A stretch of DNA of 64,000 bases from Gilliamella intestini (lineage in GTDB: Bacteria > Pseudomonadota > Gammaproteobacteria > Enterobacterales > Orbaceae): assembly GCF_900094935.1 (NCBI RefSeq), contig NZ_FMBA01000007.1, positions 1-64,000 on the forward strand, in the 5' to 3' direction. The notes beneath the pieces were generated by a model that had not been told where the DNA came from, did not search any database, and worked only from the letters and a program-made list of their open reading frames with translations. Positions 1-64,000 of this stretch are shown piece by piece; within the stretch, counting starts at the first letter, position 1; each line of letters begins with the position of its first letter. The position numbers and the translations under genes were made by a program.

Positions 1-300
1 CATTCAGACCGCGGTAAAGAGTTTGATAATCGGTTATTAGCGGATTGTTTTAAGACATTTAATATCACGCATTCATTAAGCAAGAAAGGGTGTCCATATG
101 ACAATGCGGTAGCGGAAGCGACATTTAAAACAATTAAAACGGAATTTGTAAAAGGCCAACGTTTCAACTCAACGGCTGAGTTACAACGCGCTTTTTCGGC
201 TTATGCTTATTGGTATAATCATAAACGATTACATTCTTCGTTAGGCTACTTGCCTCCCGTTGAATTTAAAAAACACTTACCCCTTAATTTTTTTGTTTGA
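1..300 (+). pseudogene. IS3-family transposase (OrfB) C-terminal part, cut by the window start
   Basis: Reading frame 1 is open from the first base to a TGA at 298-300, giving about 99 residues of an rve-type integrase core. The second catalytic Asp is in HSDRG (residues 1-5) and the Glu in NAVAEATFK (residue 39). Their 35-residue separation is the DD35E spacing of IS3-family OrfB, and the YNHKRLHSSLGYLPPVEF tail is typical of that family. The gene begins outside the window, so its integrity cannot be judged. It would catalyse excision and insertion of its own element. The IS end should lie within the roughly 100 bases after the stop, but I could not fix the terminal repeat. Confidence 0.88.
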
Positions 301-403
301 AAATGTGTTGCCATTCCATCATTTGGCAGTTAACATATTTTATGAATTTTAACTTAAGACTAGTGATAAGTTGACAGGTTAAGTTTTGATAAAGCTTTTG
401 ACA

Positions 404-426
404 TAAAAAACCAGCTTTAAGCTGGT
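404..426 (-). terminator. Rho-independent terminator of the tRNA-Leu gene
   Basis: On the minus strand ACCAGC-TTAAA-GCTGGT forms a 6-bp stem followed by a run of T. It lies 14 bases past the 3' CCA of the tRNA-Leu gene, the position expected for its terminator. Confidence 0.8.
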
Positions 427-439
427 GTTCTTTGTGACT

Positions 440-526
440 TGGTGCCAGTGGTCGGACTCGAACCGACACGCTTTTAAGGGCGGCGGATTTTGAATCCGCT
501 GCGTCTACCAATTTCGCCACACTGGC
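440..526 (-). tRNA. tRNA-Leu (anticodon CAA)
   Basis: The minus strand folds into a class II tRNA: acceptor GCCAGTG/CACTGGC, D-arm with GGTAGACGC, anticodon stem GCGGA/TCCGC with loop TTCAAAA (anticodon CAA), a long variable arm, and T-loop GGTTCGAGTCC. The 3' CCA is encoded (440-442 on the plus strand). It decodes UUG. A TTGCAG-16-TATAAT promoter lies just upstream and a terminator just downstream, so it is a single-gene unit. Confidence 0.97.
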
Positions 527-555
527 ATTAAACGTGTAAATAATTAAACGTTAGC

Positions 556-583
556 ATTATACTAAGCTTTACAATATCTGCAA
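556..583 (-). promoter_or_regulatory. Promoter of tRNA-Leu(CAA)
   Basis: On the minus strand TTGCAG (583-578) is followed after 16 bases by a perfect TATAAT (561-556), about 30 bases before the tRNA 5' end. This is a sigma-70 type promoter. Confidence 0.7.
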
Positions 584-624
584 CAGGTATTATCGTAAAG
601 CGTTTTGGTTGCCTAAAAAATCAA

Positions 625-867
625 CTACCACCTGCGTTTCCAAGCAGGTAATTTTTTAAGGATTATATAAGCAGTTTGTTTAGCTACTGCATTATCAACA
701 TTGTGATTTTGAGCATATTGTAATGTAACTTCATGCCATTTTTCATCAAATGTTTTCATTGTGCCATCTTTATGAGCACAATGTTTACAATAGTTTTTAG
801 ACATATCGAGCAATGGATAATCAGCAATAGCAGTCATTGGCATGCCACATGCAATACACATTTTCAT
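625..867 (-). CDS. Small zinc-ribbon protein (Zn_ribbon_2-like)
   Basis: An 80-residue protein beginning MKMCIACGMPM, with CxxC at residues 4-7 and a second CKHC pair near 27-30 (YCKHC). The pattern CxxCGMPM...YCxxC...G matches the family of putative zinc-ribbon proteins annotated as Zn_ribbon_2. The middle FDEKWHEVTLQYAQ and the C-terminal KKLPAW are also usual in that family. The cysteines very probably hold one zinc ion. The biochemical role of the family is unknown. It is transcribed alone, with no clear operon partner. Confidence 0.75.
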   Translation of the reverse strand: MKMCIACGMPMTAIADYPLLDMSKNYCKHCAHKDGTMKTFDEKWHEVTLQYAQNHNVDNAVAKQTAYIILKKLPAWKRRW

Positions 868-985
868 ATTTTAAATTCCAATAATATTAAAAAAGGTGAC
901 TAAATAATTGCCATCTTTATATGTATAAAAATCCTACTCTGAGTTAAACAAGATTACAATATATATTAAAAATAGATAAATAGAT

Positions 986-1243
986 TTAGAAATTAAGATC
1001 GAATTGAGGTGTTACTGGATTTAAGTCTTGTTGTTGTCGTTGCTGTTTTGATAATAGATAACGGCGTTTTAATGCCCGTTGTTTACATAAACGCAAAACT
1101 TTTTGCTTTTGGCTATCACTCAAGGTTAACCAACTAAATCTTTCTTCTCTTGAGCGATAACAAGCAATACAATAGCCTTGTTTATCAGTTACACAAACTC
1201 GTTTACACGGGCTTGGAATATCAAAAAATTCAATCTGATCCAA
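986..1243 (-). CDS. DUF1289 family protein (YdhL-like)
   Basis: This 85-residue protein has the DUF1289 signature: SPCKRVCVTDKQGYCIACYRSREE, two Cys pairs (CxxxC and CxxC) in the first 30 residues, followed by the W-x-L-S-x-x-Q-K-x-x-V-L segment. The cysteines suggest a small metal-binding fold; the molecular role is not known. The Gln/Lys-rich tail after residue 60 is low complexity. It lies 36 bases after the hemA stop on the same strand and may be cotranscribed with it. Confidence 0.8.
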   Translation of the reverse strand: MDQIEFFDIPSPCKRVCVTDKQGYCIACYRSREERFSWLTLSDSQKQKVLRLCKQRALKRRYLLSKQQRQQQDLNPVTPQFDLNF

Positions 1244-1279
1244 TTTATTCCTCGTTTCCTAAGCAAAACGACATATTGA

Positions 1280-2551
1280 CTAATGTTCTTTTAATCCTAA
1301 CCCTTTGCTTAATACTTTAAAACAGTCATCACAATCATGTGTAGCTGCATGAAGTAATGTTTGAGTCGGTGCGTGGATTAATTTATTGGTTAAGCGATGT
1401 GAAAACTCAGCAAAAACATCGTCAATGTTAGCGCCCTGCCTGATGGCATTTAAGGCTTTTATTTGTAACTCACGTTTGATACTTTCTGCATTACTACGAT
1501 ACTGCTTAACATAAGCAACTGCATGTCTAGTCTTAAGCCAATCAATGAAAAGTTCAGCTTGTTCTTGAATAAGATATTGCGCTTCTTTAGCGGCAATAGC
1601 TCTTTGTTCTAAATTACTTTCAACCGTTTTTTGTAAGTCATCAATAGTATAAAGATGCACATTATTGAGTTGACTAACCTCTTCCTCGACATCGCGAGGA
1701 ACAGCTAAATCAATAAACAGCATTTTACGATGATTTCTAGCTCGTAAAGTGCGCTCAACCATGCCTTTACCTATAATAGGTAAAGGACTCGCTGTTGAGC
1801 TGATCACAATATCAACATCTTTAAGTCGATTAGCGATATCAGGTAATGAAATGATTTCTGCATCAATATCAACCGCAAGTTTTAATGCCTTTTCACGGGT
1901 TCGATTGGCAATAATAACTTGATTAAATCCATGCGGTTTTAAGTAACGTGAAATAAGCTCTATTGTTTCACCCGCGCCAACAAGCATAATATTTAAATTA
2001 GAGGTATCACTAAAAAGATGGCGAGCAACTAAACAAGCAGCATAAGCGACAGATGCTGTATTAGTGCCAATATTGGTTTCACTACGGACAATTTTCGCTA
2101 CATGAAATACTTTTTGAAATAGTTTTTTTAATTGAACAGATAAGCAATTTTGTTCTTGAGCAAAACTATATGCTTGCTTAACTTGCCCTAGAATTTGTGG
2201 CTCACCAATGATCATAGAATCTAAACCACTTGCTACCGACATCAAATGTTCAACAGCTTGTTGACCGTCATACCAATAAAATGAATCTCGGTATAGATCA
2301 ACATCAAGATGATGAAATTGTCCTAACCAACTTTCTACAGATTGTTTTAATCTTAGATAGTCAGTTTGATGCTCATAACTAAGATAAATTTCTGTTCTAT
2401 TGCAGGTAGACAAAATAACACACCCATCAACTAAAGGATGTTGGTATAAGCTGTATAGTGCTTTATCGACAATCTCATTAGGAAAAGCAAGCCTTTCCCT
2501 TAAAGCAACTGGCGCTGTTTTATGATTAACACCAAAAATTGTAATAGACAT
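1280..2551 (-). CDS. hemA: Glutamyl-tRNA reductase
   Basis: HemA reduces glutamyl-tRNA(Glu) with NADPH to glutamate-1-semialdehyde, the first step of tetrapyrrole (heme) synthesis by the C5 route. The 423 residues match the usual length. The N-terminal catalytic domain contains the active-site Cys50 in STCNRTEIY, and VASGLDSMIIGEPQILGQVK is the family signature. An NADP-binding segment (MLVGAGETIELISRYL) starts near residue 190, and a C-terminal dimerisation helix region follows. It diverges from lolB, the arrangement seen in enterobacteria, but prfA and prmC, which usually follow hemA, are absent here. A DUF1289 gene follows instead. Confidence 0.97.
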   Translation of the reverse strand: MSITIFGVNHKTAPVALRERLAFPNEIVDKALYSLYQHPLVDGCVILSTCNRTEIYLSYEHQTDYLRLKQSVESWLGQFHHLDVDLYRDSFYWYDGQQAVEHLMSVASGLDSMIIGEPQILGQVKQAYSFAQEQNCLSVQLKKLFQKVFHVAKIVRSETNIGTNTASVAYAACLVARHLFSDTSNLNIMLVGAGETIELISRYLKPHGFNQVIIANRTREKALKLAVDIDAEIISLPDIANRLKDVDIVISSTASPLPIIGKGMVERTLRARNHRKMLFIDLAVPRDVEEEVSQLNNVHLYTIDDLQKTVESNLEQRAIAAKEAQYLIQEQAELFIDWLKTRHAVAYVKQYRSNAESIKRELQIKALNAIRQGANIDDVFAEFSHRLTNKLIHAPTQTLLHAATHDCDDCFKVLSKGLGLKEH

Positions 2552-2717
2552 TGCATCACTTCTTTTTTGAAGGTTATTAGATATATTATTTTATTAACAG
2601 TTCTTAAACTTCCATATTATACATAAAAAACAGTAAAGGTTCTTTTTCTTATTCAGTAAATTATCAGTTATAATACTGCACTTATTGACACAAACACTAA
2701 CAACTAAGAGTTATTTT

Positions 2718-3338
2718 ATGTCTAAAATCAAATATATATTTGTTTTCATATTACCTTTACTTATCACCGCTTGCCAAATAACAAAATCTCAAAACAACAC
2801 TTCGATTGAACAGCAGTGGCAAATCCGCCAACAAAATCTAAAACAAATAAACACATTCCAAGTTAAAGGTAGTATAGCTTACATAAGTGATAAATCTCGT
2901 AATTATGGACGATTTTTAATAGCTCAACAATCAACTGATAACTACCAAGTTAAATTAACCTCCCCCATTGGTAGCAATATTTTAACATTAAACGCCGAAC
3001 CTAATTATGCCCAACTGGTTGATAAAGACGGTAGAAATTACCAAGATACCAATGTTGAAAATCTTATGAAAAAGATATCCAATGTAAATATTCCACTTAA
3101 TTCTTTGCATAATTGGTTAAAAGGATTTTCAGACAACATCAATACTGACAAGTTAGATAGTTCAGGAAGATTACTTTCAACTGTCTTTATACAAAATAAC
3201 AATAAATGGACATTAAAAATTCCAAGTTACTCTACTTATACTTATCAAAACAAAAAGATAGATTTACCTGCAACTATAGAGCTTACGCATGAGGACGAAG
3301 TTGTTCGCTTAAAAATTAGTGACTGGATTTTACGATAA
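2718..3338 (+). CDS. lolB: Outer-membrane lipoprotein insertion protein LolB
   Basis: LolB receives lipoproteins from LolA and inserts them into the outer membrane. I chose the ATG at 2718, giving 206 residues, because a TAAGAG Shine-Dalgarno stands at 2705-2710 and the protein then begins with a lipoprotein signal peptide ending in the lipobox LLITAC. An upstream in-frame start at 2685 would add 11 residues before the signal. The body has the FQVKGSIAYIS, SPIGSNILTL and LPATIELTHED segments of the LolB fold. It diverges from hemA and is followed 11 bases later by ispE, the conserved lolB-ispE pairing. Confidence 0.93.
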   Translation: MSKIKYIFVFILPLLITACQITKSQNNTSIEQQWQIRQQNLKQINTFQVKGSIAYISDKSRNYGRFLIAQQSTDNYQVKLTSPIGSNILTLNAEPNYAQLVDKDGRNYQDTNVENLMKKISNVNIPLNSLHNWLKGFSDNINTDKLDSSGRLLSTVFIQNNNKWTLKIPSYSTYTYQNKKIDLPATIELTHEDEVVRLKISDWILR

Positions 3339-3349
3339 AGGATAATAGT

Positions 3350-4183
3350 ATGAAACAGTGGTTATCACCTGCTAAATTAAATTTATTCCTTTATATCACT
3401 GGACGCCGTTCTGACAATTATCATAATTTGCAAACGTTATTTCAATTTATTGATTATTGCGACATCCTAATCTTTAATGTTCGTCAAGATAATAAAATTA
3501 ACTTATTAACCGATTTTACAAATGTACCCGTTAATAAAAACTTAATTGTTGTTGCTGCTGAACAATTGAAATCCTATACCAACCGTAATGATTTAGGTGT
3601 AGATATTACAATTGATAAAAAAATTCCTATGGGTGGTGGATTAGGAGGAGCCTCATCTAATGCTGCAACAGTATTAGTAGCACTTAATCAGCTATGGCAA
3701 CTTAATTTATCAACCGAAATACTAATGGATATAGGACGAAAAATTGGTGCCGATGTCCCTATTTTTATTTATGGTCATGCGGCTTTTGCCGAAGGAATTG
3801 GCGATCAATTTCACCCTGTAGATATTCCTGAATATTGGTATTTAGTCACTTGCCCTAATATTGAAATATCAACAGTCGAAATATTTAATGCTCCTGAGCT
3901 AACTCGCAATACGCCAGCTCAAAGCATTACTGATTTACTTTCATTGAAGTTTAACGAATTAAAAAATGATTGTGAGGAAGTAGTTAGGAAACGTTATCCG
4001 ACAATAGATAATATAATTACTTACCTTTCCCAATACGGTACAACTCGATTAACTGGCACAGGTGCATGTGTTTTTACACAGTGTGAATCAAAACAGCAAG
4101 CATTAGCTATTCAAAACAAACTTAACGCATTATCTATAAATAGTTTTGTAGCTAAATCGTTAAACAATTCGCCTTTATACTAA
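3350..4183 (+). CDS. ispE: 4-diphosphocytidyl-2-C-methyl-D-erythritol kinase
   Basis: IspE phosphorylates CDP-methylerythritol in the MEP isoprenoid pathway. The 277-residue protein is a GHMP kinase: N-terminal SPAKLNLFLYITGRR, the ATP-binding glycine loop PMGGGLGGASSNAAT near residue 92, and C-terminal TRLTGTGACVFTQ. It is cotranscribed with lolB. The usual next gene prs is missing; a strong terminator stands directly after the stop. Confidence 0.96.
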   Translation: MKQWLSPAKLNLFLYITGRRSDNYHNLQTLFQFIDYCDILIFNVRQDNKINLLTDFTNVPVNKNLIVVAAEQLKSYTNRNDLGVDITIDKKIPMGGGLGGASSNAATVLVALNQLWQLNLSTEILMDIGRKIGADVPIFIYGHAAFAEGIGDQFHPVDIPEYWYLVTCPNIEISTVEIFNAPELTRNTPAQSITDLLSLKFNELKNDCEEVVRKRYPTIDNIITYLSQYGTTRLTGTGACVFTQCESKQQALAIQNKLNALSINSFVAKSLNNSPLY

Positions 4184-4191
4184 ATTTAAAC

Positions 4192-4232
4192 AAAAGGTTA
4201 ACCAAAAAGTATCACTTATTGGTTAACCTTTT
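4192..4232 (+). terminator. Terminator after ispE
   Basis: AAAAGGTTAACC at 4192-4203 pairs perfectly with GGTTAACCTTTT at 4221-4232 across a 17-base loop, ending in a T run. The mirror A/T runs could make it work in both directions, but the opposing gene ends 68 bases further on. Confidence 0.85.
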
Positions 4233-4299
4233 TTATCCGTCAACTAGTTTGATATTTATTACAACTACGTTTTATCTGTAATTTGGTAAAAAACGCCTA

Positions 4300-4983
4300 T
4301 TAATGCCTATATCCCACTCCATGAATCGTTTTGATCAAAATAGGGGTTAATGGATCAATTTCGATTTGTTTGCGTAATTTCGAAATATGTTGATCGAGTG
4401 TTCGGCTGTTTGGCATATAATCATAGCCCCAAGCATAATCAAACAACATATCACGGGTAACCACGTTATTTTTATTTTTATAAAGACATTCTAGTATTTT
4501 GATTTCTCGTAACGAAAGCTCAATAGTTTGTTCCCTACGTTTAGCACATAACTCAATTGGATAAACCTGCAAATCACCAAAAACAAAAGAATCATCAACT
4601 TTTGGATTGGATTGTTGTGATTTTAAATAACGTTTAGCTATAGCTTTAATTCTTGCTCTTAGCTCATATACGCCAAATGGTTTACTCATATAATCATCAG
4701 CACCTAGTTCAAGCCCTATTACGCGGTCAATTTCTTCATCTTTTGCAGACAAAAATAAAATTGGTACATCATCATTGGTTTTACGGATTTCACGACAGAC
4801 GCTGTAACCATCAAGTTCCGGCATCATAATATCTAAAATAATAAAATCAGGGGGATTTTGCTTAAATAATTCTAGTGCAGCTTTACCATTAGATGCTTGA
4901 ATAATTGAATAGCCTTCTTGTTCTAAAAGATCGGTCATACCTTTACGGATATATAAATCATCTTCAGCAATTAAAATCTTCAT
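4300..4983 (-). CDS. OmpR-family response regulator of the VWA operon
   Basis: A 227-residue response regulator. The receiver domain has the acidic pair E7-D8-D9, phosphoacceptor Asp51 in ILDIMMPELDG and the Lys of MSKPF. The C-terminal winged helix (from about residue 130) carries the recognition region SRTLDQHISKLRKQI and ends HGVGYRH. It is the last gene of a three-gene unit and starts 2 bases after the kinase stop, so it is almost certainly its partner. Regulated genes cannot be read from the window; autoregulation of the operon is plausible. I do not assign a named system. Confidence 0.93.
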   Translation of the reverse strand: MKILIAEDDLYIRKGMTDLLEQEGYSIIQASNGKAALELFKQNPPDFIILDIMMPELDGYSVCREIRKTNDDVPILFLSAKDEEIDRVIGLELGADDYMSKPFGVYELRARIKAIAKRYLKSQQSNPKVDDSFVFGDLQVYPIELCAKRREQTIELSLREIKILECLYKNKNNVVTRDMLFDYAWGYDYMPNSRTLDQHISKLRKQIEIDPLTPILIKTIHGVGYRH

Positions 4984-4985
4984 TT

Positions 4986-6431
4986 TTACTCCATAATAAT
5001 TAACGAAAAGGCTACGCCAGGGTTTTCATTTACAACCTGAATGGTGCCATTCAATTGCTGTGCTAATTGGTTAGCTATGGTAAGTCCAATACCTGTACCA
5101 GCAACACCTTCTGTTATTGATGAATTGATACGATAAAATGGTTTAAAGATCTGCCTGATTAAATGACTCGGTATGCCGATACCATAATCTCGAACTGTAA
5201 TGATTGTTTGTTTGTCATTTTTATTGAGTAACAAATCAACTTTTTTACCTCTTGCAGCATATTTTTCGGCATTACTTAAAAAATTATTAACAATTTGTAA
5301 CACACTATCTTCATCGGTATTAATCATGCAATTTTTATCACAATTAATAATTAAATTAAGTTGCAAAGATTTCTTTGCTAACACAGGTTTAAAAGTAGTA
5401 TAAACTCGTTCAACTAGGTGTGTTAAATTGACTAGTTTAATATTCAGCTTGGCTGGCTTATTAAAATTAAGCACATTTTGTACTAATCTTATCAATCGCT
5501 TGCTTTCACTTGTTATTACCTCTAAATAATCTGAAATTGGCACGGGCTCATCTATCAGTTTTTCTTGTAATAGTTCAGCATAAAGTGTGATATTGGTTAA
5601 AGGTGTTTTAAACTCGTGTGAAACCTGACCAACAAAGCTAACTTGTTGTTTTGCTAATCGTAATGTTCGAGTATATTCACGATAGCAATACAAAACAATA
5701 AAACTAATAGCAATGATAAATAAACCAATAACCCCGCCACCAAGTAAATACAATACTAATAATTTAGGAGATTGATAATAATAAATTAATTTCCAACTCT
5801 GTAATGGATAATCTAGCGTAATAGTGATACTATCGGCCAATTGTTCACCATTAACATAAATCTGTTTATCGTGATCTAATAACATAAAATTATCGGCTAA
5901 CATTTGATCGTCAAATAAACAAATCACATTTAACGAAAAATTAATGGTTGAAAGCTCAAAACCAATTATCGTGTCTGATTCAATTACCCAATAAATAAGA
6001 TGATCATAGGATTGATACCAACCAAATTTAGGTTGAAATTGCTCAGATTGAGAATGATGATTAACTAAAATTGAACTATCGTATTCAATTGATTCAACAA
6101 TATTGCTCCATTGCAGATCGGTTTTATTGCTAAAATAAACAATTTTATTATGTTTGATCTTAAAGATATTTTTAATATCGGTTTGTGATGCTAAAAAAAC
6201 ATCAATATCAGTTTGATCGCTATGTAAAAACTGAGCCAAACTATTAAAATAAACAGCTCGTTGATTTAACAGCGATTCAATTGATGATTTTATATTCTTC
6301 ATTTGACTTTGTGCTAATAGCTTCTGATTAGTTTGGCGCATTAAGACCTCATGCTCAATAGTTCGCCAACCTAAATAGCTAAAAGCAACTATTAATATAA
6401 AAAAAGACAAAACCGCTGTTAATTTTTTCAT
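4986..6431 (-). CDS. Membrane histidine kinase of the VWA operon
   Basis: A 481-residue sensor kinase. A first membrane helix occupies about residues 5-22, followed by a periplasmic domain of roughly 200 residues with no recognised fold, and a second helix (LLGGGVIGLFIIAISFIVLY) near 230-250. There is no obvious HAMP domain. The HisKA box is QVSHEFKTPLTNITLY with the phosphorylated His. The ATPase domain has the N box (FLSNAEKYA), G1 (VRDYGIGIP) and G2 (GVAGTGIGLTIA). It sits between the VWA gene (3-base gap) and the regulator (2-base gap). The signal sensed is unknown; the adjacent secreted VWA protein is the obvious candidate for a co-sensor or a target. Confidence 0.93.
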   Translation of the reverse strand: MKKLTAVLSFFILIVAFSYLGWRTIEHEVLMRQTNQKLLAQSQMKNIKSSIESLLNQRAVYFNSLAQFLHSDQTDIDVFLASQTDIKNIFKIKHNKIVYFSNKTDLQWSNIVESIEYDSSILVNHHSQSEQFQPKFGWYQSYDHLIYWVIESDTIIGFELSTINFSLNVICLFDDQMLADNFMLLDHDKQIYVNGEQLADSITITLDYPLQSWKLIYYYQSPKLLVLYLLGGGVIGLFIIAISFIVLYCYREYTRTLRLAKQQVSFVGQVSHEFKTPLTNITLYAELLQEKLIDEPVPISDYLEVITSESKRLIRLVQNVLNFNKPAKLNIKLVNLTHLVERVYTTFKPVLAKKSLQLNLIINCDKNCMINTDEDSVLQIVNNFLSNAEKYAARGKKVDLLLNKNDKQTIITVRDYGIGIPSHLIRQIFKPFYRINSSITEGVAGTGIGLTIANQLAQQLNGTIQVVNENPGVAFSLIIME

Positions 6432-6434
6432 AAG

Positions 6435-7787
6435 TTATTTTTTTATCACACTTTTCATATTTTGCTTAGATTCATACTGTTTTTCAGTCACTTTTTTACG
6501 ATAAGTGTTCTCATCATCGGTAAGAATTGCATCAGCCATTATATTATTTTTATCCATTTGTTCTTTTAATCTACTACTTACTTCTGGCTCGCGTTCGCTT
6601 AACATATCTGCTCGATCTCTAAGCTTTTTACTATTTTCTTGCAATAACTGTCTTGCTTCTTCTAATTTACCTTCATTATAAAGTTTTAAAGCTTTTTCAT
6701 TTTCAAGTGCAACTTTTTGTATTTCTGATTCGGCAACGACTTCATGAACAATGGCTTTATTAACTACATCTTGATTATCAGTATAAGCAATTTTAACGAC
6801 TTGGGTTTCATTTTCGGTTTTATTTTCTAATAAATTATTATATTGCAAATCAATTTGGGCAAGTGTTTTATTTTGCCCAACTTTACCTTTTTCTGGGATA
6901 ACTTCTAGTAATAGGTATTTTTCTTGATTTGAATACAATTGATTCATTTTAACTATAACTTGATTATCTTTAATCACACCATCACGACCAAGTAAACGCA
7001 CAGGCTTAACACCGTCTTTCAAATGAATAGTAATAATTACATCTTGCGCAACAGCAGACATAACATCTTTAAATTCACGCACAAATACATTTTCAAGCTT
7101 TGCTGTATCATCAATAAATACATGATTACCATCACTATAACTTGCAATCGAGGACATTAACTGCTCATTATAATCACTACCAATACCTAACGTAGTAATA
7201 GCAATATTCTTTTTAGCCGCAATAATGGCTAACTCTGAAAGTTCGCCAACCGAAGATGGTCCAATGTTAGCTTGCCCATCAGATAACAAAATAATTCGAT
7301 TAACTTTATCTTTAGTTAGTTGCTTTTCAACTTGATTAATACCTTTACTTAAACCAGCAAATAATGCTGTACCGCCACCAGCAACAATGTGTTTATTAAT
7401 CAATCTTATAATTTTTTGTTTATTAGTAACTTTAGAAGATGGCACAATAACTTTAGCATCAGAATCATAAGCAACAATTGATAACATATCTTCATTATTA
7501 AGCATATTAACCGCAAGAATAGCCGCTTCTCTTGCTTTTTTAATACGGTCACCAGACATAGAACCAGAACGATCAATGACTAAAGCTAAATTAATCGGTA
7601 CACGCTTAGATGAGTCAAACTCAATTCCAGTTAACGACACTTTTAAATAATTCTTTTCTTCTGAGTTTTCTAAGATAATAGGCGATGCCAATTCTGAACG
7701 AACCTGTATTTGATTATTTGTTTTAGCATTCCCCAAAAAGCTCAAGGCAGAAATTCCAATAAAAATAAGTGATTTAATAAATTTCAT
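6435..7787 (-). CDS. Secreted von Willebrand factor A domain protein
   Basis: A 450-residue protein with a cleavable signal peptide (MKFIKSLIFIGISALSFLGNA). A VWA domain spans about residues 65-235 with a complete MIDAS metal site: DxSxS at D72-S74-S76, the Thr in GGGTALF, and the Asp in LLSDGQANIG. A beta-rich segment follows, then a charged helical C-terminal part (about 340-450) with a TPR-like ALKLYNEGKLEEARQLLQ. There is no lipobox, transmembrane helix or LPXTG motif, so it is probably periplasmic or exported. VWA domains bind protein ligands through a divalent cation. It is the first gene of the operon with the kinase and regulator. Confidence 0.88.
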   Translation of the reverse strand: MKFIKSLIFIGISALSFLGNAKTNNQIQVRSELASPIILENSEEKNYLKVSLTGIEFDSSKRVPINLALVIDRSGSMSGDRIKKAREAAILAVNMLNNEDMLSIVAYDSDAKVIVPSSKVTNKQKIIRLINKHIVAGGGTALFAGLSKGINQVEKQLTKDKVNRIILLSDGQANIGPSSVGELSELAIIAAKKNIAITTLGIGSDYNEQLMSSIASYSDGNHVFIDDTAKLENVFVREFKDVMSAVAQDVIITIHLKDGVKPVRLLGRDGVIKDNQVIVKMNQLYSNQEKYLLLEVIPEKGKVGQNKTLAQIDLQYNNLLENKTENETQVVKIAYTDNQDVVNKAIVHEVVAESEIQKVALENEKALKLYNEGKLEEARQLLQENSKKLRDRADMLSEREPEVSSRLKEQMDKNNIMADAILTDDENTYRKKVTEKQYESKQNMKSVIKK

Positions 7788-8002
7788 GTTATTTCCTTTT
7801 TTATATGAAGTTTATCCAATTATCTGCTTTTTACAAAATAAACTGTCTGAATATTGTATTTATTTGTAAAAAAATGTAAAAAACCAAGTCAAGGATTTTA
7901 ATTTATGCCGATATTGCTTTTTGTTTATTGCCATGCCAAATGGCGAAAGTATATAATAAAAAATTGTCCATTCTTATAGAAATGATATAGAGAACATTTA
8001 AT

Positions 8003-8554
8003 ATGACTCAATTACAAGAAAAACTTGCACTTATTAAAAATAGTATTATCACCATACCCGATTACCCTAAAAAAGGGATTCTATTTCGTGATATTACTAG
8101 CCTGCTTGAAGATCCTGTTGCATTTCGTACTTCGGTTGAGCTATTAATCGATCACTATAAAGATAAAAAAATAGATAAAGTGGTTGGCACCGAAGCGCGT
8201 GGGTTTATCTTTGCAGCTCCAATTGCATTAGCATTAAATATTGGTTTTGTACCAGTAAGAAAGCCCAATAAGTTACCGCGTCACGTATTTAAAGAAAAAT
8301 ATCAACTAGAATATGGCACTGACACGCTTGAAATTCACTCAGATGCTATCAAAGCGGGGGAACGCGTATTAATCATCGATGACTTATTGGCAACTGGCGG
8401 TACAGTTGCGGCAACAGCAAAATTGATTCAAAAAGCAGGCGGCATTGCCCAAGATGCAGCTTTTGTAATTAATTTACCCGCTTTAGAAGGTAAAACTAAA
8501 CTCACTAATATGGGCATTAATTGTTTTACATTAGTGGATTTTGATGGTGAATAA
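8003..8554 (+). CDS. apt: Adenine phosphoribosyltransferase
   Basis: Apt salvages adenine with PRPP to AMP in the cytoplasm. The protein is 183 residues, the enterobacterial length. It shows [18 protein letters not shown] at the N terminus, [16 protein letters not shown], and the PRPP-binding loop [13 protein letters not shown]. It stands alone; a short hairpin follows 27 bases after the stop. Confidence 0.97.
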
Positions 8555-8581
8555 CCTATCTATTTAAAACATATCTTTTTA

Positions 8582-8601
8582 AGGGTAATTTATATTACCC
8601 T
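8582..8601 (+). terminator. Possible apt terminator hairpin
   Basis: AGGGTAAT-TTAT-ATTACCCT is a perfect 8-bp stem with a 4-base loop just after apt. The following sequence (ATTTATATAA) is a poor U tract, so the call is tentative. Confidence 0.45.
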
Positions 8602-8812
8602 ATTTATATAACCTTTATCACTTCTATACCGCTGTACAACTATCAATGGGTAACCTACTTACAACATCCCAACAATTCAGAACAGCTATAATTCAAAGCA
8701 CTACACCACAAAACAAAATTGAATAAAAAATCAAATTTAAGCTTGATTTAGTTTGTTTAGTGAATTATTATTCAAAAATAAAGCATAATTATAAAACAAG
8801 GGTGGATTGAAA

Positions 8813-9583
8813 ATGAAAAAATTTAGTCATATTATTGCAAGAACACCAGCTAAATCACTAATTAATGGTTTAACATCATCCAATTTAGGCAAACCAAATT
8901 ATCAAAAAGCCTTAGATCAGCACAATAATTACATTCGAGCATTACAACAGTGCGATGTCGATATCACCATCTTACCTGCCGATGAACGCTTCCCCGATTC
9001 AGTATTTGTTGAAGATACCGTTCTTTGTACACCTCATTGTGCCATTATAACAAGACCAGGAGCTGAAAGCCGTAGGGAAGAAACTGAAATCATTGTCGAT
9101 ACCATTGAAAGATTTTATCCAAATAAAGTAGAAAGGATTACCACACCAGGTACCGTTGAAGCGGGCGATATAATGATGGTTGAAAACCACTACTACATAG
9201 GTTTATCAGCACGAACCAACCAAGCTGGTGCCAAGCAAATGATTGCTATTTTAGAAAAGTATGGACTAACGGGATCTATCGTAACACTAGAAAAAGTTCT
9301 TCACCTAAAAACAGGACTTGCTTATTTAGAAAATAACAACTTATTAGCCGCAGGCGAATTTATAACTAAACCCGAATTTGGGCACCTTAATATTATTGAA
9401 ATTCCTGAACAAGAAAGCTATGCGGCCAATTGTATTTGGGTAAATGATAGAGTAATTATGCCAGCGGGTTATCCAATAACAAAAGCAAAAATTGAAAAGC
9501 TAGGTTACCAAGTGATTGAAGTGGATACCTCTGAATATCAAAAAATTGATGGTGGCGTAAGTTGCATGTCATTGCGATTTTAA
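8813..9583 (+). CDS. N(G),N(G)-dimethylarginine dimethylaminohydrolase-like amidinohydrolase
   Basis: An arginine-deiminase-superfamily hydrolase of about 256 residues. DDAH enzymes convert methylated arginine to citrulline plus methylamine. Supporting motifs are the substrate loop DSVFVEDTVLC, ITRPGAESRREE, GTVEAGDIM, the catalytic His in VLHLKTGLAYL, and the C-terminal nucleophile Cys in GGVSCMSLRF. I start at ATG 8813 rather than the TTG at 8807, because AAGGGTGG at 8798-8805 is then correctly spaced. An amino-acid antiporter gene follows after 50 bases. True substrate (methylarginine or another guanidine compound) is not settled by sequence. Confidence 0.85.
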   Translation: MKKFSHIIARTPAKSLINGLTSSNLGKPNYQKALDQHNNYIRALQQCDVDITILPADERFPDSVFVEDTVLCTPHCAIITRPGAESRREETEIIVDTIERFYPNKVERITTPGTVEAGDIMMVENHYYIGLSARTNQAGAKQMIAILEKYGLTGSIVTLEKVLHLKTGLAYLENNNLLAAGEFITKPEFGHLNIIEIPEQESYAANCIWVNDRVIMPAGYPITKAKIEKLGYQVIEVDTSEYQKIDGGVSCMSLRF

Positions 9584-9633
9584 AATAACTCAATGAAAAC
9601 TAACTGATATTTAACTAAAAAATAAGTGAATCG

Positions 9634-11043
9634 ATGAATACACCAATACGAAAAAAGCTAGGCATCCTGCCACTCACACTGTTAGTGGTTGGCAGTATTG
9701 TAGGCAGCGGTATTTTCAGCCTACCACAAAACATGGCCGAAAGTTCGGGCTCTGGCGCTATTTTAATTGCATGGATAATAACCCTATTTGGCATGTTAAT
9801 GCTAACACGGATATTTCAGTATTTATCGATTCGATTTTACAAAATCAATGATGGATTATATGGATATGTGCGTGAAGGCTTTGGCGATTATATCGGCTTT
9901 AATGCGGCGTGGGGTTACTGGATATCGGCATGGATGTCGTGCACCAGCTACCTAGTGATTTTATTTAGTGCATTAGGATCTTTTGATTGCTTGAGCTTCT
10001 TTGGTCATGGTACCACATTACCTGCCGTTATTACAGCTATCATATTTTTATGGATAGTGCACTATTTTGTATTAAAAGGAATATATCGTGCCTTTTTATT
10101 AAATTGTTTAGTAACATTCGCGAAAATAGTGCCTATTGGTTTATTTATTGTTTGTGTTAGCCTTGCCTTTAAAATATCGACATTTAAGATAGGCTTTTGG
10201 GGAACACCACAACTAGGCTCAATTATCGATCAAGTAAAAAACACCATGCTCTATACCGTCTGGGTCTATTTAGGGATTGAAAGCGCAACTGTGTATGCTG
10301 CTAGAGCCAAAAACATCATCAGCATTAGCCGAGCCACCTTTTTTGGCTTTGCTATTACCAGCTTATTGCTTGTTTGCGTATCTGTGTTATCGCTTGGTAT
10401 TGTGTCACAACAAGAACTTGCTCAAATGAAAAACCCTTCCATGGCACTTGTTATTGAACATGTAGTAGGCAGCTGGGGAGCAACATTAATTAATATTGGT
10501 TTAATTGTGTCAGTCAGTGGTGGATTACTATCATGGTTAATGCTAGCGGCCGAAATGCTATTTTTAGCTGGCCAAGGCACACAACACACAGTACCAAGTT
10601 GTTTTGGAAAACTCAACAAAGCAGGCACACCATCCAACGCATTATGGTTAACAACATGTTTAATAACTGTATTAATTATCCTTGCCCACTACTATCAATC
10701 TGGTTACAACACCTTAATCCAATTATCAACCTCAATGGTGCTTATTCCCTATTTACTGGCGGCTCTCTTTGTTTTTAAATTAGCCGTTCAACAAGGTAAA
10801 GCCTACTTAATTATGATTGGCGCTTTAGGATCGCTTTATGGCATATGGTTGATTTATGCCGGTGGCACAGTTTATTTATTACTGTCGATGATACTTTATA
10901 GTATGGGACTCTGTTTTTACCTTTATGCCAGAAAGGAACGATCTTTGCCAGCATTTAATTACTTGCATGACAAAGTGTACGCTATTGCAATCATCCTATT
11001 AGCTATCATCGCTATTTTACACTTCTACATAACACCAAATTAA
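9634..11043 (+). CDS. Basic amino-acid/polyamine antiporter (APA family, ArcD/YdgI-like)
   Basis: A 469-residue inner-membrane transporter with about 12-13 hydrophobic helices. The first helix carries the APC hallmark GSIVGSGIFSLPQNMAE, and VYLGIESATVYAARAK is the conserved helix-6 region of the arginine/ornithine antiporter group. Such proteins exchange arginine or lysine for ornithine, citrulline or a decarboxylated amine. It follows the DDAH-like gene in the same direction, which suggests exchange of substrate and product of that enzyme. Specificity is inference from context. Confidence 0.85.
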   Translation: MNTPIRKKLGILPLTLLVVGSIVGSGIFSLPQNMAESSGSGAILIAWIITLFGMLMLTRIFQYLSIRFYKINDGLYGYVREGFGDYIGFNAAWGYWISAWMSCTSYLVILFSALGSFDCLSFFGHGTTLPAVITAIIFLWIVHYFVLKGIYRAFLLNCLVTFAKIVPIGLFIVCVSLAFKISTFKIGFWGTPQLGSIIDQVKNTMLYTVWVYLGIESATVYAARAKNIISISRATFFGFAITSLLLVCVSVLSLGIVSQQELAQMKNPSMALVIEHVVGSWGATLINIGLIVSVSGGLLSWLMLAAEMLFLAGQGTQHTVPSCFGKLNKAGTPSNALWLTTCLITVLIILAHYYQSGYNTLIQLSTSMVLIPYLLAALFVFKLAVQQGKAYLIMIGALGSLYGIWLIYAGGTVYLLLSMILYSMGLCFYLYARKERSLPAFNYLHDKVYAIAIILLAIIAILHFYITPN

Positions 11044-11054
11044 TTAGTTAGGCG

Positions 11055-11801
11055 TTATTTTCGAAATAGATAAAAGTCAGCTAATAACTTTCTGAAGTCT
11101 TGAGAATAACGCCCATCACCATCTCTCATACACAATTGCTGCTCATCAATTTTATTAGGCTGGATAAATGAAAAAGCCAATAATGATAACGAAAAGTCTT
11201 TATCTGCACTATATCTAACATTCATCAGTTGGAGTAAATATAACTGATTAGATTCACATAATAACCTAAACTGATTGGATAAATGATAAGGTAAAACTAA
11301 ACAAAATTGCCCTTTCGGTTTTAGTAAGCGCTTAACTGTATCAATAAGCTGTTGAAAGTTCAAGCATTCGGTATAACGTGCCAACTGTCTTTGGGAATTG
11401 CGACAATCAACGGCAGATTCAAAATAAGGTGGATTAGTCACAATCAAATCATAGCCCACCGCATAACTTGGCTGAAATTGATTAATATCGGCATTAATCG
11501 CATTAATCGAAGTAAACCCAGCTTGTTGGCTATTTTGCTGACATTGTGCTACCGCCTGCATATCAATATCGATGGCATCAATTTGGCGGTTATCATGTTC
11601 TAACCGCTGAGCTAACATTAACGCAATTACGCCACAACCACAGCCAATATCGAGTATTTTTTGCGGAGCCGAATCAATCGGTACCCACGCCCCTAACAAA
11701 CAACTATCAGTTGTAACTTTCATTGGACTTTTATCATGTGCCACAAAAAAACGCTTAAAAGTAAAGCCACCTTTTTTTAACGGTAATGAATTATTCTGCA
11801 T
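11055..11801 (-). CDS. trmN: tRNA1(Val) (adenine(37)-N6)-methyltransferase
   Basis: This 248-residue SAM-dependent methyltransferase matches TrmN6 (YfiC), which methylates A37 of tRNA1(Val). Motif I is [15 protein letters not shown] near residue 47, and the N6-adenine motif NPPYF appears in [12 protein letters not shown]. The N-terminal [21 protein letters not shown] is characteristic of the family. Its start overlaps the end of nfi by 11 bases, so both are on one transcript. Confidence 0.92.
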
Positions 11802-12462
11802 AAATAAACTTCTTAAACAAAGGCTTGTTAGATGCTATCGCATCAGCCCAGCGAGTTGGTTCTGGCAAACGATAGCCCCGCAAGCATAAATTAACCCAAT
11901 TTAAAGCACTATCTTGACTTACTCGGTGACCTGTTGAAATAAATAAAGGATTGCAATTATTTTTACTACATAAAACCCAACCAATCTGTTCTTGCTTGTC
12001 TTGTAAAGGTGTTACATTACCTGCTTGCTTAGGTAATATTTCGTATTGACCGCAAAGCCTTTTTTTAGCAACACCAATTGTTGGCATATCTAACAACAAA
12101 CCTAAATGGCTTGCAATACCTAAACGCCGAGGATGAGCAACACCTTGGCCATCAACGAACAACAAATCTGGCTTCTGTGTTACCTGTTGCCAAGCGGCAA
12201 GTAGCGCAGGGTATTCCCGAAAAGACAAATAACCAGGAATATAAGGAAACCCTGTCTCAACCCGAGCAATATGATACTCAACAACCTCGAAAGTTGGATA
12301 GCGCAAAATGACGATTGCTGCTCGAGTAATCTTGCCATTATCTTCAAAACCAACATCAGTACCACCAACGTAATTTATTGACGCATTAAAGTCATCATCG
12401 CATTTAACCTGCTTGGCTAACGCCTGCTGTGTTTGCATTAATTGTTCTAAATTGATAGACAT
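11791..12462 (-). CDS. nfi: Endonuclease V (deoxyinosine 3'-endonuclease)
   Basis: Nfi nicks DNA at the second phosphodiester 3' of deoxyinosine during repair of deaminated adenine. Motifs: [10 protein letters not shown] with the first catalytic Asp, [45 protein letters not shown] with the second Asp, and [10 protein letters not shown] prefer the internal ATG giving [10 protein letters not shown] (223 residues), since the 7 preceding residues are not family-like. It is divergent from yigZ and translationally coupled to trmN. Confidence 0.93.
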
Positions 12463-12515
12463 TTTTATTCTGTTCAGTATCATTATTCCAATAGATTGAT
12501 TTTATCAGAATTAGC

Positions 12516-13097
12516 ATGCCATATACATTAGCAAATCCTACCGAGTTAACAGAAGAAATCAAAAAAAGTCGTTTTATTGTCAATGCAGCGCCAGTCACAT
12601 CAGCTGAACAAGCCACCGACTTTATTAATCAAATAAGCGATCCCAACGCCACCCACAACTGCTGGGCATGGAAGATTGGACAACAATACCGATTTAATGA
12701 CGATGGTGAGCCCACTAGTACAGCAGGTCGCCCTATTCTTTCAGCCATTGAAGGACAAGATTGTGACCAAGTGGTTGTAGTAGTAACTCGTTACTTTGGT
12801 GGCATAAAATTGGGTACTGGAGGATTAATTCGAGCCTATGGCGGTTCGGCTAGCCACTGCTTACAACAAGCTGAGCTAATTGAACTCATTGCCCGCATGA
12901 CGCTACAATTTCACTGCTATTATAACGAATGGCCAATTATCGAAAATCGTCTAAAGGAACTTGATTCCATTATTGAAAATCAAGAGTTTGATGCTGAAGG
13001 TGTAAATGTAAACGTCGCTATCACAAAGGACAAATTGCAACTTCTACAAAAAAACATTAGCGACATTACCCGAGGGCGAGTGATTATTGAGCTATAA
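12516..13097 (+). CDS. yigZ: YigZ/IMPACT family protein
   Basis: The 193-residue protein carries the UPF0029 (Impact) N-terminal domain: KKSRFIVNAAPV, then NCWAWKIG, DDGEPTSTAGRPIL and VVTRYFGGIKLGTGGLIRAYG. A smaller ferredoxin-like C-terminal domain follows from about residue 130. The family is linked to translation control in eukaryotes (IMPACT); the bacterial role is uncertain. It is transcribed away from nfi. Confidence 0.93.
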   Translation: MPYTLANPTELTEEIKKSRFIVNAAPVTSAEQATDFINQISDPNATHNCWAWKIGQQYRFNDDGEPTSTAGRPILSAIEGQDCDQVVVVVTRYFGGIKLGTGGLIRAYGGSASHCLQQAELIELIARMTLQFHCYYNEWPIIENRLKELDSIIENQEFDAEGVNVNVAITKDKLQLLQKNISDITRGRVIIEL

Positions 13098-13122
13098 ATT
13101 AACAGTTAGTTCAAAAAAAACA

Positions 13123-13299
13123 CTAAAATGGTGGAAAAATTACCTCTTTATCCCGACTGATTCTAGCCAAAATATTAGACAGTGCCATCTCTAATTTTAT
13201 CGTTTTGGTAATATTGTTATATTTTTGTTCATATTGCTGCGGCGATATCTAGCCGTTGACTGAATTAGAGCGTATACGATTATAATAGGTTTGTCTCCT
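13123..13299 (-). pseudogene. Relic of an IS3-family transposase C-terminus
   Basis: On the minus strand one frame reads RRQTYYNRIRSNSVNG, then a stop, then ISPQQYEQKYNNITKT, ending at a TAG. This is the YNxxRxHSSLGxxSPxxYE tail of IS3 OrfB with an internal nonsense codon. Nothing of the catalytic core was found beside it. It differs from the IS3 tail at the window start, so it is a separate, older insertion. Confidence 0.7.
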
Positions 13300-13425
13300 A
13301 TGAGTTTTATTTATATCATAGAGGCAACTTTTGTCCCACTTTTTAGCGAGGAGCACCATAATAGAAAGAATGATTCCGACAGCAATAGCTTCTATTTCAT
13401 ATGAGAAAAATTTATTATTTAAAAA

Positions 13426-13986
13426 ATCACATTTTTCAGGTTGAACTCCAATGATAATCGAGGTATGGAGGATATTTTAATTGCTTGTGTTGATGATTTA
13501 AAACGTTTTCTGGATGCGATTAATTCGGTTTATCCAGAGACCAAAATTCAACTCTCTATTATCCATATGGTGCGTAACAACCTGAAGTTCGTCAGTTGGA
13601 ACAATTATAAAGCGCTAACAAGGGACTTAAAACCCATTTATCAAGCATCGACACAAGAACTAGCATTACAGACACTGACTCATTTTCAAAAAGTGTGAGA
13701 TAATAGATCCCCGTATATTGGTAAAGCTTGGCGACGGCACAGGGAAAACCTCAGTACCTTTTTTGTTTATTCGCAAGATATCCGTAAGGCGATTTACATA
13801 ACTAACGCGATAGATTCATTTAATAACGTCATTCGCTACGCCATTAAAAAATGTAAAGTCTTTCCAACAGATGATGCGGTGAAAAAAGTGAGCTATTTAG
13901 CAATACAACAAGCATCTGAAAAATAGACAATGCCGATCCAAAATTGGAAAAGCGCGATGAGTCGATTTATGATAGAATTTTGGTGA
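13426..13986 (+). pseudogene. IS256-family (mutator-type) transposase, truncated and broken
   Basis: One frame reads NRGMEDILIACVDDLKRF, QLSIIHMVRNNLKFVSW, ALTRDLKPIYQ, then WRRHRENLSTFF and IYITNAIDSFNNVIR, the conserved C-terminal half of IS256 transposases. Two in-frame stops interrupt it: TGA at 13696-13698 and TAG at 13924-13926. Family members have Trp at or next to both sites, so these look like TGG to TGA and TGG to TAG mutations. After the second stop the frame continues with TMPIQNWKSAMSRF to a natural end at 13986. The N-terminal half is missing. It is not functional. Confidence 0.85.
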
Positions 13987-14415
13987 ACAGGTTCACCGTC
14001 ACCTTTAACGGGTAAATAAATAAAATTTAGGATAGGATCTAACAAGGCGAAACTAATTTTAATAATTGGTAAAATGGTGTTAATTTACTCAATCTCATCT
14101 TCAACTTTTTGGGTACGCTTTATTTTGCAGGTAACTCAACAGCAATTTAAAATATTTATTCACTATATGGCTTAATAAGTACTGAATAAGCCTGTTGATA
14201 ACATTTTTAATGCAATGATTATTATTTGTTTTTTTGATAAGGTTAAATATTAAATTACCATGAAATCCATTTTATTTTGACTAAAAAAGCAAGTTTTTTT
14301 GGCTTTTATGAACTCCTTCGTTGGGTAGGTAAGGTAAGCTAATATATTTATCGAAATAGCACACTGGAATAAATATTCAATTGATTAGTAAACCAGATAG
14401 TAAAACATCTATCTA
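13987..14415. other. Gene-free AT-rich stretch after the IS256 relic
   Basis: I see no convincing open frame, RNA gene or repeat. It is AT-rich and probably includes the decayed end of the IS256-type element. Convergent transcription units meet here. Confidence 0.5.
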
Positions 14416-14457
14416 CAAAAAGGCGATAGTCATAAACCACAACAAATGAACTATCGC
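14416..14457 (-). terminator. Terminator of the aldolase-kdgT-fucO operon
   Basis: On the minus strand GCGATAGT (14457-14450) pairs with ACTATCGC (14430-14423) across a 19-base loop, followed by CTTTTT. It lies 56 bases past the fucO stop. The loop is long but stem and U tract are good. Confidence 0.65.
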
Positions 14458-14512
14458 AATAGGCCAAGAATTTATTTTTATAAAATACAAATTATTAAAT
14501 GTTTATTAATAA

Positions 14513-15664
14513 CTAATAAACATGGTGATATAACATTTCAATATCTTTTTCATTAACATCGCGTGGATTTCCTCCAGTACAAACGTCGGCAAATGCAGCC
14601 TTAGCAAGTTCGGGAATATCCTGTTCTTTAACACCAATATCACGCAATTTGGCTGGAATGCCGACATCTTTATTTAGTTGTTTAATTGCATCAACAACAT
14701 GTTTGCGAACATCTTGTATTGGCTGATTTAAAATATCATCCAATCCCATTGCTTTGGCAATATCATGGTACTTGTTACCCGTTGAATCAGCATTAAATTC
14801 CATGATATAAGGCAATAATACTGCATTAGCTACACCGTGTGGAATATTATAAAAAGCGCCCAAAGGATGGGCCATGCCATGAACAAGCCCAAGGCCTACA
14901 TTTGAAAACCCCATACCGGCTATATATTGCCCAAGAGCCATATCTTCTACTCCTTTAGGATCTCCTTTAACCGATTTGCGTAAAGCGCGACTAATAATTT
15001 CTATTGCTTTTAGGTGCATCATATCAGATAGTTCCCATGCACCTTTAGTAATAAAACCTTCAATAGCATGAGTTAATGCATCAATACCAGTTGATGCTTT
15101 TAAGCTAGCTGGCATTGAAGCCATCATTTCACTGTCAACAATAGCAACAACAGGAATATCATGCGGATCGACACACACAAACTTACGTTTGTTTTCTTCA
15201 TCAGTAATGACATAGTTAATGGTAACTTCAGCAGCTGTTCCTGCTGTAGTTGGAATGGCAATAATTGGCACTGCAGCCTTTGAGGTATTAATTACCCCTT
15301 CTAAACTACGCACATCAGCATGCTGTGGATTATTGATTATAATACCAATTGCTTTTGCCGTATCTTGTGGCGAACCACCACCGATGGCAATTAAATAATC
15401 AGCCTCTGACTTTCGAAATATATCTACACCCTTTTTAACAGTACCAATAGTTGGATTTGGAATCACTTCGTCAAAAATATCATAGCTAAACCCAAATTTA
15501 TCCAATAAATCGGTGACTTTTGTGGCTACTTTAAATTTAATAAGATCTTTATCGGTAACGATGAGTGCTTTTTTGAAATGGCGTTTTTTTACTTCATCAA
15601 TCAAATGGCAAATTGAACCAGCACCAAAGTACGAAGTCTCATTTAATATCATGCGATAAGTCAT
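14513..15664 (-). CDS. fucO: Lactaldehyde reductase / iron-containing alcohol dehydrogenase
   Basis: FucO reduces L-lactaldehyde to 1,2-propanediol, and also glycolaldehyde to ethylene glycol, with NADH and a bound divalent metal. The 383-residue protein starts MTYRMILNETSYFGAG like FucO. It keeps YLIAIGGGSPQDTAKAIGII (nucleotide site), IPTTAGTAAEVTINYVITDEE, TGIDALTHAIEG and the metal-ligand region GLVHGMAHPLGAFYNIPHGVANA. I start at 15664, because the AAGGAG site is formed by the last codons of kdgT. It closes a three-gene operon with a DHDPS-family aldolase and a KdgT-type permease, not a fucose operon. It therefore probably disposes of the aldehyde made by the aldolase. Confidence 0.9.
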   Translation of the reverse strand: MTYRMILNETSYFGAGSICHLIDEVKKRHFKKALIVTDKDLIKFKVATKVTDLLDKFGFSYDIFDEVIPNPTIGTVKKGVDIFRKSEADYLIAIGGGSPQDTAKAIGIIINNPQHADVRSLEGVINTSKAAVPIIAIPTTAGTAAEVTINYVITDEENKRKFVCVDPHDIPVVAIVDSEMMASMPASLKASTGIDALTHAIEGFITKGAWELSDMMHLKAIEIISRALRKSVKGDPKGVEDMALGQYIAGMGFSNVGLGLVHGMAHPLGAFYNIPHGVANAVLLPYIMEFNADSTGNKYHDIAKAMGLDDILNQPIQDVRKHVVDAIKQLNKDVGIPAKLRDIGVKEQDIPELAKAAFADVCTGGNPRDVNEKDIEMLYHHVY

Positions 15665-15668
15665 ATTA

Positions 15669-16637
15669 TTACTCCTTAATTCTAATATTTTTTGCGATAC
15701 ACTTACTAAATAAAGAGGTAATGATTGGAACAACAATTGAAGTAATTACCACCGAGGCCGCAACAAGTGTGGTTGCGGCAGGTGCCGCTTCGGCAAAAAT
15801 TGGAGCTACTTCAGCTACTAAAAAAGGCGTTGCAACAGCAGCTCCAGCAGTACCTGATGCAGCAATACCAGCAACACCTCGACCACCACCAACAAATATG
15901 TCAGCCAAAATGAGCGGTATTCCTGATACAACCATAACAAAAATAGCCACAAATAAACCTAATAATCCAGTTTTAAAAATCACAGTTAAATCAATTGTAT
16001 TACCTAAAGCAAAAGCAAAAAAAGGAATAAGTGTTTTTGTGCCAACACTAAATAAGCTCCTTAGTTCTTCATCTAAATTACCTAAAATGAAACCTGTAAT
16101 AAATGGAATTAAGACACCGACCAAATGCTCTGGTTGAAATGACGCCAAGCCAGCAGAACCTAAAATAATCATAGTCATTAAAGGTCCTGACTCCATTGAA
16201 ATTAATACTGATGCCCCCGCCTCTTCTTTTGTTCCATACTCCTGCATTAAAGAGGCATACAACCCAGCATTAGTCATATCAAGCGACGCCACGATCGCTA
16301 AAACTGATAAACCAGCAAAAAATCCCGTTTTAACTAAGCCTCCATCAGGTAGTATTTGTGTAAAAATAAAAGCACATGCCCATGCTACCGCTAATTTAGT
16401 CGCAACTAATGTGCCTGATTTTTTTAGTACTGTGCCGGTGTCGCTCACTTTAATCGATGCGCCCATGCAAAATAACCAAACAGCCAAGATAGGCACCACA
16501 CCAGTTATAATACCGTTAGTAAAAGAACCGAAGTATTTAGCTGTTCCAGGTAAAAAAGTATGTAAAAGCGCACCTAAAAAAAGAGGTACCAACATCATAC
16601 CACCGGGTACTTTATCAATAAATTTTTTAATTTTCAT
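15669..16637 (-). CDS. kdgT: 2-keto-3-deoxygluconate permease (KdgT family)
   Basis: A 322-residue inner-membrane protein with about ten hydrophobic helices. It matches the KdgT family from the start ([26 protein letters not shown]) through [26 protein letters not shown] and a glycine/alanine-rich [19 protein letters not shown]. KdgT imports 2-keto-3-deoxygluconate with protons. It lies between the aldolase (15-base gap) and fucO (4-base gap). Its substrate could be another 2-keto-3-deoxy sugar acid. Confidence 0.87.
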
Positions 16638-16652
16638 AAATAAGCCCTTTTA

Positions 16653-17543
16653 TTAGCAGTTAAAAAGTTCTTTTATTTTCTTAATTTGCTCACCATTTAA
16701 AGAAGCACCAAAATTTCGTGAAACCGGTTCTAAATAATGTTGTTTTTGTTCAACCGCAACTTTAATGGTTGTTACAAAATCATCACCAATGTTATAAATA
16801 TTCGACAATCGACCAATTTCTTTATGCAATTGAATTAATTCATTAAAATCATTATTTCTAAAGGCTGCCATTACATTCGCAAAAAGTTCAGGAACAACAT
16901 TGTTGAGACCCGATAAAACTCCTGCCCCCCCATTCATCAAATTCGGCACAAAATACTCATCAAAACCAGAAAAAACAGCAAAGTCTTTACGAATTTTTTG
17001 TGAAGCTAAAACAATTGATCGTGTATGAGATGCGCAATCAACCGTATCTTTAATGCCAATAAATTTTGGAAAGTCAGTCATTAATCGAGTAACTAGTTGT
17101 GAATCAACATCGCACCCAGTTCTAGCAGGAAAATTATATATAAACCAGTTACCTACAAATTTTGAATCTAAATATTTATAATATTCATATAATTGATTCG
17201 GTGTTTGTGCAAAATAGAAATGTGGTAATGCCATTACGGCGCCATAGCCAGCATCAAATGCTGCATCAGCAAGCTTTACCATATCGTCAACAACGGTGGT
17301 TGATACGTTAACAATTAAAGGTAAATCAGTAAATTGATGAGCTTGCTTAATGATTTCTAACCGCTCTTGTATGGTCATGGTGACAAACTCACCAATAGTG
17401 CCCATAACCAAAATTCCATTAATTTTTGAATCAGTTAACATTTTGTAGTGCTGTTCCATTGCACCAAAATCGATTTTATTTTGACGGTTAAACGGGGTAA
17501 TTGCAGGACAGATAGCACCAAAGTATGGATTTGAATTACTCAT
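16653..17543 (-). CDS. DHDPS/NAL-family 2-keto-3-deoxy sugar-acid aldolase
   Basis: A class I, Schiff-base aldolase of 296 residues. The catalytic Lys165 is in FIGIKDTVDC and Tyr136 in FIYNFPARTG. The GTIGEF segment (residues 48-53) has Ile where lysine-pathway DapA has a second Thr, arguing against a dapA role. Close family members (YagE, YjhH and KDG aldolases) cleave 2-keto-3-deoxy acids to pyruvate and an aldehyde. It is the first gene of the operon with a KdgT-type permease and FucO, and is opposed by an IclR regulator. The exact sugar acid is unknown. Confidence 0.82.
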   Translation of the reverse strand: MSNSNPYFGAICPAITPFNRQNKIDFGAMEQHYKMLTDSKINGILVMGTIGEFVTMTIQERLEIIKQAHQFTDLPLIVNVSTTVVDDMVKLADAAFDAGYGAVMALPHFYFAQTPNQLYEYYKYLDSKFVGNWFIYNFPARTGCDVDSQLVTRLMTDFPKFIGIKDTVDCASHTRSIVLASQKIRKDFAVFSGFDEYFVPNLMNGGAGVLSGLNNVVPELFANVMAAFRNNDFNELIQLHKEIGRLSNIYNIGDDFVTTIKVAVEQKQHYLEPVSRNFGASLNGEQIKKIKELFNC

Positions 17544-17560
17544 AATAACTCCTAATTAAA

Positions 17561-17604
17561 TTAACAACATTATATTGAAATTAATTTCAATATAATGTTG
17601 TTAA
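17561..17604. promoter_or_regulatory. Perfect 44-bp palindrome, probable IclR-type operator
   Basis: Bases 17561-17582 are the exact reverse complement of 17583-17604, with no loop and no mismatch. The centre ATTGAAATTAATTTCAAT has the TGAAA-N4-TTTCA form typical of IclR/KdgR operators. It lies between the aldolase Shine-Dalgarno and the IclR-family gene, 17 bases upstream of the aldolase start. Binding by the adjacent regulator is inference. Confidence 0.7.
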
Positions 17605-17761
17605 TAAATCAGCTCAACTTAATTAAGGCGTAAATAACTCACTATTTATTTAAAATGTGACTGTGATCGAAAATTAGGCAGAATCACCAGAAAGAAATCG
17701 CTATTGTTGAAAATAAAAAAATATTTATACTTACATCAACTTCAATACATGAGTGTAATTT

Positions 17762-18520
17762 GTGACAACAGGAATAACAACGCAAGCTCCCGCCATAGAT
17801 AAAGCAACTAGAATATTTCACTTTATTGCAAAACACGATGGCGCTACTTATACACAAATTTATCAAGGATTATCGTTACCACAAAGTTCAACTTCGGCAT
17901 TACTTGCCAGTTTGGTTACTAATGGCTTATTACGGCAAAACGATGGTAAATATTTTTTAGGCCTTGTTTTTTATGAATTTGGTAATAAAGCAATCGAACA
18001 ATTTAATATTAAAGATTTAGCAGCTGAGCCACTTTCTTTTTTACGCGATAAAACACAACTTGCGTGTCATTTAGGTGTGTTAGACGGCAATTCAGCCATT
18101 TATTTAGCTAAAGTAGAAAGCCCAAGTGCTATTCAAGTAAAAAGCTGGTTAGGCCGTAAGCTATCTTTACATAGCTCAGCATTGGGTAAAGCGCTTTTAG
18201 CATGGGAAACAGAGCAACGAGTTGATGAGTTGTTCCCAAATGAAAACCTAGTCATAAAAACGCAAAACACCATTACTACAAAAACTGCATACAAAAAAGA
18301 GTTAAAAAAAATACGTGAACAAGGTTGGGCATTTGATAATTCAGAAGACTTTGACGAAGTAACCTGCTTAGCGGCTCCTGTCTATGATAAAAATGGCAAA
18401 GTTATTGCCGCAATTAGTACATCAGGAGTTCGATTCCAAATGCCAAACGAAAGAATAAACGAATTTGTTCAATATTTGCTAGCTGCAACCAAGATGCTAT
18501 CCGACAAAATAAAAAGCTAG
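17762..18520 (+). CDS. IclR-family transcriptional regulator
   Basis: A 252-residue regulator starting at GTG. The N-terminal winged helix-turn-helix covers about residues 11-75 (DKATRIFHFIAKHDGATYTQI, SLPQSSTSALLASLVTNGLL). The C-terminal IclR effector domain includes LGRKLSLHSSALGKALLAW and EDFDEVTCLAAPVYDKNGKVIAAIS. It is divergent from the aldolase-kdgT-fucO operon, with the 44-bp palindrome between them, so it most likely controls that operon in response to a keto-deoxy acid. An alternative start a few codons downstream is possible. Confidence 0.88.
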   Translation: MTTGITTQAPAIDKATRIFHFIAKHDGATYTQIYQGLSLPQSSTSALLASLVTNGLLRQNDGKYFLGLVFYEFGNKAIEQFNIKDLAAEPLSFLRDKTQLACHLGVLDGNSAIYLAKVESPSAIQVKSWLGRKLSLHSSALGKALLAWETEQRVDELFPNENLVIKTQNTITTKTAYKKELKKIREQGWAFDNSEDFDEVTCLAAPVYDKNGKVIAAISTSGVRFQMPNERINEFVQYLLAATKMLSDKIKS

Positions 18521-18546
18521 TAGGTATATTTATAACAACCAGTTCG

Positions 18547-19962
18547 CTACCAAACTATTTGTTGTTCAAATTGTTGTTCAAAATGCCCATAACTTAATCT
18601 AATTGTCCCTAAGTTATCGCCAAAGTCAGTTCCTTGCGATACTGTCACACCTTTTGATAGCAGTTGATTAAGTAAAGCTAATTCTTGTGCTACCGTTTTT
18701 ACAGGTAAATGCGCATATAAATGAAAGCCACCTAGTGGAGGTTGATAAGTAATCTCACCACCGAAATAGCAATCCAACCAATGCATTAACTGCTCTGCTT
18801 TGATTTGTAACGTTTGCCGTAGCTGTTGTTGATGGACAGTGTGATGATGTTGTAGATATTCTTGAGCTAATAATTGTGGCAATATACTTAACCCCGAATC
18901 AATGTGTTGCCGAATATTGGACAGATTTTTGATAATATTATGCGGTGCCACCATCCACCCAATACGAATATTTCCCCCTATATATTTTGATAGCGATCCT
19001 AAATAGATAACTTGATTATGCTGATCCCATTTTTTTATGGGCAATACTGGCAAATTTGGTTTAAACGCTAAACTGCTATAGGCGTCATCCTCAACAATAC
19101 CTATACATTGCGAACGACAAAATGCAACAATTGCCTGTTTTCGTTTATTACTCATAACAAAGCCCATTGGGTTTTGAAATATAGGATTCAAAAATAACCA
19201 CTTTATTTGATGTTGTTGTACGCAATTTGATAGGCTTTCAAGAGTAATACCTTCATTATCACATTCAATACCATATAAACGTAATCCAGCAGCCTGAAAC
19301 AAAGGTAAGGAGTAAAAATAGGAAGGAGATTCAATGCCAACTGCATCACCTGGCTTAAGTAAACCCTGTGTAATAAGAAATAACGACTGTTGAGTGCCCG
19401 ATGTAATTAAAATTTCGTTAATATCAACTTGCATAGAAAACTGCGTTTGCATATAAGTTGCAATTTGAGCTTTAAGCGATGGCAAACCTAATTGTAATGC
19501 ATCGCTGTTTTTTTCATGCATAATCAATTCATTTAACGAAATATTGGGTAGTTGGAGTCTGGGAATTAAATTAGTTGGCAAATCACCATTAGCCAGATCG
19601 CAAATATGCACTTGTTGTGTACGCACTTGAGCCACTTTTTGTTGATAAAATGATTTTTTATCTCGATAAAAATGGGCAGGTAAACGCCAATTGATCGATG
19701 AATATGTTTGCACACCCCATTTTTTATTATTGACATAAGTACCACTGCCTCGACGTCGAATTAGTATGCTTCGTTCAGTCAACAGCTCCAATGCATGTAC
19801 TACAGTTGAGCGGTTAATCTGTAACATTTTGGCTAGCTCCCTTTCTGAAGGTAACCTTTCGCCTGCAATCAAAATTCCTTGCTCAATATAATGTTCAATT
19901 AAGTGAGTCAGTTGTTGAAAAAGCGATCCTTCAAATTGGGTTAGTTTTTGTTTTTGCCACAT
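18547..19962 (-). CDS. pdxR: MocR/GntR-type PLP-dependent regulator, PdxR-like
   Basis: A 471-residue fusion of an N-terminal GntR winged helix (PSERELAKMLQINRSTVVHALELLTE, about residues 40-70) and a fold-type I aminotransferase domain. The PLP domain shows GTQQSLFLITQGLLKPGD, the Asp in GIVEDDAYSSL, and the PLP lysine in LGSLSKYIGG. MocR regulators of the PdxR group sense PLP and activate pdxST. Divergence from pdxS here, with about 200 bases between starts, supports this role strongly. Confidence 0.9.
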   Translation of the reverse strand: MWQKQKLTQFEGSLFQQLTHLIEHYIEQGILIAGERLPSERELAKMLQINRSTVVHALELLTERSILIRRRGSGTYVNNKKWGVQTYSSINWRLPAHFYRDKKSFYQQKVAQVRTQQVHICDLANGDLPTNLIPRLQLPNISLNELIMHEKNSDALQLGLPSLKAQIATYMQTQFSMQVDINEILITSGTQQSLFLITQGLLKPGDAVGIESPSYFYSLPLFQAAGLRLYGIECDNEGITLESLSNCVQQHQIKWLFLNPIFQNPMGFVMSNKRKQAIVAFCRSQCIGIVEDDAYSSLAFKPNLPVLPIKKWDQHNQVIYLGSLSKYIGGNIRIGWMVAPHNIIKNLSNIRQHIDSGLSILPQLLAQEYLQHHHTVHQQQLRQTLQIKAEQLMHWLDCYFGGEITYQPPLGGFHLYAHLPVKTVAQELALLNQLLSKGVTVSQGTDFGDNLGTIRLSYGHFEQQFEQQIVW

Positions 19963-20064
19963 ATTTTATTTTTAAACACTTGTTTTTTTAGGAAATACAT
20001 TAAAAATCAAATAAAATCAATAGCCTACCTGAACGATTTTTATAGTAACACCAACAAACCTAAA

Positions 20065-20090
20065 ATTGGATGGTTTTATTATAGTCCAAT
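20065..20090. promoter_or_regulatory. Inverted repeat in the pdxR-pdxS intergenic region
   Basis: ATTGGA (20065-20070) and TCCAAT (20085-20090) form an inverted repeat with 14 bases between, about 75 bases before pdxS. A divergent regulator site is expected here. Assignment to PdxR rests on position only. Confidence 0.4.
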
Positions 20091-20164
20091 TGGCTGTTTC
20101 GTCTAACTGTTTCTTTTTGAATAATACTTTTCAAACAAGGTCAATTTTCAACTAGGAGTAAAAA

Positions 20165-21052
20165 ATGAATCAAATTACAGGAACACAGACAGTTAAACGT
20201 GGTATGGCACAAATGCAAAAAGGTGGCGTAATTATGGATGTTGTTAATGCTGAACAAGCTAAAATTGCCGAACAAGCTGGTGCAGTTGCAGTAATGGCTT
20301 TAGAGCGAGTACCATCAGATATTCGAGCTGCTGGCGGTGTCGCTCGAATGGCAGATCCTACTATTGTTGAACAAGTCATGAATGTTGTTAGCATACCTGT
20401 CATGGCTAAAGCACGTATTGGACACATTGTTGAAGCACGTATTTTAGAATCAATGGGGGTTGATTATATTGACGAAAGCGAAGTACTAACCCCAGCCGAT
20501 GAACAGTACCATCTTCTAAAAGAAGAATTTACCGTGCCTTTTGTTTGTGGTTGTCGTGATTTGGGTGAAGCACTACGTCGAATTGGTGAAGGAGCATCAA
20601 TGTTACGTACCAAAGGCGAACCAGGAACAGGGAATATTGTTGAAGCTGTTCGCCATATGCGTAAAGTAAATGAGCAAATCCGTTTGGTAACAGGAAAATC
20701 AAAAGATGAGCTAATGACTTTTGCTAAAGAAATTGGCGCACCTTATGAGCTTGTATTACAAGTAAAACAACTAGGTAAGTTGCCTGTTGTGAATTTTGCC
20801 GCTGGTGGCGTTGCGACCCCTGCCGATGCGGCACTTATGATGCAACTGGGTGCCGATGGTGTTTTTGTTGGATCGGGCATTTTTAAATCTCAAAATCCAG
20901 AAAAGTTTGCCAAAGCCATTGTGCAAGCTACTACTTATTTTGATGATTATCCACGATTATCCGAATTATCAAAAGGATTAGGCGAAGCAATGAAAGGCAT
21001 TGAAATCAGCACACTTGCTCAATCAGAAAGAATGCAAGATCGAGGTTGGTAA
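20165..21052 (+). CDS. pdxS: Pyridoxal 5'-phosphate synthase subunit PdxS
   Basis: PdxS is the synthase subunit of the DXP-independent route. It condenses ribose-5-phosphate, glyceraldehyde-3-phosphate and ammonia to PLP in a 12-mer with PdxT. The 295-residue TIM barrel contains [67 protein letters not shown] and [31 protein letters not shown]. It has an AGGAG site and overlaps pdxT by one base. This route is unusual among gammaproteobacteria, most of which use PdxA/PdxJ. Confidence 0.98.
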
Positions 21053-21645
21053 TGGCAAAATCATCCAAACTAAGCAATGTTAAATACATTGGTGTGCTCA
21101 ACTTACAAGGAGCTGTTAGTGAGCATATTTTGATGCTAAATAGTATTGATAACGTACAAGCAACACTAGTTCAGAAACCTGAACAATTAGCTAATTTAGA
21201 TGGTTTAATCATTCCTGGCGGAGAGTCGACCACAATTAGTCGATTAATTAAACAAAATGGGCTTTTAACGCCCATTCAACAATTTGCCAAACAAGGAAAA
21301 GGAATCTTAGGTACTTGTGCTGGACTAGTGCTTTGTGGCAAAACGACAACTCATAACGAGGTCGAATTATTAGATTTGATGGATATTTGCGTTGAACGCA
21401 ATGGTTTTGGTCGGCAAATTAACAGCTTTGAGACAATATTAGATATACCAACTATTGGTGAGCAAATTCCAGCAGTATTTATTCGTGCTCCTTATATTGC
21501 TAAAGCTGGTGAACAAGTCAATCAGCTAGCTTTTATTGATAATCATTGTGTAATGGCGCAGCAAGATAACATTTTGACTTGCTCATTTCATCCTGAACTA
21601 ACCGTCGATAATCGAATTATGCGTTACTTTGTTGATAGATGTTAA
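21052..21645 (+). CDS. pdxT: Pyridoxal 5'-phosphate synthase glutaminase subunit PdxT
   Basis: PdxT hydrolyses glutamine and channels ammonia to PdxS. The start is the ATG in TAATG shared with the pdxS stop; the protein has 197 residues. The class I glutaminase triad is visible: Cys in ILGTCAGLVLCGK, and His and Glu in CSFHPELT. GLIIPGGESTTISRLI and RAPYIAKAGE are family motifs. Translational coupling to pdxS is expected. An IS-derived element begins 6 bases after the stop. Confidence 0.97.
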   Translation: MAKSSKLSNVKYIGVLNLQGAVSEHILMLNSIDNVQATLVQKPEQLANLDGLIIPGGESTTISRLIKQNGLLTPIQQFAKQGKGILGTCAGLVLCGKTTTHNEVELLDLMDICVERNGFGRQINSFETILDIPTIGEQIPAVFIRAPYIAKAGEQVNQLAFIDNHCVMAQQDNILTCSFHPELTVDNRIMRYFVDRC

Positions 21646-21650
21646 TAAAT

Positions 21651-22434
21651 TGTAGAAAAACGCCGGGTTGTTTACACTTCATGGTTAAAATAATCCCCTA
21701 AAAACTCATAAGGCATTTTTCCAAAAATCGCTTTATGCGGTTTAACGGTATTATAAAAATTAATAAACGTTTAAGCTTTTGTTTTCTATCTTTTGAATTG
21801 TAAACATTTACCTTTACTTAAAAATGAAACAAAACAGCAAACTAGAGAATATTTATTTGTCGGCATAAAACAGTTGTTTTGTTTTTTACTTAAACACGGT
21901 GCTTTCCTGAAACTTTTTGACAAAAATAAGGCTGTCTTTGTTTAGATAAACTACGTGATAACCATCGTATCAATCAAACATTTACCAAACCTACCTACCC
22001 ACAAACGAATGGGAAAGCTGAAAAGAGTGATACGAACTTTGAATTTTGATGTGGCATAATTCGCAAATATTTTGGTATCGACATGCAACATTTGACCCAG
22101 ATAGATTTTGTTATAGCGTTTAGCTTGCCGTATTAATTTATCCTCAATGGATTTTTCGACTTTAACCAGACTTTTAACTCCATAACTGATGGTTTTATAA
22201 CGTTCATTTTTACTGGTTAAAGGCACAAAAAGCTTCAATCGGGCTTTTTTTAGCTCATTATAAATTTCCTAGCAACTGACCATAAAGCATTTAGCAAAAT
22301 CAGGGACCGTTATTTTTTTTTATGATATAAGTGCCATATCTCTTGTCTGCGATAAGGCGTTAGTTTTGCTTTTTTATGTATATTCATTACAGTAATTTCT
22401 CAAATTACTGTAAACAACGCGAGAAATTCCTACA
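21651..22434 (-). mobile_element. Non-autonomous derivative of an IS481-like element, internally deleted and inverted
   Basis: The ends are imperfect inverted repeats of about 26 bases: 21651-21676 begins TGTAGAAAAACG and ends GTTGTTTACA, and 22409-22434 mirrors it. On the minus strand the transposase N-terminus is readable near the right end (MNIHKKAKLTPYRRQEIW, then EDKLIRQAKRYNKIYLGQMLHVDTK). The C-terminus is readable near the left end (NFYNTVKPHKAIFGKMPYEF). The middle, about 21,790-22,065, is inverted: it reads LPLLKNETKQQTREYLFVGI and PQTNGKAE on the plus strand. About 50 codons around the second catalytic Asp are gone, replaced by a dispersed repeat. A 10-bp stem-loop lies at 22389-22411. 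IS481 is my best family guess. Confidence 0.72.
21882..21926 (-). repeat. Dispersed ~42-bp repeat, copy 1
   Basis: Reverse complement contains TTGTCAAAAAGTTTCAGGAAA, here split as TGTCAAAAAGTTTCAGG and GTGTTTAAGTAAAA. It sits inside the non-autonomous IS, at the same internal place as copy 5. Confidence 0.8.
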
Positions 22435-22994
22435 CATTAACTCACATGAGTCTATAACTTGACGACTAATACACCAATTTATTGCGGATCTAGCCTGTAC
22501 TAGTATTGTTCTGGCTCTTTTAAGATTGATTTGTTCTTGCTTTTCAAAAAAAGCGACCATGTCACGCACAGATATTTTATTAACAAGTATATCAGGAAAT
22601 TGATTATAAAGATTTTTGCATACAACGGCTTGATATAGTGTGGCAGTTTTATCTCTAATCGTTGATACATATCTTTTCCATCCAATAACCAAGGCAAGCA
22701 TTTAAAATCATACCTGTATTTTTTGCTTGGTTGTGCTTTTTTGGATCTATCCTTTGTTATATAGGTCTCTCAGCTCACAGACTAAAATCCTAGCATCTTT
22801 AAGTGGTAATGATGATAACACTCTCTTGCTCTTGTCATTCACCGAGTTTTTTTATTCAATCTGAAACAAATTTGAAATGCAATTGTTACTTTTTGTGATA
22901 TTCTTACGCCCAAACTATCACCATCAGTTAACTCAGGCAACCCAGTGTAGGGTTTATTTAATATTGATTTTAATTTTGTATCACTTAATGCCAT
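22435..22994 (-). pseudogene. Tyrosine integrase N-terminal part, broken by stops and an IS
   Basis: The minus strand starts MALSDTKLKSILNKPYTGLPELTDG, the arm-binding (DUF4102) domain of P4-type tyrosine integrases. In-frame stops and a frameshift follow. A core-binding region then reads YISVRDMV-like in DILVNKISVRDMVAFFEKQ and RARTILVQARSAINWC, and ends where the IS begins at 22434. No catalytic domain remains. It marks a lost integrative element downstream of pdxT. Confidence 0.75.
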
Positions 22995-23170
22995 TTTATT
23001 TTCTACATTCTGTACACATAAGAAAATATAGTTATGTACTCAATCTGTACACATTTGCAAGTGAACAACTAAAAAAACGCTTAAATAGCTAAAAACAAAA
23101 ATGAACAAAAAATTATTATATATCATTGAATTTAAATAAATAAAAGAACAATTACGAACAAAGAAGCACA

Positions 23171-24607
23171 ATGAAAAATAATCAAGAACAGCCAAGTTTT
23201 TACTTCCACGATTATGAAACTTTTGGCATCAACCCAGCTTTAGATAGGCCTGCTCAATTTGCCGGAGTTCGGACTGATGAAAATTTTAATATTATTGAAG
23301 AACCATTGGTTATATATTGCTCACAAACTCAAGATTACTTACCAAATCCTGAAGCAGTATTAATTACAGGAATTACCCCCCAAGAGGCAAACCAAAAAGG
23401 CCTTTGTGAAGCGGAATTTACTCGTTTAATCCATCAAGCATTTAGTGTGCCCAATACATGTATTTTAGGTTATAACAATATTCGCTTTGATGATGAAGTG
23501 ACACGAAATATTTTATATCGTAATTTTTACGATCCTTACGCTTACAGTTGGCAAAATGGTAATTCAAGATGGGATCTACTTGATGTAGTTCGAGCTTGTT
23601 ATGCGCTAAGACCGGAAGGAATTAATTGGCCAATAAATGATGAAGGCTTACCAAGTTTTCGTTTAGAACATCTAACAAAAGCGAACAAAATTAAGCACGA
23701 ACATGCACATGATGCAATGTCAGATGTTTATGCAACTATAGCAATAGCCAAATTAATAAAAGAAAAACAACCTAAGCTTTTTAACTATTTTTTTACATTA
23801 CGCAATAAAAATAAAGTTGCTGAACTTATTAATACCGTCAACATGACACCTATTATTCACATATCAGGTATGCTCGGTAACTATCGTGGCAATATGTCAT
23901 TAGTTTGCCCCATTGCTTGGCATCCATTACAAAATAACGCAGTGATTGTTTGTGACCTAATGGGTGATATTGATTCAATTATTGATCTACCTGTAGAAAA
24001 AATTAAAGAAAAGCTCTATACCAAAACAGAAGATCTTGAGTTTAATGAATCACGAATTCCTTTAAAATTAATTCATATTAATAAATGCCCCATTGTTGCT
24101 CCAATAAAAACATTATTATCAGAAAATAGCAAAAGATTTAATATTGATGTAGATCTTTGTTTAATCAAGCAAAAAAAATTATTCCAACATCAAAAAATAC
24201 TACAAAATAAAATGGCAGAATTATTTGCAATAAATGAAAATTATTCTACTCATCCTGATGTCGATGCCCAAATATATAATGGATTTTTAAATAAACAAGA
24301 TAGTTTACGTTGCGAAATAATTCGCACAACACCTGCTAATTTATTAGATACTTTATCATTAACATTTGATGACTCTCGCTTAGCTCCTCTATTTTTCAGA
24401 TACAAAGCACGAAATTACCCACAAACACTAACAGAACAAGAACAAATAATCTGGCTAGATCATTGCCGTGACAAACTTAATATGTTAAAAGTACAAGATT
24501 ATTTATTAACATTAGAACAACTTGCTGAAAACTATATTGAGCACCCTAAAAAACTAGCAATAATTAAACAACTTTATCATTACTGCCATTATTTAGTTGG
24601 TAATTAA
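23171..24607 (+). CDS. sbcB: Exodeoxyribonuclease I
   Basis: SbcB degrades single-stranded DNA 3' to 5' and acts in recombination and mismatch repair. The 478 residues match the family. The DEDD exonuclease sites are visible: FYFHDYETFGINP (Asp and Glu), NNIRFDDEVTRNI, and AHDAMSDVYATIAIA. SH3-like and helical exonuclease-C regions follow. It is monocistronic between the integrase relic and yohJ. Confidence 0.96.
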   Translation: MKNNQEQPSFYFHDYETFGINPALDRPAQFAGVRTDENFNIIEEPLVIYCSQTQDYLPNPEAVLITGITPQEANQKGLCEAEFTRLIHQAFSVPNTCILGYNNIRFDDEVTRNILYRNFYDPYAYSWQNGNSRWDLLDVVRACYALRPEGINWPINDEGLPSFRLEHLTKANKIKHEHAHDAMSDVYATIAIAKLIKEKQPKLFNYFFTLRNKNKVAELINTVNMTPIIHISGMLGNYRGNMSLVCPIAWHPLQNNAVIVCDLMGDIDSIIDLPVEKIKEKLYTKTEDLEFNESRIPLKLIHINKCPIVAPIKTLLSENSKRFNIDVDLCLIKQKKLFQHQKILQNKMAELFAINENYSTHPDVDAQIYNGFLNKQDSLRCEIIRTTPANLLDTLSLTFDDSRLAPLFFRYKARNYPQTLTEQEQIIWLDHCRDKLNMLKVQDYLLTLEQLAENYIEHPKKLAIIKQLYHYCHYLVGN

Positions 24608-24695
24608 TTTTGACGGGCGTATGATATAGGCAAATAACTTTATGTCACTCTAACATCCGTCATAATTTAGAATTAAGATTAATAGCATTTACGTT

Positions 24696-25147
24696 ATGAA
24701 ACATTTTCTAGCTAAACACGCCACCATCAAACATAGGCTATATTCTTTATACTATACACTTTTTAGTTATGGTCGTGGATTGGTCATATTAACTCTTTGT
24801 TTATGGGTAGGTAATATTATTTCTAAAATATTACCTATAATGATTCCTGACAGTATTATTGGTTTATTGATCCTGTTTTTCTTACTTGCATTTCAGTTAA
24901 TTCCCACTTGCTGGATCAAAAATAGCTGTAATCTATTCATGCGTTACATGACATTACTGTTCATTCCTGCTGCAATGGGGATTATGGATAATTATTCACT
25001 CTTATTGCAAAATTGGGTTCCGATTGTATTTGCCAGTGTTGGCGGTACTCTAATTGTGCTACTTTTTACTGCTTTTTTAACAGAACATTTCTATAAAACA
25101 GTAAATCAAGATCCAGTTGTATCACCAAAAAATGAGGATAATCAACC

Positions 25148-25151
<4 letters not shown>
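24696..25151 (+). CDS. yohJ: CidA/LrgA family membrane protein YohJ
   Basis: A 151-residue inner-membrane protein with four hydrophobic helices. The LrgA/CidA signature includes IPDSIIGLLILFFLLAFQLIP and the LLFIPAAMGIMDNY segment. These holin-like proteins pair with LrgB/YohK; the family is connected with murein hydrolase export control and, more recently, with pyruvate or small-metabolite transport. The stop overlaps the yohK start by 4 bases (ATGA). Confidence 0.9.
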
Positions 25152-26486
<1,335 letters not shown>

Positions 26487-26508
26487 ATATTCTTAATAAG
26501 AAAAATTA

Positions 26509-26549
26509 TGTCAAAAAGTTTCAGGAAACTATGTGTTTTAGTATAAAAA
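26509..26549 (+). repeat. Dispersed ~42-bp repeat, copy 2
   Basis: TGTCAAAAAGTTTCAGG followed by GTTTTAGTATAAAAA after 9 bases. It stands free in the sanA-artP gap, 22 bases after the sanA stop. Confidence 0.8.
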
Positions 26550-26581
26550 CAAAATAAAAAAACGATAATCTAATAAATTAG

Positions 26582-26620
26582 ATTGCATTTTTATGCAAAA
26601 AAAAGTAATATTTAATCAAT
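26582..26620 (+). promoter_or_regulatory. Tandem ARG boxes (ArgR operator) upstream of artP
   Basis: ATTGCATTTTTATGCAAA at 26582-26599 is a perfect palindromic ARG-type box. A weaker second box, AAGTAATATTTAATCAAT, lies at 26603-26620 with the canonical 3-base spacing. Consensus used: wnTGAATwwwwATTCAnw, where TGCAT arms are common. A TATAAAAT -10-like element at 26631-26638 follows, so a bound hexamer would block the promoter. Arginine repression of the transporter is the inference. Confidence 0.7.
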
Positions 26621-26650
26621 TTTAGCATCATATAAAATATCTAATTAACA

Positions 26651-27379
26651 ATGAATATTGAATTAAACCATATTAACTGCTTTTATGGTAAACATCAGGC
26701 ATTAAATGATGTTTCACTTTGCTATCCATTGGGTGAAACTATTGTATTACTAGGTCAAAGTGGAGCAGGTAAAAGTTCTTTATTAAAAGTATTTAATTTA
26801 CTTGAAATTCCAACATCAGGCAACATGACTATCGCTAAAGAACATTTTGATTTTTCGAAAAAAATCAATGAATCAACAGTTAGATTATTAAGAAAACATG
26901 TTGGTATGGTTTTTCAAAATTATAATTTGTGGCCACACTTAACCGTACTAGAGAACTTGATCGAAGCACCTTGCCAAGTATTAAAATTATCAAAGAAAGA
27001 AGCAAGTGATAAAGCAATGGCTATATTAGAAAGGCTACAAATTAATGATATGGCTCATCGTTACCCTCTTCATCTTTCAGGAGGACAACAGCAACGTGTT
27101 GCAATAGCTAGGGCATTAATGATGGAGCCGCAAATCTTATTATTTGATGAACCAACAGCGGCATTAGATCCGGCTATTACTTCACAAGTTGCTGAAATTA
27201 TTAATGAGTTGTCGCAGACAGGTATTACACAAATTATAGTTACGCATGAAGTTGATTTTGCTCGTAAAGTTGCTTCACAAGTAATTTACATGGAACAAGG
27301 TAAAATTATAGAGCAAGGGCAACTTGAATGTTTTGCTCATCCTAAAACTGAAAAATTTAAAGCTTATTTGTCACATTAA
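26651..27379 (+). CDS. artP: Arginine ABC transporter ATP-binding protein
   Basis: A 242-residue ABC ATPase energising periplasmic arginine uptake. Walker A is GQSGAGKSS, the Q-loop [13 protein letters not shown], the signature [15 protein letters not shown], Walker [14 protein letters not shown] and the switch His in VTHEVD. The N-terminal [19 protein letters not shown] and the C-terminal AYLSH are closely ArtP-like, beyond general polar amino-acid ATPases. First gene of the art operon, behind an ArgR-type operator. Confidence 0.94.
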
Positions 27380-27402
27380 TTAAAATAAAATTGGGTGGAT
27401 AT

Positions 27403-28137
27403 ATGAAAAAAACATTACTCGCTATTTTTCTTGCAGGCACAGCCTTTTTTGCTCAAGCTACAGAGACCTTAACCATAGGCACAGAAGCAACTTATGCGCC
27501 TTTTGAATTTACTAATGAAAAAAATGAAATTGTTGGATTTGATATTGATGTGATTAATAAAATTTGTGACGAAATCAAAGCCTCTTGCAAAATTGTTAAT
27601 CAATCTTTTGACGGCTTAATTCCAAGCTTAAAAACACGTCGAATCGATGCAGCAATAGCAGGAATTGATGTAACTCCTGAGCGTCAAAAACAAGTTGATT
27701 TCACTAAAATTTATTATGATGATAGTTCAATCCAATTTGTTACCTTAAAAGATACATTAACTAGCCTTGATCAATTAAAAGGTAAACGAGTTGGTATTCA
27801 AAAAGGGACAACTTATCCAAAATACCTAACTGAAAAATACCCTGATGTTAAACAAGTCAGTTACGATAGTTATCAATTTGCTTTTTTAGATTTAAAAGCG
27901 AAGCGAATTGATGCGATCGTATCAAGCTCAATTGTTGCTGGTGAATGGCTAGATAAAGAAACTGATATTGTACCACTAGCAGATAAAATCACCGATCACG
28001 AGTTTTTTGGTGAAGGTTTAGGTATAGCAGTACGTAAAGGTAATGATCAATTATTGAATCAATTTAATCAAGCTCTTGATAAACTAAAAGCAAATGGCGA
28101 ATTAGACACCATTTATAAAAAATGGTTTAACAAATAG
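27403..28137 (+). CDS. artI: Arginine-binding periplasmic protein (ArtI/ArtJ type)
   Basis: A periplasmic solute-binding protein of 244 residues. The start at ATG 27403 follows a GGGTGG site and gives a clean signal peptide, MKKTLLAIFLAGTAFFAQA. The mature part starts ETLTIGTEATYAPFEF and has the SBP family 3 pattern EIVGFDIDVINKIC, DGLIPSLKTRRIDAAIAG and the hinge GKRVGIQKGTTY. It delivers arginine to ArtQM. A strong hairpin after it would leave the downstream permease genes at lower expression. ArtI and ArtJ cannot be separated by eye. Confidence 0.92.
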   Translation: MKKTLLAIFLAGTAFFAQATETLTIGTEATYAPFEFTNEKNEIVGFDIDVINKICDEIKASCKIVNQSFDGLIPSLKTRRIDAAIAGIDVTPERQKQVDFTKIYYDDSSIQFVTLKDTLTSLDQLKGKRVGIQKGTTYPKYLTEKYPDVKQVSYDSYQFAFLDLKAKRIDAIVSSSIVAGEWLDKETDIVPLADKITDHEFFGEGLGIAVRKGNDQLLNQFNQALDKLKANGELDTIYKKWFNK

Positions 28138-28170
28138 TTATTAAATAGTAAAAATCGACGTCATTATGAT

Positions 28171-28197
28171 CTCGCCGCATACTTTCTTTGCGGCGAG
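28171..28197 (+). terminator. Intra-operon terminator between artI and artQ
   Basis: CTCGCCGCA (28171-28179) pairs with TGCGGCGAG (28189-28197) over a 9-base loop, followed by TTTATTTTTTATT. A GC-rich 9-bp stem with a U-rich tail inside an operon suggests partial termination, favouring binding protein over permease. Confidence 0.82.
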
Positions 28198-28240
28198 TTT
28201 ATTTTTTATTAAACAATGTTAATTTAACAACGGTTTTCTT

Positions 28241-29014
28241 ATGTCAGACTTTCTAACGGATAAAATAAATTGGATTCTATCTTTGATGGATGGATATATA
28301 TTGCCACTAACACAAGCAACATCAATTACATTATCATTAGCTTTAGTATCATTAGTGGTAGGCATATTTTTTGCTTTTATTTTTACGCTATTAGAATCGT
28401 CTCCAATTAAACCAGTTGCATGGTTAATGTCACTTTTTAATTTAACGATTCGCGCTTTACCTGAACTATTAATTGTTGTCGCTATTTATAACGGATTACC
28501 GTTATTACTTATATTATTAAATGATGGTTTTACCATTAACCTTTACTTTACTTCATTAACAATACAGCTAGACATTCAAGATTTTAATATTAATCCTTTT
28601 TTATGCGGTGTTTCTGCACTATCACTTTTATACGCTGTTTATGCCTCTCAAACGTTACGCGGTGCATTTAAAGCAATTTCTAACGGACAAAAACAAGCAG
28701 CTCAAGTACTTGGGTTAAGTAAATCACGCACGTTTTTTCGTATCATAATGCCACAAATGTGGCGCCACGCATTGCCGGGATTAAGTAATCAATGGCTAAT
28801 TTTATTAAAAGATACAGCACTAGTATCAGCTATTGCCATTAATGATTTGATGATGCAAACAAAAGCAATTATAGCTCGAACAAACCAACCTTTTTTATGG
28901 TATTTCATTGCGATGATTATCTATTTAATCATCTCAATTTTAAGTCAAAAAGTTATATCACAAATTGAAAATCGTTCAACCTATTTTGAACAATCAACAT
29001 CAGCAAAAAATTAG
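28241..29014 (+). CDS. artQ: Arginine ABC transporter permease ArtQ
   Basis: A 257-residue polar-amino-acid permease with five helices. The EAA loop reads GQKQAAQVLGLSKSRTFFRIIMPQMWRHALPGLSNQWLILLKDTAL and contacts ArtP. The RALPELLIVVAIYNGLP segment is typical of ArtQ. It is about 20 residues longer than the E. coli protein, mainly in a loop near residue 100. It pairs with ArtM. Confidence 0.92.
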   Translation: MSDFLTDKINWILSLMDGYILPLTQATSITLSLALVSLVVGIFFAFIFTLLESSPIKPVAWLMSLFNLTIRALPELLIVVAIYNGLPLLLILLNDGFTINLYFTSLTIQLDIQDFNINPFLCGVSALSLLYAVYASQTLRGAFKAISNGQKQAAQVLGLSKSRTFFRIIMPQMWRHALPGLSNQWLILLKDTALVSAIAINDLMMQTKAIIARTNQPFLWYFIAMIIYLIISILSQKVISQIENRSTYFEQSTSAKN

Positions 29015-29026
29015 TAAGGTCTTATT

Positions 29027-29704
29027 ATGTTTGATACTTTTATTTATTATCTTAAAATCATACTTCAAGGTCTGCCTAATACATTAAGCTTAGGAATTTT
29101 AGGGATTTTATCGGCAGGATTGCTAGCAATTATCTTATCTTGTTTATTGTCATTAAATTCGTATGCTTTAACTAAAGCAATTCGTACATATATTATTTTA
29201 TTTACAGGTTCCCCACTACTTGTACAACTATTTTTAATCTATTATGGACCATCACAATTTAGTGGTACATTAAGCAAAGTACCCGCACTTTATGAACTTA
29301 TCTCATCGCCTTGGTTTTGCGCATACTTAGCTTTAACACTTAATAGTGCAGCTTATACTACACAAATATTTTACGGTGCATTAAAATCGTTACCTCAAGG
29401 ACAATGGCAAGCTTGCGAAGCACTCGGTATGGATAAAAAACAAACATTAAAAGTTATTTTACCTTATGCATTAAAAAGGGCTCTTTCAACTTACTCTAAT
29501 GAGGTTGTCTTTGTTATAAAAGGCACGGCATTAGCATCGATGATTCCCGTAATGGACATTATGGGATATAGCAACCAATTAAATAGTGATTATTATGATT
29601 TTTCTATTTTTATTGTTGCAGGCTTAGTTTACCTCTTGATAAATGGTTTACTTAGCACCATTATGAGGATTATAGAGAAAAAATCCCTCAAATTCGAAAA
29701 CTAA
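29027..29704 (+). CDS. artM: Arginine ABC transporter permease ArtM
   Basis: The second permease subunit, 225 residues, five helices. [17 protein letters not shown] and the EAA loop [45 protein letters not shown] fit ArtM. It starts 12 bases after artQ and ends one base before uvrC, so uvrC may be read from the same transcript. Confidence 0.93.
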
Positions 29705-29705
29705 T

Positions 29706-31541
29706 ATGAGCCAATTTGATTCAGCATCCTTTTTAAAAACAGTCCCACATAAGCCGGGAATTTATCAAATGTTTAATGATAAACAGACGATTATTTATGT
29801 GGGAAAGGCTAAAGATCTTAATAATCGCTTAAAAAGTTACTTTAATAATAGTAAAAAAACGCTAAAAACGGATATGCTTGTTAGTCATATCCATCATATT
29901 GAATTTACAATTACCAATACCGAAACCGAAGCCTTACTGCTTGAACAGACTTATATAAAAAAGTATCAACCCAGATACAATGTACTGTTAAAAGATGACA
30001 AAAGTTACCCATTTATAAAGTTAAGCAAAGAACAACATCCGCAATTGTCTCTTTATCGTGGTGCAGTCAATCGAAAAAAAGATGAGTTTTTTGGGCCTTA
30101 TCCTAGTGGATATGCAGTAAAGCAAATATTAGCTTTATTACAAAAAACGTTTCCAATAAGGCAGTGCTTAAATTCAACCTATCGCAATCGAACACGCCCT
30201 TGTCTACAATACCAAATTAAACGTTGCCTAGGCCCTTGTGTGCCAGGTTTAGTTAGTGATGAAGATTACCTTGAACAAGTTAACTATGTTAGATTATTTT
30301 TATCTGGTCAATCAGATCAAATACTACAAAAAATAACTGAAGATATGCAAAAAGCTAGTAGTGAGCTTAACTTTGAAAAAGCAGCGGTTTTGCGTGATCA
30401 ACTTCAAGCAATAAAACACATTAATGAAAAACAAGCAATATACAACAATAATGATAATCTTGATGTTATTGGATTCCATTATGAATTAGGATTAGCTTGT
30501 ATCTATGTACTGTTTATTCGTAACGGACAAACTTTTGGTCATCGATCATACTTTCCTAAAGTACCATCAAATACAGAACTAGAAGAAGTTATCGAAACCT
30601 TTTTAGGACAGTTTTATTTACAAGGTAATCAAAATAGAAATATCCCTAAAAAGATTCTACTTAACTTCTCATTGTCTGATAAACAACCATTGGAAGAAAC
30701 TCTATCGCTTATTGCTGAACATCAAGTTAAATTAGTTGATGAACCTAAAGGTGATAACCTAAAATTACTCAATATTGCAACCGTGAATGCTCAAACAGAA
30801 GTCAAAAATAAACTACTAGCAAATTCTACAATTAAACAACGTTATGAGGGATTAAAAGATTTTTTAAAAATTGACAAAATTAATAGAATGGAATGTTTTG
30901 ATATCAGCCACTTTATGGGTAAAAACACTATTGCATCTTGTGTTGTGTTTGATGATAAAGGGCCAGTGAAATCCGAATTTCGTCGTTATAATATTACCGG
31001 CATTACACCTGGCGATGATTATGCGGCAATGGAACAAGTCTTAACGCGCCGTTACAGTAAAAAAGATCTACCCGACGAAAAAGTTCCTGATATTATTTTT
31101 ATCGACGGTGGTAAAGGACAACTTAACCAAGCACTAAAGGTATTTGAACAACTAGAGGTAAATTGGAACAAAAATCATCCCATACTAATTGGTGTTGCTA
31201 AAGGTGCTGATCGTAAAGAAGGATTAGAAACTCTCTTTTTTGAAGCTCATGGTACAGGACATTATCTTGATGATCACTCCCCTGCACTATTACTCATTCA
31301 ACAAATTCGTAATGCATCGCATGATCACGCTATTGTTGGGCAACGCAAAAAAGGGACAAAACAACTTACTGATAGTGCCCTAGAACATATTGAAGGCATT
31401 GGAGCGAAAAGACGTCAAGCACTACTGAAACATTTTGGTGGATTAAGAGAGTTAAAAAATGCTAGTATTGACGAGATAGCCCAAGTACAAGGTATATCCA
31501 AACCACTAGCAGAAAAAATTTATCTAAATTTAAAGCAATAA
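29706..31541 (+). CDS. uvrC: Excinuclease ABC subunit C
   Basis: UvrC makes both incisions in nucleotide excision repair. The 611 residues show a GIY-YIG domain (KPGIYQMF...[18 protein letters not shown], residues 15-50), a zinc-like Cys cluster ([27 protein letters not shown] is split here only as landmarks), the UVR motif near 205-225, the RNase H-like endonuclease domain starting [11 protein letters not shown] near 395, and a C-terminal double helix-hairpin-helix ([13 protein letters not shown]). pgsA follows, the conserved enterobacterial neighbour. Confidence 0.97.
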
Positions 31542-31648
31542 CACATTGAAAAAATAACATATTTCAGGCAACATAAACGCCAAGAAAATATTGTTTTTAA
31601 TAATTAGTAATACATTGATTAATAAAGCAAAAAAAGAGCTTATGTCAC

Positions 31649-32203
31649 ATGAAAATTAATTTCCCAACAACCTTAACACTATTTCGAGTCGTTTTAATCC
31701 CCTTTTTTGTGTTGGCATTTTATTTATTTCCTCATGGATGGTCTGGTTTTTTTTCTGCATTGATTTTTTTAATTGCTGCCGTGACTGATGTATTAGATGG
31801 TTATCTTGCTCGTCGTTTAGGACAAACCACTAAATTTGGTGCGTTTTTAGATCCCGTCGCTGACAAAATTATGGTAACCATTGCATTAGTTTTAATTACA
31901 CAATATTACCAAGCATGGTGGATCTCAATCCCGGCAATTATTATTGTTTCACGCGAAATAATCATATCAGCGCTGCGTGAATGGATGGCCGAAATCGGCA
32001 AACGTAACAGTGTTGCTGTTTCATCAATTGGCAAAATCAAAACGATTGTCCAAATGACAGCGCTAACTTGGCTTCTTTGGCGACCTTGTGATATGGTCAT
32101 TTACGCAGGTCTTGCAGCATTATTTATTGCAACAGTATTAACGCTATTATCAATGTTACAATATTTATGGATAGCACATAGCGATTTATTAGAAGGAGAA
32201 TAA
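31649..32203 (+). CDS. pgsA: CDP-diacylglycerol--glycerol-3-phosphate 3-phosphatidyltransferase
   Basis: PgsA makes phosphatidylglycerol phosphate at the inner membrane. The 184-residue protein has the complete CDP-alcohol motif: [27 protein letters not shown], with all four Asp residues present. That contrasts with YnbA in this window. Four to five membrane helices are visible. It lies downstream of uvrC and upstream of tRNA-Leu and tRNA-Gly, the same neighbourhood as in E. coli. Confidence 0.96.
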
Positions 32204-32369
32204 CTTTTGGTTAATATTTCCATCTTACTTCTTTTTATATAAGTAGGTTTGTTCAAAAATTTCGTATAAACAAAATTACTCACCCCCCTTCAAAATCAAC
32301 CAATAACTTCTATTTAAATTGTCAATCAGTCAAACATTAAGCAATTGAACGATTTATTTAAAATTTTTA

Positions 32370-32397
32370 TTGACTCAAACCATAAGATCGGTAAAAT
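32370..32397 (+). promoter_or_regulatory. Promoter of the tRNA-Leu/tRNA-Gly unit
   Basis: TTGACT at 32370-32375 and TAAAAT at 32392-32397 are separated by 16 bases, about 45 bases before tRNA-Leu. Confidence 0.65.
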
Positions 32398-32440
32398 GCA
32401 CAGCATTCAAAATGAATTACTATTTAGTAATCAATTTTGA

Positions 32441-32528
32441 GCCCGGGTGGTGAAATCGGTAGACACAAGGGATTTAAAATCCCTCGGCCTTTTTGGCCGT
32501 GCGAGTTCAAGTCTCGCCCCGGGCACCA
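32441..32528 (+). tRNA. tRNA-Leu (anticodon TAA)
   Basis: Class II tRNA with acceptor GCCCGGG/CCCGGGC, anticodon stem AGGGA/TCCCT with loop TTTAAAA (anticodon TAA), a long variable arm (CGGCCTTTTTGGCCG) and T-loop GTTCAAGTC. The encoded CCA ends at 32528. Decodes UUA and UUG; cotranscribed with tRNA-Gly. Confidence 0.97.
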
Positions 32529-32540
32529 CTTCTTACCTAT

Positions 32541-32616
<76 letters not shown>

Positions 32617-32643
32617 AATTTTTAATTTAACAAATTTTCTTAA

Positions 32644-32688
32644 TTTTTATACTTAAACGTATAGTTTTCCTGAAAATTTTTAACAAAA
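32644..32688 (-). repeat. Dispersed ~42-bp repeat, copy 3
   Basis: The most diverged copy. Its reverse complement reads GTTAAAAATTTTCAGG and then CGTTTAAGTATAAAAA. It lies 27 bases after tRNA-Gly. Confidence 0.72.
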
Positions 32689-32867
32689 CTTAAGATAATA
32701 GCAATATTATAAAGCTCCCACTCTAGCACAAATTTAATTTAGCTCATAAAATGAACTGGATTGATGCTGTTCCTTACATTCCTCGTTATGGGAGCCTAAA
32801 GTCAGAGTAAGGTAGATCACAAAGGAAAAAGCAAGCATGCTCATCCAGAACCTAAAATCACAATGAA

Positions 32868-33325
32868 TAAAAAATGTTTTTTGCGCTATCAACGGGTGTG
32901 CGGATGAGTGAGATATTTACCCTAACGTGGCACAATGCTGATCTTGTTAATCGTGTAGCAACTGTTACTAACGAAAACGCAAAATCAGGAAAAGCAAGAG
33001 CTTTATTACTAAATCATGACGCAATGGAGTTAATACGCAAATTAAGATTTAGATATAATTGTGAATATGTATTCACTCGTTCAACTAAAAAACGAGTTTA
33101 TAATATCGACAGACGGGATTTTAAACAAGACTGTCAATTATCAGGAATAGATAATTTTTATTTTCATGATTTACGCCATACTTGGGCAAGCTGGCACGTT
33201 CAAGCAGGTACACCGCTCTATACGCTCACTTGAACGCTGATCACATGCTTGAGTTTGCAAACAATGTCACATTTACGGCACAAGGCTCATTAAATGGCAC
33301 GATGAAAAATCTAAGAAATGCTTAA
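32868..33325 (+). pseudogene. Tyrosine integrase catalytic domain, truncated with an internal deletion
   Basis: The frame reads FFALSTGVRMSEIFTLTW (first catalytic Arg region), NENAKSGKARALLLN, then FHDLRHTWASWHVQAGTPLY with the H-x-x-R box. The sequence then jumps to YAHLNADHMLEF in another frame and ends at TAA 33323-33325. The segment between the R box and the catalytic Tyr, normally an LGGW stretch, is missing. A TACGCTC motif shared by both expected flanks suggests a short-repeat deletion. The arm-binding and core-binding domains are absent. It ends 28 bases from the 3' end of tRNA-Ile2. Confidence 0.82.
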
Positions 33326-33352
33326 AAAGCTTATATAAATCATGGTTTTAAA

Positions 33353-33429
33353 TGGTGGCCCCTACTGGACTTGAACCAGTGACCAATCGATTATGAGTCG
33401 ACTGCTCTGACCAACTGAGCTAAGGGGCC
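33353..33429 (-). tRNA. tRNA-Ile2 (anticodon CAT, lysidine-modified)
   Basis: Minus-strand tRNA with acceptor GGCCCCT/AGGGGCC, anticodon loop CTCATAA (CAT) and T-loop GTTCAAGTC, with encoded CCA at 33355-33353. The GGCCCCTTAGCTCAG start and overall arms resemble ileX-type tRNA-Ile2 and not elongator or initiator Met. C34 is then changed to lysidine by TilS to read AUA. A TATAAT -10 box is at 33468-33463. Confidence 0.88.
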
Positions 33430-33642
33430 ATTTGGATGTGCTACTTAGTTAGTAGGTTTGTGATTATAATAGAGTTAAATCCAATTTGCTACAATTAATT
33501 AATAAAATAGATTGGTTTGATTATTTATTAATCTGTGCTTTGTTAGATTTTGTGTGAACTCAATTACTGATATTCTTTGTTTAACTAAACTGATACAATA
33601 ATTTAAGCTATTATTCGTTGTTATATTGGATGAGGGAATTTT

Positions 33643-34002
33643 ATGTTTACCAAAAAATCACTAGTGATTGGTGTTGCGATATCAGCAACTTTACTTTTAA
33701 GTGCATGTAGTAACTCTAATCATCAACTTACTTCTGCCGGTAGTCATGTTCAATTCATAGATACTAAACCTGCTGCTTCTTGTCAATTATTGGGTAAAGC
33801 AGAAGGACGCCGTAGTAGTTTCTTTTCTGGCCTTAAAACACATAGCGAACTTATTCGTGATGCTGCAACAGAATTGATGAATAAGGCGGCTACGATGGGT
33901 GGCAATGTGATTTATAATGCACAAGATACATCTATGCAGTACATTTCAGATATTGCACCAACAGATGCGGTTATGGTTGGTGAGGTTTATAGCTGTAAAT
34001 AA
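33643..34002 (+). CDS. DUF4156 lipoprotein
   Basis: A 119-residue lipoprotein with a signal peptide ending in the lipobox LLLSAC. The rest matches the DUF4156 pattern: QLTSAGSHVQFI, a Cys in SCQLLGKAEG, and ATELMNKAATMGGNVIYNA, finishing EVYSCK. Two conserved Cys in the mature part may form a disulfide. The family's role is unknown; the E. coli relative YjeI is also uncharacterised. A bidirectional terminator follows. Confidence 0.85.
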   Translation: MFTKKSLVIGVAISATLLLSACSNSNHQLTSAGSHVQFIDTKPAASCQLLGKAEGRRSSFFSGLKTHSELIRDAATELMNKAATMGGNVIYNAQDTSMQYISDIAPTDAVMVGEVYSCK

Positions 34003-34015
34003 TGCTGATTAAATG

Positions 34016-34043
34016 AAAAAGGGAGGTTTTTCTCCCCTTTTTG
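34016..34043. terminator. Bidirectional terminator between the DUF4156 gene and serC
   Basis: AAAAAGGGAG and CTCCCCTTTTT flank a short T-rich loop. A/T tracts on both sides suit termination of both converging genes. Confidence 0.8.
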
Positions 34044-34077
34044 CTGATACTAATGACTTGTAATATTTTGAGTTAAT

Positions 34078-35163
34078 TTAGTGATTTTGTTTTTCAAATC
34101 GCTGCATAAAATCAATTAAATAATTAACGCCTTCTTGATCCATGGCATTATAGATAGATGCACGCATTCCACCTGCAATTCGGTGACCTTTGATGCCGAT
34201 AATGTTAGCTTGAGTTGCTTCGCTTACAAATTTTTTATCCAACTCTTCATTTGGTGATAAGAAGGTAACATTCATAATTGACCGATTAGCTGCTACAACA
34301 TTATTTCGATAAAAATCAGATTGGTCGATGAATTGATATAGTAATTGTGCTTTAGCTTGATTTCGTTGCTGCATTGCTTTTAATCCACCAAGGCTTTTTA
34401 TCCATTTAAATACTAGCCCCGACAAATACCATGCAAATGTAGGTGGAGTGTTAAACATTGAATCGTTGTCCATTAAGATTTTGTAATCTAGTACTGATGG
34501 TAAGATTTTTTGTGCATAGCCAATTAGGTCTTCACGCACAATAACTATAGTGATACCTGATGGACCAATATTTTTTTGGGCGCCCGCATAAATTATGCCA
34601 TATCGATTTATGTCAATAGGTTGTGATAATATGCATGAAGATAAGTCGGCAACAACAGTTTTGTTGTTAAAATTAGGCTCTTCGAAGATTTGAACACCGT
34701 CGATTGTTTCGTTTGGACAATAGTGTACATAGGCAGCATTATCATTTAATTGCCATTCTGACATAGGTTTAACAGCCGTTAGTCCGTTTTGTTTGATAAC
34801 AACATTTTGTTCATTCACTTGGCAATATTTGCTGGCTTCTTTGATTGCGCATTGGCTCCAATAACCACTATTAATATAGTCGGCACTGATTTTATTCCCT
34901 AAAATATTTAATGGAACTGCAGCAAATTGTGCTCTGGCACCGCCTTGGCAATAGAGAATTTTGTAATTGTTAGGAATGTTTAAGATTTCTCGTAGGTCGT
35001 TGGTGGCCTCAATAGCACAGGCGTCAAAATCTTTACCTCTATGGCTTAATTCCATGACTGATGCGCCAGTATTATGCCAATTTAATAATTCAGTTTGAAC
35101 TTGTTTTAATACTTCAGCAGGCAATTTTGCTGGACCGGCACTAAAATTATAACTTTTACTCAT
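34078..35163 (-). CDS. serC: Phosphoserine aminotransferase
   Basis: SerC transaminates 3-phosphohydroxypyruvate to phosphoserine in serine synthesis, and can act in PLP-route chemistry elsewhere. The 361-residue protein begins [21 protein letters not shown]; the start at 35163 is chosen since 21 upstream in-frame codons are not family-like. The PLP lysine is in [33 protein letters not shown]-type (CQGGARAQF) and [13 protein letters not shown] are conserved. Confidence 0.96.
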
Positions 35164-35231
35164 TATGATTAACTTTAATCCATTCAAAAAGAACTCTATT
35201 TTTACACTGTATGAACAGATATACAATCAGA

Positions 35232-35276
35232 TTTTTTGTCAAAAAGTTTCAGGTAAATGTGCGTTTAAGTATAAAA
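35232..35276 (+). repeat. Dispersed ~42-bp repeat, copy 4
   Basis: TTGTCAAAAAGTTTCAGG and CGTTTAAGTATAAAA, between serC and argH. Its end coincides with the first base of the argH terminator stem. Confidence 0.8.
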
Positions 35277-35295
35277 TACCGGCTAATGCCGGTAT
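35276..35295 (-). terminator. Terminator of the arg operon
   Basis: ATACCGGC-TAAT-GCCGGTAT is a perfect 8-bp stem 26 bases beyond the argH stop; on the minus strand it is followed by TTTATACTT. The tail comes from repeat copy 4. Confidence 0.75.
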
Positions 35296-35321
35296 AATTG
35301 TTATTAGATTAATATAGATGT

Positions 35322-36695
35322 TTATGAAAGTTGTTGCTTGGCAACTTCAATCGCTGATTTTACCTGTAGTGGTGAAACTCCACCTTTGGCACAACGTTTA
35401 GCTAGGCATGATTCTAACGATAATATTGGATAAACATCATTATCAATAACTGGGCTAAATTTTTGTAGTTCTTCAAGCGAGAGTTCTTCGAGTGCTTTTT
35501 GCTTTGCAATAGCATCAACAACTGCTTCGCCAACAATGTGGTGAGCTTCACGAAACGGTATGCCTTTGGCAACTAAATAATCAGCCAGTTCAGTTGCATT
35601 AGAATAACCTTGTTTGGCAGCTTCTTGGCAATTTGTGTAGTTAATCTTAATATCCTCTAGTACTAGTGTGGCCATATCTAAGCATTCTTGCCAAGTATCA
35701 AGTGCGTCAAATAGGTGCTCTTTGTCTTCTTGTAAATCTTTATTATAAGCAAGCGGTAAACCTTTGAAGGTCATTAAGGCACCCGTTAATGCACCCGCAA
35801 CCCGCCCTACTTTGCCACGAATCAGTTCTAATGCATCTGGATTCTTTTTTTGTGGCATGAGTGAAGATCCTGAAGTCACTCGATCTGATAGTTCAACAAA
35901 ATTGGCCTCTCCACTATTAAAAATAATAAGATCTTCAGCAAAACGCGATAGGTGTACCATACCTATTGAGGCATTATTTAATAGTTCAAGAATGTGATCT
36001 CGATCAGACACCGAGTCCAAACTATTATTAGTTGCTTGAGCAAACCCTAACCAATGGGCTAATTGTTCACGATCCATTGGATAGGCAGTTCCTGCTAATG
36101 CGCCTGAGCCTAATGGACTAACATCTAAACGTTGTAATGTATCTTCTAAACGGCTGACATCACGACTTAGCATTTCAAAATAAGCCAAGCACCAATGCGC
36201 AAATGTAATTGGTTGTGCTCGTTGCAAGTGGGTGTAACCAGGCATAATGGCTTTTTGGTGCTGTTCAGCGGTTGTAATTAGTAATTGGCGTAAGTGATTT
36301 ATCGCATTAATTAAATGAGGAATTTGGTCTTTACACCATAATTTTAAGTCGGTTGTTGATTGGTCATTACGGCTTCGTCCTGTGTGTAATTTTTTACCTA
36401 AGTCGCCAATTTTTTCAATCAGTTTTTGTTCAACCCAACTGTGTATGTCTTCGGCATCACTTTGTAAAATTTGGTTAGGATCTTGTTTAACCAATAACAA
36501 TAATTCATTTAAGGCTTTTTCTATTTTTTTTTGTTCATCATAAGATATAACGTTAACCGTCACCAATGCTTTTGACCAAGCAATTGAACCAATGATATCT
36601 TGCTCTGCAAGACGATAGTCAAAGCGTAATGAATCATTAAAATGCTTAAATCGTTGATCTGCTTCTTGGCTAAAACGCCCACCCCATAATGCCAT
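35322..36695 (-). CDS. argH: Argininosuccinate lyase
   Basis: ArgH splits argininosuccinate to arginine and fumarate, the last step of arginine synthesis. The 457-residue protein has [29 protein letters not shown], the catalytic flexible loop signature [15 protein letters not shown] and [10 protein letters not shown]. Last gene of argCBGH, 176 bases after argG with a hairpin between, so its expression may partly depend on read-through or its own promoter. Confidence 0.97.
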
Positions 36696-36808
36696 AATTA
36701 CCTCAATATTATCTTAAATGAATGTTATCTTAATGATTAGCTGTACAATTTCAATTCTCGTTTTGTATATTTATTTTTATAATAAAATTAAATTTAATCA
36801 AGAATAAA

Positions 36809-36844
36809 AATAATATATACAGGGCATTGCCTGTATATATTATT
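36809..36844 (-). terminator. Long hairpin between argG and argH
   Basis: AATAATATATACAGG (36809-36823) pairs perfectly with CCTGTATATATTATT (36830-36844) around a 6-base loop. On the minus strand TTTTTATTCT follows. It looks like an intrinsic terminator, 27 bases past the argG stop, giving attenuated expression of argH. Confidence 0.7.
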
Positions 36845-36871
36845 ATCGCTATTTTATTTGCAAATTGGCGT

Positions 36872-38116
36872 TTACTTTTTTGCTTTTTTGGCTGTTTGTT
36901 TTTGCTGTTCCTCATTTAAAGCACGTATACGTGATGATAATGAGAATAGACGAATAAATCCTCCTGCATGGCTATGATCATAAACTTCATCTTCACCAAA
37001 TGTAGCAAATTCTTCGTTATATAGGCTATTTGGTGATTTCTTTTGCACGGCAGTTGCATTACCTTTATAAAGTTTAACCACTACTTCACCCGTCATGTCT
37101 TGTGCCAAGACTTCAGCCGCAGCTTGAATTGATCGACGATATGGTGCAAACCAGCGCCCATCGTAAACAACATAAGCCATTTCAATACCTAGTTGTTCAC
37201 GCCATTTAAAGCTATCACGGTCTAATATTAATTGTTCTAAACCACGTAATGCTGTCATCATTATTGTGCCGCCAGGTGTTTCATAACAACCACGCGATTT
37301 GATACCGACTAAGCGATTTTCAATAATATCAACTCGACCAACACCATGTTTTGCACCAATTTTATTTAATGTTGCAACACAGTTATATGGTGATAGTTTT
37401 TTCCCATTGACTGAAACCACTTCACCTTTTTCAATACCAATGGTCACTAATTCTGGTTGGTTTGGAGCATCTTCAGGCGAAACAGTCCAAGCCCAGCAAT
37501 CTGTATTAGCTTGGTTCCATGTGCTTTCAAGTACACCACCTTCAGTGGAGATATGCCATGCGTTTTCGTCACGGCTGTAAATTTTTTCAACAGTTGCAGT
37601 TGTTGGGATTTTACGGACTTTTAAATAATCAATTAAAGCTTCGCGTGAACGCAAATCCCATTCACGCCAAGGAGCAATCACTTTAAGTTGTGGTGCAAGT
37701 GCAGTATAGGTTGTTTCAAAACGCACTTGGTCATTACCTTTACCAGTTGCTCCGTGACAGAGTGTATCAGCCCCGACTTCTAACGCATATTCAACTTGCG
37801 CTTTTGCAATAATTGGACGAGCCATTGAAGTACCAAGATAATAAGTTCCTTCGTATAAGGCCCCTGTTTTTAAGACCGGATATACATAATCTTTAACAAA
37901 TTCTTCTCTTAAATCAACAACTTTACAAGCAACTGCACCCGATGCTTTAGCCTTTTTTTCTACATCTTTTAGTTCTTTTGGATCTTGACCTACATTAGCA
38001 ACAAAGGCATAAACTTCACATCCACCATAATTTTCTTTCAACCAAGGAATAATGGCTGATGTATCCAAGCCACCCGAATAAGCCAACACAACCTTTTTTG
38101 TTCCACTTTTTTTCAT
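36872..38116 (-). CDS. argG: Argininosuccinate synthase
   Basis: ArgG joins citrulline and aspartate with ATP. 414 residues. The N-type PP-loop is [15 protein letters not shown] (residues 8-22); [31 protein letters not shown] and SPYNCV are conserved. A Lys/Gln-rich tail ([10 protein letters not shown]) ends the protein. It lies between argB and argH in the arg operon. Confidence 0.97.
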
Positions 38117-38220
38117 GTTATACCCTTTCTAAATTAACTGACGATAAAAATGAGTTAAAGACATTTTTTTATTAATTGTTAGATATAGATAACTAGCTTA
38201 ATATAATAGCTGCTCAATAT

Positions 38221-39000
38221 CTAAGCAATGATTCTTGTGCCTGTAGTGCCTGATTGCCCGTTAAATAATTCGATGAGTTGGTGGGATTCTTTCCAACTAG
38301 CAATATCAATTGGTCGCCCTAAGGCCTTGGCGGCTTCGAAAGCTGAATTCACTTTAACGACCATACCATCTGTAATAACACCTTTAGCAATCAGTTGATC
38401 CGCTTGCGATTGAGTTAATGATTCAATGCGTTGTTTGTTTTCGTCAAGTACGCCAACTACATCAGACAATAATATTAAATCTGCATTTAAGGTCTTAGCT
38501 AGTGCTACCGCTGCGTGATCGGCATTAACATTCATCATTTGTCCCGCTTGAGTAATACCAATCGAACTAATAATGGGAAGGTAACCCGAATTAATAAGTA
38601 GATTTATTAATGCAGGATCGCCTGCTTTGGCTTCACCAACATAACCTAAATCTTCTGAAATTTGTTTAACTTCTACACTATTACCATCAGCTAAACAGAG
38701 TCCTACACTTGCTATTTGCTGTTTTTTTGCTTCTGACAATAAAGTAGTATTGGCACTACCAGCAAGGCTGCCAACAATCACGTCAATTTGATCTGCTGGA
38801 GTTACACGTAATCCATTGCGACGAACTACAGGTAAAGAAAGCCTATCCATTAATGAATCCACTACCGTACCACCACCATGAACAATAATTAATGATCGTT
38901 GAAAATTTTTTTTGTACTCACTAATAACGTCAAATAATTTACTTAAGGCATCTTTATTGTCGAGCAATACGCCCCCAAGTTTTATAATTAATGGTTTCAT
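38221..39000 (-). CDS. argB: N-acetylglutamate kinase
   Basis: ArgB phosphorylates N-acetylglutamate in the second step of arginine synthesis. 259 residues, E. coli length. Motifs: [37 protein letters not shown] and [25 protein letters not shown]. The short, non-hexameric type suggests ArgR repression and little arginine feedback on the kinase. Cotranscribed with argC (77-base gap). Confidence 0.96.
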
Positions 39001-39077
39001 TTTAGTTTCCTATTAATTTAACCTACTTTTAATTCATTAAATATTTTGTACAGAGTGTAAAAATAATTCACTCATTT

Positions 39078-40088
39078 TTATAATAGTGATGTGGTTTCAT
39101 CAAAATTATATCGAATGTTCATGCACTGCACAGCTTGTGCTGCTGCGCCTTTTAATAAGTTATCTTCAACAGAAATTAATATTAAATGACGATTTTTTAA
39201 TACAAATCCAATATCACAATAAGGCAAACCAATAACAGATTTTAATCCTGGCCAATCTTTTTGATAAACTCTAATCAAAGGTTTATTTTGGTAATATTTA
39301 TTTAAAGCTTTGAGGATATCTTGTGATGTTACACCTTCTTTTACTCGACAAGTAATTGTGACGTGGATACCTTGTTTAAAACTGCCTAAATGAGGTGTAA
39401 AGATCACTTCTTGACCTAAATGTGTTGCAATTTCGGGTTGGTGTCGATGAGTAAAAAGTCCATAAGCATGTAAACTTACTTCACAAAATATATTATTATG
39501 CGAAGGTTTTCGCCCTGCTCCACTCACCCCACTTACAGCATTAATAACAGGCCATTGTGAATTATCTAATAGCCCCTCCTCGATTAATGGTTTTAGTGGT
39601 AATTGTGATGCTGTAGGGTAACATCCTGGTACAGCAATAAGTTGTGCCTGTTTAATTTGTTCACTATTCCACTCTGCTAAGCCATAAACTGCTTTATCTA
39701 ACCATTTTTGATGCTGATGGGTAAAACCATAATAATCGGTATAAAAAGAAGCTGAGTTAACTCTAAACGCACCCGACAAATCAAAAACTGTACAACCATG
39801 TTCTAAAAAATAAGGAGCTATATTGTGGCTGACAGCATGTTCAGTAGCTAAAAAAACAATATCAAGATCATTGATATAAGTAGAATAATCAGCAGTGGCA
39901 ATAAGTGGTAAATCAACAACACCTTTTAACTGAGAGTGTAAATCATAATCAGAAATAAGTTTACCACCGTCTTGGCTGTTTTCTGACACAGTTAAAGCAA
40001 TAAGTTGTATATGCGGATGTTTGTGTAAATAATAAGCTAATTTTGCCCCTGCATAACCACTTGCACCAACAATAATTGCTTTTAACAT
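39078..40088 (-). CDS. argC: N-acetyl-gamma-glutamyl-phosphate reductase
   Basis: ArgC reduces N-acetylglutamyl phosphate with NADPH. 336 residues. The N-terminal Rossmann motif is [15 protein letters not shown], and the catalytic Cys is in [17 protein letters not shown]. The conserved [15 protein letters not shown] follows. It is the first gene of argCBGH; a tandem ARG box lies 72-110 bases upstream. Confidence 0.96.
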
Positions 40089-40160
40089 ATCTATCCTTAT
40101 CTATTTTTTATGCAATAATGGATATATAATAGGCTATTTATAAAACTAGCACAAGTATAA

Positions 40161-40199
40161 AATGAATTTTTATTCACTTTTTTTGAATTTAATTTCATT
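40161..40199 (-). promoter_or_regulatory. Tandem ARG boxes (ArgR operator) of argCBGH
   Basis: AATGAATTTTTATTCACT at 40161-40178 matches the ARG consensus in both arms. A second box, TTTGAATTTAATTTCATT at 40182-40199, follows after exactly 3 bases. Two 18-bp boxes 3 bp apart are the standard ArgR hexamer site. Confidence 0.9.
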
Positions 40200-40238
40200 A
40201 ATTTTTTTGCAGACTTTTAATATTTCAACGTATTATGT

Positions 40239-40400
40239 TTAGGAAAATGCCGAGTTGTTTACACTTCATGGTTAAAATAATCCTCTAAAAACTAATAAGG
40301 TGTTTTTCCAAAAATCGCTTTATGTGGTTTAACGGCATTATAAAAATTAATTGTATGAATTTCTCACGTTATTTACAGTAATTTCTTAAATTATCCCTAC
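40239..40400. mobile_element. Two IS481-like element ends joined as a relic
   Basis: 40239-40351 carries a left end (AAATGCCGAGTTGTTTACA) and a minus-strand transposase tail reading NFYNAVKPHKAIFGKTPY, a stop, then FLEDYFNHEV. From 40352 the opposite end of the same element follows in reverse order (TGTATGAATTTCTCACG, then the acagtaattt region). The middle of the element is missing. It is a decayed copy of the family at 21.7 and 52.8 kb. Confidence 0.7.
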
Positions 40401-40914
40401 ATCTTAATTCTGCATCCATATTCTCATATATTTTAATTGGTTTAAGGGGGATTAATTCTTTGTGGTTTACTTCACATTCAGAATTTTTATTTGAAAGAAT
40501 AATAATTTGTCCCAATGGTAATTTCAAATCAAGAAGTGCATATGGTACAACAGGAGCTAAAGAATAAAACTCTCTATCTCTGTTATCTGGAGGAAACTCA
40601 TAATAAACAACTTTTTTATTATAAACATACACGATTGTGTCAGAATGTTCCTGATATATTCCAAAATCAGTATTGGTATCAGAATACTGAACTTTTTTGA
40701 CATCAATACCTTGATCACGCATAAACTTTAAATAATATCCGCTGATATTGCCACTTATTAACCATACTTCATCCCATTTAAAATCAGTATAATCAGTTAA
40801 CTTGATAGTTTTAATAGAATTTTCTTCAATATCATTTAATATTTTTTCTAATGGTGCTTTATTACAAGTTGTCAAAACTAAACAAATAATTAATAACAAA
40901 ATGATTTTTTTCAT
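40369..40914 (-). CDS. Hypothetical lipoprotein with an IS-derived C-terminus
   Basis: A 181-residue lipoprotein: signal MKKIILLLIICLVLTTC with the Cys at 17. I do not recognise the family. The mature part is polar with mixed beta pattern (KWDEVWLISGNISGYYLKFMRD, IVYVYNKKVVYYEF) and several Cys near the end. The last 9 or so residues (RDNLRNYCK) are read from the IS end at 40369-40400. The native C-terminus was therefore probably lost by insertion. It is transcribed alone, away from the permease at 41.2 kb. Confidence 0.6.
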   Translation of the reverse strand: MKKIILLLIICLVLTTCNKAPLEKILNDIEENSIKTIKLTDYTDFKWDEVWLISGNISGYYLKFMRDQGIDVKKVQYSDTNTDFGIYQEHSDTIVYVYNKKVVYYEFPPDNRDREFYSLAPVVPYALLDLKLPLGQIIILSNKNSECEVNHKELIPLKPIKIYENMDAELRCRDNLRNYCK

Positions 40915-41239
40915 TTTTTGATTTTCCTTTTACCTTAAAACTGTATTTACTGTTTTATAACTCTAATTTTTTCCTAAAATATTATTTATTTTAAAACACC
41001 AAATATAAATTGATGTTTAATTAGTAGAAAAAATTTTACTTTACTAGGATCTGATTATAATTAATTCATATTAAATCATTAACTACATAATTTGCATAAT
41101 TTAATGTCAATATAGTTAAAATTAACTTGCATAATTATCATAATATGTCAGAATTCCCTGCCGCTTTAAGCGGGTAAAAAGGCAAAACTATACTTAGTAG
41201 TTTTTTATTGTTTTTTGGGACAGAGGAGCAAAGTAAGTC
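40915..41239. other. Regulatory-looking AT-rich gap before the PuuP-like permease
   Basis: No gene is visible. TTGCATAATT occurs twice (41092 and 41127), 35 bases apart, and a short dyad CCGCTT-T-AAGCGG lies at 41161-41173 in the permease leader. A GAGGAG-type site precedes the start at 41240. Divergent promoters for the lipoprotein and the permease are expected here. Confidence 0.4.
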
Positions 41240-42601
41240 ATGTCCGCAATAAAAATGAAACGAGTTTTAACCACACCTGCATTAATTGCATTTGGTTTAG
41301 CTTATATGGTTCCTTTAGGGATCTTTACCACTTATGGGGAAGTCACCGTTGCCAGTAATGGACACTTACCTATAGCTTATATCATCACCCTTTCCATGAT
41401 TTTTTTCACTGCATTAAGCTATTGTCGTATGGCAAATAAGCTACCTATTGCTGGTTCAGCTTATTCTTATGTACAACGTACTTTTGGTGGGAAAGTTGGT
41501 TTTTTGGTGGGGTGGGCGCAAATCCTTGATTACCTATTTTTGCCAATATTAAATTATTTGGTTTTAGGTATTTATCTTAATGAAGCATTTCCAAGCATTC
41601 CTGCTTATGTTTTTGTATTGGGTTCGCTTATTAGTGTTAGCTTTTTAAATTACCTTGGTATAAAACTGATTAATTCAGTAAACTTTACCTTAATCATTGT
41701 ACAAATGGTTTTTATCGGGTTATTTATATTTTTGAGTTTAACTAATGTTGATTTAACTCCTGAAGCAATGATGAAACCATTGCAAGTTAATACTAGCGAT
41801 TTTAGTGGTTTAATGTCAGGTGCAGCAATATTGTGTCTTGCTTTTTTGGGGTTTGATGCCATTGCAACCCTAGCCGAAGAATCTAATGATGCACAAAAAT
41901 CATTACCTAAAGCCATTATATTGACTGTGCTAATTGCGGGTTGTATCTTTTTAGTGGTTTCTTATTGTGCGCACTTAGCTTACCCAATGTGGACTGATTT
42001 TGCTGATAATAAAGATACTGCAAGTTTAGAAGTGGTTCGTCAAGTTGGTAAAATTAGCCAATTAGGCGGTGATTTTATGTATAATTTCTTCCAAGCAGCC
42101 TACTTAACGGGAGTTTTTGCATCAGCAATGACTGCGCAAACCAGTGTATCACGAATTTTCTATGCAATGGGACGTGAAGGAGTATTACCTAGACAGATCT
42201 TTTATAAAATTCACCCACGCTTTAGAACACCCTACTTATCGATTATTTTTGTTGCCTGTTTTTCATTGCTATCATTAGTATTAGATCTTAGTTTAGTGGT
42301 TTCAATGATCAGCTTTGGCGCATTAGTGGCTTTTACTTTTGTCAACTTATGTGTGATTAAAAGCTACCTTGGTGGTAATAATGCAAAAACAGCATCAACG
42401 TTATTTAAGTATGGACTATTACCTGCAATTGGCGTTTTACTTTCATTGTGGTTATGGACAAGCCTCGATGCGACAGCGATGATTGTTGGTTTAGTTTGGT
42501 TAGCAATTGGGTTTATTTATTTGCTTTATCTTACTCGAGGATTTACTCAATTATTACCGTCAATTGATCATAAAGAGCTCAATTCGATTATTAAAGATTA
42601 A
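41240..42601 (+). CDS. APC-family amino-acid/polyamine permease (PuuP-like)
   Basis: A 453-residue inner-membrane permease with 12 hydrophobic helices. Helix 1 has ALIAFGLAYMVPLGIFTTYG, helix 3 region PIAGSAYSYVQRTFGGKVGFLVGWAQILDYLFLPI, helix 6 ILCLAFLGFDAIATLAEESND, and helix 8-9 SRIFYAMGREGVLP. This pattern is closest to putrescine or amino-acid importers of the PuuP/YhdG type. It stands alone, so substrate cannot be fixed from context. Confidence 0.85.
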   Translation: MSAIKMKRVLTTPALIAFGLAYMVPLGIFTTYGEVTVASNGHLPIAYIITLSMIFFTALSYCRMANKLPIAGSAYSYVQRTFGGKVGFLVGWAQILDYLFLPILNYLVLGIYLNEAFPSIPAYVFVLGSLISVSFLNYLGIKLINSVNFTLIIVQMVFIGLFIFLSLTNVDLTPEAMMKPLQVNTSDFSGLMSGAAILCLAFLGFDAIATLAEESNDAQKSLPKAIILTVLIAGCIFLVVSYCAHLAYPMWTDFADNKDTASLEVVRQVGKISQLGGDFMYNFFQAAYLTGVFASAMTAQTSVSRIFYAMGREGVLPRQIFYKIHPRFRTPYLSIIFVACFSLLSLVLDLSLVVSMISFGALVAFTFVNLCVIKSYLGGNNAKTASTLFKYGLLPAIGVLLSLWLWTSLDATAMIVGLVWLAIGFIYLLYLTRGFTQLLPSIDHKELNSIIKD

Positions 42602-42661
42602 TTTAATCTTTTTAAATTAGGTCTACTTAAAAGTATCTAGTTACGCCTTTTAAAAAACAAC

Positions 42662-42683
42662 TCCGTCGACCTAAGTCGACGGA
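42662..42683 (-). terminator. Terminator of the HPr gene
   Basis: TCCGTCGAC-CTAA-GTCGACGGA is a perfect 9-bp GC-rich stem. The T-rich tail (GTTGTTTTTT) is on the minus-strand side, so it serves the HPr-like gene that ends at 42725. Confidence 0.85.
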
Positions 42684-42724
42684 ATCAAATAAAAAAACAA
42701 TTATTAGCTAAGCTAATGTTGTAA

Positions 42725-42988
42725 TTACTCACCAAAACCAGTAGCAAACAATTCACGAATTTCGTCCATTGCAGCTTGTTCGTCTTCACCATCACAGATG
42801 ATTTCAACAGTTGAACCACCTTTAACACCAGCACCAAGTAAACCCATCATACTTTTTAATTTAATTGCTTTATCATTATAAACAAGCTCGATTGAAGATT
42901 TATAACGGCCTGCTAATTTAACTAATGCTGTAACAGGGCGAGCATGAAGACCAGTTGAATTTTTTACTACCATTTGTTCTTTTAACAT
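42725..42988 (-). CDS. Stand-alone HPr-family phosphocarrier protein
   Basis: An 87-residue HPr. The EI-phosphorylated His15 is in STGLHARPV. The region around Ser46 (LKSMMGLL) resembles the HPr of Gram-positive bacteria more than enterobacterial PtsH. No ptsI or crr is next to it, so it may be an extra HPr with a regulatory or special PTS role, or the ordinary one relocated. It has its own terminator and follows the ynb operon by 127 bases. Confidence 0.9.
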   Translation of the reverse strand: MLKEQMVVKNSTGLHARPVTALVKLAGRYKSSIELVYNDKAIKLKSMMGLLGAGVKGGSTVEIICDGEDEQAAMDEIRELFATGFGE

Positions 42989-43115
42989 AATAAAGTCCTT
43001 ATTTATATCTTAACATTAATACAATGCCTGTATTTATATCACAAATTAAATCATTTTTCTCTTTTTTAGTTATAATTTTTATACAATTTTTTTAATTACT
43101 GGCGTTTTAGACAAG

Positions 43116-44054
43116 TTATGTCCAATAATATCGTACAATATGAAAAAAAACGGGTGCAGAAAAACAGATAGAGTCTAAACGATCAAGCATACCACCATGC
43201 CCTCCAATAAGTTTACCCCAATCTTTGATACCTTTATCTCGTTTTATTGCTGACATGACCAGTCCGCCCAAAAATCCAAGTAGAGTAATCATCAGCGAAA
43301 TCAAACCCGATTGAATAAAAGTAAAAGGTGTTATCCAAAATAAACAAGCACCAATCAAACTTGCCGATAACACTCCACCAATAAAACCTTCAATGGTTTT
43401 TGATGGTGATAAATTTGGGCTAATAGGATGTTTACCGAATAATTTACCAAAAACATATTGTAAAACATCTGAAAGTTCAACAACCAAGACTAAAAAAGCA
43501 ATCAAAAGTAAATTACGATCTTGATAATGTTCAATGTTTAATGCTGATAATGCTGGCACGCAAGAGATACTATAAACAGTAATCATTAATCCCCATTGTA
43601 CTTCAGCCGTTCTTTCTAGAAAATTATGGGTTGAGCCTGTGATTGCTGCTAAAATAGCTAATAACAAAAAACCATAAACAGGAATAAAAATACTAAATAG
43701 CCCATACCATGACACAGCCACTAAAATATATTGTAAAGGTAAAACAATAAAATAAGAAAATATTAAAGCATAATTGTCATAATCATTAGCCGAAGTTAAA
43801 GTAAGAAATTCTCGCAAGGCGATAGCGGATGCTAGGAAAAATAGAAAAATAACTGCCAATTTACCTAATAAAAATGCAATACCAATAATTACTACCATTA
43901 CCCACCATGAATTAATGCGAGTATTTAAATTATCAATGACACTATTCGGGCTTTTTATGCGTTTTTTTAGTTGTAAGCCTATTATTGATGCAATAATGAG
44001 TAATATACCTATCCCCATAAACAATAATAAAGTATCACGTTGATAATCAGACAT
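43116..44054 (-). CDS. ynbB: Phosphatidate cytidylyltransferase-like protein YnbB (CdsA family)
   Basis: CdsA-type enzymes make CDP-diacylglycerol from phosphatidate and CTP in the inner membrane. The 312-residue protein has about eight helices. The signature is seen in SPSKTIEGFIGG and, near the C-terminus, SAIKRDKGIKDWGKLIGGHGGMLDRLDS with the metal-binding Asp residues. It is the last gene of the ynb-type operon, and a second CDP-DAG synthase besides the expected housekeeping cdsA. This supports a dedicated phospholipid branch. Confidence 0.88.
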   Translation of the reverse strand: MSDYQRDTLLLFMGIGILLIIASIIGLQLKKRIKSPNSVIDNLNTRINSWWVMVVIIGIAFLLGKLAVIFLFFLASAIALREFLTLTSANDYDNYALIFSYFIVLPLQYILVAVSWYGLFSIFIPVYGFLLLAILAAITGSTHNFLERTAEVQWGLMITVYSISCVPALSALNIEHYQDRNLLLIAFLVLVVELSDVLQYVFGKLFGKHPISPNLSPSKTIEGFIGGVLSASLIGACLFWITPFTFIQSGLISLMITLLGFLGGLVMSAIKRDKGIKDWGKLIGGHGGMLDRLDSICFSAPVFFHIVRYYWT

Positions 44055-44117
44055 TGTCTTCCCCCTTAATTACATTTGCAGTGTAATAAATTTAAATCAA
44101 TCCTAAAGCGATACTAT

Positions 44118-44600
44118 TTAACCAAAACAAATTATTCCACTGATTAATATTCCAACTAATAGTAGCATTTGTAAAATAAGCCAAAAAATTTGTTTTTTTA
44201 ATAATTTTATTGTTCCTTTTTGGCGTTCAATAATTGATCTTGTAGGGAGTTGATTGGTGTTAATTAAATTTAATTGTTGTAATGCTTCATCTAATTCTAT
44301 TAACTTATTTGGTAGCTGATCAACATTAATGGCTAAATAATCGAATAACTTTTTATCAAATTCAATACGCAGGGCATAATATTTGCTTATTAATCCCATC
44401 AAAAAAACAATAATACAACCAATAACGCATAGTAATGAACCTATCCACCAACTTGCTATCAATCCAAAACATAATGTTATTACCGTTATAGCTAATGAAA
44501 AAATATAAAATTGCTTACTCATTGCCAATAAGCTACAAAATGTCACCAGTGTAGTTTGATTTGTAATTTTAGGTGATTTTGTTTTGTTATAGCTTAGCAT
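44118..44600 (-). CDS. Unrecognised small membrane protein in the ynb operon
   Basis: A 160-residue protein I do not recognise. Two hydrophobic hairpin segments stand at about residues 30-70 (FYIFSLAITVITLCFGLIA, SLLCVIGCIIVFLMGLIS) and one near the C-terminus (ILQMLLLVGILISGIICFG). A soluble helical stretch with LIELDEALQQLNLI and RSIIERQKGTIKLLKKQI lies between, perhaps coiled coil. The start overlaps ynbD by 7 bases; an internal Met27 is an alternative. Its place between ynbD and ynbB suggests a complex subunit. The function is unknown. Confidence 0.7.
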   Translation of the reverse strand: MLSYNKTKSPKITNQTTLVTFCSLLAMSKQFYIFSLAITVITLCFGLIASWWIGSLLCVIGCIIVFLMGLISKYYALRIEFDKKLFDYLAINVDQLPNKLIELDEALQQLNLINTNQLPTRSIIERQKGTIKLLKKQIFWLILQMLLLVGILISGIICFG

Positions 44601-45916
44601 AGGTTTCCTTTGTATATTTGTAAAAATAGATCTGATAAAATTAAACGTTGCTTAGTTGTAATAACTACTGAATGACGGCTTGACTTAACTTTAGTCATGG
44701 CATCATCAAGACTAGAAGCCCTTTTTGTTAGTAATAGCCAAGCAATTACTGCAGTTGCACTACGTGAATAACCTAATGCGCAACAAACTAGTACATTTCC
44801 TTGTTTATGATACTGCTCAATAATTTTAGAAACTTGCTGACATTGTTCAAGAGTTAGTGGTGTCATATCTAACACTGGAATTGAGCTATAATTACTAGAA
44901 ATATGTCCTATAGGTAATTCGGCACACAGATCAACAATCGAGAAACAAGAATTTTTTCGTAATGTATTATTAGAGGGTATTCGTCCTAAATAAACATTAT
45001 CACAAATCAAATCTATGGAGTTTTTTCTTAATGTCCATAATCGAGAATTAATCCACATGATTATAAAATAAGGTAAATATAAAATAGTAGTGGCAAGATT
45101 AAAATGTCCGTTAGTCTGCTTTTGAAATCCTATTGCACCAACAAATAAGTAATTGCCACAAACCAATAATAAGGAACCCGAAAGCCACAGCAACCAAAGC
45201 CACCATCCATTAAAGTAGATTGCTAAACTCAGAGATAACAAAAATAATATAAAATAGATACCAGCCCAAACATAGTGTTTGGCTAATTGTCTATTTTTTA
45301 ATGGCGATAAGTTGTTATCCGGCCATAACCAAATACAAAAACAACCAACCCATAATCCAGTTGGAATATCAAAAAAATGGTGTTGCCAAGTTGTTAATAC
45401 TGACACGCCTATTAAGAGACACCAAACATGCAAAATATAACGAGCAAGCTTGCTATGTAAATAATTAACATAAAACTGCCATAAAATGATAAGTAATGTG
45501 ATGTGTAATGAAGGTGCTTGATTAAATGGCTTATCAAATCCCATTAAAACATTAAATAATATTCCAGAAAAGCCATCTAATGGTGGGCGTTCAAAACTAA
45601 ATGTAAGCGGAAAGATTAAAAAAACAAAAATACAAATAATCTGAGCTGATAAAAGTCTAAAGCCAAGTCTTTTAAGAGTTGGGTAACAGCTAGTCAACAA
45701 AATAGCTAATCCATACATAAGATCTATTGACCAATATGATATGATAGTCCAAGGCCATAAAGGTATTGAGTGTTCCCATTCAAAAACTAAACTGCCTACA
45801 TCACTTCGCATCGCTGTAAGTTCATTGGCAAAATTATAGCTAGTAAAAAAGAAAACGGTTAAACTAACTAACCATGCTAACTTATAAGCAGTTAGCTTAT
45901 TAAAGCAATATTTCAA
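44594..45916 (-). CDS. ynbD: PAP2 / dual-specificity phosphatase fusion YnbD
   Basis: A 440-residue membrane protein with two phosphatase modules. The N-terminal two thirds hold about nine helices with PAP2 motifs: PSLH (QAPSLHITLLI, near 140) and the H-x-x-x-D of TTWQHHFFDIPTGLWVG. The C-terminal 140 residues form a dual-specificity/tyrosine phosphatase with the P-loop CCALGYSRSATAV (Cys-x5-Arg), a general acid Asp candidate in SIPVLDMTPL, and DNVYLGRIPS at its start. Such a pair could act on a lipid phosphate and on a phospho-head-group. It is a known but uncharacterised E. coli architecture. Substrate is inferred. Confidence 0.85.
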   Translation of the reverse strand: MKYCFNKLTAYKLAWLVSLTVFFFTSYNFANELTAMRSDVGSLVFEWEHSIPLWPWTIISYWSIDLMYGLAILLTSCYPTLKRLGFRLLSAQIICIFVFLIFPLTFSFERPPLDGFSGILFNVLMGFDKPFNQAPSLHITLLIILWQFYVNYLHSKLARYILHVWCLLIGVSVLTTWQHHFFDIPTGLWVGCFCIWLWPDNNLSPLKNRQLAKHYVWAGIYFILFLLSLSLAIYFNGWWLWLLWLSGSLLLVCGNYLFVGAIGFQKQTNGHFNLATTILYLPYFIIMWINSRLWTLRKNSIDLICDNVYLGRIPSNNTLRKNSCFSIVDLCAELPIGHISSNYSSIPVLDMTPLTLEQCQQVSKIIEQYHKQGNVLVCCALGYSRSATAVIAWLLLTKRASSLDDAMTKVKSSRHSVVITTKQRLILSDLFLQIYKGNLC

Positions 45917-45931
45917 CTCACATATTCTCTA

Positions 45932-47683
45932 TTATTTAATTCGCTGAGCCAGTGATACGGTAAATATCCCCCACTGATCAATACGCATGGTAATCTTTTT
46001 AAATCCAGCCTCTGCGACAAGTTGGTCCATTTCAAGTTGGGTACGTCTGCGCATAATCCAAGGTTGTCCATTTCGGTGTGATGTTAATGCCCTTGCTATA
46101 AATTCAAGTTGTGGGTGCCAAGGTTGATTAGTATAAATTAAATATCCTCCTTCAGGTATTGAGTCAGCAAGGCCAGATAGGGAGTTACGTAGCAACTGAT
46201 TATCACTAAACAGCTCATACAAACCAGATACAACGGCTAAAGTTGGTTTAGGTGATAATTGGGCTAGTTGCTCACGATTAAAAGCATCGCCTTTTTCAAA
46301 ACGTGCTATATTTAATAAACCCTTCTCTTCTATTAATGTTTGACCTGCAAACACATTAATATCGCTATAATCTCGTAGTAAGATCGAATTGGGTTTATTG
46401 GCTATTTGATTAATCGTTTCTAAAATATAACGCCCATGCCCTGCTGCTATATCAACAATATCGACTGGCTTATTTTGCTCATGAAGTTGATTGATAACTA
46501 GTTTCAACAGTTCTTCAAGGTGTATTTTTCGTTGACGGATACCCCGCCACCCGATAGATTGTAAGTAAATGTAATCTAAAAAACGCCCTAGTTTTGAAGT
46601 GCCAGACGGTTCATTACGATAGACATAATCCAATGAGCTCCCTGAATCAAACCCCATTGTCGTGCCCAATTTTATCCCATCTGAAAGTCGGCTTGCATAT
46701 GCTAAACTAGCTTTAATAAATTTCCAATATAAAGGTTTAATCCAACCCGATGGCGGTAAGGCTAAATTATCTGCTTCTTGTCTTGTATAACCAATCATAT
46801 CGGCATTAGTAAATGACTGAATCTTAGGTTGATTTGCAAAGGCTCCGAAAATAAATCGCCTTGCACGATCGATTGCTAGTTTTCGTTCTTTTTCACCAAA
46901 AGTATCATGATAAAAGCCAGACAACACATGAAACTCTTTTTGCTCAGTACCTAAATTGTCATAAAATTGTTTTTGCGGTTTACGTCTTACTACATAATCC
47001 GAACCTGAAACTAATAATTGCGTTGGAATGTTAATGGCATTGGCATCTTTAACAATACGATCAGACACAGCATATAAATCAAGAAGTAACCGAACCGATA
47101 TCGGTCTAGTAATTAATGGATCTTGGGTAAATGATTTGGCATGTTCAACGTCATGTGTCAACAATTTAGGTTTAACATAACTGTTAACAAAAAAATTGCC
47201 TTTTAAGTTATACAGCAATTTCAAACCTGGTACGGCTAATGGGACATATAATTTTACACTAAAAGCAGGTGAAGCTAATACCAAAGCTCGAATATTGGGT
47301 ACATAATCATGTACCCATGCCGAGGCAATGACAGCACCAACACTTTGGGCGATAATGGCAATATCTTCTTGACGAAGATTATACTCCTGCATGATATGTT
47401 CAATGAAACAGTTAGCATCTTTAATTAACGTTGCAAAATTGGGTGCATCACCTCGCTCACCTTCTGATTGACCATTACCTCTAGCATCCCAAGCAAAGAT
47501 TTGATAATTGGGTAAATTTAATTCATCAGCAAGATGTGCGACACGTCCCGAATGTTCATGCCCACGATGAAAAATGACTATTGCTCTAGGCTGATTAGCA
47601 TTGCTATTAACAACAGGCCAATAGCGATAAAATAACTGACAACCATCATGACTAATAAATGTTTTTTGTTGCTGTTGACGCAT
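45932..47683 (-). CDS. ynbC: Alpha/beta-hydrolase--methyltransferase fusion YnbC
   Basis: A 583-residue cytoplasmic two-domain protein. Residues 1-280 are a monoacylglycerol-lipase-like alpha/beta hydrolase (PF12146-type): FHRGHEHSGR, WDARGNGQSEG, nucleophile Ser114 in the elbow AQSVG (first Gly replaced by Ala), Asp in SGSDYVVRRK and His in SGFYHDTF. From about residue 400 a class I methyltransferase follows, with motif I VDIAAGHGRYILE and VVSGLYELFSDN. Lies between ynbA and ynbD with gaps of 12 and 15 bases. It could deacylate and methylate lipid intermediates; the substrate is unknown. Confidence 0.85.
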   Translation of the reverse strand: MRQQQQKTFISHDGCQLFYRYWPVVNSNANQPRAIVIFHRGHEHSGRVAHLADELNLPNYQIFAWDARGNGQSEGERGDAPNFATLIKDANCFIEHIMQEYNLRQEDIAIIAQSVGAVIASAWVHDYVPNIRALVLASPAFSVKLYVPLAVPGLKLLYNLKGNFFVNSYVKPKLLTHDVEHAKSFTQDPLITRPISVRLLLDLYAVSDRIVKDANAINIPTQLLVSGSDYVVRRKPQKQFYDNLGTEQKEFHVLSGFYHDTFGEKERKLAIDRARRFIFGAFANQPKIQSFTNADMIGYTRQEADNLALPPSGWIKPLYWKFIKASLAYASRLSDGIKLGTTMGFDSGSSLDYVYRNEPSGTSKLGRFLDYIYLQSIGWRGIRQRKIHLEELLKLVINQLHEQNKPVDIVDIAAGHGRYILETINQIANKPNSILLRDYSDINVFAGQTLIEEKGLLNIARFEKGDAFNREQLAQLSPKPTLAVVSGLYELFSDNQLLRNSLSGLADSIPEGGYLIYTNQPWHPQLEFIARALTSHRNGQPWIMRRRTQLEMDQLVAEAGFKKITMRIDQWGIFTVSLAQRIK

Positions 47684-47695
47684 AACTTTCCCTCG

Positions 47696-48304
47696 TTATT
47701 TTTGTGTTTCTTGCATGCCTTTTCGAACTCGGTTAATAACAGTATAAATAAGTAAAAAACTGATGATCCATAATAACGTATTAATCCACATTAAAGGTAA
47801 TAAATAAGTTGCAATACCTAAACTTATCACCCCAAAAACAAAGGCTCGATCGCTTTTACCCATTGGTCCATCATATCGCCTTGACGCGCCAATCATAACA
47901 CCTAAAATGCCACTATATTCTGTTAAAATGGATAGTAAAACCACACAAATAACTAAATTGATATTTACTTCTTGAAGTTGTGTAAAAATAAGTAATAGCA
48001 CGCTGTCAGAAATGACATCACAAATTTCATTTAAATAAGCACCTAAATTTGATTTTTGCTGATATTCTCTAGCTAACATACCATCGATCGCATTAAGTGC
48101 CATACGGATAAACATCCATATTGGAATAAGAAAAAAAATCCATTGATATGATGCCAATATTCCAACAATAAAAGCAATCATAATAGAACCCAAACAGGCA
48201 ACTAAAGTTACTTGATTAGCAGTAATATTAGCTTTATAAAGACGATCAACATAAGGACGTAGTCGTGCTTGAAACTTCGGCTTTAATTGATAAATTGATA
48301 ACAC
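47696..48304 (-). CDS. ynbA: CDP-alcohol phosphatidyltransferase family protein YnbA
   Basis: A 202-residue inner-membrane protein with about five helices. The CDP-alcohol motif is recognisable but changed: NAIDGMLAREYQQKSNLG followed by AYLNEICD. In the canonical pattern D-x2-D-G-x2-A-R-x8-G-x3-D-x3-D the first and third Asp are Asn here. pgsA in the same window keeps all four. The family transfers a phosphatidyl group from CDP-DAG to an alcohol; the changed metal site implies different chemistry or substrate. It is 13 bases downstream of queH and starts the ynb gene run. Confidence 0.87.
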   Translation of the reverse strand: MLSIYQLKPKFQARLRPYVDRLYKANITANQVTLVACLGSIMIAFIVGILASYQWIFFLIPIWMFIRMALNAIDGMLAREYQQKSNLGAYLNEICDVISDSVLLLIFTQLQEVNINLVICVVLLSILTEYSGILGVMIGASRRYDGPMGKSDRAFVFGVISLGIATYLLPLMWINTLLWIISFLLIYTVINRVRKGMQETQK

Positions 48305-48317
48305 AGGAAATCCTTGT

Positions 48318-49037
48318 TTAAATTTCTTTAGCTAATCCTTGTTTAGCGATTTTTATCACATTTTTTAAATCAACACCTTGTGCTTTGGCGGCAAAAATAC
48401 AACCACAATAACATTGCCGATAAACATCATACTCTTTACAAAGCTCGATAGAGCGTTTATAACCATTATTCTTTTTGAAATCAGAAGGGAGATAATTGAC
48501 CGAAAAGATTTCTTGAATTTCAAACCCCAGTTCATTTATTTTCTGACTATTCTTTTTAGGGCTTAGTGTTAACGCACTTGCAAAATAGTCAAAGCCCAAT
48601 TCTTGTGCTTTAATTGCTGCCAGATCTAATCGCATCTTGTAACAAATATGACAACGCTCACCACCTTCTGGTGCATCACGCAAATGACCAACTTGTTTAA
48701 TAAATTCTGCTGGCTGATAAGGTGCTTCTAAGAATTGAACGTTATTACCTGTTTTTTGATTAAAGTCAGCAATAAATTTCTGTTGCACCACACTACGGTG
48801 CTCATATTCAACTCTGGGATGGATATTAGAATTAGCAAAATAAATCGTAATATCTGCATATTGTGCTAAATACTCTAAAACATAGGTACTACAAGGTGCA
48901 CAACAACTATGAATTAGTAACTTTGGTCGAACTGATTCTGATTGCCAATTATTAATCACTTCTTTTAAAACAGAATCGTAATTTACTTTATTATGTGGAT
49001 TTAATTTTTCGAGAATATTTTTAGCATTAATTAACAT
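48318..49037 (-). CDS. queH: Epoxyqueuosine reductase QueH
   Basis: QueH reduces epoxyqueuosine to queuosine in tRNA wobble position 34, and is the non-homologous substitute for QueG. The 239-residue protein (DUF208) has the Cys motifs LIHSCCAPCSTYVLEYL, GERCHICYKMRLD and the C-terminal YRQCYCGCIFA, which hold an iron-sulfur cluster and an adjacent metal. It heads the transcription unit that continues into ynbA. Confidence 0.93.
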   Translation of the reverse strand: MLINAKNILEKLNPHNKVNYDSVLKEVINNWQSESVRPKLLIHSCCAPCSTYVLEYLAQYADITIYFANSNIHPRVEYEHRSVVQQKFIADFNQKTGNNVQFLEAPYQPAEFIKQVGHLRDAPEGGERCHICYKMRLDLAAIKAQELGFDYFASALTLSPKKNSQKINELGFEIQEIFSVNYLPSDFKKNNGYKRSIELCKEYDVYRQCYCGCIFAAKAQGVDLKNVIKIAKQGLAKEI

Positions 49038-49322
49038 GGGAACTCATTTATTTTGTTTTCTATTTTTTGGGGTCTAGCTAACTAAGATCTTAGTCGGCCA
49101 ATTATGATATAGCTATACACATTAACCTTCAAGGAAAAAACTAAAATTCTATATCTAACTTTATGAAACTGACATATTTTTATATATAACAAATGAGGTT
49201 TATCATAAAGGTAAAAAAGAAATTCAAACATATTAATACAACTTCAAATTAGTGCCATTGCTGACGTTGTTGTATCAATCAATTTTTATTTGATTATTTA
49301 TAATAAATGAACTATTGCTAAT

Positions 49323-50513
49323 TTAATTTTCTCTCCTAGCATTGGTCGATATTATCTTTTGAACATAACGTTTTTCTAAAATAAATGCGATACAAAAATA
49401 GACAATGGTTAATATCCACAAATGCCAATATTGCTGACTAAATTCGGAAAAACTTGCTCCCATTTGATTTATTTTTACTGACCCAACTATAGCTGGCACA
49501 GCTGGAAATATATAGCCAATAAAATGGAACAAAGGAGGCATCAATTCTTTTGGCCAAGATAATCCTGTAACAAAAAAGATAATCATACTTGACGGTATAA
49601 TTAAGCAAAATACATCACTTACCGTATGGACAAAATGTGAAACAATTTTACCTAATAACGAAGTGGATAAAATAAAAGGAAGAATAAATAATAAGGAAAC
49701 AAATAGATGACTTAAGCGCGGTAAGTCATACCAATAGTTAGCAAATACGGTATAAATAATAAAATAGATTAAATAAAGCACTAAATAAGTCAATAATTTA
49801 CCAGAAAGCAGTAATAATGCCGATGAGACCGTGTGATTCTGTTTATTAACAAAGGCTATTTCAAAATCAGAATTTTTACTAAATAGACGGCATAAAATAC
49901 TACCGATAAATAATGTCTGATTTAAGATCAAAATAAAAGCGGCAGGGATAATATAGGTTGCATATCCTGATTGAGGATTAAATAAACTAATTAACTGGCT
50001 ATTAAAAGGGGAAACATTATTATTTGCTACTGCAGGATCGACACCTTGCGCTATTTTGCGTGAAATTGAAATTTTAGCGCCAAAATTACTGGCAACGGTA
50101 TTAATGGCGGTAGCAACATTACTATAAATTAAAATATAGCTTGCATCGCCATAATATGACACTGGGCTAGTTTTTCCTTCTAATATATTTTTTTGAAAAC
50201 GGTAAGGTATGAGTACAACTCCATATATTTTACGTTCTTCGATAAGTTTTTTAGCTGTTTCTAAGTCTGCTATATGTAAATCTATATTGATGGATTTATT
50301 AGCATCAAGTTGTCTTACTAGATCTCGACTGTAATTGGTATTATCTTGGTCAATAACAGCAATAGGAACATCTCGGATTGCTTCATGTAAATAGGGTTGT
50401 GGGTAAAAGATGAAATAGATAAATATTCCCACAAACATAACACTAACTATCGCTTTGGTTTGGAAAATTCGTTTTAATTCATCATAGGAAATTAATAGTA
50501 AAGATTTAATCAT
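49323..50513 (-). CDS. ABC-2 type membrane permease (second of pair)
   Basis: A 396-residue ABC-2 permease: one N-terminal helix (AIVSVMFVGIFIYFIFYP), a large periplasmic domain starting VPIAVIDQDNTNYSRDLVRQLDA, then five C-terminal helices. This is the YhhJ/YbhS-like architecture (ABC2_membrane_3). The start overlaps the previous permease by 4 bases. No ATPase domain or gene is present in the operon. Likely function is export of a drug or small molecule together with the HlyD protein and TolC. Confidence 0.85.
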   Translation of the reverse strand: MIKSLLLISYDELKRIFQTKAIVSVMFVGIFIYFIFYPQPYLHEAIRDVPIAVIDQDNTNYSRDLVRQLDANKSINIDLHIADLETAKKLIEERKIYGVVLIPYRFQKNILEGKTSPVSYYGDASYILIYSNVATAINTVASNFGAKISISRKIAQGVDPAVANNNVSPFNSQLISLFNPQSGYATYIIPAAFILILNQTLFIGSILCRLFSKNSDFEIAFVNKQNHTVSSALLLLSGKLLTYLVLYLIYFIIYTVFANYWYDLPRLSHLFVSLLFILPFILSTSLLGKIVSHFVHTVSDVFCLIIPSSMIIFFVTGLSWPKELMPPLFHFIGYIFPAVPAIVGSVKINQMGASFSEFSQQYWHLWILTIVYFCIAFILEKRYVQKIISTNARREN

Positions 50514-51670
50514 ATCAACCGCCTACGGATCTTTCGTAAAAAAAGATAAACAAGAATAGCCATAACACCCAATTGGATCACTAAATAAACAAACGGTTGT
50601 AATGAAGTTACTATATTTGGCGATCTTAATGTTTGATCAAGACGAATTTGTATATACCATGTTACAGGTAATAAAGCACTCCAAATATAAGCAAAGGTAT
50701 TCATTGCAATCCGAGGGAAAATAAGCCCAGTAAATCCAAACGCAGGTGATGCTACTAAGCTTGCAGTGCCATAAGCTTGTGCTAGTGTTGATCCCGTTAA
50801 ACCAAAGAAAATACCATACAAACATGAAGTCAAGATAAAGCTTATATCACCAAGTATAAGCAATATTAAATGTCCATTTAAAGGCAAATTAAAATTAGCA
50901 ATTAAAACGGTATCAAATAGAATCAAGCAAAATAAAAAATAGATAAAATAAGGAATAATGCGTCCTAATAAAAAGATAAAAATATTATGATTAGCTAATT
51001 TTAATATTTGCTGATACCCCATTTGAGTAAAACGATCACGAGTAATACTAGTAACCATGGCCATCATAATAATGATTTGTAATATAGTGGGAATTAAACC
51101 ACTAATTAACGTATATAGATAATTTAAAGTTGGATTATATAAGGGATGTAAACTTGTCGGAATAGTTTGCATTTGGCTTTGTGCAACTGGTGAAGCAATT
51201 CCTTTTTCTAATAATCCTTGCAATACTATTTGACTATTTGCTGTTTTCAATGCGGAACTCATCGCCCGAAAAATAATCGTTCCAGCTGACATATACTGAT
51301 TATTATAAAAAGCGACAACTTCTGGCTGATGACCAGCTATAAGATCTTTTTCAAACTCATGTTGAATGAAAAGCACAGCATAAACATCACCTTTAATCAA
51401 CGCATGTTTAGCAGAGGTAAGATCTTGATAACGTTCAGCTACCTGTAGCTGAGGTGAAGCAGCAACTTGTTGAATCAATAAGCGAGATGACTTGGTTGTG
51501 TCTTGATCAACAACAGCAATAGGTACCTGAGTAATAACACCGGCATGGTACATATAAACAAATAAAAAAATAAATAATAAAGGATAGATGAAAACCAATA
51601 AACACCAAATACGTTGTTTAATTAATTTACGAAGTTCCCATCCAATTACTTGAAATAGCCGGTGATACAT
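50510..51670 (-). CDS. ABC-2 type membrane permease (first of pair)
   Basis: A 386-residue ABC-2 permease, paralogous to the next gene. The N-terminal helix is WCLLVFIYPLLFIFLFVYMYH; the periplasmic region starts VPIAVVDQDTTKSSRLLIQQ, and the C-terminal membrane domain has five or six helices. It follows the HlyD gene by 42 bases and overlaps the second permease. In E. coli yhiI-rbbA-yhhJ the middle gene also carries ATPase domains; here the ATPase part is absent. Confidence 0.85.
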   Translation of the reverse strand: MYHRLFQVIGWELRKLIKQRIWCLLVFIYPLLFIFLFVYMYHAGVITQVPIAVVDQDTTKSSRLLIQQVAASPQLQVAERYQDLTSAKHALIKGDVYAVLFIQHEFEKDLIAGHQPEVVAFYNNQYMSAGTIIFRAMSSALKTANSQIVLQGLLEKGIASPVAQSQMQTIPTSLHPLYNPTLNYLYTLISGLIPTILQIIIMMAMVTSITRDRFTQMGYQQILKLANHNIFIFLLGRIIPYFIYFLFCLILFDTVLIANFNLPLNGHLILLILGDISFILTSCLYGIFFGLTGSTLAQAYGTASLVASPAFGFTGLIFPRIAMNTFAYIWSALLPVTWYIQIRLDQTLRSPNIVTSLQPFVYLVIQLGVMAILVYLFLRKIRRRLI

Positions 51671-51712
51671 TAATATCGTTCCCTTTTGTGTAAAATCTCA
51701 ATATTATTCAAG

Positions 51713-52690
51713 CTAGCGAGATTGCCACTTTGTAGTAACGCTCATTCCTGGGCGGAGACCTGACACTTTATTAATTGGTTTAGCGCGCATTTCAAAAGTC
51801 TTTAAGTCAAAATCACCCGTTGCTTTAGTCGCCTGCCAATTCGCATATTGACCTAAAGCATTTAATACAGTGACTTTAACATCTATAATCTGATTGTTTA
51901 ATGCCGGTACTCTTACTTGAAACGTATCACCAACTTTAAGGTTTCCCAGCAAATCTTCGCGTATATTAAAAGTAAACCAAATATCATTTAAATCAATAAT
52001 AGAATAAAGCGGAGTACCTGGGCTGTATAATTGCCCTGTTTCAGCAACTCGAGTCGTAATTTGACCGTTAATTGGAGAAACTAAAGTTAATTCATTAACA
52101 TCAGCTTTTACTTGCGCTAAAGCAGCCTTTGATTGTTCTACTTGAGCATCAGCTAATTTTTTCTGTTCTATGCTACTGCCATTTTCAGCCAATGTCAGAT
52201 TAGCTTTAGCTGCTTCATAAGCTTTAATAGCGGCTTGATATTGATTAAAGGATTCATCATAATTTTGCTTTGAAACCGTTCCATTTTTGGCTAAACGATT
52301 AATTCGGTCATAGCTAGCTTGAGCTAAAGCTAAATCCAATTTTGCTTTATCTAATTGAGCTTTTTGTAGATCAATTGTTTCTGGCCTAGTACTATACGTC
52401 GTATCACGACTTGCTATTGCCACATTTAATTGTGCTTCAGCGCTTGCAAGCTGAGCTAACAATGCAGGACTTGAAAGAGTAAGAAGCGTATCACCTTTTT
52501 TAACATCATCCCCAACATCATAGTTAAATTGAATCACTCGACCTTGTACTCTAGCGGCAACATCAACACGGTTAGATTCAACTTCACCCTGTAATATAAT
52601 GGTACTAGGTTGATTAGCAAAATAGATAATAATAACCATAGCAATAACAGCAATGATTGCTATAATCAAAGAAAGACGTTTTTTATGCAT
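51713..52690 (-). CDS. HlyD-family membrane fusion protein
   Basis: A 325-residue periplasmic adaptor anchored by an N-terminal helix (LSLIIAIIAVIAMVIIIYF). The lipoyl-like half motifs are VAARVQGRVIQFNYDVGDDVKKGDTLLTL and, C-terminally, LTLVSPINGQITTRVAETGQLYSPGTPLYSI. Between them is an Ala/Gln-rich alpha-helical hairpin (about 70-190) of the kind that meets TolC. It heads the operon with two ABC-2 permeases. Confidence 0.9.
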   Translation of the reverse strand: MHKKRLSLIIAIIAVIAMVIIIYFANQPSTIILQGEVESNRVDVAARVQGRVIQFNYDVGDDVKKGDTLLTLSSPALLAQLASAEAQLNVAIASRDTTYSTRPETIDLQKAQLDKAKLDLALAQASYDRINRLAKNGTVSKQNYDESFNQYQAAIKAYEAAKANLTLAENGSSIEQKKLADAQVEQSKAALAQVKADVNELTLVSPINGQITTRVAETGQLYSPGTPLYSIIDLNDIWFTFNIREDLLGNLKVGDTFQVRVPALNNQIIDVKVTVLNALGQYANWQATKATGDFDLKTFEMRAKPINKVSGLRPGMSVTTKWQSR

Positions 52691-52831
52691 AAATTGTGCT
52701 TATAAATGATTAGAATAAAACTAAAATGATATTATTGGGATATAATATAAAGCCAAATATTAAATTACGCAATAAAATATGGGATTATACAATATAGGCT
52801 TAAAAAAGATTTACATAAATAAAGCTAAGAA

Positions 52832-53571
52832 TGTAAGAATAATTCACGTTGTTTACAGTAATTTGAGAAACTACTGTAATTAATATACATAAAAGAGCAA
52901 AACTAACGCCTTATCACCGACAGCGATAAGATGCTGATATCAAAAAGAAAAACAACTGTCACCAATTTGGCTAAACACTTTATGGTCAACCGCTAGACCA
53001 TTTATAGCGTGATAAAAAAACCGATGAAACCTTTTTAACCAGTCAGAATGAGCATTATAAAACCATCAGTTAGGGTTTTAAATGTTTGTTTAAAATCGAA
53101 AAGCCCATTGAAAATAAATTAAGACCGGCAAGCTAAAAGTGATAACAAAACCTATCCGAGCAAAATACGACAGACTGATACCTACGGTTTACCTTTACTT
53201 AAAAATGAAACGATGCAACAAACTAGAGAAGATTCTCTTGATGATATTTATTTGATTTTTAATGTTTTTATACATAAACGTAGTACACTCCTGAAACTTT
53301 TTGACAAAAACTATACTATCTTGATTTATTTAGATAAACTGTGTGATAACCATCATTTCAACCAAAAATCGACAAAAATAACTTGCCCACAAACCAATGG
53401 AAACGCCAAAAACGTGATGCAAAATTTGAATTCAGATATGGCATAATCAGCAATTATTTGGCAATCCAAAAGAAAGAAAACAAAAACTCAAGCGGTTTTG
53501 AGAAAACATTTTATGCGTTTTTAGAGGGCTATTTTAATCATGAAGTATAAACAATTTGGCGTTGTCCTACA
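52832..53571 (+). mobile_element. Non-autonomous derivative of the IS481-like element, second copy
   Basis: Ends at 52832-52857 (TGTAAGAATAATTC...TTGTTTACA) and 53546-53571 (TATAAACAATTTGG...CCTACA) are the same inverted repeats as the 21.65-22.43 kb copy. All parts are collinear on the plus strand here. Recognisable pieces include LPLLKNET-like and CPQTNGNAK, with many stops. The same block around the second catalytic Asp is missing and is replaced by the dispersed repeat. Both copies thus share one ancestral deletion. It cannot encode a transposase and would depend on a full-length copy elsewhere. Confidence 0.72.
53265..53310 (-). repeat. Dispersed ~42-bp repeat, copy 5
   Basis: Reverse complement contains TTGTCAAAAAGTTTCAGG and CGTTTATGTATAAAAA, located inside the second non-autonomous IS at the position equivalent to copy 1. 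Confidence 0.78.
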
Positions 53572-53713
53572 GTTTTATTGTCACAATTTATATTAATTGA
53601 CTGGACTATTTAATTAATTTGCCAACTGATAAGCTAAAGCGTAAAATGCCCATCCTATTTTGCTTAACCTATTACTTATAAGTAATACTGACCTGAAATC
53701 AGAGGCATTTTTA

Positions 53714-55057
53714 ATGACAAATTTATATGCAAAACCAGAGTTACTTTCACCTGCCGGTTCTTTAAAAAATATGCGTTATGCTTTTGCATATGGAGCGGAT
53801 GCGGTTTATGCTGGCCAACCACGATATAGTTTACGAGTTCGTAATAATGAATTTAATCATGAAAATTTAGCAATTGGTATTAACGAAGCCCATGCTCAAG
53901 GTAAAAAGTTTTATGTGGTAGTTAATATTGCTCCTCATAATTCTAAACTCAAAACTTTTATTCGTGATTTAGAACCTATTGTAAATATGAAGCCTGACGC
54001 TTTTATCATGTCTGATCCTGGCTTAATTATGTTGGTTCGTGAACATTTTCCTGAAATGGAAATTCATTTATCAGTCCAATCTAATGCTGTTAACTGGGCA
54101 ACGGTAAAGTTTTGGCATCAAATGGGATTAACTCGTGTTGTGTTATCCCGTGAATTATCGCTTGATGAAATTGCTGAAATTCGTGAAAAAGTTCCTGAAA
54201 TGGAGCTTGAAGTGTTTATCCATGGTGCACTTTGTATGGCATATTCTGGGCGCTGCTTGCTTTCGGGTTATATTAATAAACGTGATTCAAACCAAGGCAC
54301 TTGTACTAATGCTTGCCGTTGGGAGTATAAAGTTGCAGAAGGTAAAGAAGATGAAGTAGGACAAATAGTCCATAAATGCGAACCCATTCCTGTGCAGGAA
54401 ATTGAACCTACGTTAGGAATTGGTAAAACTACCAATAAGGTCTTTATGCTTGAAGAATCAGGTAGACCTGGCGAATATATGCAGGCTTTTGAAGATGAAC
54501 ATGGTACTTATATTATGAATTCAAAAGATTTAAGAGCGGTCGAGTTGGTGGATGATTTAACTAAAATTGGTGTGCATTCTCTTAAAATTGAAGGGCGCAC
54601 TAAATCATTTTATTATTGTGCAAGAACGGCACAAGTGTATCGCCAAGCTATTGATGCAGCCTGTGAAGGTAAGCCTTTTGATCCTCGCTTATTAGTTGAA
54701 CTTGATTCTTTAGCTCATCGAGGCTATACCGAAGGTTTTTTACGTCGCCATAAACATGAAGATATGCAAAACTATATGCATAGCCATTCTGTATCTGATC
54801 GGCAACAGTTTGTCGGTGAATTTAGTGGTAAACGTTTAAATGGCCTTGCTGAGGTTATTGTCAAAAATAAGTTTTCGGTCGGTGATAGTGTTGAAATGAT
54901 GACACCAAAAGGTAATAAAACCTTTATTATTGAACGTATGGAAAATAAAAAAGGACAGCCTGTACCTGCTGGATTAGGTGATGGACATATTGTTTATATT
55001 CCAATCCCTGAAGAAATCGATTTGAATTATGCATTATTGATGCGTAATTTTGATTAG
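53714..55057 (+). CDS. trhP: tRNA 5-hydroxyuridine synthase TrhP (YegQ, U32 family)
   Basis: TrhP (YegQ) hydroxylates U34 of certain tRNAs, the entry step to cmo5U, with prephenate-dependent chemistry. I start at ATG 53714 (447 residues), with AGAGG at 53701-53705; 18 upstream in-frame codons are not family-like. U32 features: PELLSPAGSLKNMRYAFAYGADAVYAGQPRYSLR is split as landmarks PELLSPAGS and GADAVYAGQPRYSLR, then HLSVQSNAVNW, EVFIHGALCMAYSGRCLLSGY with Cys, TCTNACRWEY and SLKIEGRTKS. cmoM, acting later on the same modification, is in this window at 58 kb. Confidence 0.95.
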   Translation: MTNLYAKPELLSPAGSLKNMRYAFAYGADAVYAGQPRYSLRVRNNEFNHENLAIGINEAHAQGKKFYVVVNIAPHNSKLKTFIRDLEPIVNMKPDAFIMSDPGLIMLVREHFPEMEIHLSVQSNAVNWATVKFWHQMGLTRVVLSRELSLDEIAEIREKVPEMELEVFIHGALCMAYSGRCLLSGYINKRDSNQGTCTNACRWEYKVAEGKEDEVGQIVHKCEPIPVQEIEPTLGIGKTTNKVFMLEESGRPGEYMQAFEDEHGTYIMNSKDLRAVELVDDLTKIGVHSLKIEGRTKSFYYCARTAQVYRQAIDAACEGKPFDPRLLVELDSLAHRGYTEGFLRRHKHEDMQNYMHSHSVSDRQQFVGEFSGKRLNGLAEVIVKNKFSVGDSVEMMTPKGNKTFIIERMENKKGQPVPAGLGDGHIVYIPIPEEIDLNYALLMRNFD

Positions 55058-55075
55058 TTTTGTTAAACAGAATAA

Positions 55076-55095
55076 CTGTTCGGGTGACCGAACAG
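55076..55095 (+). terminator. Hairpin between trhP and proA
   Basis: CTGTTCGG-GTGA-CCGAACAG is a perfect 8-bp stem between converging genes. Neither side has a strong U tract (TATGTTAACTTTT on plus), so termination strength is uncertain. Confidence 0.55.
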
Positions 55096-55125
55096 TATGT
55101 TAACTTTTATGCTAATTTTGATTTT

Positions 55126-56379
55126 CTATTGGCGAATCAAATCATCACCATAACCGATCCATTTATAAGTCGTCAGTGCTTCAAGTCCCATTGGCCCACG
55201 AGCATGCAATTTTTGTGTACTAACTGCTACTTCTGCACCTAATCCAAATTGTCCACCATCAGTAAAACGTGTTGATGCATTGACATAAACAGCAGCTGCA
55301 TCAACTTGATTTACAAATTGTTCTGCGTTAATTAAGCTACGCGTTAGAATTGATTCTGAATGACCTGTACCATATTCGCGAATATGTTCTATAGCCAGTT
55401 CAAGCGAATCAACAATAAGTACATTCAAATCTTTTGATAACCATTCTTGTTGTAATTCCTCATCTTTAACGGGAAAGACGGTTGCTGTACAGGTTTTTAA
55501 TATGTCATAACAGCTTGCATCAGCATGTAAAATCACATTATTATCTGCCATGATCTGGCTAAATTTTGGTAAAAACTGCTTTGCAATATTTCGGTGAACT
55601 AGTAACGTTTCAAGCGTATTACATGTGCTTGGGCGCTGAGTTTTAGCATTAACAATAATTGGTAGGGCTTTATCAAAATCAGCTGTTTCATCGACAAAAA
55701 TGTGACAGACTCCAATGCCACCTGTAATGACGGGGATTGTTGAATGTTCACGGCATAATTTGTGTAAAGATGCACCTCCACGGGGAATAATCATATCAAC
55801 GTATTTATCAAGTTTAAGTAGCTCATGAACATATTTACGATCAGGATCATTAATACATTGAACAGCTGTTTGCGGTAAACCAACTTGTTTTAATGCTTTT
55901 TGGATAACAGCAATTATGGCTGCATTAGTATTGATTGTTTCTTTTCCACCACGAAGTATTGCTGCATTACCTGTTTTTAAGCACAAAGCTGCAATATCAA
56001 TTGTTACATTTGGCCGTGCTTCATAAATCACACCAATAACGCCTAAAGGCACTCTATGACGTTGTAGCTTTAATCCATTATCTAAAATTGAACCATCAAT
56101 CACTTGACCAATAGGATCTGTTAAGGAAACCACTTTTCGTACATCATTGGCGATAGATGTTAACCGTTCAGGTGTTAAAAGTAGACGATCTAAAATAGCT
56201 TCGTTTAAACCTTGTTTTTTTGCCGCTTGGATATCTTTTTCATTTGCACTGAGTATACTTGCGCTATGCTGTTCTAATAAATCAGCAATAACCATCAAAG
56301 TGTGGTTTTTTATAGTGGTAGAACATTGCGCTAGTTGATATGAAGCAAGTTTAGCTGTTTTACCTATTTGCTGTAACAT
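55126..56379 (-). CDS. proA: Gamma-glutamyl phosphate reductase
   Basis: ProA reduces glutamyl-5-phosphate to the semialdehyde in proline synthesis. 417 residues. Motifs: [41 protein letters not shown] is represented by [11 protein letters not shown] and ILRGGKE; the catalytic Cys is in [50 protein letters not shown] is the C-terminal signature. proB is not adjacent, unlike in E. coli. It converges with trhP. Confidence 0.97.
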
Positions 56380-56523
56380 TATTATTGCCTCTAAAGTTTA
56401 TTTTTAATAATTGTAGTTGTTAATAATTGTAGTTGTTAAGCATTATTTTTTCTAAAAAATCTCTTGTATAACGTTAATATTATATTGAAATTTGTCAAAA
56501 ATTTTTATTTTATTATTTATTTG

Positions 56524-56537
56524 GCGTTTTTCTACAC
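56524..56537. repeat. Isolated inverted-repeat end of the IS481-like family
   Basis: GGCGTTTTTCTACA matches the outer part of the right-end repeat of the element at 21,651. Nothing else of the element is beside it. It lies next to the abrupt end of the MnmD gene. Confidence 0.5.
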
Positions 56538-56550
56538 ATAAAAAGCAAAC

Positions 56551-57258
56551 TCACTTATACCCCACTAACATTTCACGTTTTAAACCAAACCCTTTTCGTT
56601 TTTGAACAGTAAATCCAGCATTAATTAAATGACGACGAACAAATCCAGCTGCTGTAAAAGTAGCAAAACGCCCACCATGAGCGGTTAGTTTAAAACAATG
56701 TTTAAATAAACATTCTGACCACATATCAGGATTTTTTGCTGGTGAAAATCCATCAAAAAACCAAGTATCAATCAATACATTTTGCTTTGCTAAAAAATCT
56801 GAGTAATTGCTAATATCATCATAACATATCGCTAAACTGACGTTGTCAAACTGACAAGTCGCATCAATTAAATGCGTTTGAAGCCGCTTAGCTAACAAAA
56901 ATAAAGGCGAGTTTTTAGAAATGACCTTATCATGAATCTTGATTAATTCGTCTAATGATAATGGATATTTTTCGACACTAAAAAAAGTAAGATACTTAAG
57001 TTTATGATTTGGGTGCTGACGCCTAAAATTTAAAAACGTTTGCCATAAAATCAAAAAACTCAATCCCGAACCAAAACCTGTTTCAGCAACGACAAATGTA
57101 TCTTTTTGATGTTGAGTAAAACGCTGAAGTAAATCATTACCATCAATAAAAACATAAGTGGTTTCGGCAATTGCCCCTTGCGTATTAAAATACACATCAT
57201 CAAAATAAACAGAAACAGGCGCCTGATTTTCATTCCAAGAAATAGTCGATTTATGCAT
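56551..57258 (-). CDS. MnmD-type methyltransferase (MnmC N-terminal domain alone)
   Basis: A 235-residue methyltransferase matching the MnmC(m)/MnmD half: SVYFDDVYFNTQGAIAETTYVFIDGNDL, motif I VVAETGFGSGLSFLILW, WFFDGFSPAKNPDMWS, and the end RKGFGLKREMLVGYK. It methylates 5-aminomethyl(-2-thio)uridine at tRNA position 34. Enterobacterial MnmC continues for another 430 residues with an FAD oxidase. Here a stop follows at the domain boundary and no oxidase frame lies downstream. An isolated IS481-like end (GGCGTTTTTCTACA, 56524-56537) sits 13 bases past the stop. Confidence 0.87.
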   Translation of the reverse strand: MHKSTISWNENQAPVSVYFDDVYFNTQGAIAETTYVFIDGNDLLQRFTQHQKDTFVVAETGFGSGLSFLILWQTFLNFRRQHPNHKLKYLTFFSVEKYPLSLDELIKIHDKVISKNSPLFLLAKRLQTHLIDATCQFDNVSLAICYDDISNYSDFLAKQNVLIDTWFFDGFSPAKNPDMWSECLFKHCFKLTAHGGRFATFTAAGFVRRHLINAGFTVQKRKGFGLKREMLVGYK

Positions 57259-57346
57259 GAATATCCTTTTAAACAGTAATATTTAACAACTGTATATTAA
57301 TGTTGATTATGTATATAATACGCCAAGTTAACTTATGAGGTAAATT

Positions 57347-58078
57347 ATGGTATTTCTTTTTCGTCTAATTAGTGTTGTGATAATTGGTATTGCTATTTGT
57401 GTGTTAGGCACCATTTTTTGCTTGTTTAATCCAAGAAATCCCAAAAATGTTGCAAGATTCGCTCATTTATTTGGATTTTTCTTTAAACCGATATTTGGCG
57501 TAAAAGTGGATACTCGCATTCACCCTAATATTAGTAAAATAGGTAGCTGTGTGTATATTGCCAATCACCAAAATAATTATGATATCGTTGTAGCTAGCGA
57601 TGTTGTACAACCTAAAACAGTCACTGTTGGTAAAAAAAGTTTGGCTTGGATTCCTTTTTTTGGGCAGCTTTACTATCTTACTGGTAATATTCTTATTGAT
57701 CGTAATAATAAATCAAAAGCTCACGATACAATTGGACAAGTGGTTAATGAAATCCAAAAACGTAATATTTCTATTTGGATGTTCCCTGAAGGTACTCGTA
57801 GCCGTGGTCGTGGATTATTACCTTTTAAAACTGGCGCATTTAAAGCAGCAATTGCAGCGGGAGTGCCTATTGTGCCAATTTGTGTATCTCAAACCAATGA
57901 TATCAAATTAAACCGTTTAAATAATGGTCATTTTATTGTTGAAATGTTAGAGCCTATTGAAACCAACACATTAAACAAAGAAGATGCTAGAGCTTTAATG
58001 GAACAATGCCATAATAAAATGACAAATAAAATAGAACAAATAAATGCAGAAGCAAAACAGTTAAATAATCAAAAATAA
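57347..58078 (+). CDS. plsC: 1-acyl-sn-glycerol-3-phosphate acyltransferase
   Basis: PlsC acylates lysophosphatidate to phosphatidate at the inner membrane. 243 residues with an N-terminal hydrophobic helix. The catalytic motif is NHQNNYD (HxxxxD), followed by VGKKSLAWIPFFGQLYYLTGNILIDR, FPEGTRSRGRGLLPFKTGAF and VPIVPICVS. cmoM begins two bases after its stop, so both are on one transcript. Confidence 0.96.
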   Translation: MVFLFRLISVVIIGIAICVLGTIFCLFNPRNPKNVARFAHLFGFFFKPIFGVKVDTRIHPNISKIGSCVYIANHQNNYDIVVASDVVQPKTVTVGKKSLAWIPFFGQLYYLTGNILIDRNNKSKAHDTIGQVVNEIQKRNISIWMFPEGTRSRGRGLLPFKTGAFKAAIAAGVPIVPICVSQTNDIKLNRLNNGHFIVEMLEPIETNTLNKEDARALMEQCHNKMTNKIEQINAEAKQLNNQK

Positions 58079-58080
58079 CT

Positions 58081-58851
58081 ATGAATAAACAAGATCGTAA
58101 TTTTGATGATATCAGTAATAAATTTGCTCAAAACATTTATGGCACTACTAAAGGTAAAATTCGTGAAGCGGTAGTGTGGCAAGAACTAGAAAAGATCTTA
58201 GCGACCTACCCCACCAATAAACCAATAACCATACTTGATGCAGGTGGAGGACAAGGTCAAATCGCCTGTAGATTAGCCAAACTTGGCCATCAAGTAACGC
58301 TTTGTGATATTTCGGAACAAATGCTAGAACTAACCAAACAAAAAGCGCTAGCAGAAAACCTAACTATCAATTGCTTTTGCTGCCCTATTCAGCACCTTGA
58401 TAGTTTAATTAATCAACAATTTGATTTAGTTATTTGCCATGCGGTATTGGAATGGGTAGCTGATCCAATTGAATTGATAAATTCATTAAAAAATCACCTT
58501 AAACCTGACGGTTATTTATCGTTAATGTTTTATAATTATCATGCACTTTTGTTTAAAACGGTGACATTAGGCAATTTTGGCTACACTCAAGCTGGGTTAG
58601 CTAAACGCAAAAAAAAGACTCTTTCGCCCGATTATCCAAGAGATCCGAACGATGTATATCAATGGCTTATTCAAGCTAATTTTACTATTTTACAAAAAAC
58701 GGGGATTCGTATTTTTCACGATTATCTTACTAATAAATCCAAAGCAGAAACCCATTTTGAACAACTATTAGAACTGGAACAAAAATACTGCCAAACAGAA
58801 CCTTATCTTCACTTAGCAAGATATATTTTAGTAACAGCGAAAATAAAATAA
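58081..58851 (+). CDS. cmoM: tRNA 5-carboxymethoxyuridine methyltransferase
   Basis: CmoM methylates cmo5U34 to mcmo5U. The 256-residue protein has DRNFDDISNKFAQNIYGTTKGKIREAV at the start, motif I ILDAGGGQGQIACRLAKLGH, CHAVLEWVADP, LMFYNYHALLF and KTLSPDYPRDPNDVY, a near-diagnostic set. It is coupled to plsC and cooperates with trhP and the cmoAB products, which lie outside the window. Confidence 0.95.
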   Translation: MNKQDRNFDDISNKFAQNIYGTTKGKIREAVVWQELEKILATYPTNKPITILDAGGGQGQIACRLAKLGHQVTLCDISEQMLELTKQKALAENLTINCFCCPIQHLDSLINQQFDLVICHAVLEWVADPIELINSLKNHLKPDGYLSLMFYNYHALLFKTVTLGNFGYTQAGLAKRKKKTLSPDYPRDPNDVYQWLIQANFTILQKTGIRIFHDYLTNKSKAETHFEQLLELEQKYCQTEPYLHLARYILVTAKIK

Positions 58852-58958
58852 ATTCGTAAATATCCCACTTTCATTCATGCTTTTTAAAATGATCACTCGA
58901 AAATTTTGCCATAAATCGGTATCATAAGCAGATAAATTTATTGGTTAAGGAAAATTAT

Positions 58959-59891
58959 ATGATCGTGGTAACCGGTGGGGCTGGATTTATTGGTAGCAAT
59001 ATTGTTAAAGGCTTAAATGATCAAGGTCGTAAAGACATTTTAGTTGTTGATGATTTAACTGATGGCACTAAATTTGCTAATTTAGCTGATTTAGATATTG
59101 CCGATTATATGGATAAAGACGAATTTATTGCTGCTATCATTTCAAACGAAGACCTTAATATTGACGTTATCTTCCATCAAGGTGCTTGCTCATCAACCAC
59201 CGAGTGGAATGGTAAGTTTATGATGGAAAATAATTATGATTATTCCAAAGATTTACTGCATTATTGCTTAGATTTTAATATTCCATTTTTATACGCATCA
59301 TCAGCTGCTACCTATGGCGGACGCAGTGATAACTTTATCGAAGATCGACAATACGAAAAACCTTTAAATGTTTATGGGTATTCTAAATTTTTATTTGATC
59401 AATATGTCAGAGAAATTTTACCCGAAGCAAAATCACCAGTTTGCGGATTCCGTTACTTTAATGTTTATGGCCCTCGAGAAAATCATAAAGGTAGTATGGC
59501 CAGTGTTGCGTTTCATTTAAATGAACAAATTAATAAAGGCGAAAAGCCAAAGTTATTTGCTGGTAGCGATAACTTTAAACGTGATTTTATTTATGTTGGT
59601 GATGTGGTTGATGTCAATTTATGGTTCTGGAAAAACAATATTTCAGGCATTTATAACTGTGGAACAGGCCGTGCTGAATCATTCCAAGCTGTGGCTGATG
59701 CCGTTCTTACTTACCACAAAAAAGAAGAAATTGATTACATCCCTTTCCCTGATCATTTAAAAGGCCGTTATCAAAGCTTTACACAGGCAGATCTATCTAA
59801 CTTTAGAAAAACAGGTTGCCAGATTGAATTTAAAACAGTCGCAGAAGGCACAACCAAATATATGCAATGGCTTAATAAGCAAGAAAGGTAA
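58959..59891 (+). CDS. hldD: ADP-L-glycero-D-manno-heptose 6-epimerase
   Basis: HldD makes ADP-L,D-heptose for the LPS inner core. I start at 58959 (310 residues), since TAAGGA at 58946-58951 fits and the protein then begins [20 protein letters not shown] with the NADP-binding GxxGxxG. The SDR triad is in SSAATYGG and [32 protein letters not shown] and [10 protein letters not shown] are HldD-typical. First of hldD-waaF-waaC. Confidence 0.96.
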
Positions 59892-59895
59892 TTTA

Positions 59896-60945
59896 ATGAA
59901 AACACTCATTATTGGTCCATCTTGGGTTGGCGATATGATGATGTCGCAAAGCTTGTATCGCACATTAAAACAACTTGATCCTAACAATGAAATTGATGTT
60001 ATGGCGCCAGCTTGGTGCCAAGCATTATTAAATAAAATGCCTGAAGTGAATCAAGCTATTGATATGCCTATAGGTCATGGTGAATTTGCATTATCAAAAC
60101 GCCACGAAATAGGAAAATCACTTCGTGATAGCTATTATGATCAAGCAATTGTGTTACCTAACTCATTTAAATCAGCATTAATTCCATTTTTTGCCAAGAT
60201 TTCTAAACGTACAGGTTGGAAAGGTGAAATGCGCTATGGATTATTAAATGATATGCGTAAACTCGATAAACAAGCTTTTCCATTAATGGTTGAACGCTAT
60301 ATTGCGCTAGCGTATCCTAAAGAGCAAATACATTCAGCATCTGATTTATCACAACCTTTATTATGGCCCAAACTTAGTGTTAACCAAGACGAAATAGCTC
60401 AAGCACTTTCAACCTTTACAATAACACAAGATGAACCATTAATTGGCTTTTGCCCAGGAGCTGAATTTGGTCCAGCAAAACGTTGGCCTGATTATCATTA
60501 CGCTGCCCTTGCCGACATGCTAGTTCAACAACATGCTAAAATTATTATTTTTGGTTCAAAAAACGATCATAATGTTGGCGAGCAGATTATTGCCAAAATG
60601 ACTCATGGCGATCAATGTATAAACTTGGCAGGTCAAACGCAATTAGAACAAGCGGTAAGTTTAATTGCAGCATGTAAAGCAATTGTTACTAATGACTCAG
60701 GATTGATGCATGTTGCTGCTGCATTAGATAAACCACTTGTCGCACTTTATGGACCAAGCAGCCCTGATTTTACACCGCCATTATCAAATAAAGCCGAAGT
60801 TATTCGTTTAATTACCGGATATCAGCGCATCCGCCAAGGTGATGCAGAGCAAGGCTATCATCAAAGCTTAATCGATATTAAACCTGAGAATGTATTTGAA
60901 ATATTGATGAAACTGATAATGCGTTGTGAAAAGAGTAATAGATAA
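59896..60945 (+). CDS. waaF: ADP-heptose:LPS heptosyltransferase II
   Basis: WaaF adds the second heptose to the LPS inner core. 349 residues, glycosyltransferase family 9. The start at ATG 59896 gives MKTLIIGPSWVGDMMMSQSLYRTLK, 4 bases after hldD. Features: PAWCQALLNKMPEV, FCPGAEFGPAKRWPDYHYAALA, and VTNDSGLMHVAAALDKPLVALYGPSSP. Stop and the next start overlap in TAATG. Confidence 0.95.
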   Translation: MKTLIIGPSWVGDMMMSQSLYRTLKQLDPNNEIDVMAPAWCQALLNKMPEVNQAIDMPIGHGEFALSKRHEIGKSLRDSYYDQAIVLPNSFKSALIPFFAKISKRTGWKGEMRYGLLNDMRKLDKQAFPLMVERYIALAYPKEQIHSASDLSQPLLWPKLSVNQDEIAQALSTFTITQDEPLIGFCPGAEFGPAKRWPDYHYAALADMLVQQHAKIIIFGSKNDHNVGEQIIAKMTHGDQCINLAGQTQLEQAVSLIAACKAIVTNDSGLMHVAAALDKPLVALYGPSSPDFTPPLSNKAEVIRLITGYQRIRQGDAEQGYHQSLIDIKPENVFEILMKLIMRCEKSNR

Positions 60946-61907
60946 TGCATGTATTAGTTGTTAAAACTTCATCAATGGGCGATGTTCTACATACTTTACC
61001 TGCATTAACCGATGCAGCAAATTGCGTGCCTAACATTACCTTTGATTGGGTAGTTGAAGAAAACTTTACCCAAATTCCAAGTTGGCATTTTGCTGTTGAT
61101 AAAGTCATCCCTGTGGCAATAAGGCGTTGGCGAAAAAATTGGTTTTCTAAAGCTATTCGTCAAGAGCGACACGACTTTATTAATAACTTACAGCAACAAC
61201 AATATGATGCAATTATTGATGCCCAAGGGCTTATTAAAAGTGCACTTTTTATTACTCGTAAAGCTCAAGGTATTAAACATGGTTTAGATCGCAAAAGCAT
61301 CAAAGAGCCTATTGCTAGTTGGTTTTATGATATAAAACATAATATCCCCAAGCAAATGCATGCTATTGAACGCATTAGGCTATTATTTGCACAAACCCTT
61401 CAATACAATTTACCTAATTCAATAGGTGATTATGCCATTGCTCGCCACTTTTTATCTTCATTACCTAGCGATAATCAAAAATATCTTGTTTTTTTGCATG
61501 CCACAACTCGAGATGAAAAACATTGGACTGAGGATGCTTGGCGACAATTAATCAAACTTATTGAACCGACAGGCTTAAAAGTTAAGCTACCTTGGGGAGC
61601 TTCACATGAACAGCAACGAGCAATACGCCTTGCTCAAGGATTTAACCATGTTGAAGTATTACCAAAACTTTCACTTAATGACATCGCAACTGTCATTGTG
61701 GGAGCTAAAGCAGTCGTATCAGTTGATACTGGACTAAGCCATTTAACCGCTGCATTAGATAGACCCAATATTACACTATTTGGCAAAACTGACCCTATGT
61801 TGATAGGAGGATATGGAAAAAATCAATACAGCATTATCTCACCAGATAAAATTATGAAAACAATTAGTGCTAATCAGGTTTATCAAAAATTGAGTGATTT
61901 TTTGTAG
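60945..61907 (+). CDS. waaC: ADP-heptose:LPS heptosyltransferase I
   Basis: WaaC adds the first heptose to Kdo2-lipid A. 320 residues, glycosyltransferase family 9. It begins MHVLVVKTSSMGDVLHTLPALTDA, then FDWVVEENFTQIP, DAQGLIKSAL, FLHATTRDEKHW and SVDTGLSHLTAALDRPNITLFGKTDP. It overlaps waaF by one base. waaL or other core genes do not follow; yaeP does. Confidence 0.95.
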   Translation: MHVLVVKTSSMGDVLHTLPALTDAANCVPNITFDWVVEENFTQIPSWHFAVDKVIPVAIRRWRKNWFSKAIRQERHDFINNLQQQQYDAIIDAQGLIKSALFITRKAQGIKHGLDRKSIKEPIASWFYDIKHNIPKQMHAIERIRLLFAQTLQYNLPNSIGDYAIARHFLSSLPSDNQKYLVFLHATTRDEKHWTEDAWRQLIKLIEPTGLKVKLPWGASHEQQRAIRLAQGFNHVEVLPKLSLNDIATVIVGAKAVVSVDTGLSHLTAALDRPNITLFGKTDPMLIGGYGKNQYSIISPDKIMKTISANQVYQKLSDFL

Positions 61908-61949
61908 GTAACTTTTCTGCTTACAATTTAATTAAAAGGAATAAACAAA

Positions 61950-62150
61950 ATGAATAACTATTGTGAACTAATTCGTGAAAAATATGCCCAAATTGGCAGT
62001 AATGAGCTTGGCTATATTGATGATGCGTTAGGCACAGTAATGCGAGTTCTTGATGAAGTAGTTTGTAATGAACAAGTTCCCGAAGAATTACGGCATAAAG
62101 CCGCTTATGCAGCGGCTAATTTATTAATCAGTGACTTTGATATTAAATAG
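61950..62150 (+). CDS. yaeP: UPF0253 family protein YaeP
   Basis: A 66-residue protein very close to Yae[51 protein letters not shown]. The function is unknown. AAAGGA precedes the ATG. Its 3' end overlaps the convergent histidine kinase gene by 27 bases. Confidence 0.92.
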   Translation: MNNYCELIREKYAQIGSNELGYIDDALGTVMRVLDEVVCNEQVPEELRHKAAYAAANLLISDFDIK

Positions 62151-63557
62151 CGGTTGGATAGCGGTTGGTAGGTTGATAATAAATCGAGTAGACTGTTCAT
62201 CTGATTCAACTGTAATATTACCTTTATGCGTATCAATGATCGATTTAACAATTGCAAGTCCAATACCCGTACCCGAAGTATTATTACCGTTACGATGACG
62301 AGACTCATCTACACGATAAAAACGATCAAAAAGATGAGGCAAATGGCGACTATCGATTTTTTTACCAGGATTTGAAATCACAGCTTTGACACGATTTTCA
62401 CTAACTTGAGCTAAAGTAATTTTAATAATTCCATTTTCTGGCGTATAACGAATGGCATTAGATAAAATATTACTTATTGCTCTTGCTAGCATCATTCTAT
62501 CACCTAAAATATGGCAACACTCCCCTTCTAATTCGAATTTGATAGCTTTTTCATCAGCAAGTGGCTCAAAATAATCACATATCATAACCATCATGTTATG
62601 CAAATTAATATCAACTAGATTAGGTACTAATTGACGATTATCTGCCTGTGCTAAAAAGAGCATATCAGATATCATTTGTGACATTCTTTCATACTCTTCT
62701 AAATTTGAGTATAAGATTTCTCTATACTCTTCGGTCGTTCTTGCATTGCTTAATACAATTTGAGTTTGAGTTGTCAAATTAGTAATAGGTGTACGCATTT
62801 CATGAGCTATATCTGCCGTAAAATTACGTTGTCTTTGAAAAACATCTTCCATTCGATTAAGCATCTTATTAAAAGCCCTGACTAAACTAACATATTTTAC
62901 TGGAACAGATGAAGTTGAAATACGATGGTTAAGGTTTTTTAAGTTAATACGTTCAATCTTCTTAATTAATCGATTAATCGGTTTTTGAGTAAGATAGATA
63001 GAAATAAATGAACCAATTAACGCCAAGATACAAGAAATACCAATAAGTATTTTTAAGCCTTTTCTTAATCTCCTGATAAATTCAATCTGTAAGTCACGAC
63101 CAACAGCTACAATAGTTGTGTATTGTTTGTTTTGATCAGTTATGACCCTTGATGCAGCAATACGATAAGATGACTGATTCACATTCGATACTGTTGTTGT
63201 ATGCTTAGTAATAATTTCTTCAAAATCAGCAGACTTTAAGGCAATAGAAAGATTAGGCCCTCGTGTGCGATATAATATTTTACCTGAATCATCAACAATA
63301 TAGACAAATAACCGATGATGACCAGTTAAAATTAATAGTAGGCTCTGAAAAAATTCATCACGATTATCATCCTGTGAATAATAAGTAAGTTCGCGCTCTA
63401 TGGATGAGATAACAGATGTTAACTCAGATACATTTTGGTGAACAGAAAGTTTTTCAAACCAACGTTCAATAAAGTAACTAAAACAGTAAAGTAGTCCACA
63501 AGTAAGTAAACAAACAATTAATGGTAACCGAAATGATACAATTTTAGTCAACTTCAT
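62124..63557 (-). CDS. Heavy-metal-type sensor histidine kinase (CusS-like)
   Basis: A 477-residue kinase of the CusS/heavy-metal-sensor group. Two membrane helices (about 10-30 and 165-188) flank a periplasmic domain of about 130 residues. A HAMP region follows, then HisKA with [26 protein letters not shown] box [16 protein letters not shown], and G boxes ISNPGKKID and [12 protein letters not shown]. The start overlaps the regulator gene by 14 bases. The last ten residues ([10 protein letters not shown]) come from an 11-bp duplication at the 3' end. The metal or other ligand is not known. Confidence 0.9.
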
Positions 63558-64000
63558 CTAATACATCCAATTTATATCCCATTCCACGTACAGTATGAAT
63601 TAATTTAGGTTCAAAATCTGCATCAATTTTACTACGTAATCGCCTAATGGCCACATCAATCACATTAGTATCACTATCAAAATTCATATCCCAAACTTGT
63701 GATGCAATAAGTGATCTAGGTAACACTTCACCAGGATAACGCAAAAAATATTCTAACAACATAAATTCTTTATTAGTCAAATCAATTCGTTTTCCAGCTC
63801 GCGTTACTGTTCGTTTAGGTAGATCCATTACCAAATCTGCAATACTTAATTGATAATTATTTACTTGTGGTGCATTACGTCTTAATAATGATTTGATTCT
63901 TGCTAGTAATTCAGCAAACGAAAATGGTTTAACTAAATAATCATCTGCACCTAAGCTAAATCCTTTGACTTTATCGTCGATACTTCCCATAGCGGTGAGT
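63544..64000 (-). CDS. OmpR-family response regulator, N-terminus outside the window
   Basis: At least 152 residues of a winged-helix response regulator in frame to the window edge ([13 protein letters not shown]...). Visible are the receiver end [20 protein letters not shown], the DNA-binding domain with [28 protein letters not shown], recognition helix [14 protein letters not shown] and RGMGYKL. It resembles CusR/CopR-type regulators and is coupled to the kinase. The phosphoacceptor Asp lies beyond the window. Confidence 0.92.

What the first reader, a model, noticed from the sequence alone, without database searches (positions are those of the whole stretch)
43116..49037. queH-ynbA-ynbC-ynbD-orf-ynbB: a dedicated, uncharacterised membrane-lipid pathway
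Gaps of 13, 12, 15, -7 and 63 bases show one transcription unit. The set holds a CDP-DAG synthase, a CDP-alcohol transferase, a hydrolase-methyltransferase, and a PAP2-phosphatase fusion. This is what a branch making and methylating an unusual phospholipid would need: activate, transfer to an alcohol phosphate, dephosphorylate, methylate. A second CDP-DAG synthase beside housekeeping enzymes argues for a separate pool. The phosphatase partner recalls PTPMT1, a dual-specificity phosphatase acting on PG-phosphate. The ynb genes are known in E. coli but without assigned product.
Basis: partly seen in the sequence, partly recalled or inferred. Interest (0 to 1): 0.78.

Follow-up and report, generated by a model that had tools for sequence, protein, structure and literature searches.

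The report
Arc1-like membrane phospholipid operon
This is a five-gene bacterial operon for a side branch of membrane-lipid synthesis, related to an operon that in Pseudomonas helps cells survive membrane-cutting toxins from rival bacteria, and its central enzyme carries an unusual, well-conserved change in its active-site signature.

Summary
Genes and gaps are as described, but queH is not part of the unit: in 13 congeners it lies 148-4597 bases away. The other five genes (ynbA-ynbC-ynbD-orf160-ynbB) match Pseudomonas aeruginosa arc1 (PA2541-PA2536) in order and sequence, minus its acyltransferase, more closely than E. coli ynbABCD. YnbB is also published as an MPIase enzyme, but the ECA polymerase WzyE, a proxy for that glycan, is missing from all 22 non-E. 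coli carriers tested. New here: among 369 other gammaproteobacterial genomes strong matches are nested (YnbB 27, YnbA 20, YnbC 9, YnbD 6, each inside the previous set), pointing to an acyltransferase-YnbB-YnbA core with YnbC and YnbD as add-ons. All 44 YnbA with a readable motif have N-x2-D-G...N-E-x2-D where controls have aspartates (8 of 8); seven lower-scoring proteins, most beside YnbB, share it. Product, acceptor, and whether the defence role carries over, remain unknown.

The parts
47696..48304 (-). YnbA (Arc1A-type) CDP-alcohol phosphotransferase homologue, 202 aa, signature R67-x3-N71-x2-D74-G ... N92-E93-x2-D96, GTG start
   Evidence: Pfam PF01066 6.1e-10; 61% identical to P. aeruginosa PA7; N-type motif
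45932..47683 (-). YnbC: monoacylglycerol-lipase-like hydrolase (triad S114-D229-H259) fused to a class I SAM methyltransferase (Methyltransf_20)
   Evidence: 59% identical to PA7
44594..45916 (-). YnbD: PAP2-like domain fused to a dual-specificity phosphatase (C379-x5-R385), TTG start
   Evidence: 47% identical to PA7
44118..44600 (-). orf160: small, hydrophobic by inspection; homologue of the fourth gene of the P. aeruginosa cluster
   Evidence: 28% identity, E 8e-15 to PA7; HMM hits in other clusters; no family over cut-off
43116..44054 (-). YnbB: CDP-diacylglycerol synthase paralogue, catalytic signature intact
   Evidence: PF01148 2.4e-64; 62% identical to PA7, 38% to E. coli YnbB; motif
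48318..49037 (-). QueH: adjacent (13 bases) but NOT part of the module
   Evidence: PF02677; distance 148-4597 in 13 congeners

Best explanation
The five genes are an arc1/ynb-type operon: a dedicated phospholipid side branch that helps the cell withstand phospholipase attack. Inferred chemistry: phosphatidic acid (in most relatives made by the module's own lysophospholipid acyltransferase; here presumably by other acyltransferases of the cell) is activated by YnbB to CDP-diacylglycerol. YnbA, an N-type CDP-alcohol phosphotransferase with an altered metal site, transfers the phosphatidyl group to an alcohol acceptor that probably carries a phosphate. The YnbD dual-specificity phosphatase domain removes that phosphate. 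YnbC then trims (hydrolase) and methylates the product or an intermediate. The product is a minor phospholipid that replaces or protects attacked membrane lipid. Shown: gene content, order, homology to arc1, active-site conservation, nested co-inheritance. Published for arc1, not for this operon: defence against type VI attack including lipase effectors. Inferred: order of reactions, acceptor, methylation target, and that the defence role carries over.
For: Same order as P. aeruginosa arc1 minus the acyltransferase; identities A/C/D/orf160/B 61/59/47/28/62%, against A/C/D/B 49/53/37/38% to E. coli. arc1 is induced by Gac/Rsm and defends against T6SS attack (PMC8926400); arc1A mutants are more sensitive to V. 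cholerae (less so without active TseL) and to A. baylyi carrying only Tle1 (PMC12663445). A review states that YnbB makes CDP-DAG in vitro (PMC7018664, passages). Nested strong matches in 369 other genomes: YnbD 6, YnbC 9, YnbA 20, YnbB 27. Arc1-type acyltransferase beside YnbB in 23 of 27. YnbC triad kept in 14 of 14 cluster-linked copies and broken in 2 of 2 lone copies. YnbD C-x5-R, PSLH and QHHxxD kept in 13 of 13. Patchy and mobile: on plasmids of Shinella, Rhizobium, Burkholderia, Citrobacter and E. coli; one congener carries the E. coli lineage.
Against: No lipid product is known. In P. aeruginosa no single B. thailandensis effector accounted for the arc1 defect, only one arc1 gene passed the threefold cut-off against Tle3, and losing arc1 also slightly helped the competitor; arc1A was called auxiliary. 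Within the window's genus, T6SS (TssF) and YnbC are not associated (TssF in 16 of 20 carriers, 2 of 4 non-carriers, p 0.25). The acyltransferase is missing here. YnbC or YnbD is missing in many carriers of the core, so neither is needed for the core reaction.
Confidence: 0.55

Rival explanations
1. Redundant phosphatidylglycerol synthesis: acyltransferase, YnbB, YnbA and YnbD simply remake ordinary PG through PG-phosphate when membranes are attacked; YnbC recycles lysolipids. No unusual lipid is made.
For: Ting et al. note that four arc1 products resemble PG-synthesis enzymes; PTPMT1 is among the best PDB matches of the YnbD phosphatase domain; YnbC's hydrolase is closest to monoacylglycerol lipases and weakly to lysophospholipase L2 (42 bits of a 362-bit cut-off).
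Against: YnbA lacks two of the four aspartates kept by the genome's own PgsA and scores nearer to archaetidylinositol-phosphate and PI-phosphate synthases (75 and 50 bits) than to PgsA (28 bits), all below cut-off. A methyltransferase has no place in PG synthesis.
Confidence: 0.2
2. The operon backs up MPIase synthesis: YnbB makes GlcNAc-PP-diacylglycerol, the base of the glycolipid MPIase.
For: In E. coli, YnbB overproduction raises MPIase; YnbB did not complement loss of cdsA (PMC6362211, passages; PMC7018664, passages). ynbB was also a transposon hit in a strain making only phosphoglyceride-linked ECA, though not needed for that ECA (PMC8609368, passages).
Against: MPIase carries the ECA-type trisaccharide; WzyE, used here as a proxy for the ECA pathway, is absent from 22 of 22 non-E. 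coli carriers (18 with YnbC, 4 with the trio only), including this genome and P. aeruginosa, while the E. coli control, itself a carrier, rings; other ECA genes were not tested. E. coli ynbB deletion did not significantly change MPIase. YnbA, YnbC and YnbD stay unexplained.
Confidence: 0.08
3. An inositol-phospholipid branch: YnbA is a phosphatidylinositol-phosphate synthase and YnbD its phosphatase.
For: Best PDB profile match of YnbA is a CDP-diacylglycerol-inositol phosphatidyltransferase, 6h53 (2.5e-10); NCBIfam best hit is archaetidylinositol-phosphate synthase, 75 bits of a 180-bit cut-off.
Against: PF07994 (N-terminal family of myo-inositol-1-phosphate synthase) has no match in the same 22 carriers, while it rings in 5 of 14 control genomes; uptake of inositol is not excluded. 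The catalytic motif differs.
Confidence: 0.04
4. An unusual methylated phospholipid with a housekeeping or stress role unrelated to antagonism.
For: The methyltransferase core motif D-[I/V]-A-x-G is kept in 16 of 16 aligned YnbC, lone copies included.
Against: The published phenotype that I found for the homologous cluster is antagonism defence; mutants survived heat, peroxide, salt and detergent like wild type. arc1A, with arc3A and aas, was also reported to alter growth under some antibiotics.
Confidence: 0.13

Closest known systems
arc1 (antagonism resistance cluster 1) of Pseudomonas aeruginosa, PA2541-PA2536
   Same: Five genes in the same order and strand, 28-62% identical; same dedicated CDS plus N-type CDP-alcohol phosphotransferase.
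   Different: The window lacks the acyltransferase between orf160 and ynbB; regulation and defence phenotype untested here. The comparison used P. aeruginosa PA7, located by two pieces of a PAO1 primer set for PA2541; that the five genes after it are PA2540-PA2536 is inferred from order and number.
ynbABCD of E. coli K-12
   Same: Homologues of YnbA, B, C and D; no acyltransferase in either cluster.
   Different: Gene order A-B-C-D against A-C-D-orf160-B; no orf160 found in K-12; identity only 37-53%.
Phosphatidylinositol-phosphate synthases and PgsA (CDP-alcohol phosphotransferase superfamily)
   Same: Same family by profile.
   Different: YnbA has N for the first and third aspartates of the motif, an Arg four residues before the first, and E after the third.
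PTPMT1 (PG-phosphate phosphatase)
   Same: The YnbD C-terminal domain is a DSP with intact C-x5-R; PTPMT1 3rgo at 3.1e-13.
   Different: Five listed sequences score better than 3rgo, and other DSPs nearly as well; YnbD adds a PAP2-like domain whose third motif lacks the usual Arg (usual motif recalled).

Membership tests
arc1/ynb operons (wider group) | YnbA, YnbB and YnbC homologues in one cluster | tested here: met
P. aeruginosa-type complete arc1 | Homologues of all six arc1 genes | tested here: not met
   Five of six present; arc1-type acyltransferase not found in this genome (best 50 bits against 254 in P. aeruginosa). So it is filed under the wider group, not as a complete arc1
P. aeruginosa-type complete arc1 | Gene order A-C-D-orf-(LPLAT)-B on one strand | tested here: met
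P. aeruginosa-type complete arc1 | Gac/Rsm-controlled expression | not tested
   published for P. aeruginosa only
P. aeruginosa-type complete arc1 | Protection against T6SS attack | not testable with these tools
   published for arc1
Canonical CDP-alcohol phosphotransferase | D-x2-D-G-x2-A-R-x8-G-x3-D-x3-D | tested here: not met
   N-x2-D-G...N-E-x2-D in YnbA; 44 of 44 YnbA with readable motif; 8 of 8 control hits are D-type
CDP-diacylglycerol synthase | S-x-x-K-R ... K-D ... G-H-G-G-x-x-D-R-x-D (signature recalled) | tested here: met
   14 of 14 aligned YnbB
Dual-specificity phosphatase | C-x5-R P-loop | tested here: met
   13 of 13 aligned YnbD
PAP2 phosphatase | K-x6-R-P / PSGH / SR-x5-H-x3-D (recalled) | tested here: inconclusive
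   PSLH and H-x3-D kept in 13 of 13, Arg of the third motif replaced in 13 of 13, first motif reduced to RP (11) or KP (2)
MPIase pathway | ECA-type glycan machinery (proxy: WzyE) | tested here: not met
   absent from this genome and from 22 of 22 non-E. coli carriers in all
Monoacylglycerol-lipase-like hydrolase (YnbC N-terminus) | Ser-Asp-His triad | tested here: met
   S114, D229, H259; 14 of 14 cluster-linked copies

The most novel reading that the evidence does not exclude
N-type CDP-alcohol phosphotransferases (YnbA plus a sister clade) are a separate catalytic class: R67, N71, N92 and E93 rebuild the two-metal site, perhaps with the arginine standing in for one metal. They work only with their own CDP-diacylglycerol synthase and acyltransferase as a closed channel, and make a membrane lipid that phospholipases cannot cut. 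Arc1, E. coli ynb and the window operon would be elaborated or trimmed forms of this widespread three-gene core.
Probability: 0.2. Interest if true: 0.8.

Novelty: new member of a known kind. Interest (0 to 1): 0.56.

Why it matters
In what I saw, E. coli ynbABCD has no function beyond the YnbB/MPIase link. Identifying it and this operon as relatives of arc1 turns an orphan operon, matched in 4579 of 5426 complete E. coli genomes, into a testable defence against phospholipase toxins in a laboratory strain. The nested co-inheritance suggests the order of the pathway. The Asn-for-Asp signature says the central transferase may not use the textbook two-metal site, so its product and mechanism are open and directly testable with purified enzyme. 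I found no statement of the arc1-ynb link: 'ynb' occurs 0 times in the main text of PMC8926400 and PMC12663445, and the listings show no paper that joins the two. Several listed papers that name ynbA (for example PMC12871917, PMC10134817, PMC13031359) were not opened, supplements were not seen, and papers outside that library were not searched.

Tried and rejected
queH as a pathway gene: rejected, distance not conserved. Inositol made by the cell as acceptor: PF07994 absent in 22 of 22. MPIase as general product: WzyE absent in 22 of 22 non-E. coli carriers, a proxy only. Phage carriage: YnbC has no match in 50,697 phage records; YnbA and YnbC patterns matched 17 and 43 viral stretches, none encoding a relative. 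T6SS association within the genus: none shown (p 0.25). Structure of YnbA: single-sequence model poor (pLDDT 56.9, pTM 0.31), not used. Brucella paper PMC9491525: passages concern other genes. L072 was a badly chosen stretch and unused. A literature search on the Asn variant brought nothing on point (listing). The probability 5e-13 for YnbC inside YnbA used 370 genomes although the window's own is one of them, and genomes are related, so it is only a guide.

Weak hits dropped before the counts, with thresholds set after seeing the gaps in score: YnbC under 40 bits (5 genomes); YnbA under 80 bits (14 genomes: six with a sister-clade gene and YnbB; G245, sister-clade at a contig end, without YnbB; G133, a partial YnbA on a 7.6-kb contig, without YnbB; six others, five D-type and one without readable motif); YnbD under 140 bits (9 genomes); YnbB under 270 bits (7 genomes). 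The seven sister-clade proteins were grouped partly by the motif itself, so for them its presence is not an independent test; the 44 YnbA were defined by score alone, but 15 of them come from the window's genus. One YnbA (L108) is cut before the motif. The identification of arc1 rests on PAO1 primer pieces: two of four matched PA7 at the expected places, two did not match. The eLife text gives arc1A-F as PA2541-36, but its Methods name Arc1F where the strain table says pa2541, so which gene later papers call arc1A is not fully certain.
Full report
WHAT IS THERE. All six ORFs, their strand and the stated gaps are correct, and so are the domain calls. The window (33.9% G+C) lies on a 79-kb contig of a 2.52-Mb genome. 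A PgsA-like phosphotransferase, the only other CDP-OH_P_transf match of the genome, lies at 31649-32203. NCBIfam places no protein of the set above a cut-off.

BOUNDARIES. In 13 congeneric loci ynbA-ynbC-ynbD-orf160-ynbB stay packed (ORF gaps from -86 to 65, longest-ORF starts), while queH lies 148-309 bases away (4 loci) or about 4.5 kb away (9 loci). In the five of those nine shown an ORF of 1424-1442 aa fills the space; the one scanned is BcrAD_BadFG/DUF2229. So queH is a neighbour, not a member. The unit is 43116-48304.

WHAT IT MATCHES. A piece of a primer published for deleting PA2541 (PMC8926400, seen) found the start of ynbA in P. aeruginosa PA7; a second piece matched 1.6 kb further on and two others did not match this strain. 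There the genes run ynbA-ynbC-ynbD-orf160-acyltransferase-ynbB, six genes, as in arc1A-F (PA2541-36) of Ting et al. Identities to the window for A, C, D, orf160 and B are 61, 59, 47, 28 (E 8e-15) and 62%, against 49, 53, 37 and 38% to E. coli YnbA, C, D and B. The same six genes occur, annotated, on plasmids of Shinella, Rhizobium and Burkholderia, with ynbA or the acyltransferase-ynbB pair turned round, and on a Citrobacter plasmid in the order ynbA-ynbB-acyltransferase-ynbC-ynbD-orf; an E. coli conjugative plasmid carries the first four of that order. The arc1-type acyltransferase was not found in 7 of 7 genomes of the window genus tested (best 47-54 bits; P. aeruginosa scores 254).

MOBILITY. 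YnbC is present in 20 of 24 genomes of the genus counting the window's own, one of them a fragment, and strongly in 9 of 369 other genomes of the class sample. One congener (L059) carries the E. coli lineage in another neighbourhood, grouping with E. coli at 100/100 support away from the other congeners (99/99). YnbC matches 58 plasmid records, 29 of them over at least 80% of the query, and no phage record. E. coli: a match in 4579 of 5426 genomes, at least 80% of the operon in one place in 4239.

NESTED CO-INHERITANCE. In the same sample of 370 genomes (369 besides the window's own), strong matches are YnbB 27 (289 bits or more), YnbA 20 (143 bits or more), YnbC 9 (299 bits or more), YnbD 6 (460 bits or more). 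Each YnbD genome has YnbC, each YnbC genome has YnbA, each YnbA genome has YnbB. YnbA and YnbB lie in one cluster in 18 of 20; the other two have them on different draft contigs. In one of the six (G170) YnbD lies about 42 kb from the cluster. An arc1-type acyltransferase lies beside YnbB in 23 of 27. Of the 11 YnbA genomes without YnbC, 10 have a plain ynbA-ynbB-acyltransferase trio. Of the 7 YnbB genomes without strong YnbA, 6 have a sister CDP-alcohol phosphotransferase, five of them in the same cluster, and in the seventh YnbB runs to a contig end. This points to acyltransferase-YnbB-YnbA as the core and YnbC and YnbD as extensions, the order expected of a pathway. Exceptions: two genomes with a partial or contig-end N-type or YnbA piece lack YnbB (G245, G133), and one distant YnbB (227 bits, G041) sits beside a D-type phosphotransferase (L117).

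THE UNUSUAL TRANSFERASE. Canonical enzymes have D-x2-D-G-x2-A-R-x8-G-x3-D-x3-D; aspartates are seen at these places in the PDB relatives aligned to YnbA (four alignments) and in the window's own PgsA. YnbA has R67-x3-N71-x2-D74-G75...G88-x3-N92-E93-x2-D96. All 44 YnbA with a readable motif are N-type. Seven lower-scoring proteins are too; the whole 51 carry the Arg, and E (50) or D (1) after the second N; the other 8 hits with a readable motif have aspartates and no such Arg, and none is mixed. A stretch G-P-x-[G/A]-K-x-x-R is shared by the four YnbA and six sister-clade rows; its place near the arginines of a PI-phosphate synthase segment hints that the acceptor carries a phosphate. That is inference.

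OTHER ACTIVE SITES. YnbB keeps its catalytic signature in 14 of 14. YnbC keeps the S-D-H triad in 14 of 14 cluster-linked copies but not in the 2 lone copies (L051, L067), while the methyltransferase core D-[I/V]-A-x-G stays in all 16; its hydrolase is nearest monoacylglycerol lipases. YnbD keeps the DSP loop and the PAP2 histidines in 13 of 13 but lacks the Arg of the third PAP2 motif (usual motif recalled).

FUNCTION. Published: arc1 is induced through Gac/Rsm, protects against the B. thailandensis T6SS, and its loss does not matter under heat, peroxide, salt or detergent (PMC8926400: abstract, sections 5 and 6 and passages seen). arc1A loss sensitises to V. cholerae, less so without active TseL, and to A. 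baylyi with Tle1 only (PMC12663445, passages). Against a tight lipase link, no single B. thailandensis effector explained the arc1 defect, and arc1A was called auxiliary. In E. coli YnbB raises MPIase when overproduced (PMC6362211, passages), but the ECA polymerase, taken as a proxy, is absent from 22 of 22 non-E. coli carriers, so MPIase is unlikely to be the general product; the inositol-phosphate synthase family is likewise absent in 22 of 22.

CONCLUSION. The operon is an arc1/ynb relative: identity near certain, defence-linked phospholipid branch likely (0.55), exact lipid unknown. The window's genome has two TssF genes and 18 of 24 genomes of the genus have TssF, so antagonism is plausible in its niche, but carriage of YnbC does not track T6SS within the genus (p 0.25).

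Noticed in passing
L110-L114, L122, L129: A second group of N-type CDP-alcohol phosphotransferases (about 40-66 bits to YnbA) sits with YnbB and an acyltransferase in five of the seven loci; none of the seven shows YnbC or YnbD.
   Followed up: partly
L051 8040-9818; L067 5980-7611: Lone YnbC copies without other ynb genes have lost the hydrolase triad but keep the methyltransferase core; the Kosakonia copy follows acyl-carrier, ketosynthase, MaoC and FabG genes.
   Followed up: partly
L065 5284-6582 and 6622-9646: Moraxella plasmid: one ORF matches both YnbA and the YnbC hydrolase (fusion or frameshift), followed by a methyltransferase piece, a patatin-like phospholipase and an SDR.
   Followed up: no
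L059 6462-11450: A congener carries an E. coli-type ynbABCD (55-73% identical to E. coli) instead of the genus type, pointing to a second acquisition.
   Followed up: yes
L066 5974-9093: A Fusobacterium vincentii record has a three-gene ynbC-ynbA-ynbB version with the same N-type motif.
   Followed up: partly
L055 11074-15360; similar-sized ORFs in L056, L057, L058, L060: A gene of about 1430 aa (BcrAD_BadFG + DUF2229 in L055, the only one scanned) lies between queH and ynbA in these congeners and is missing in the window.
   Followed up: partly
L117 7926-9535: A more distant YnbB-like synthase (203 bits by my HMM) is paired with a D-type phosphotransferase, an apparent exception to the N-type pairing.
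   Followed up: no
hits H41-H45: In the five E. coli genomes listed out of 4579, IS elements interrupt the ynb region.
   Followed up: no
window 49323-52690: An ABC-2 permease, a second related ORF and a HlyD-like protein lie upstream of queH on the same strand; homologues follow queH in L052-L054 but were not seen in L055-L058 and L060.
   Followed up: no
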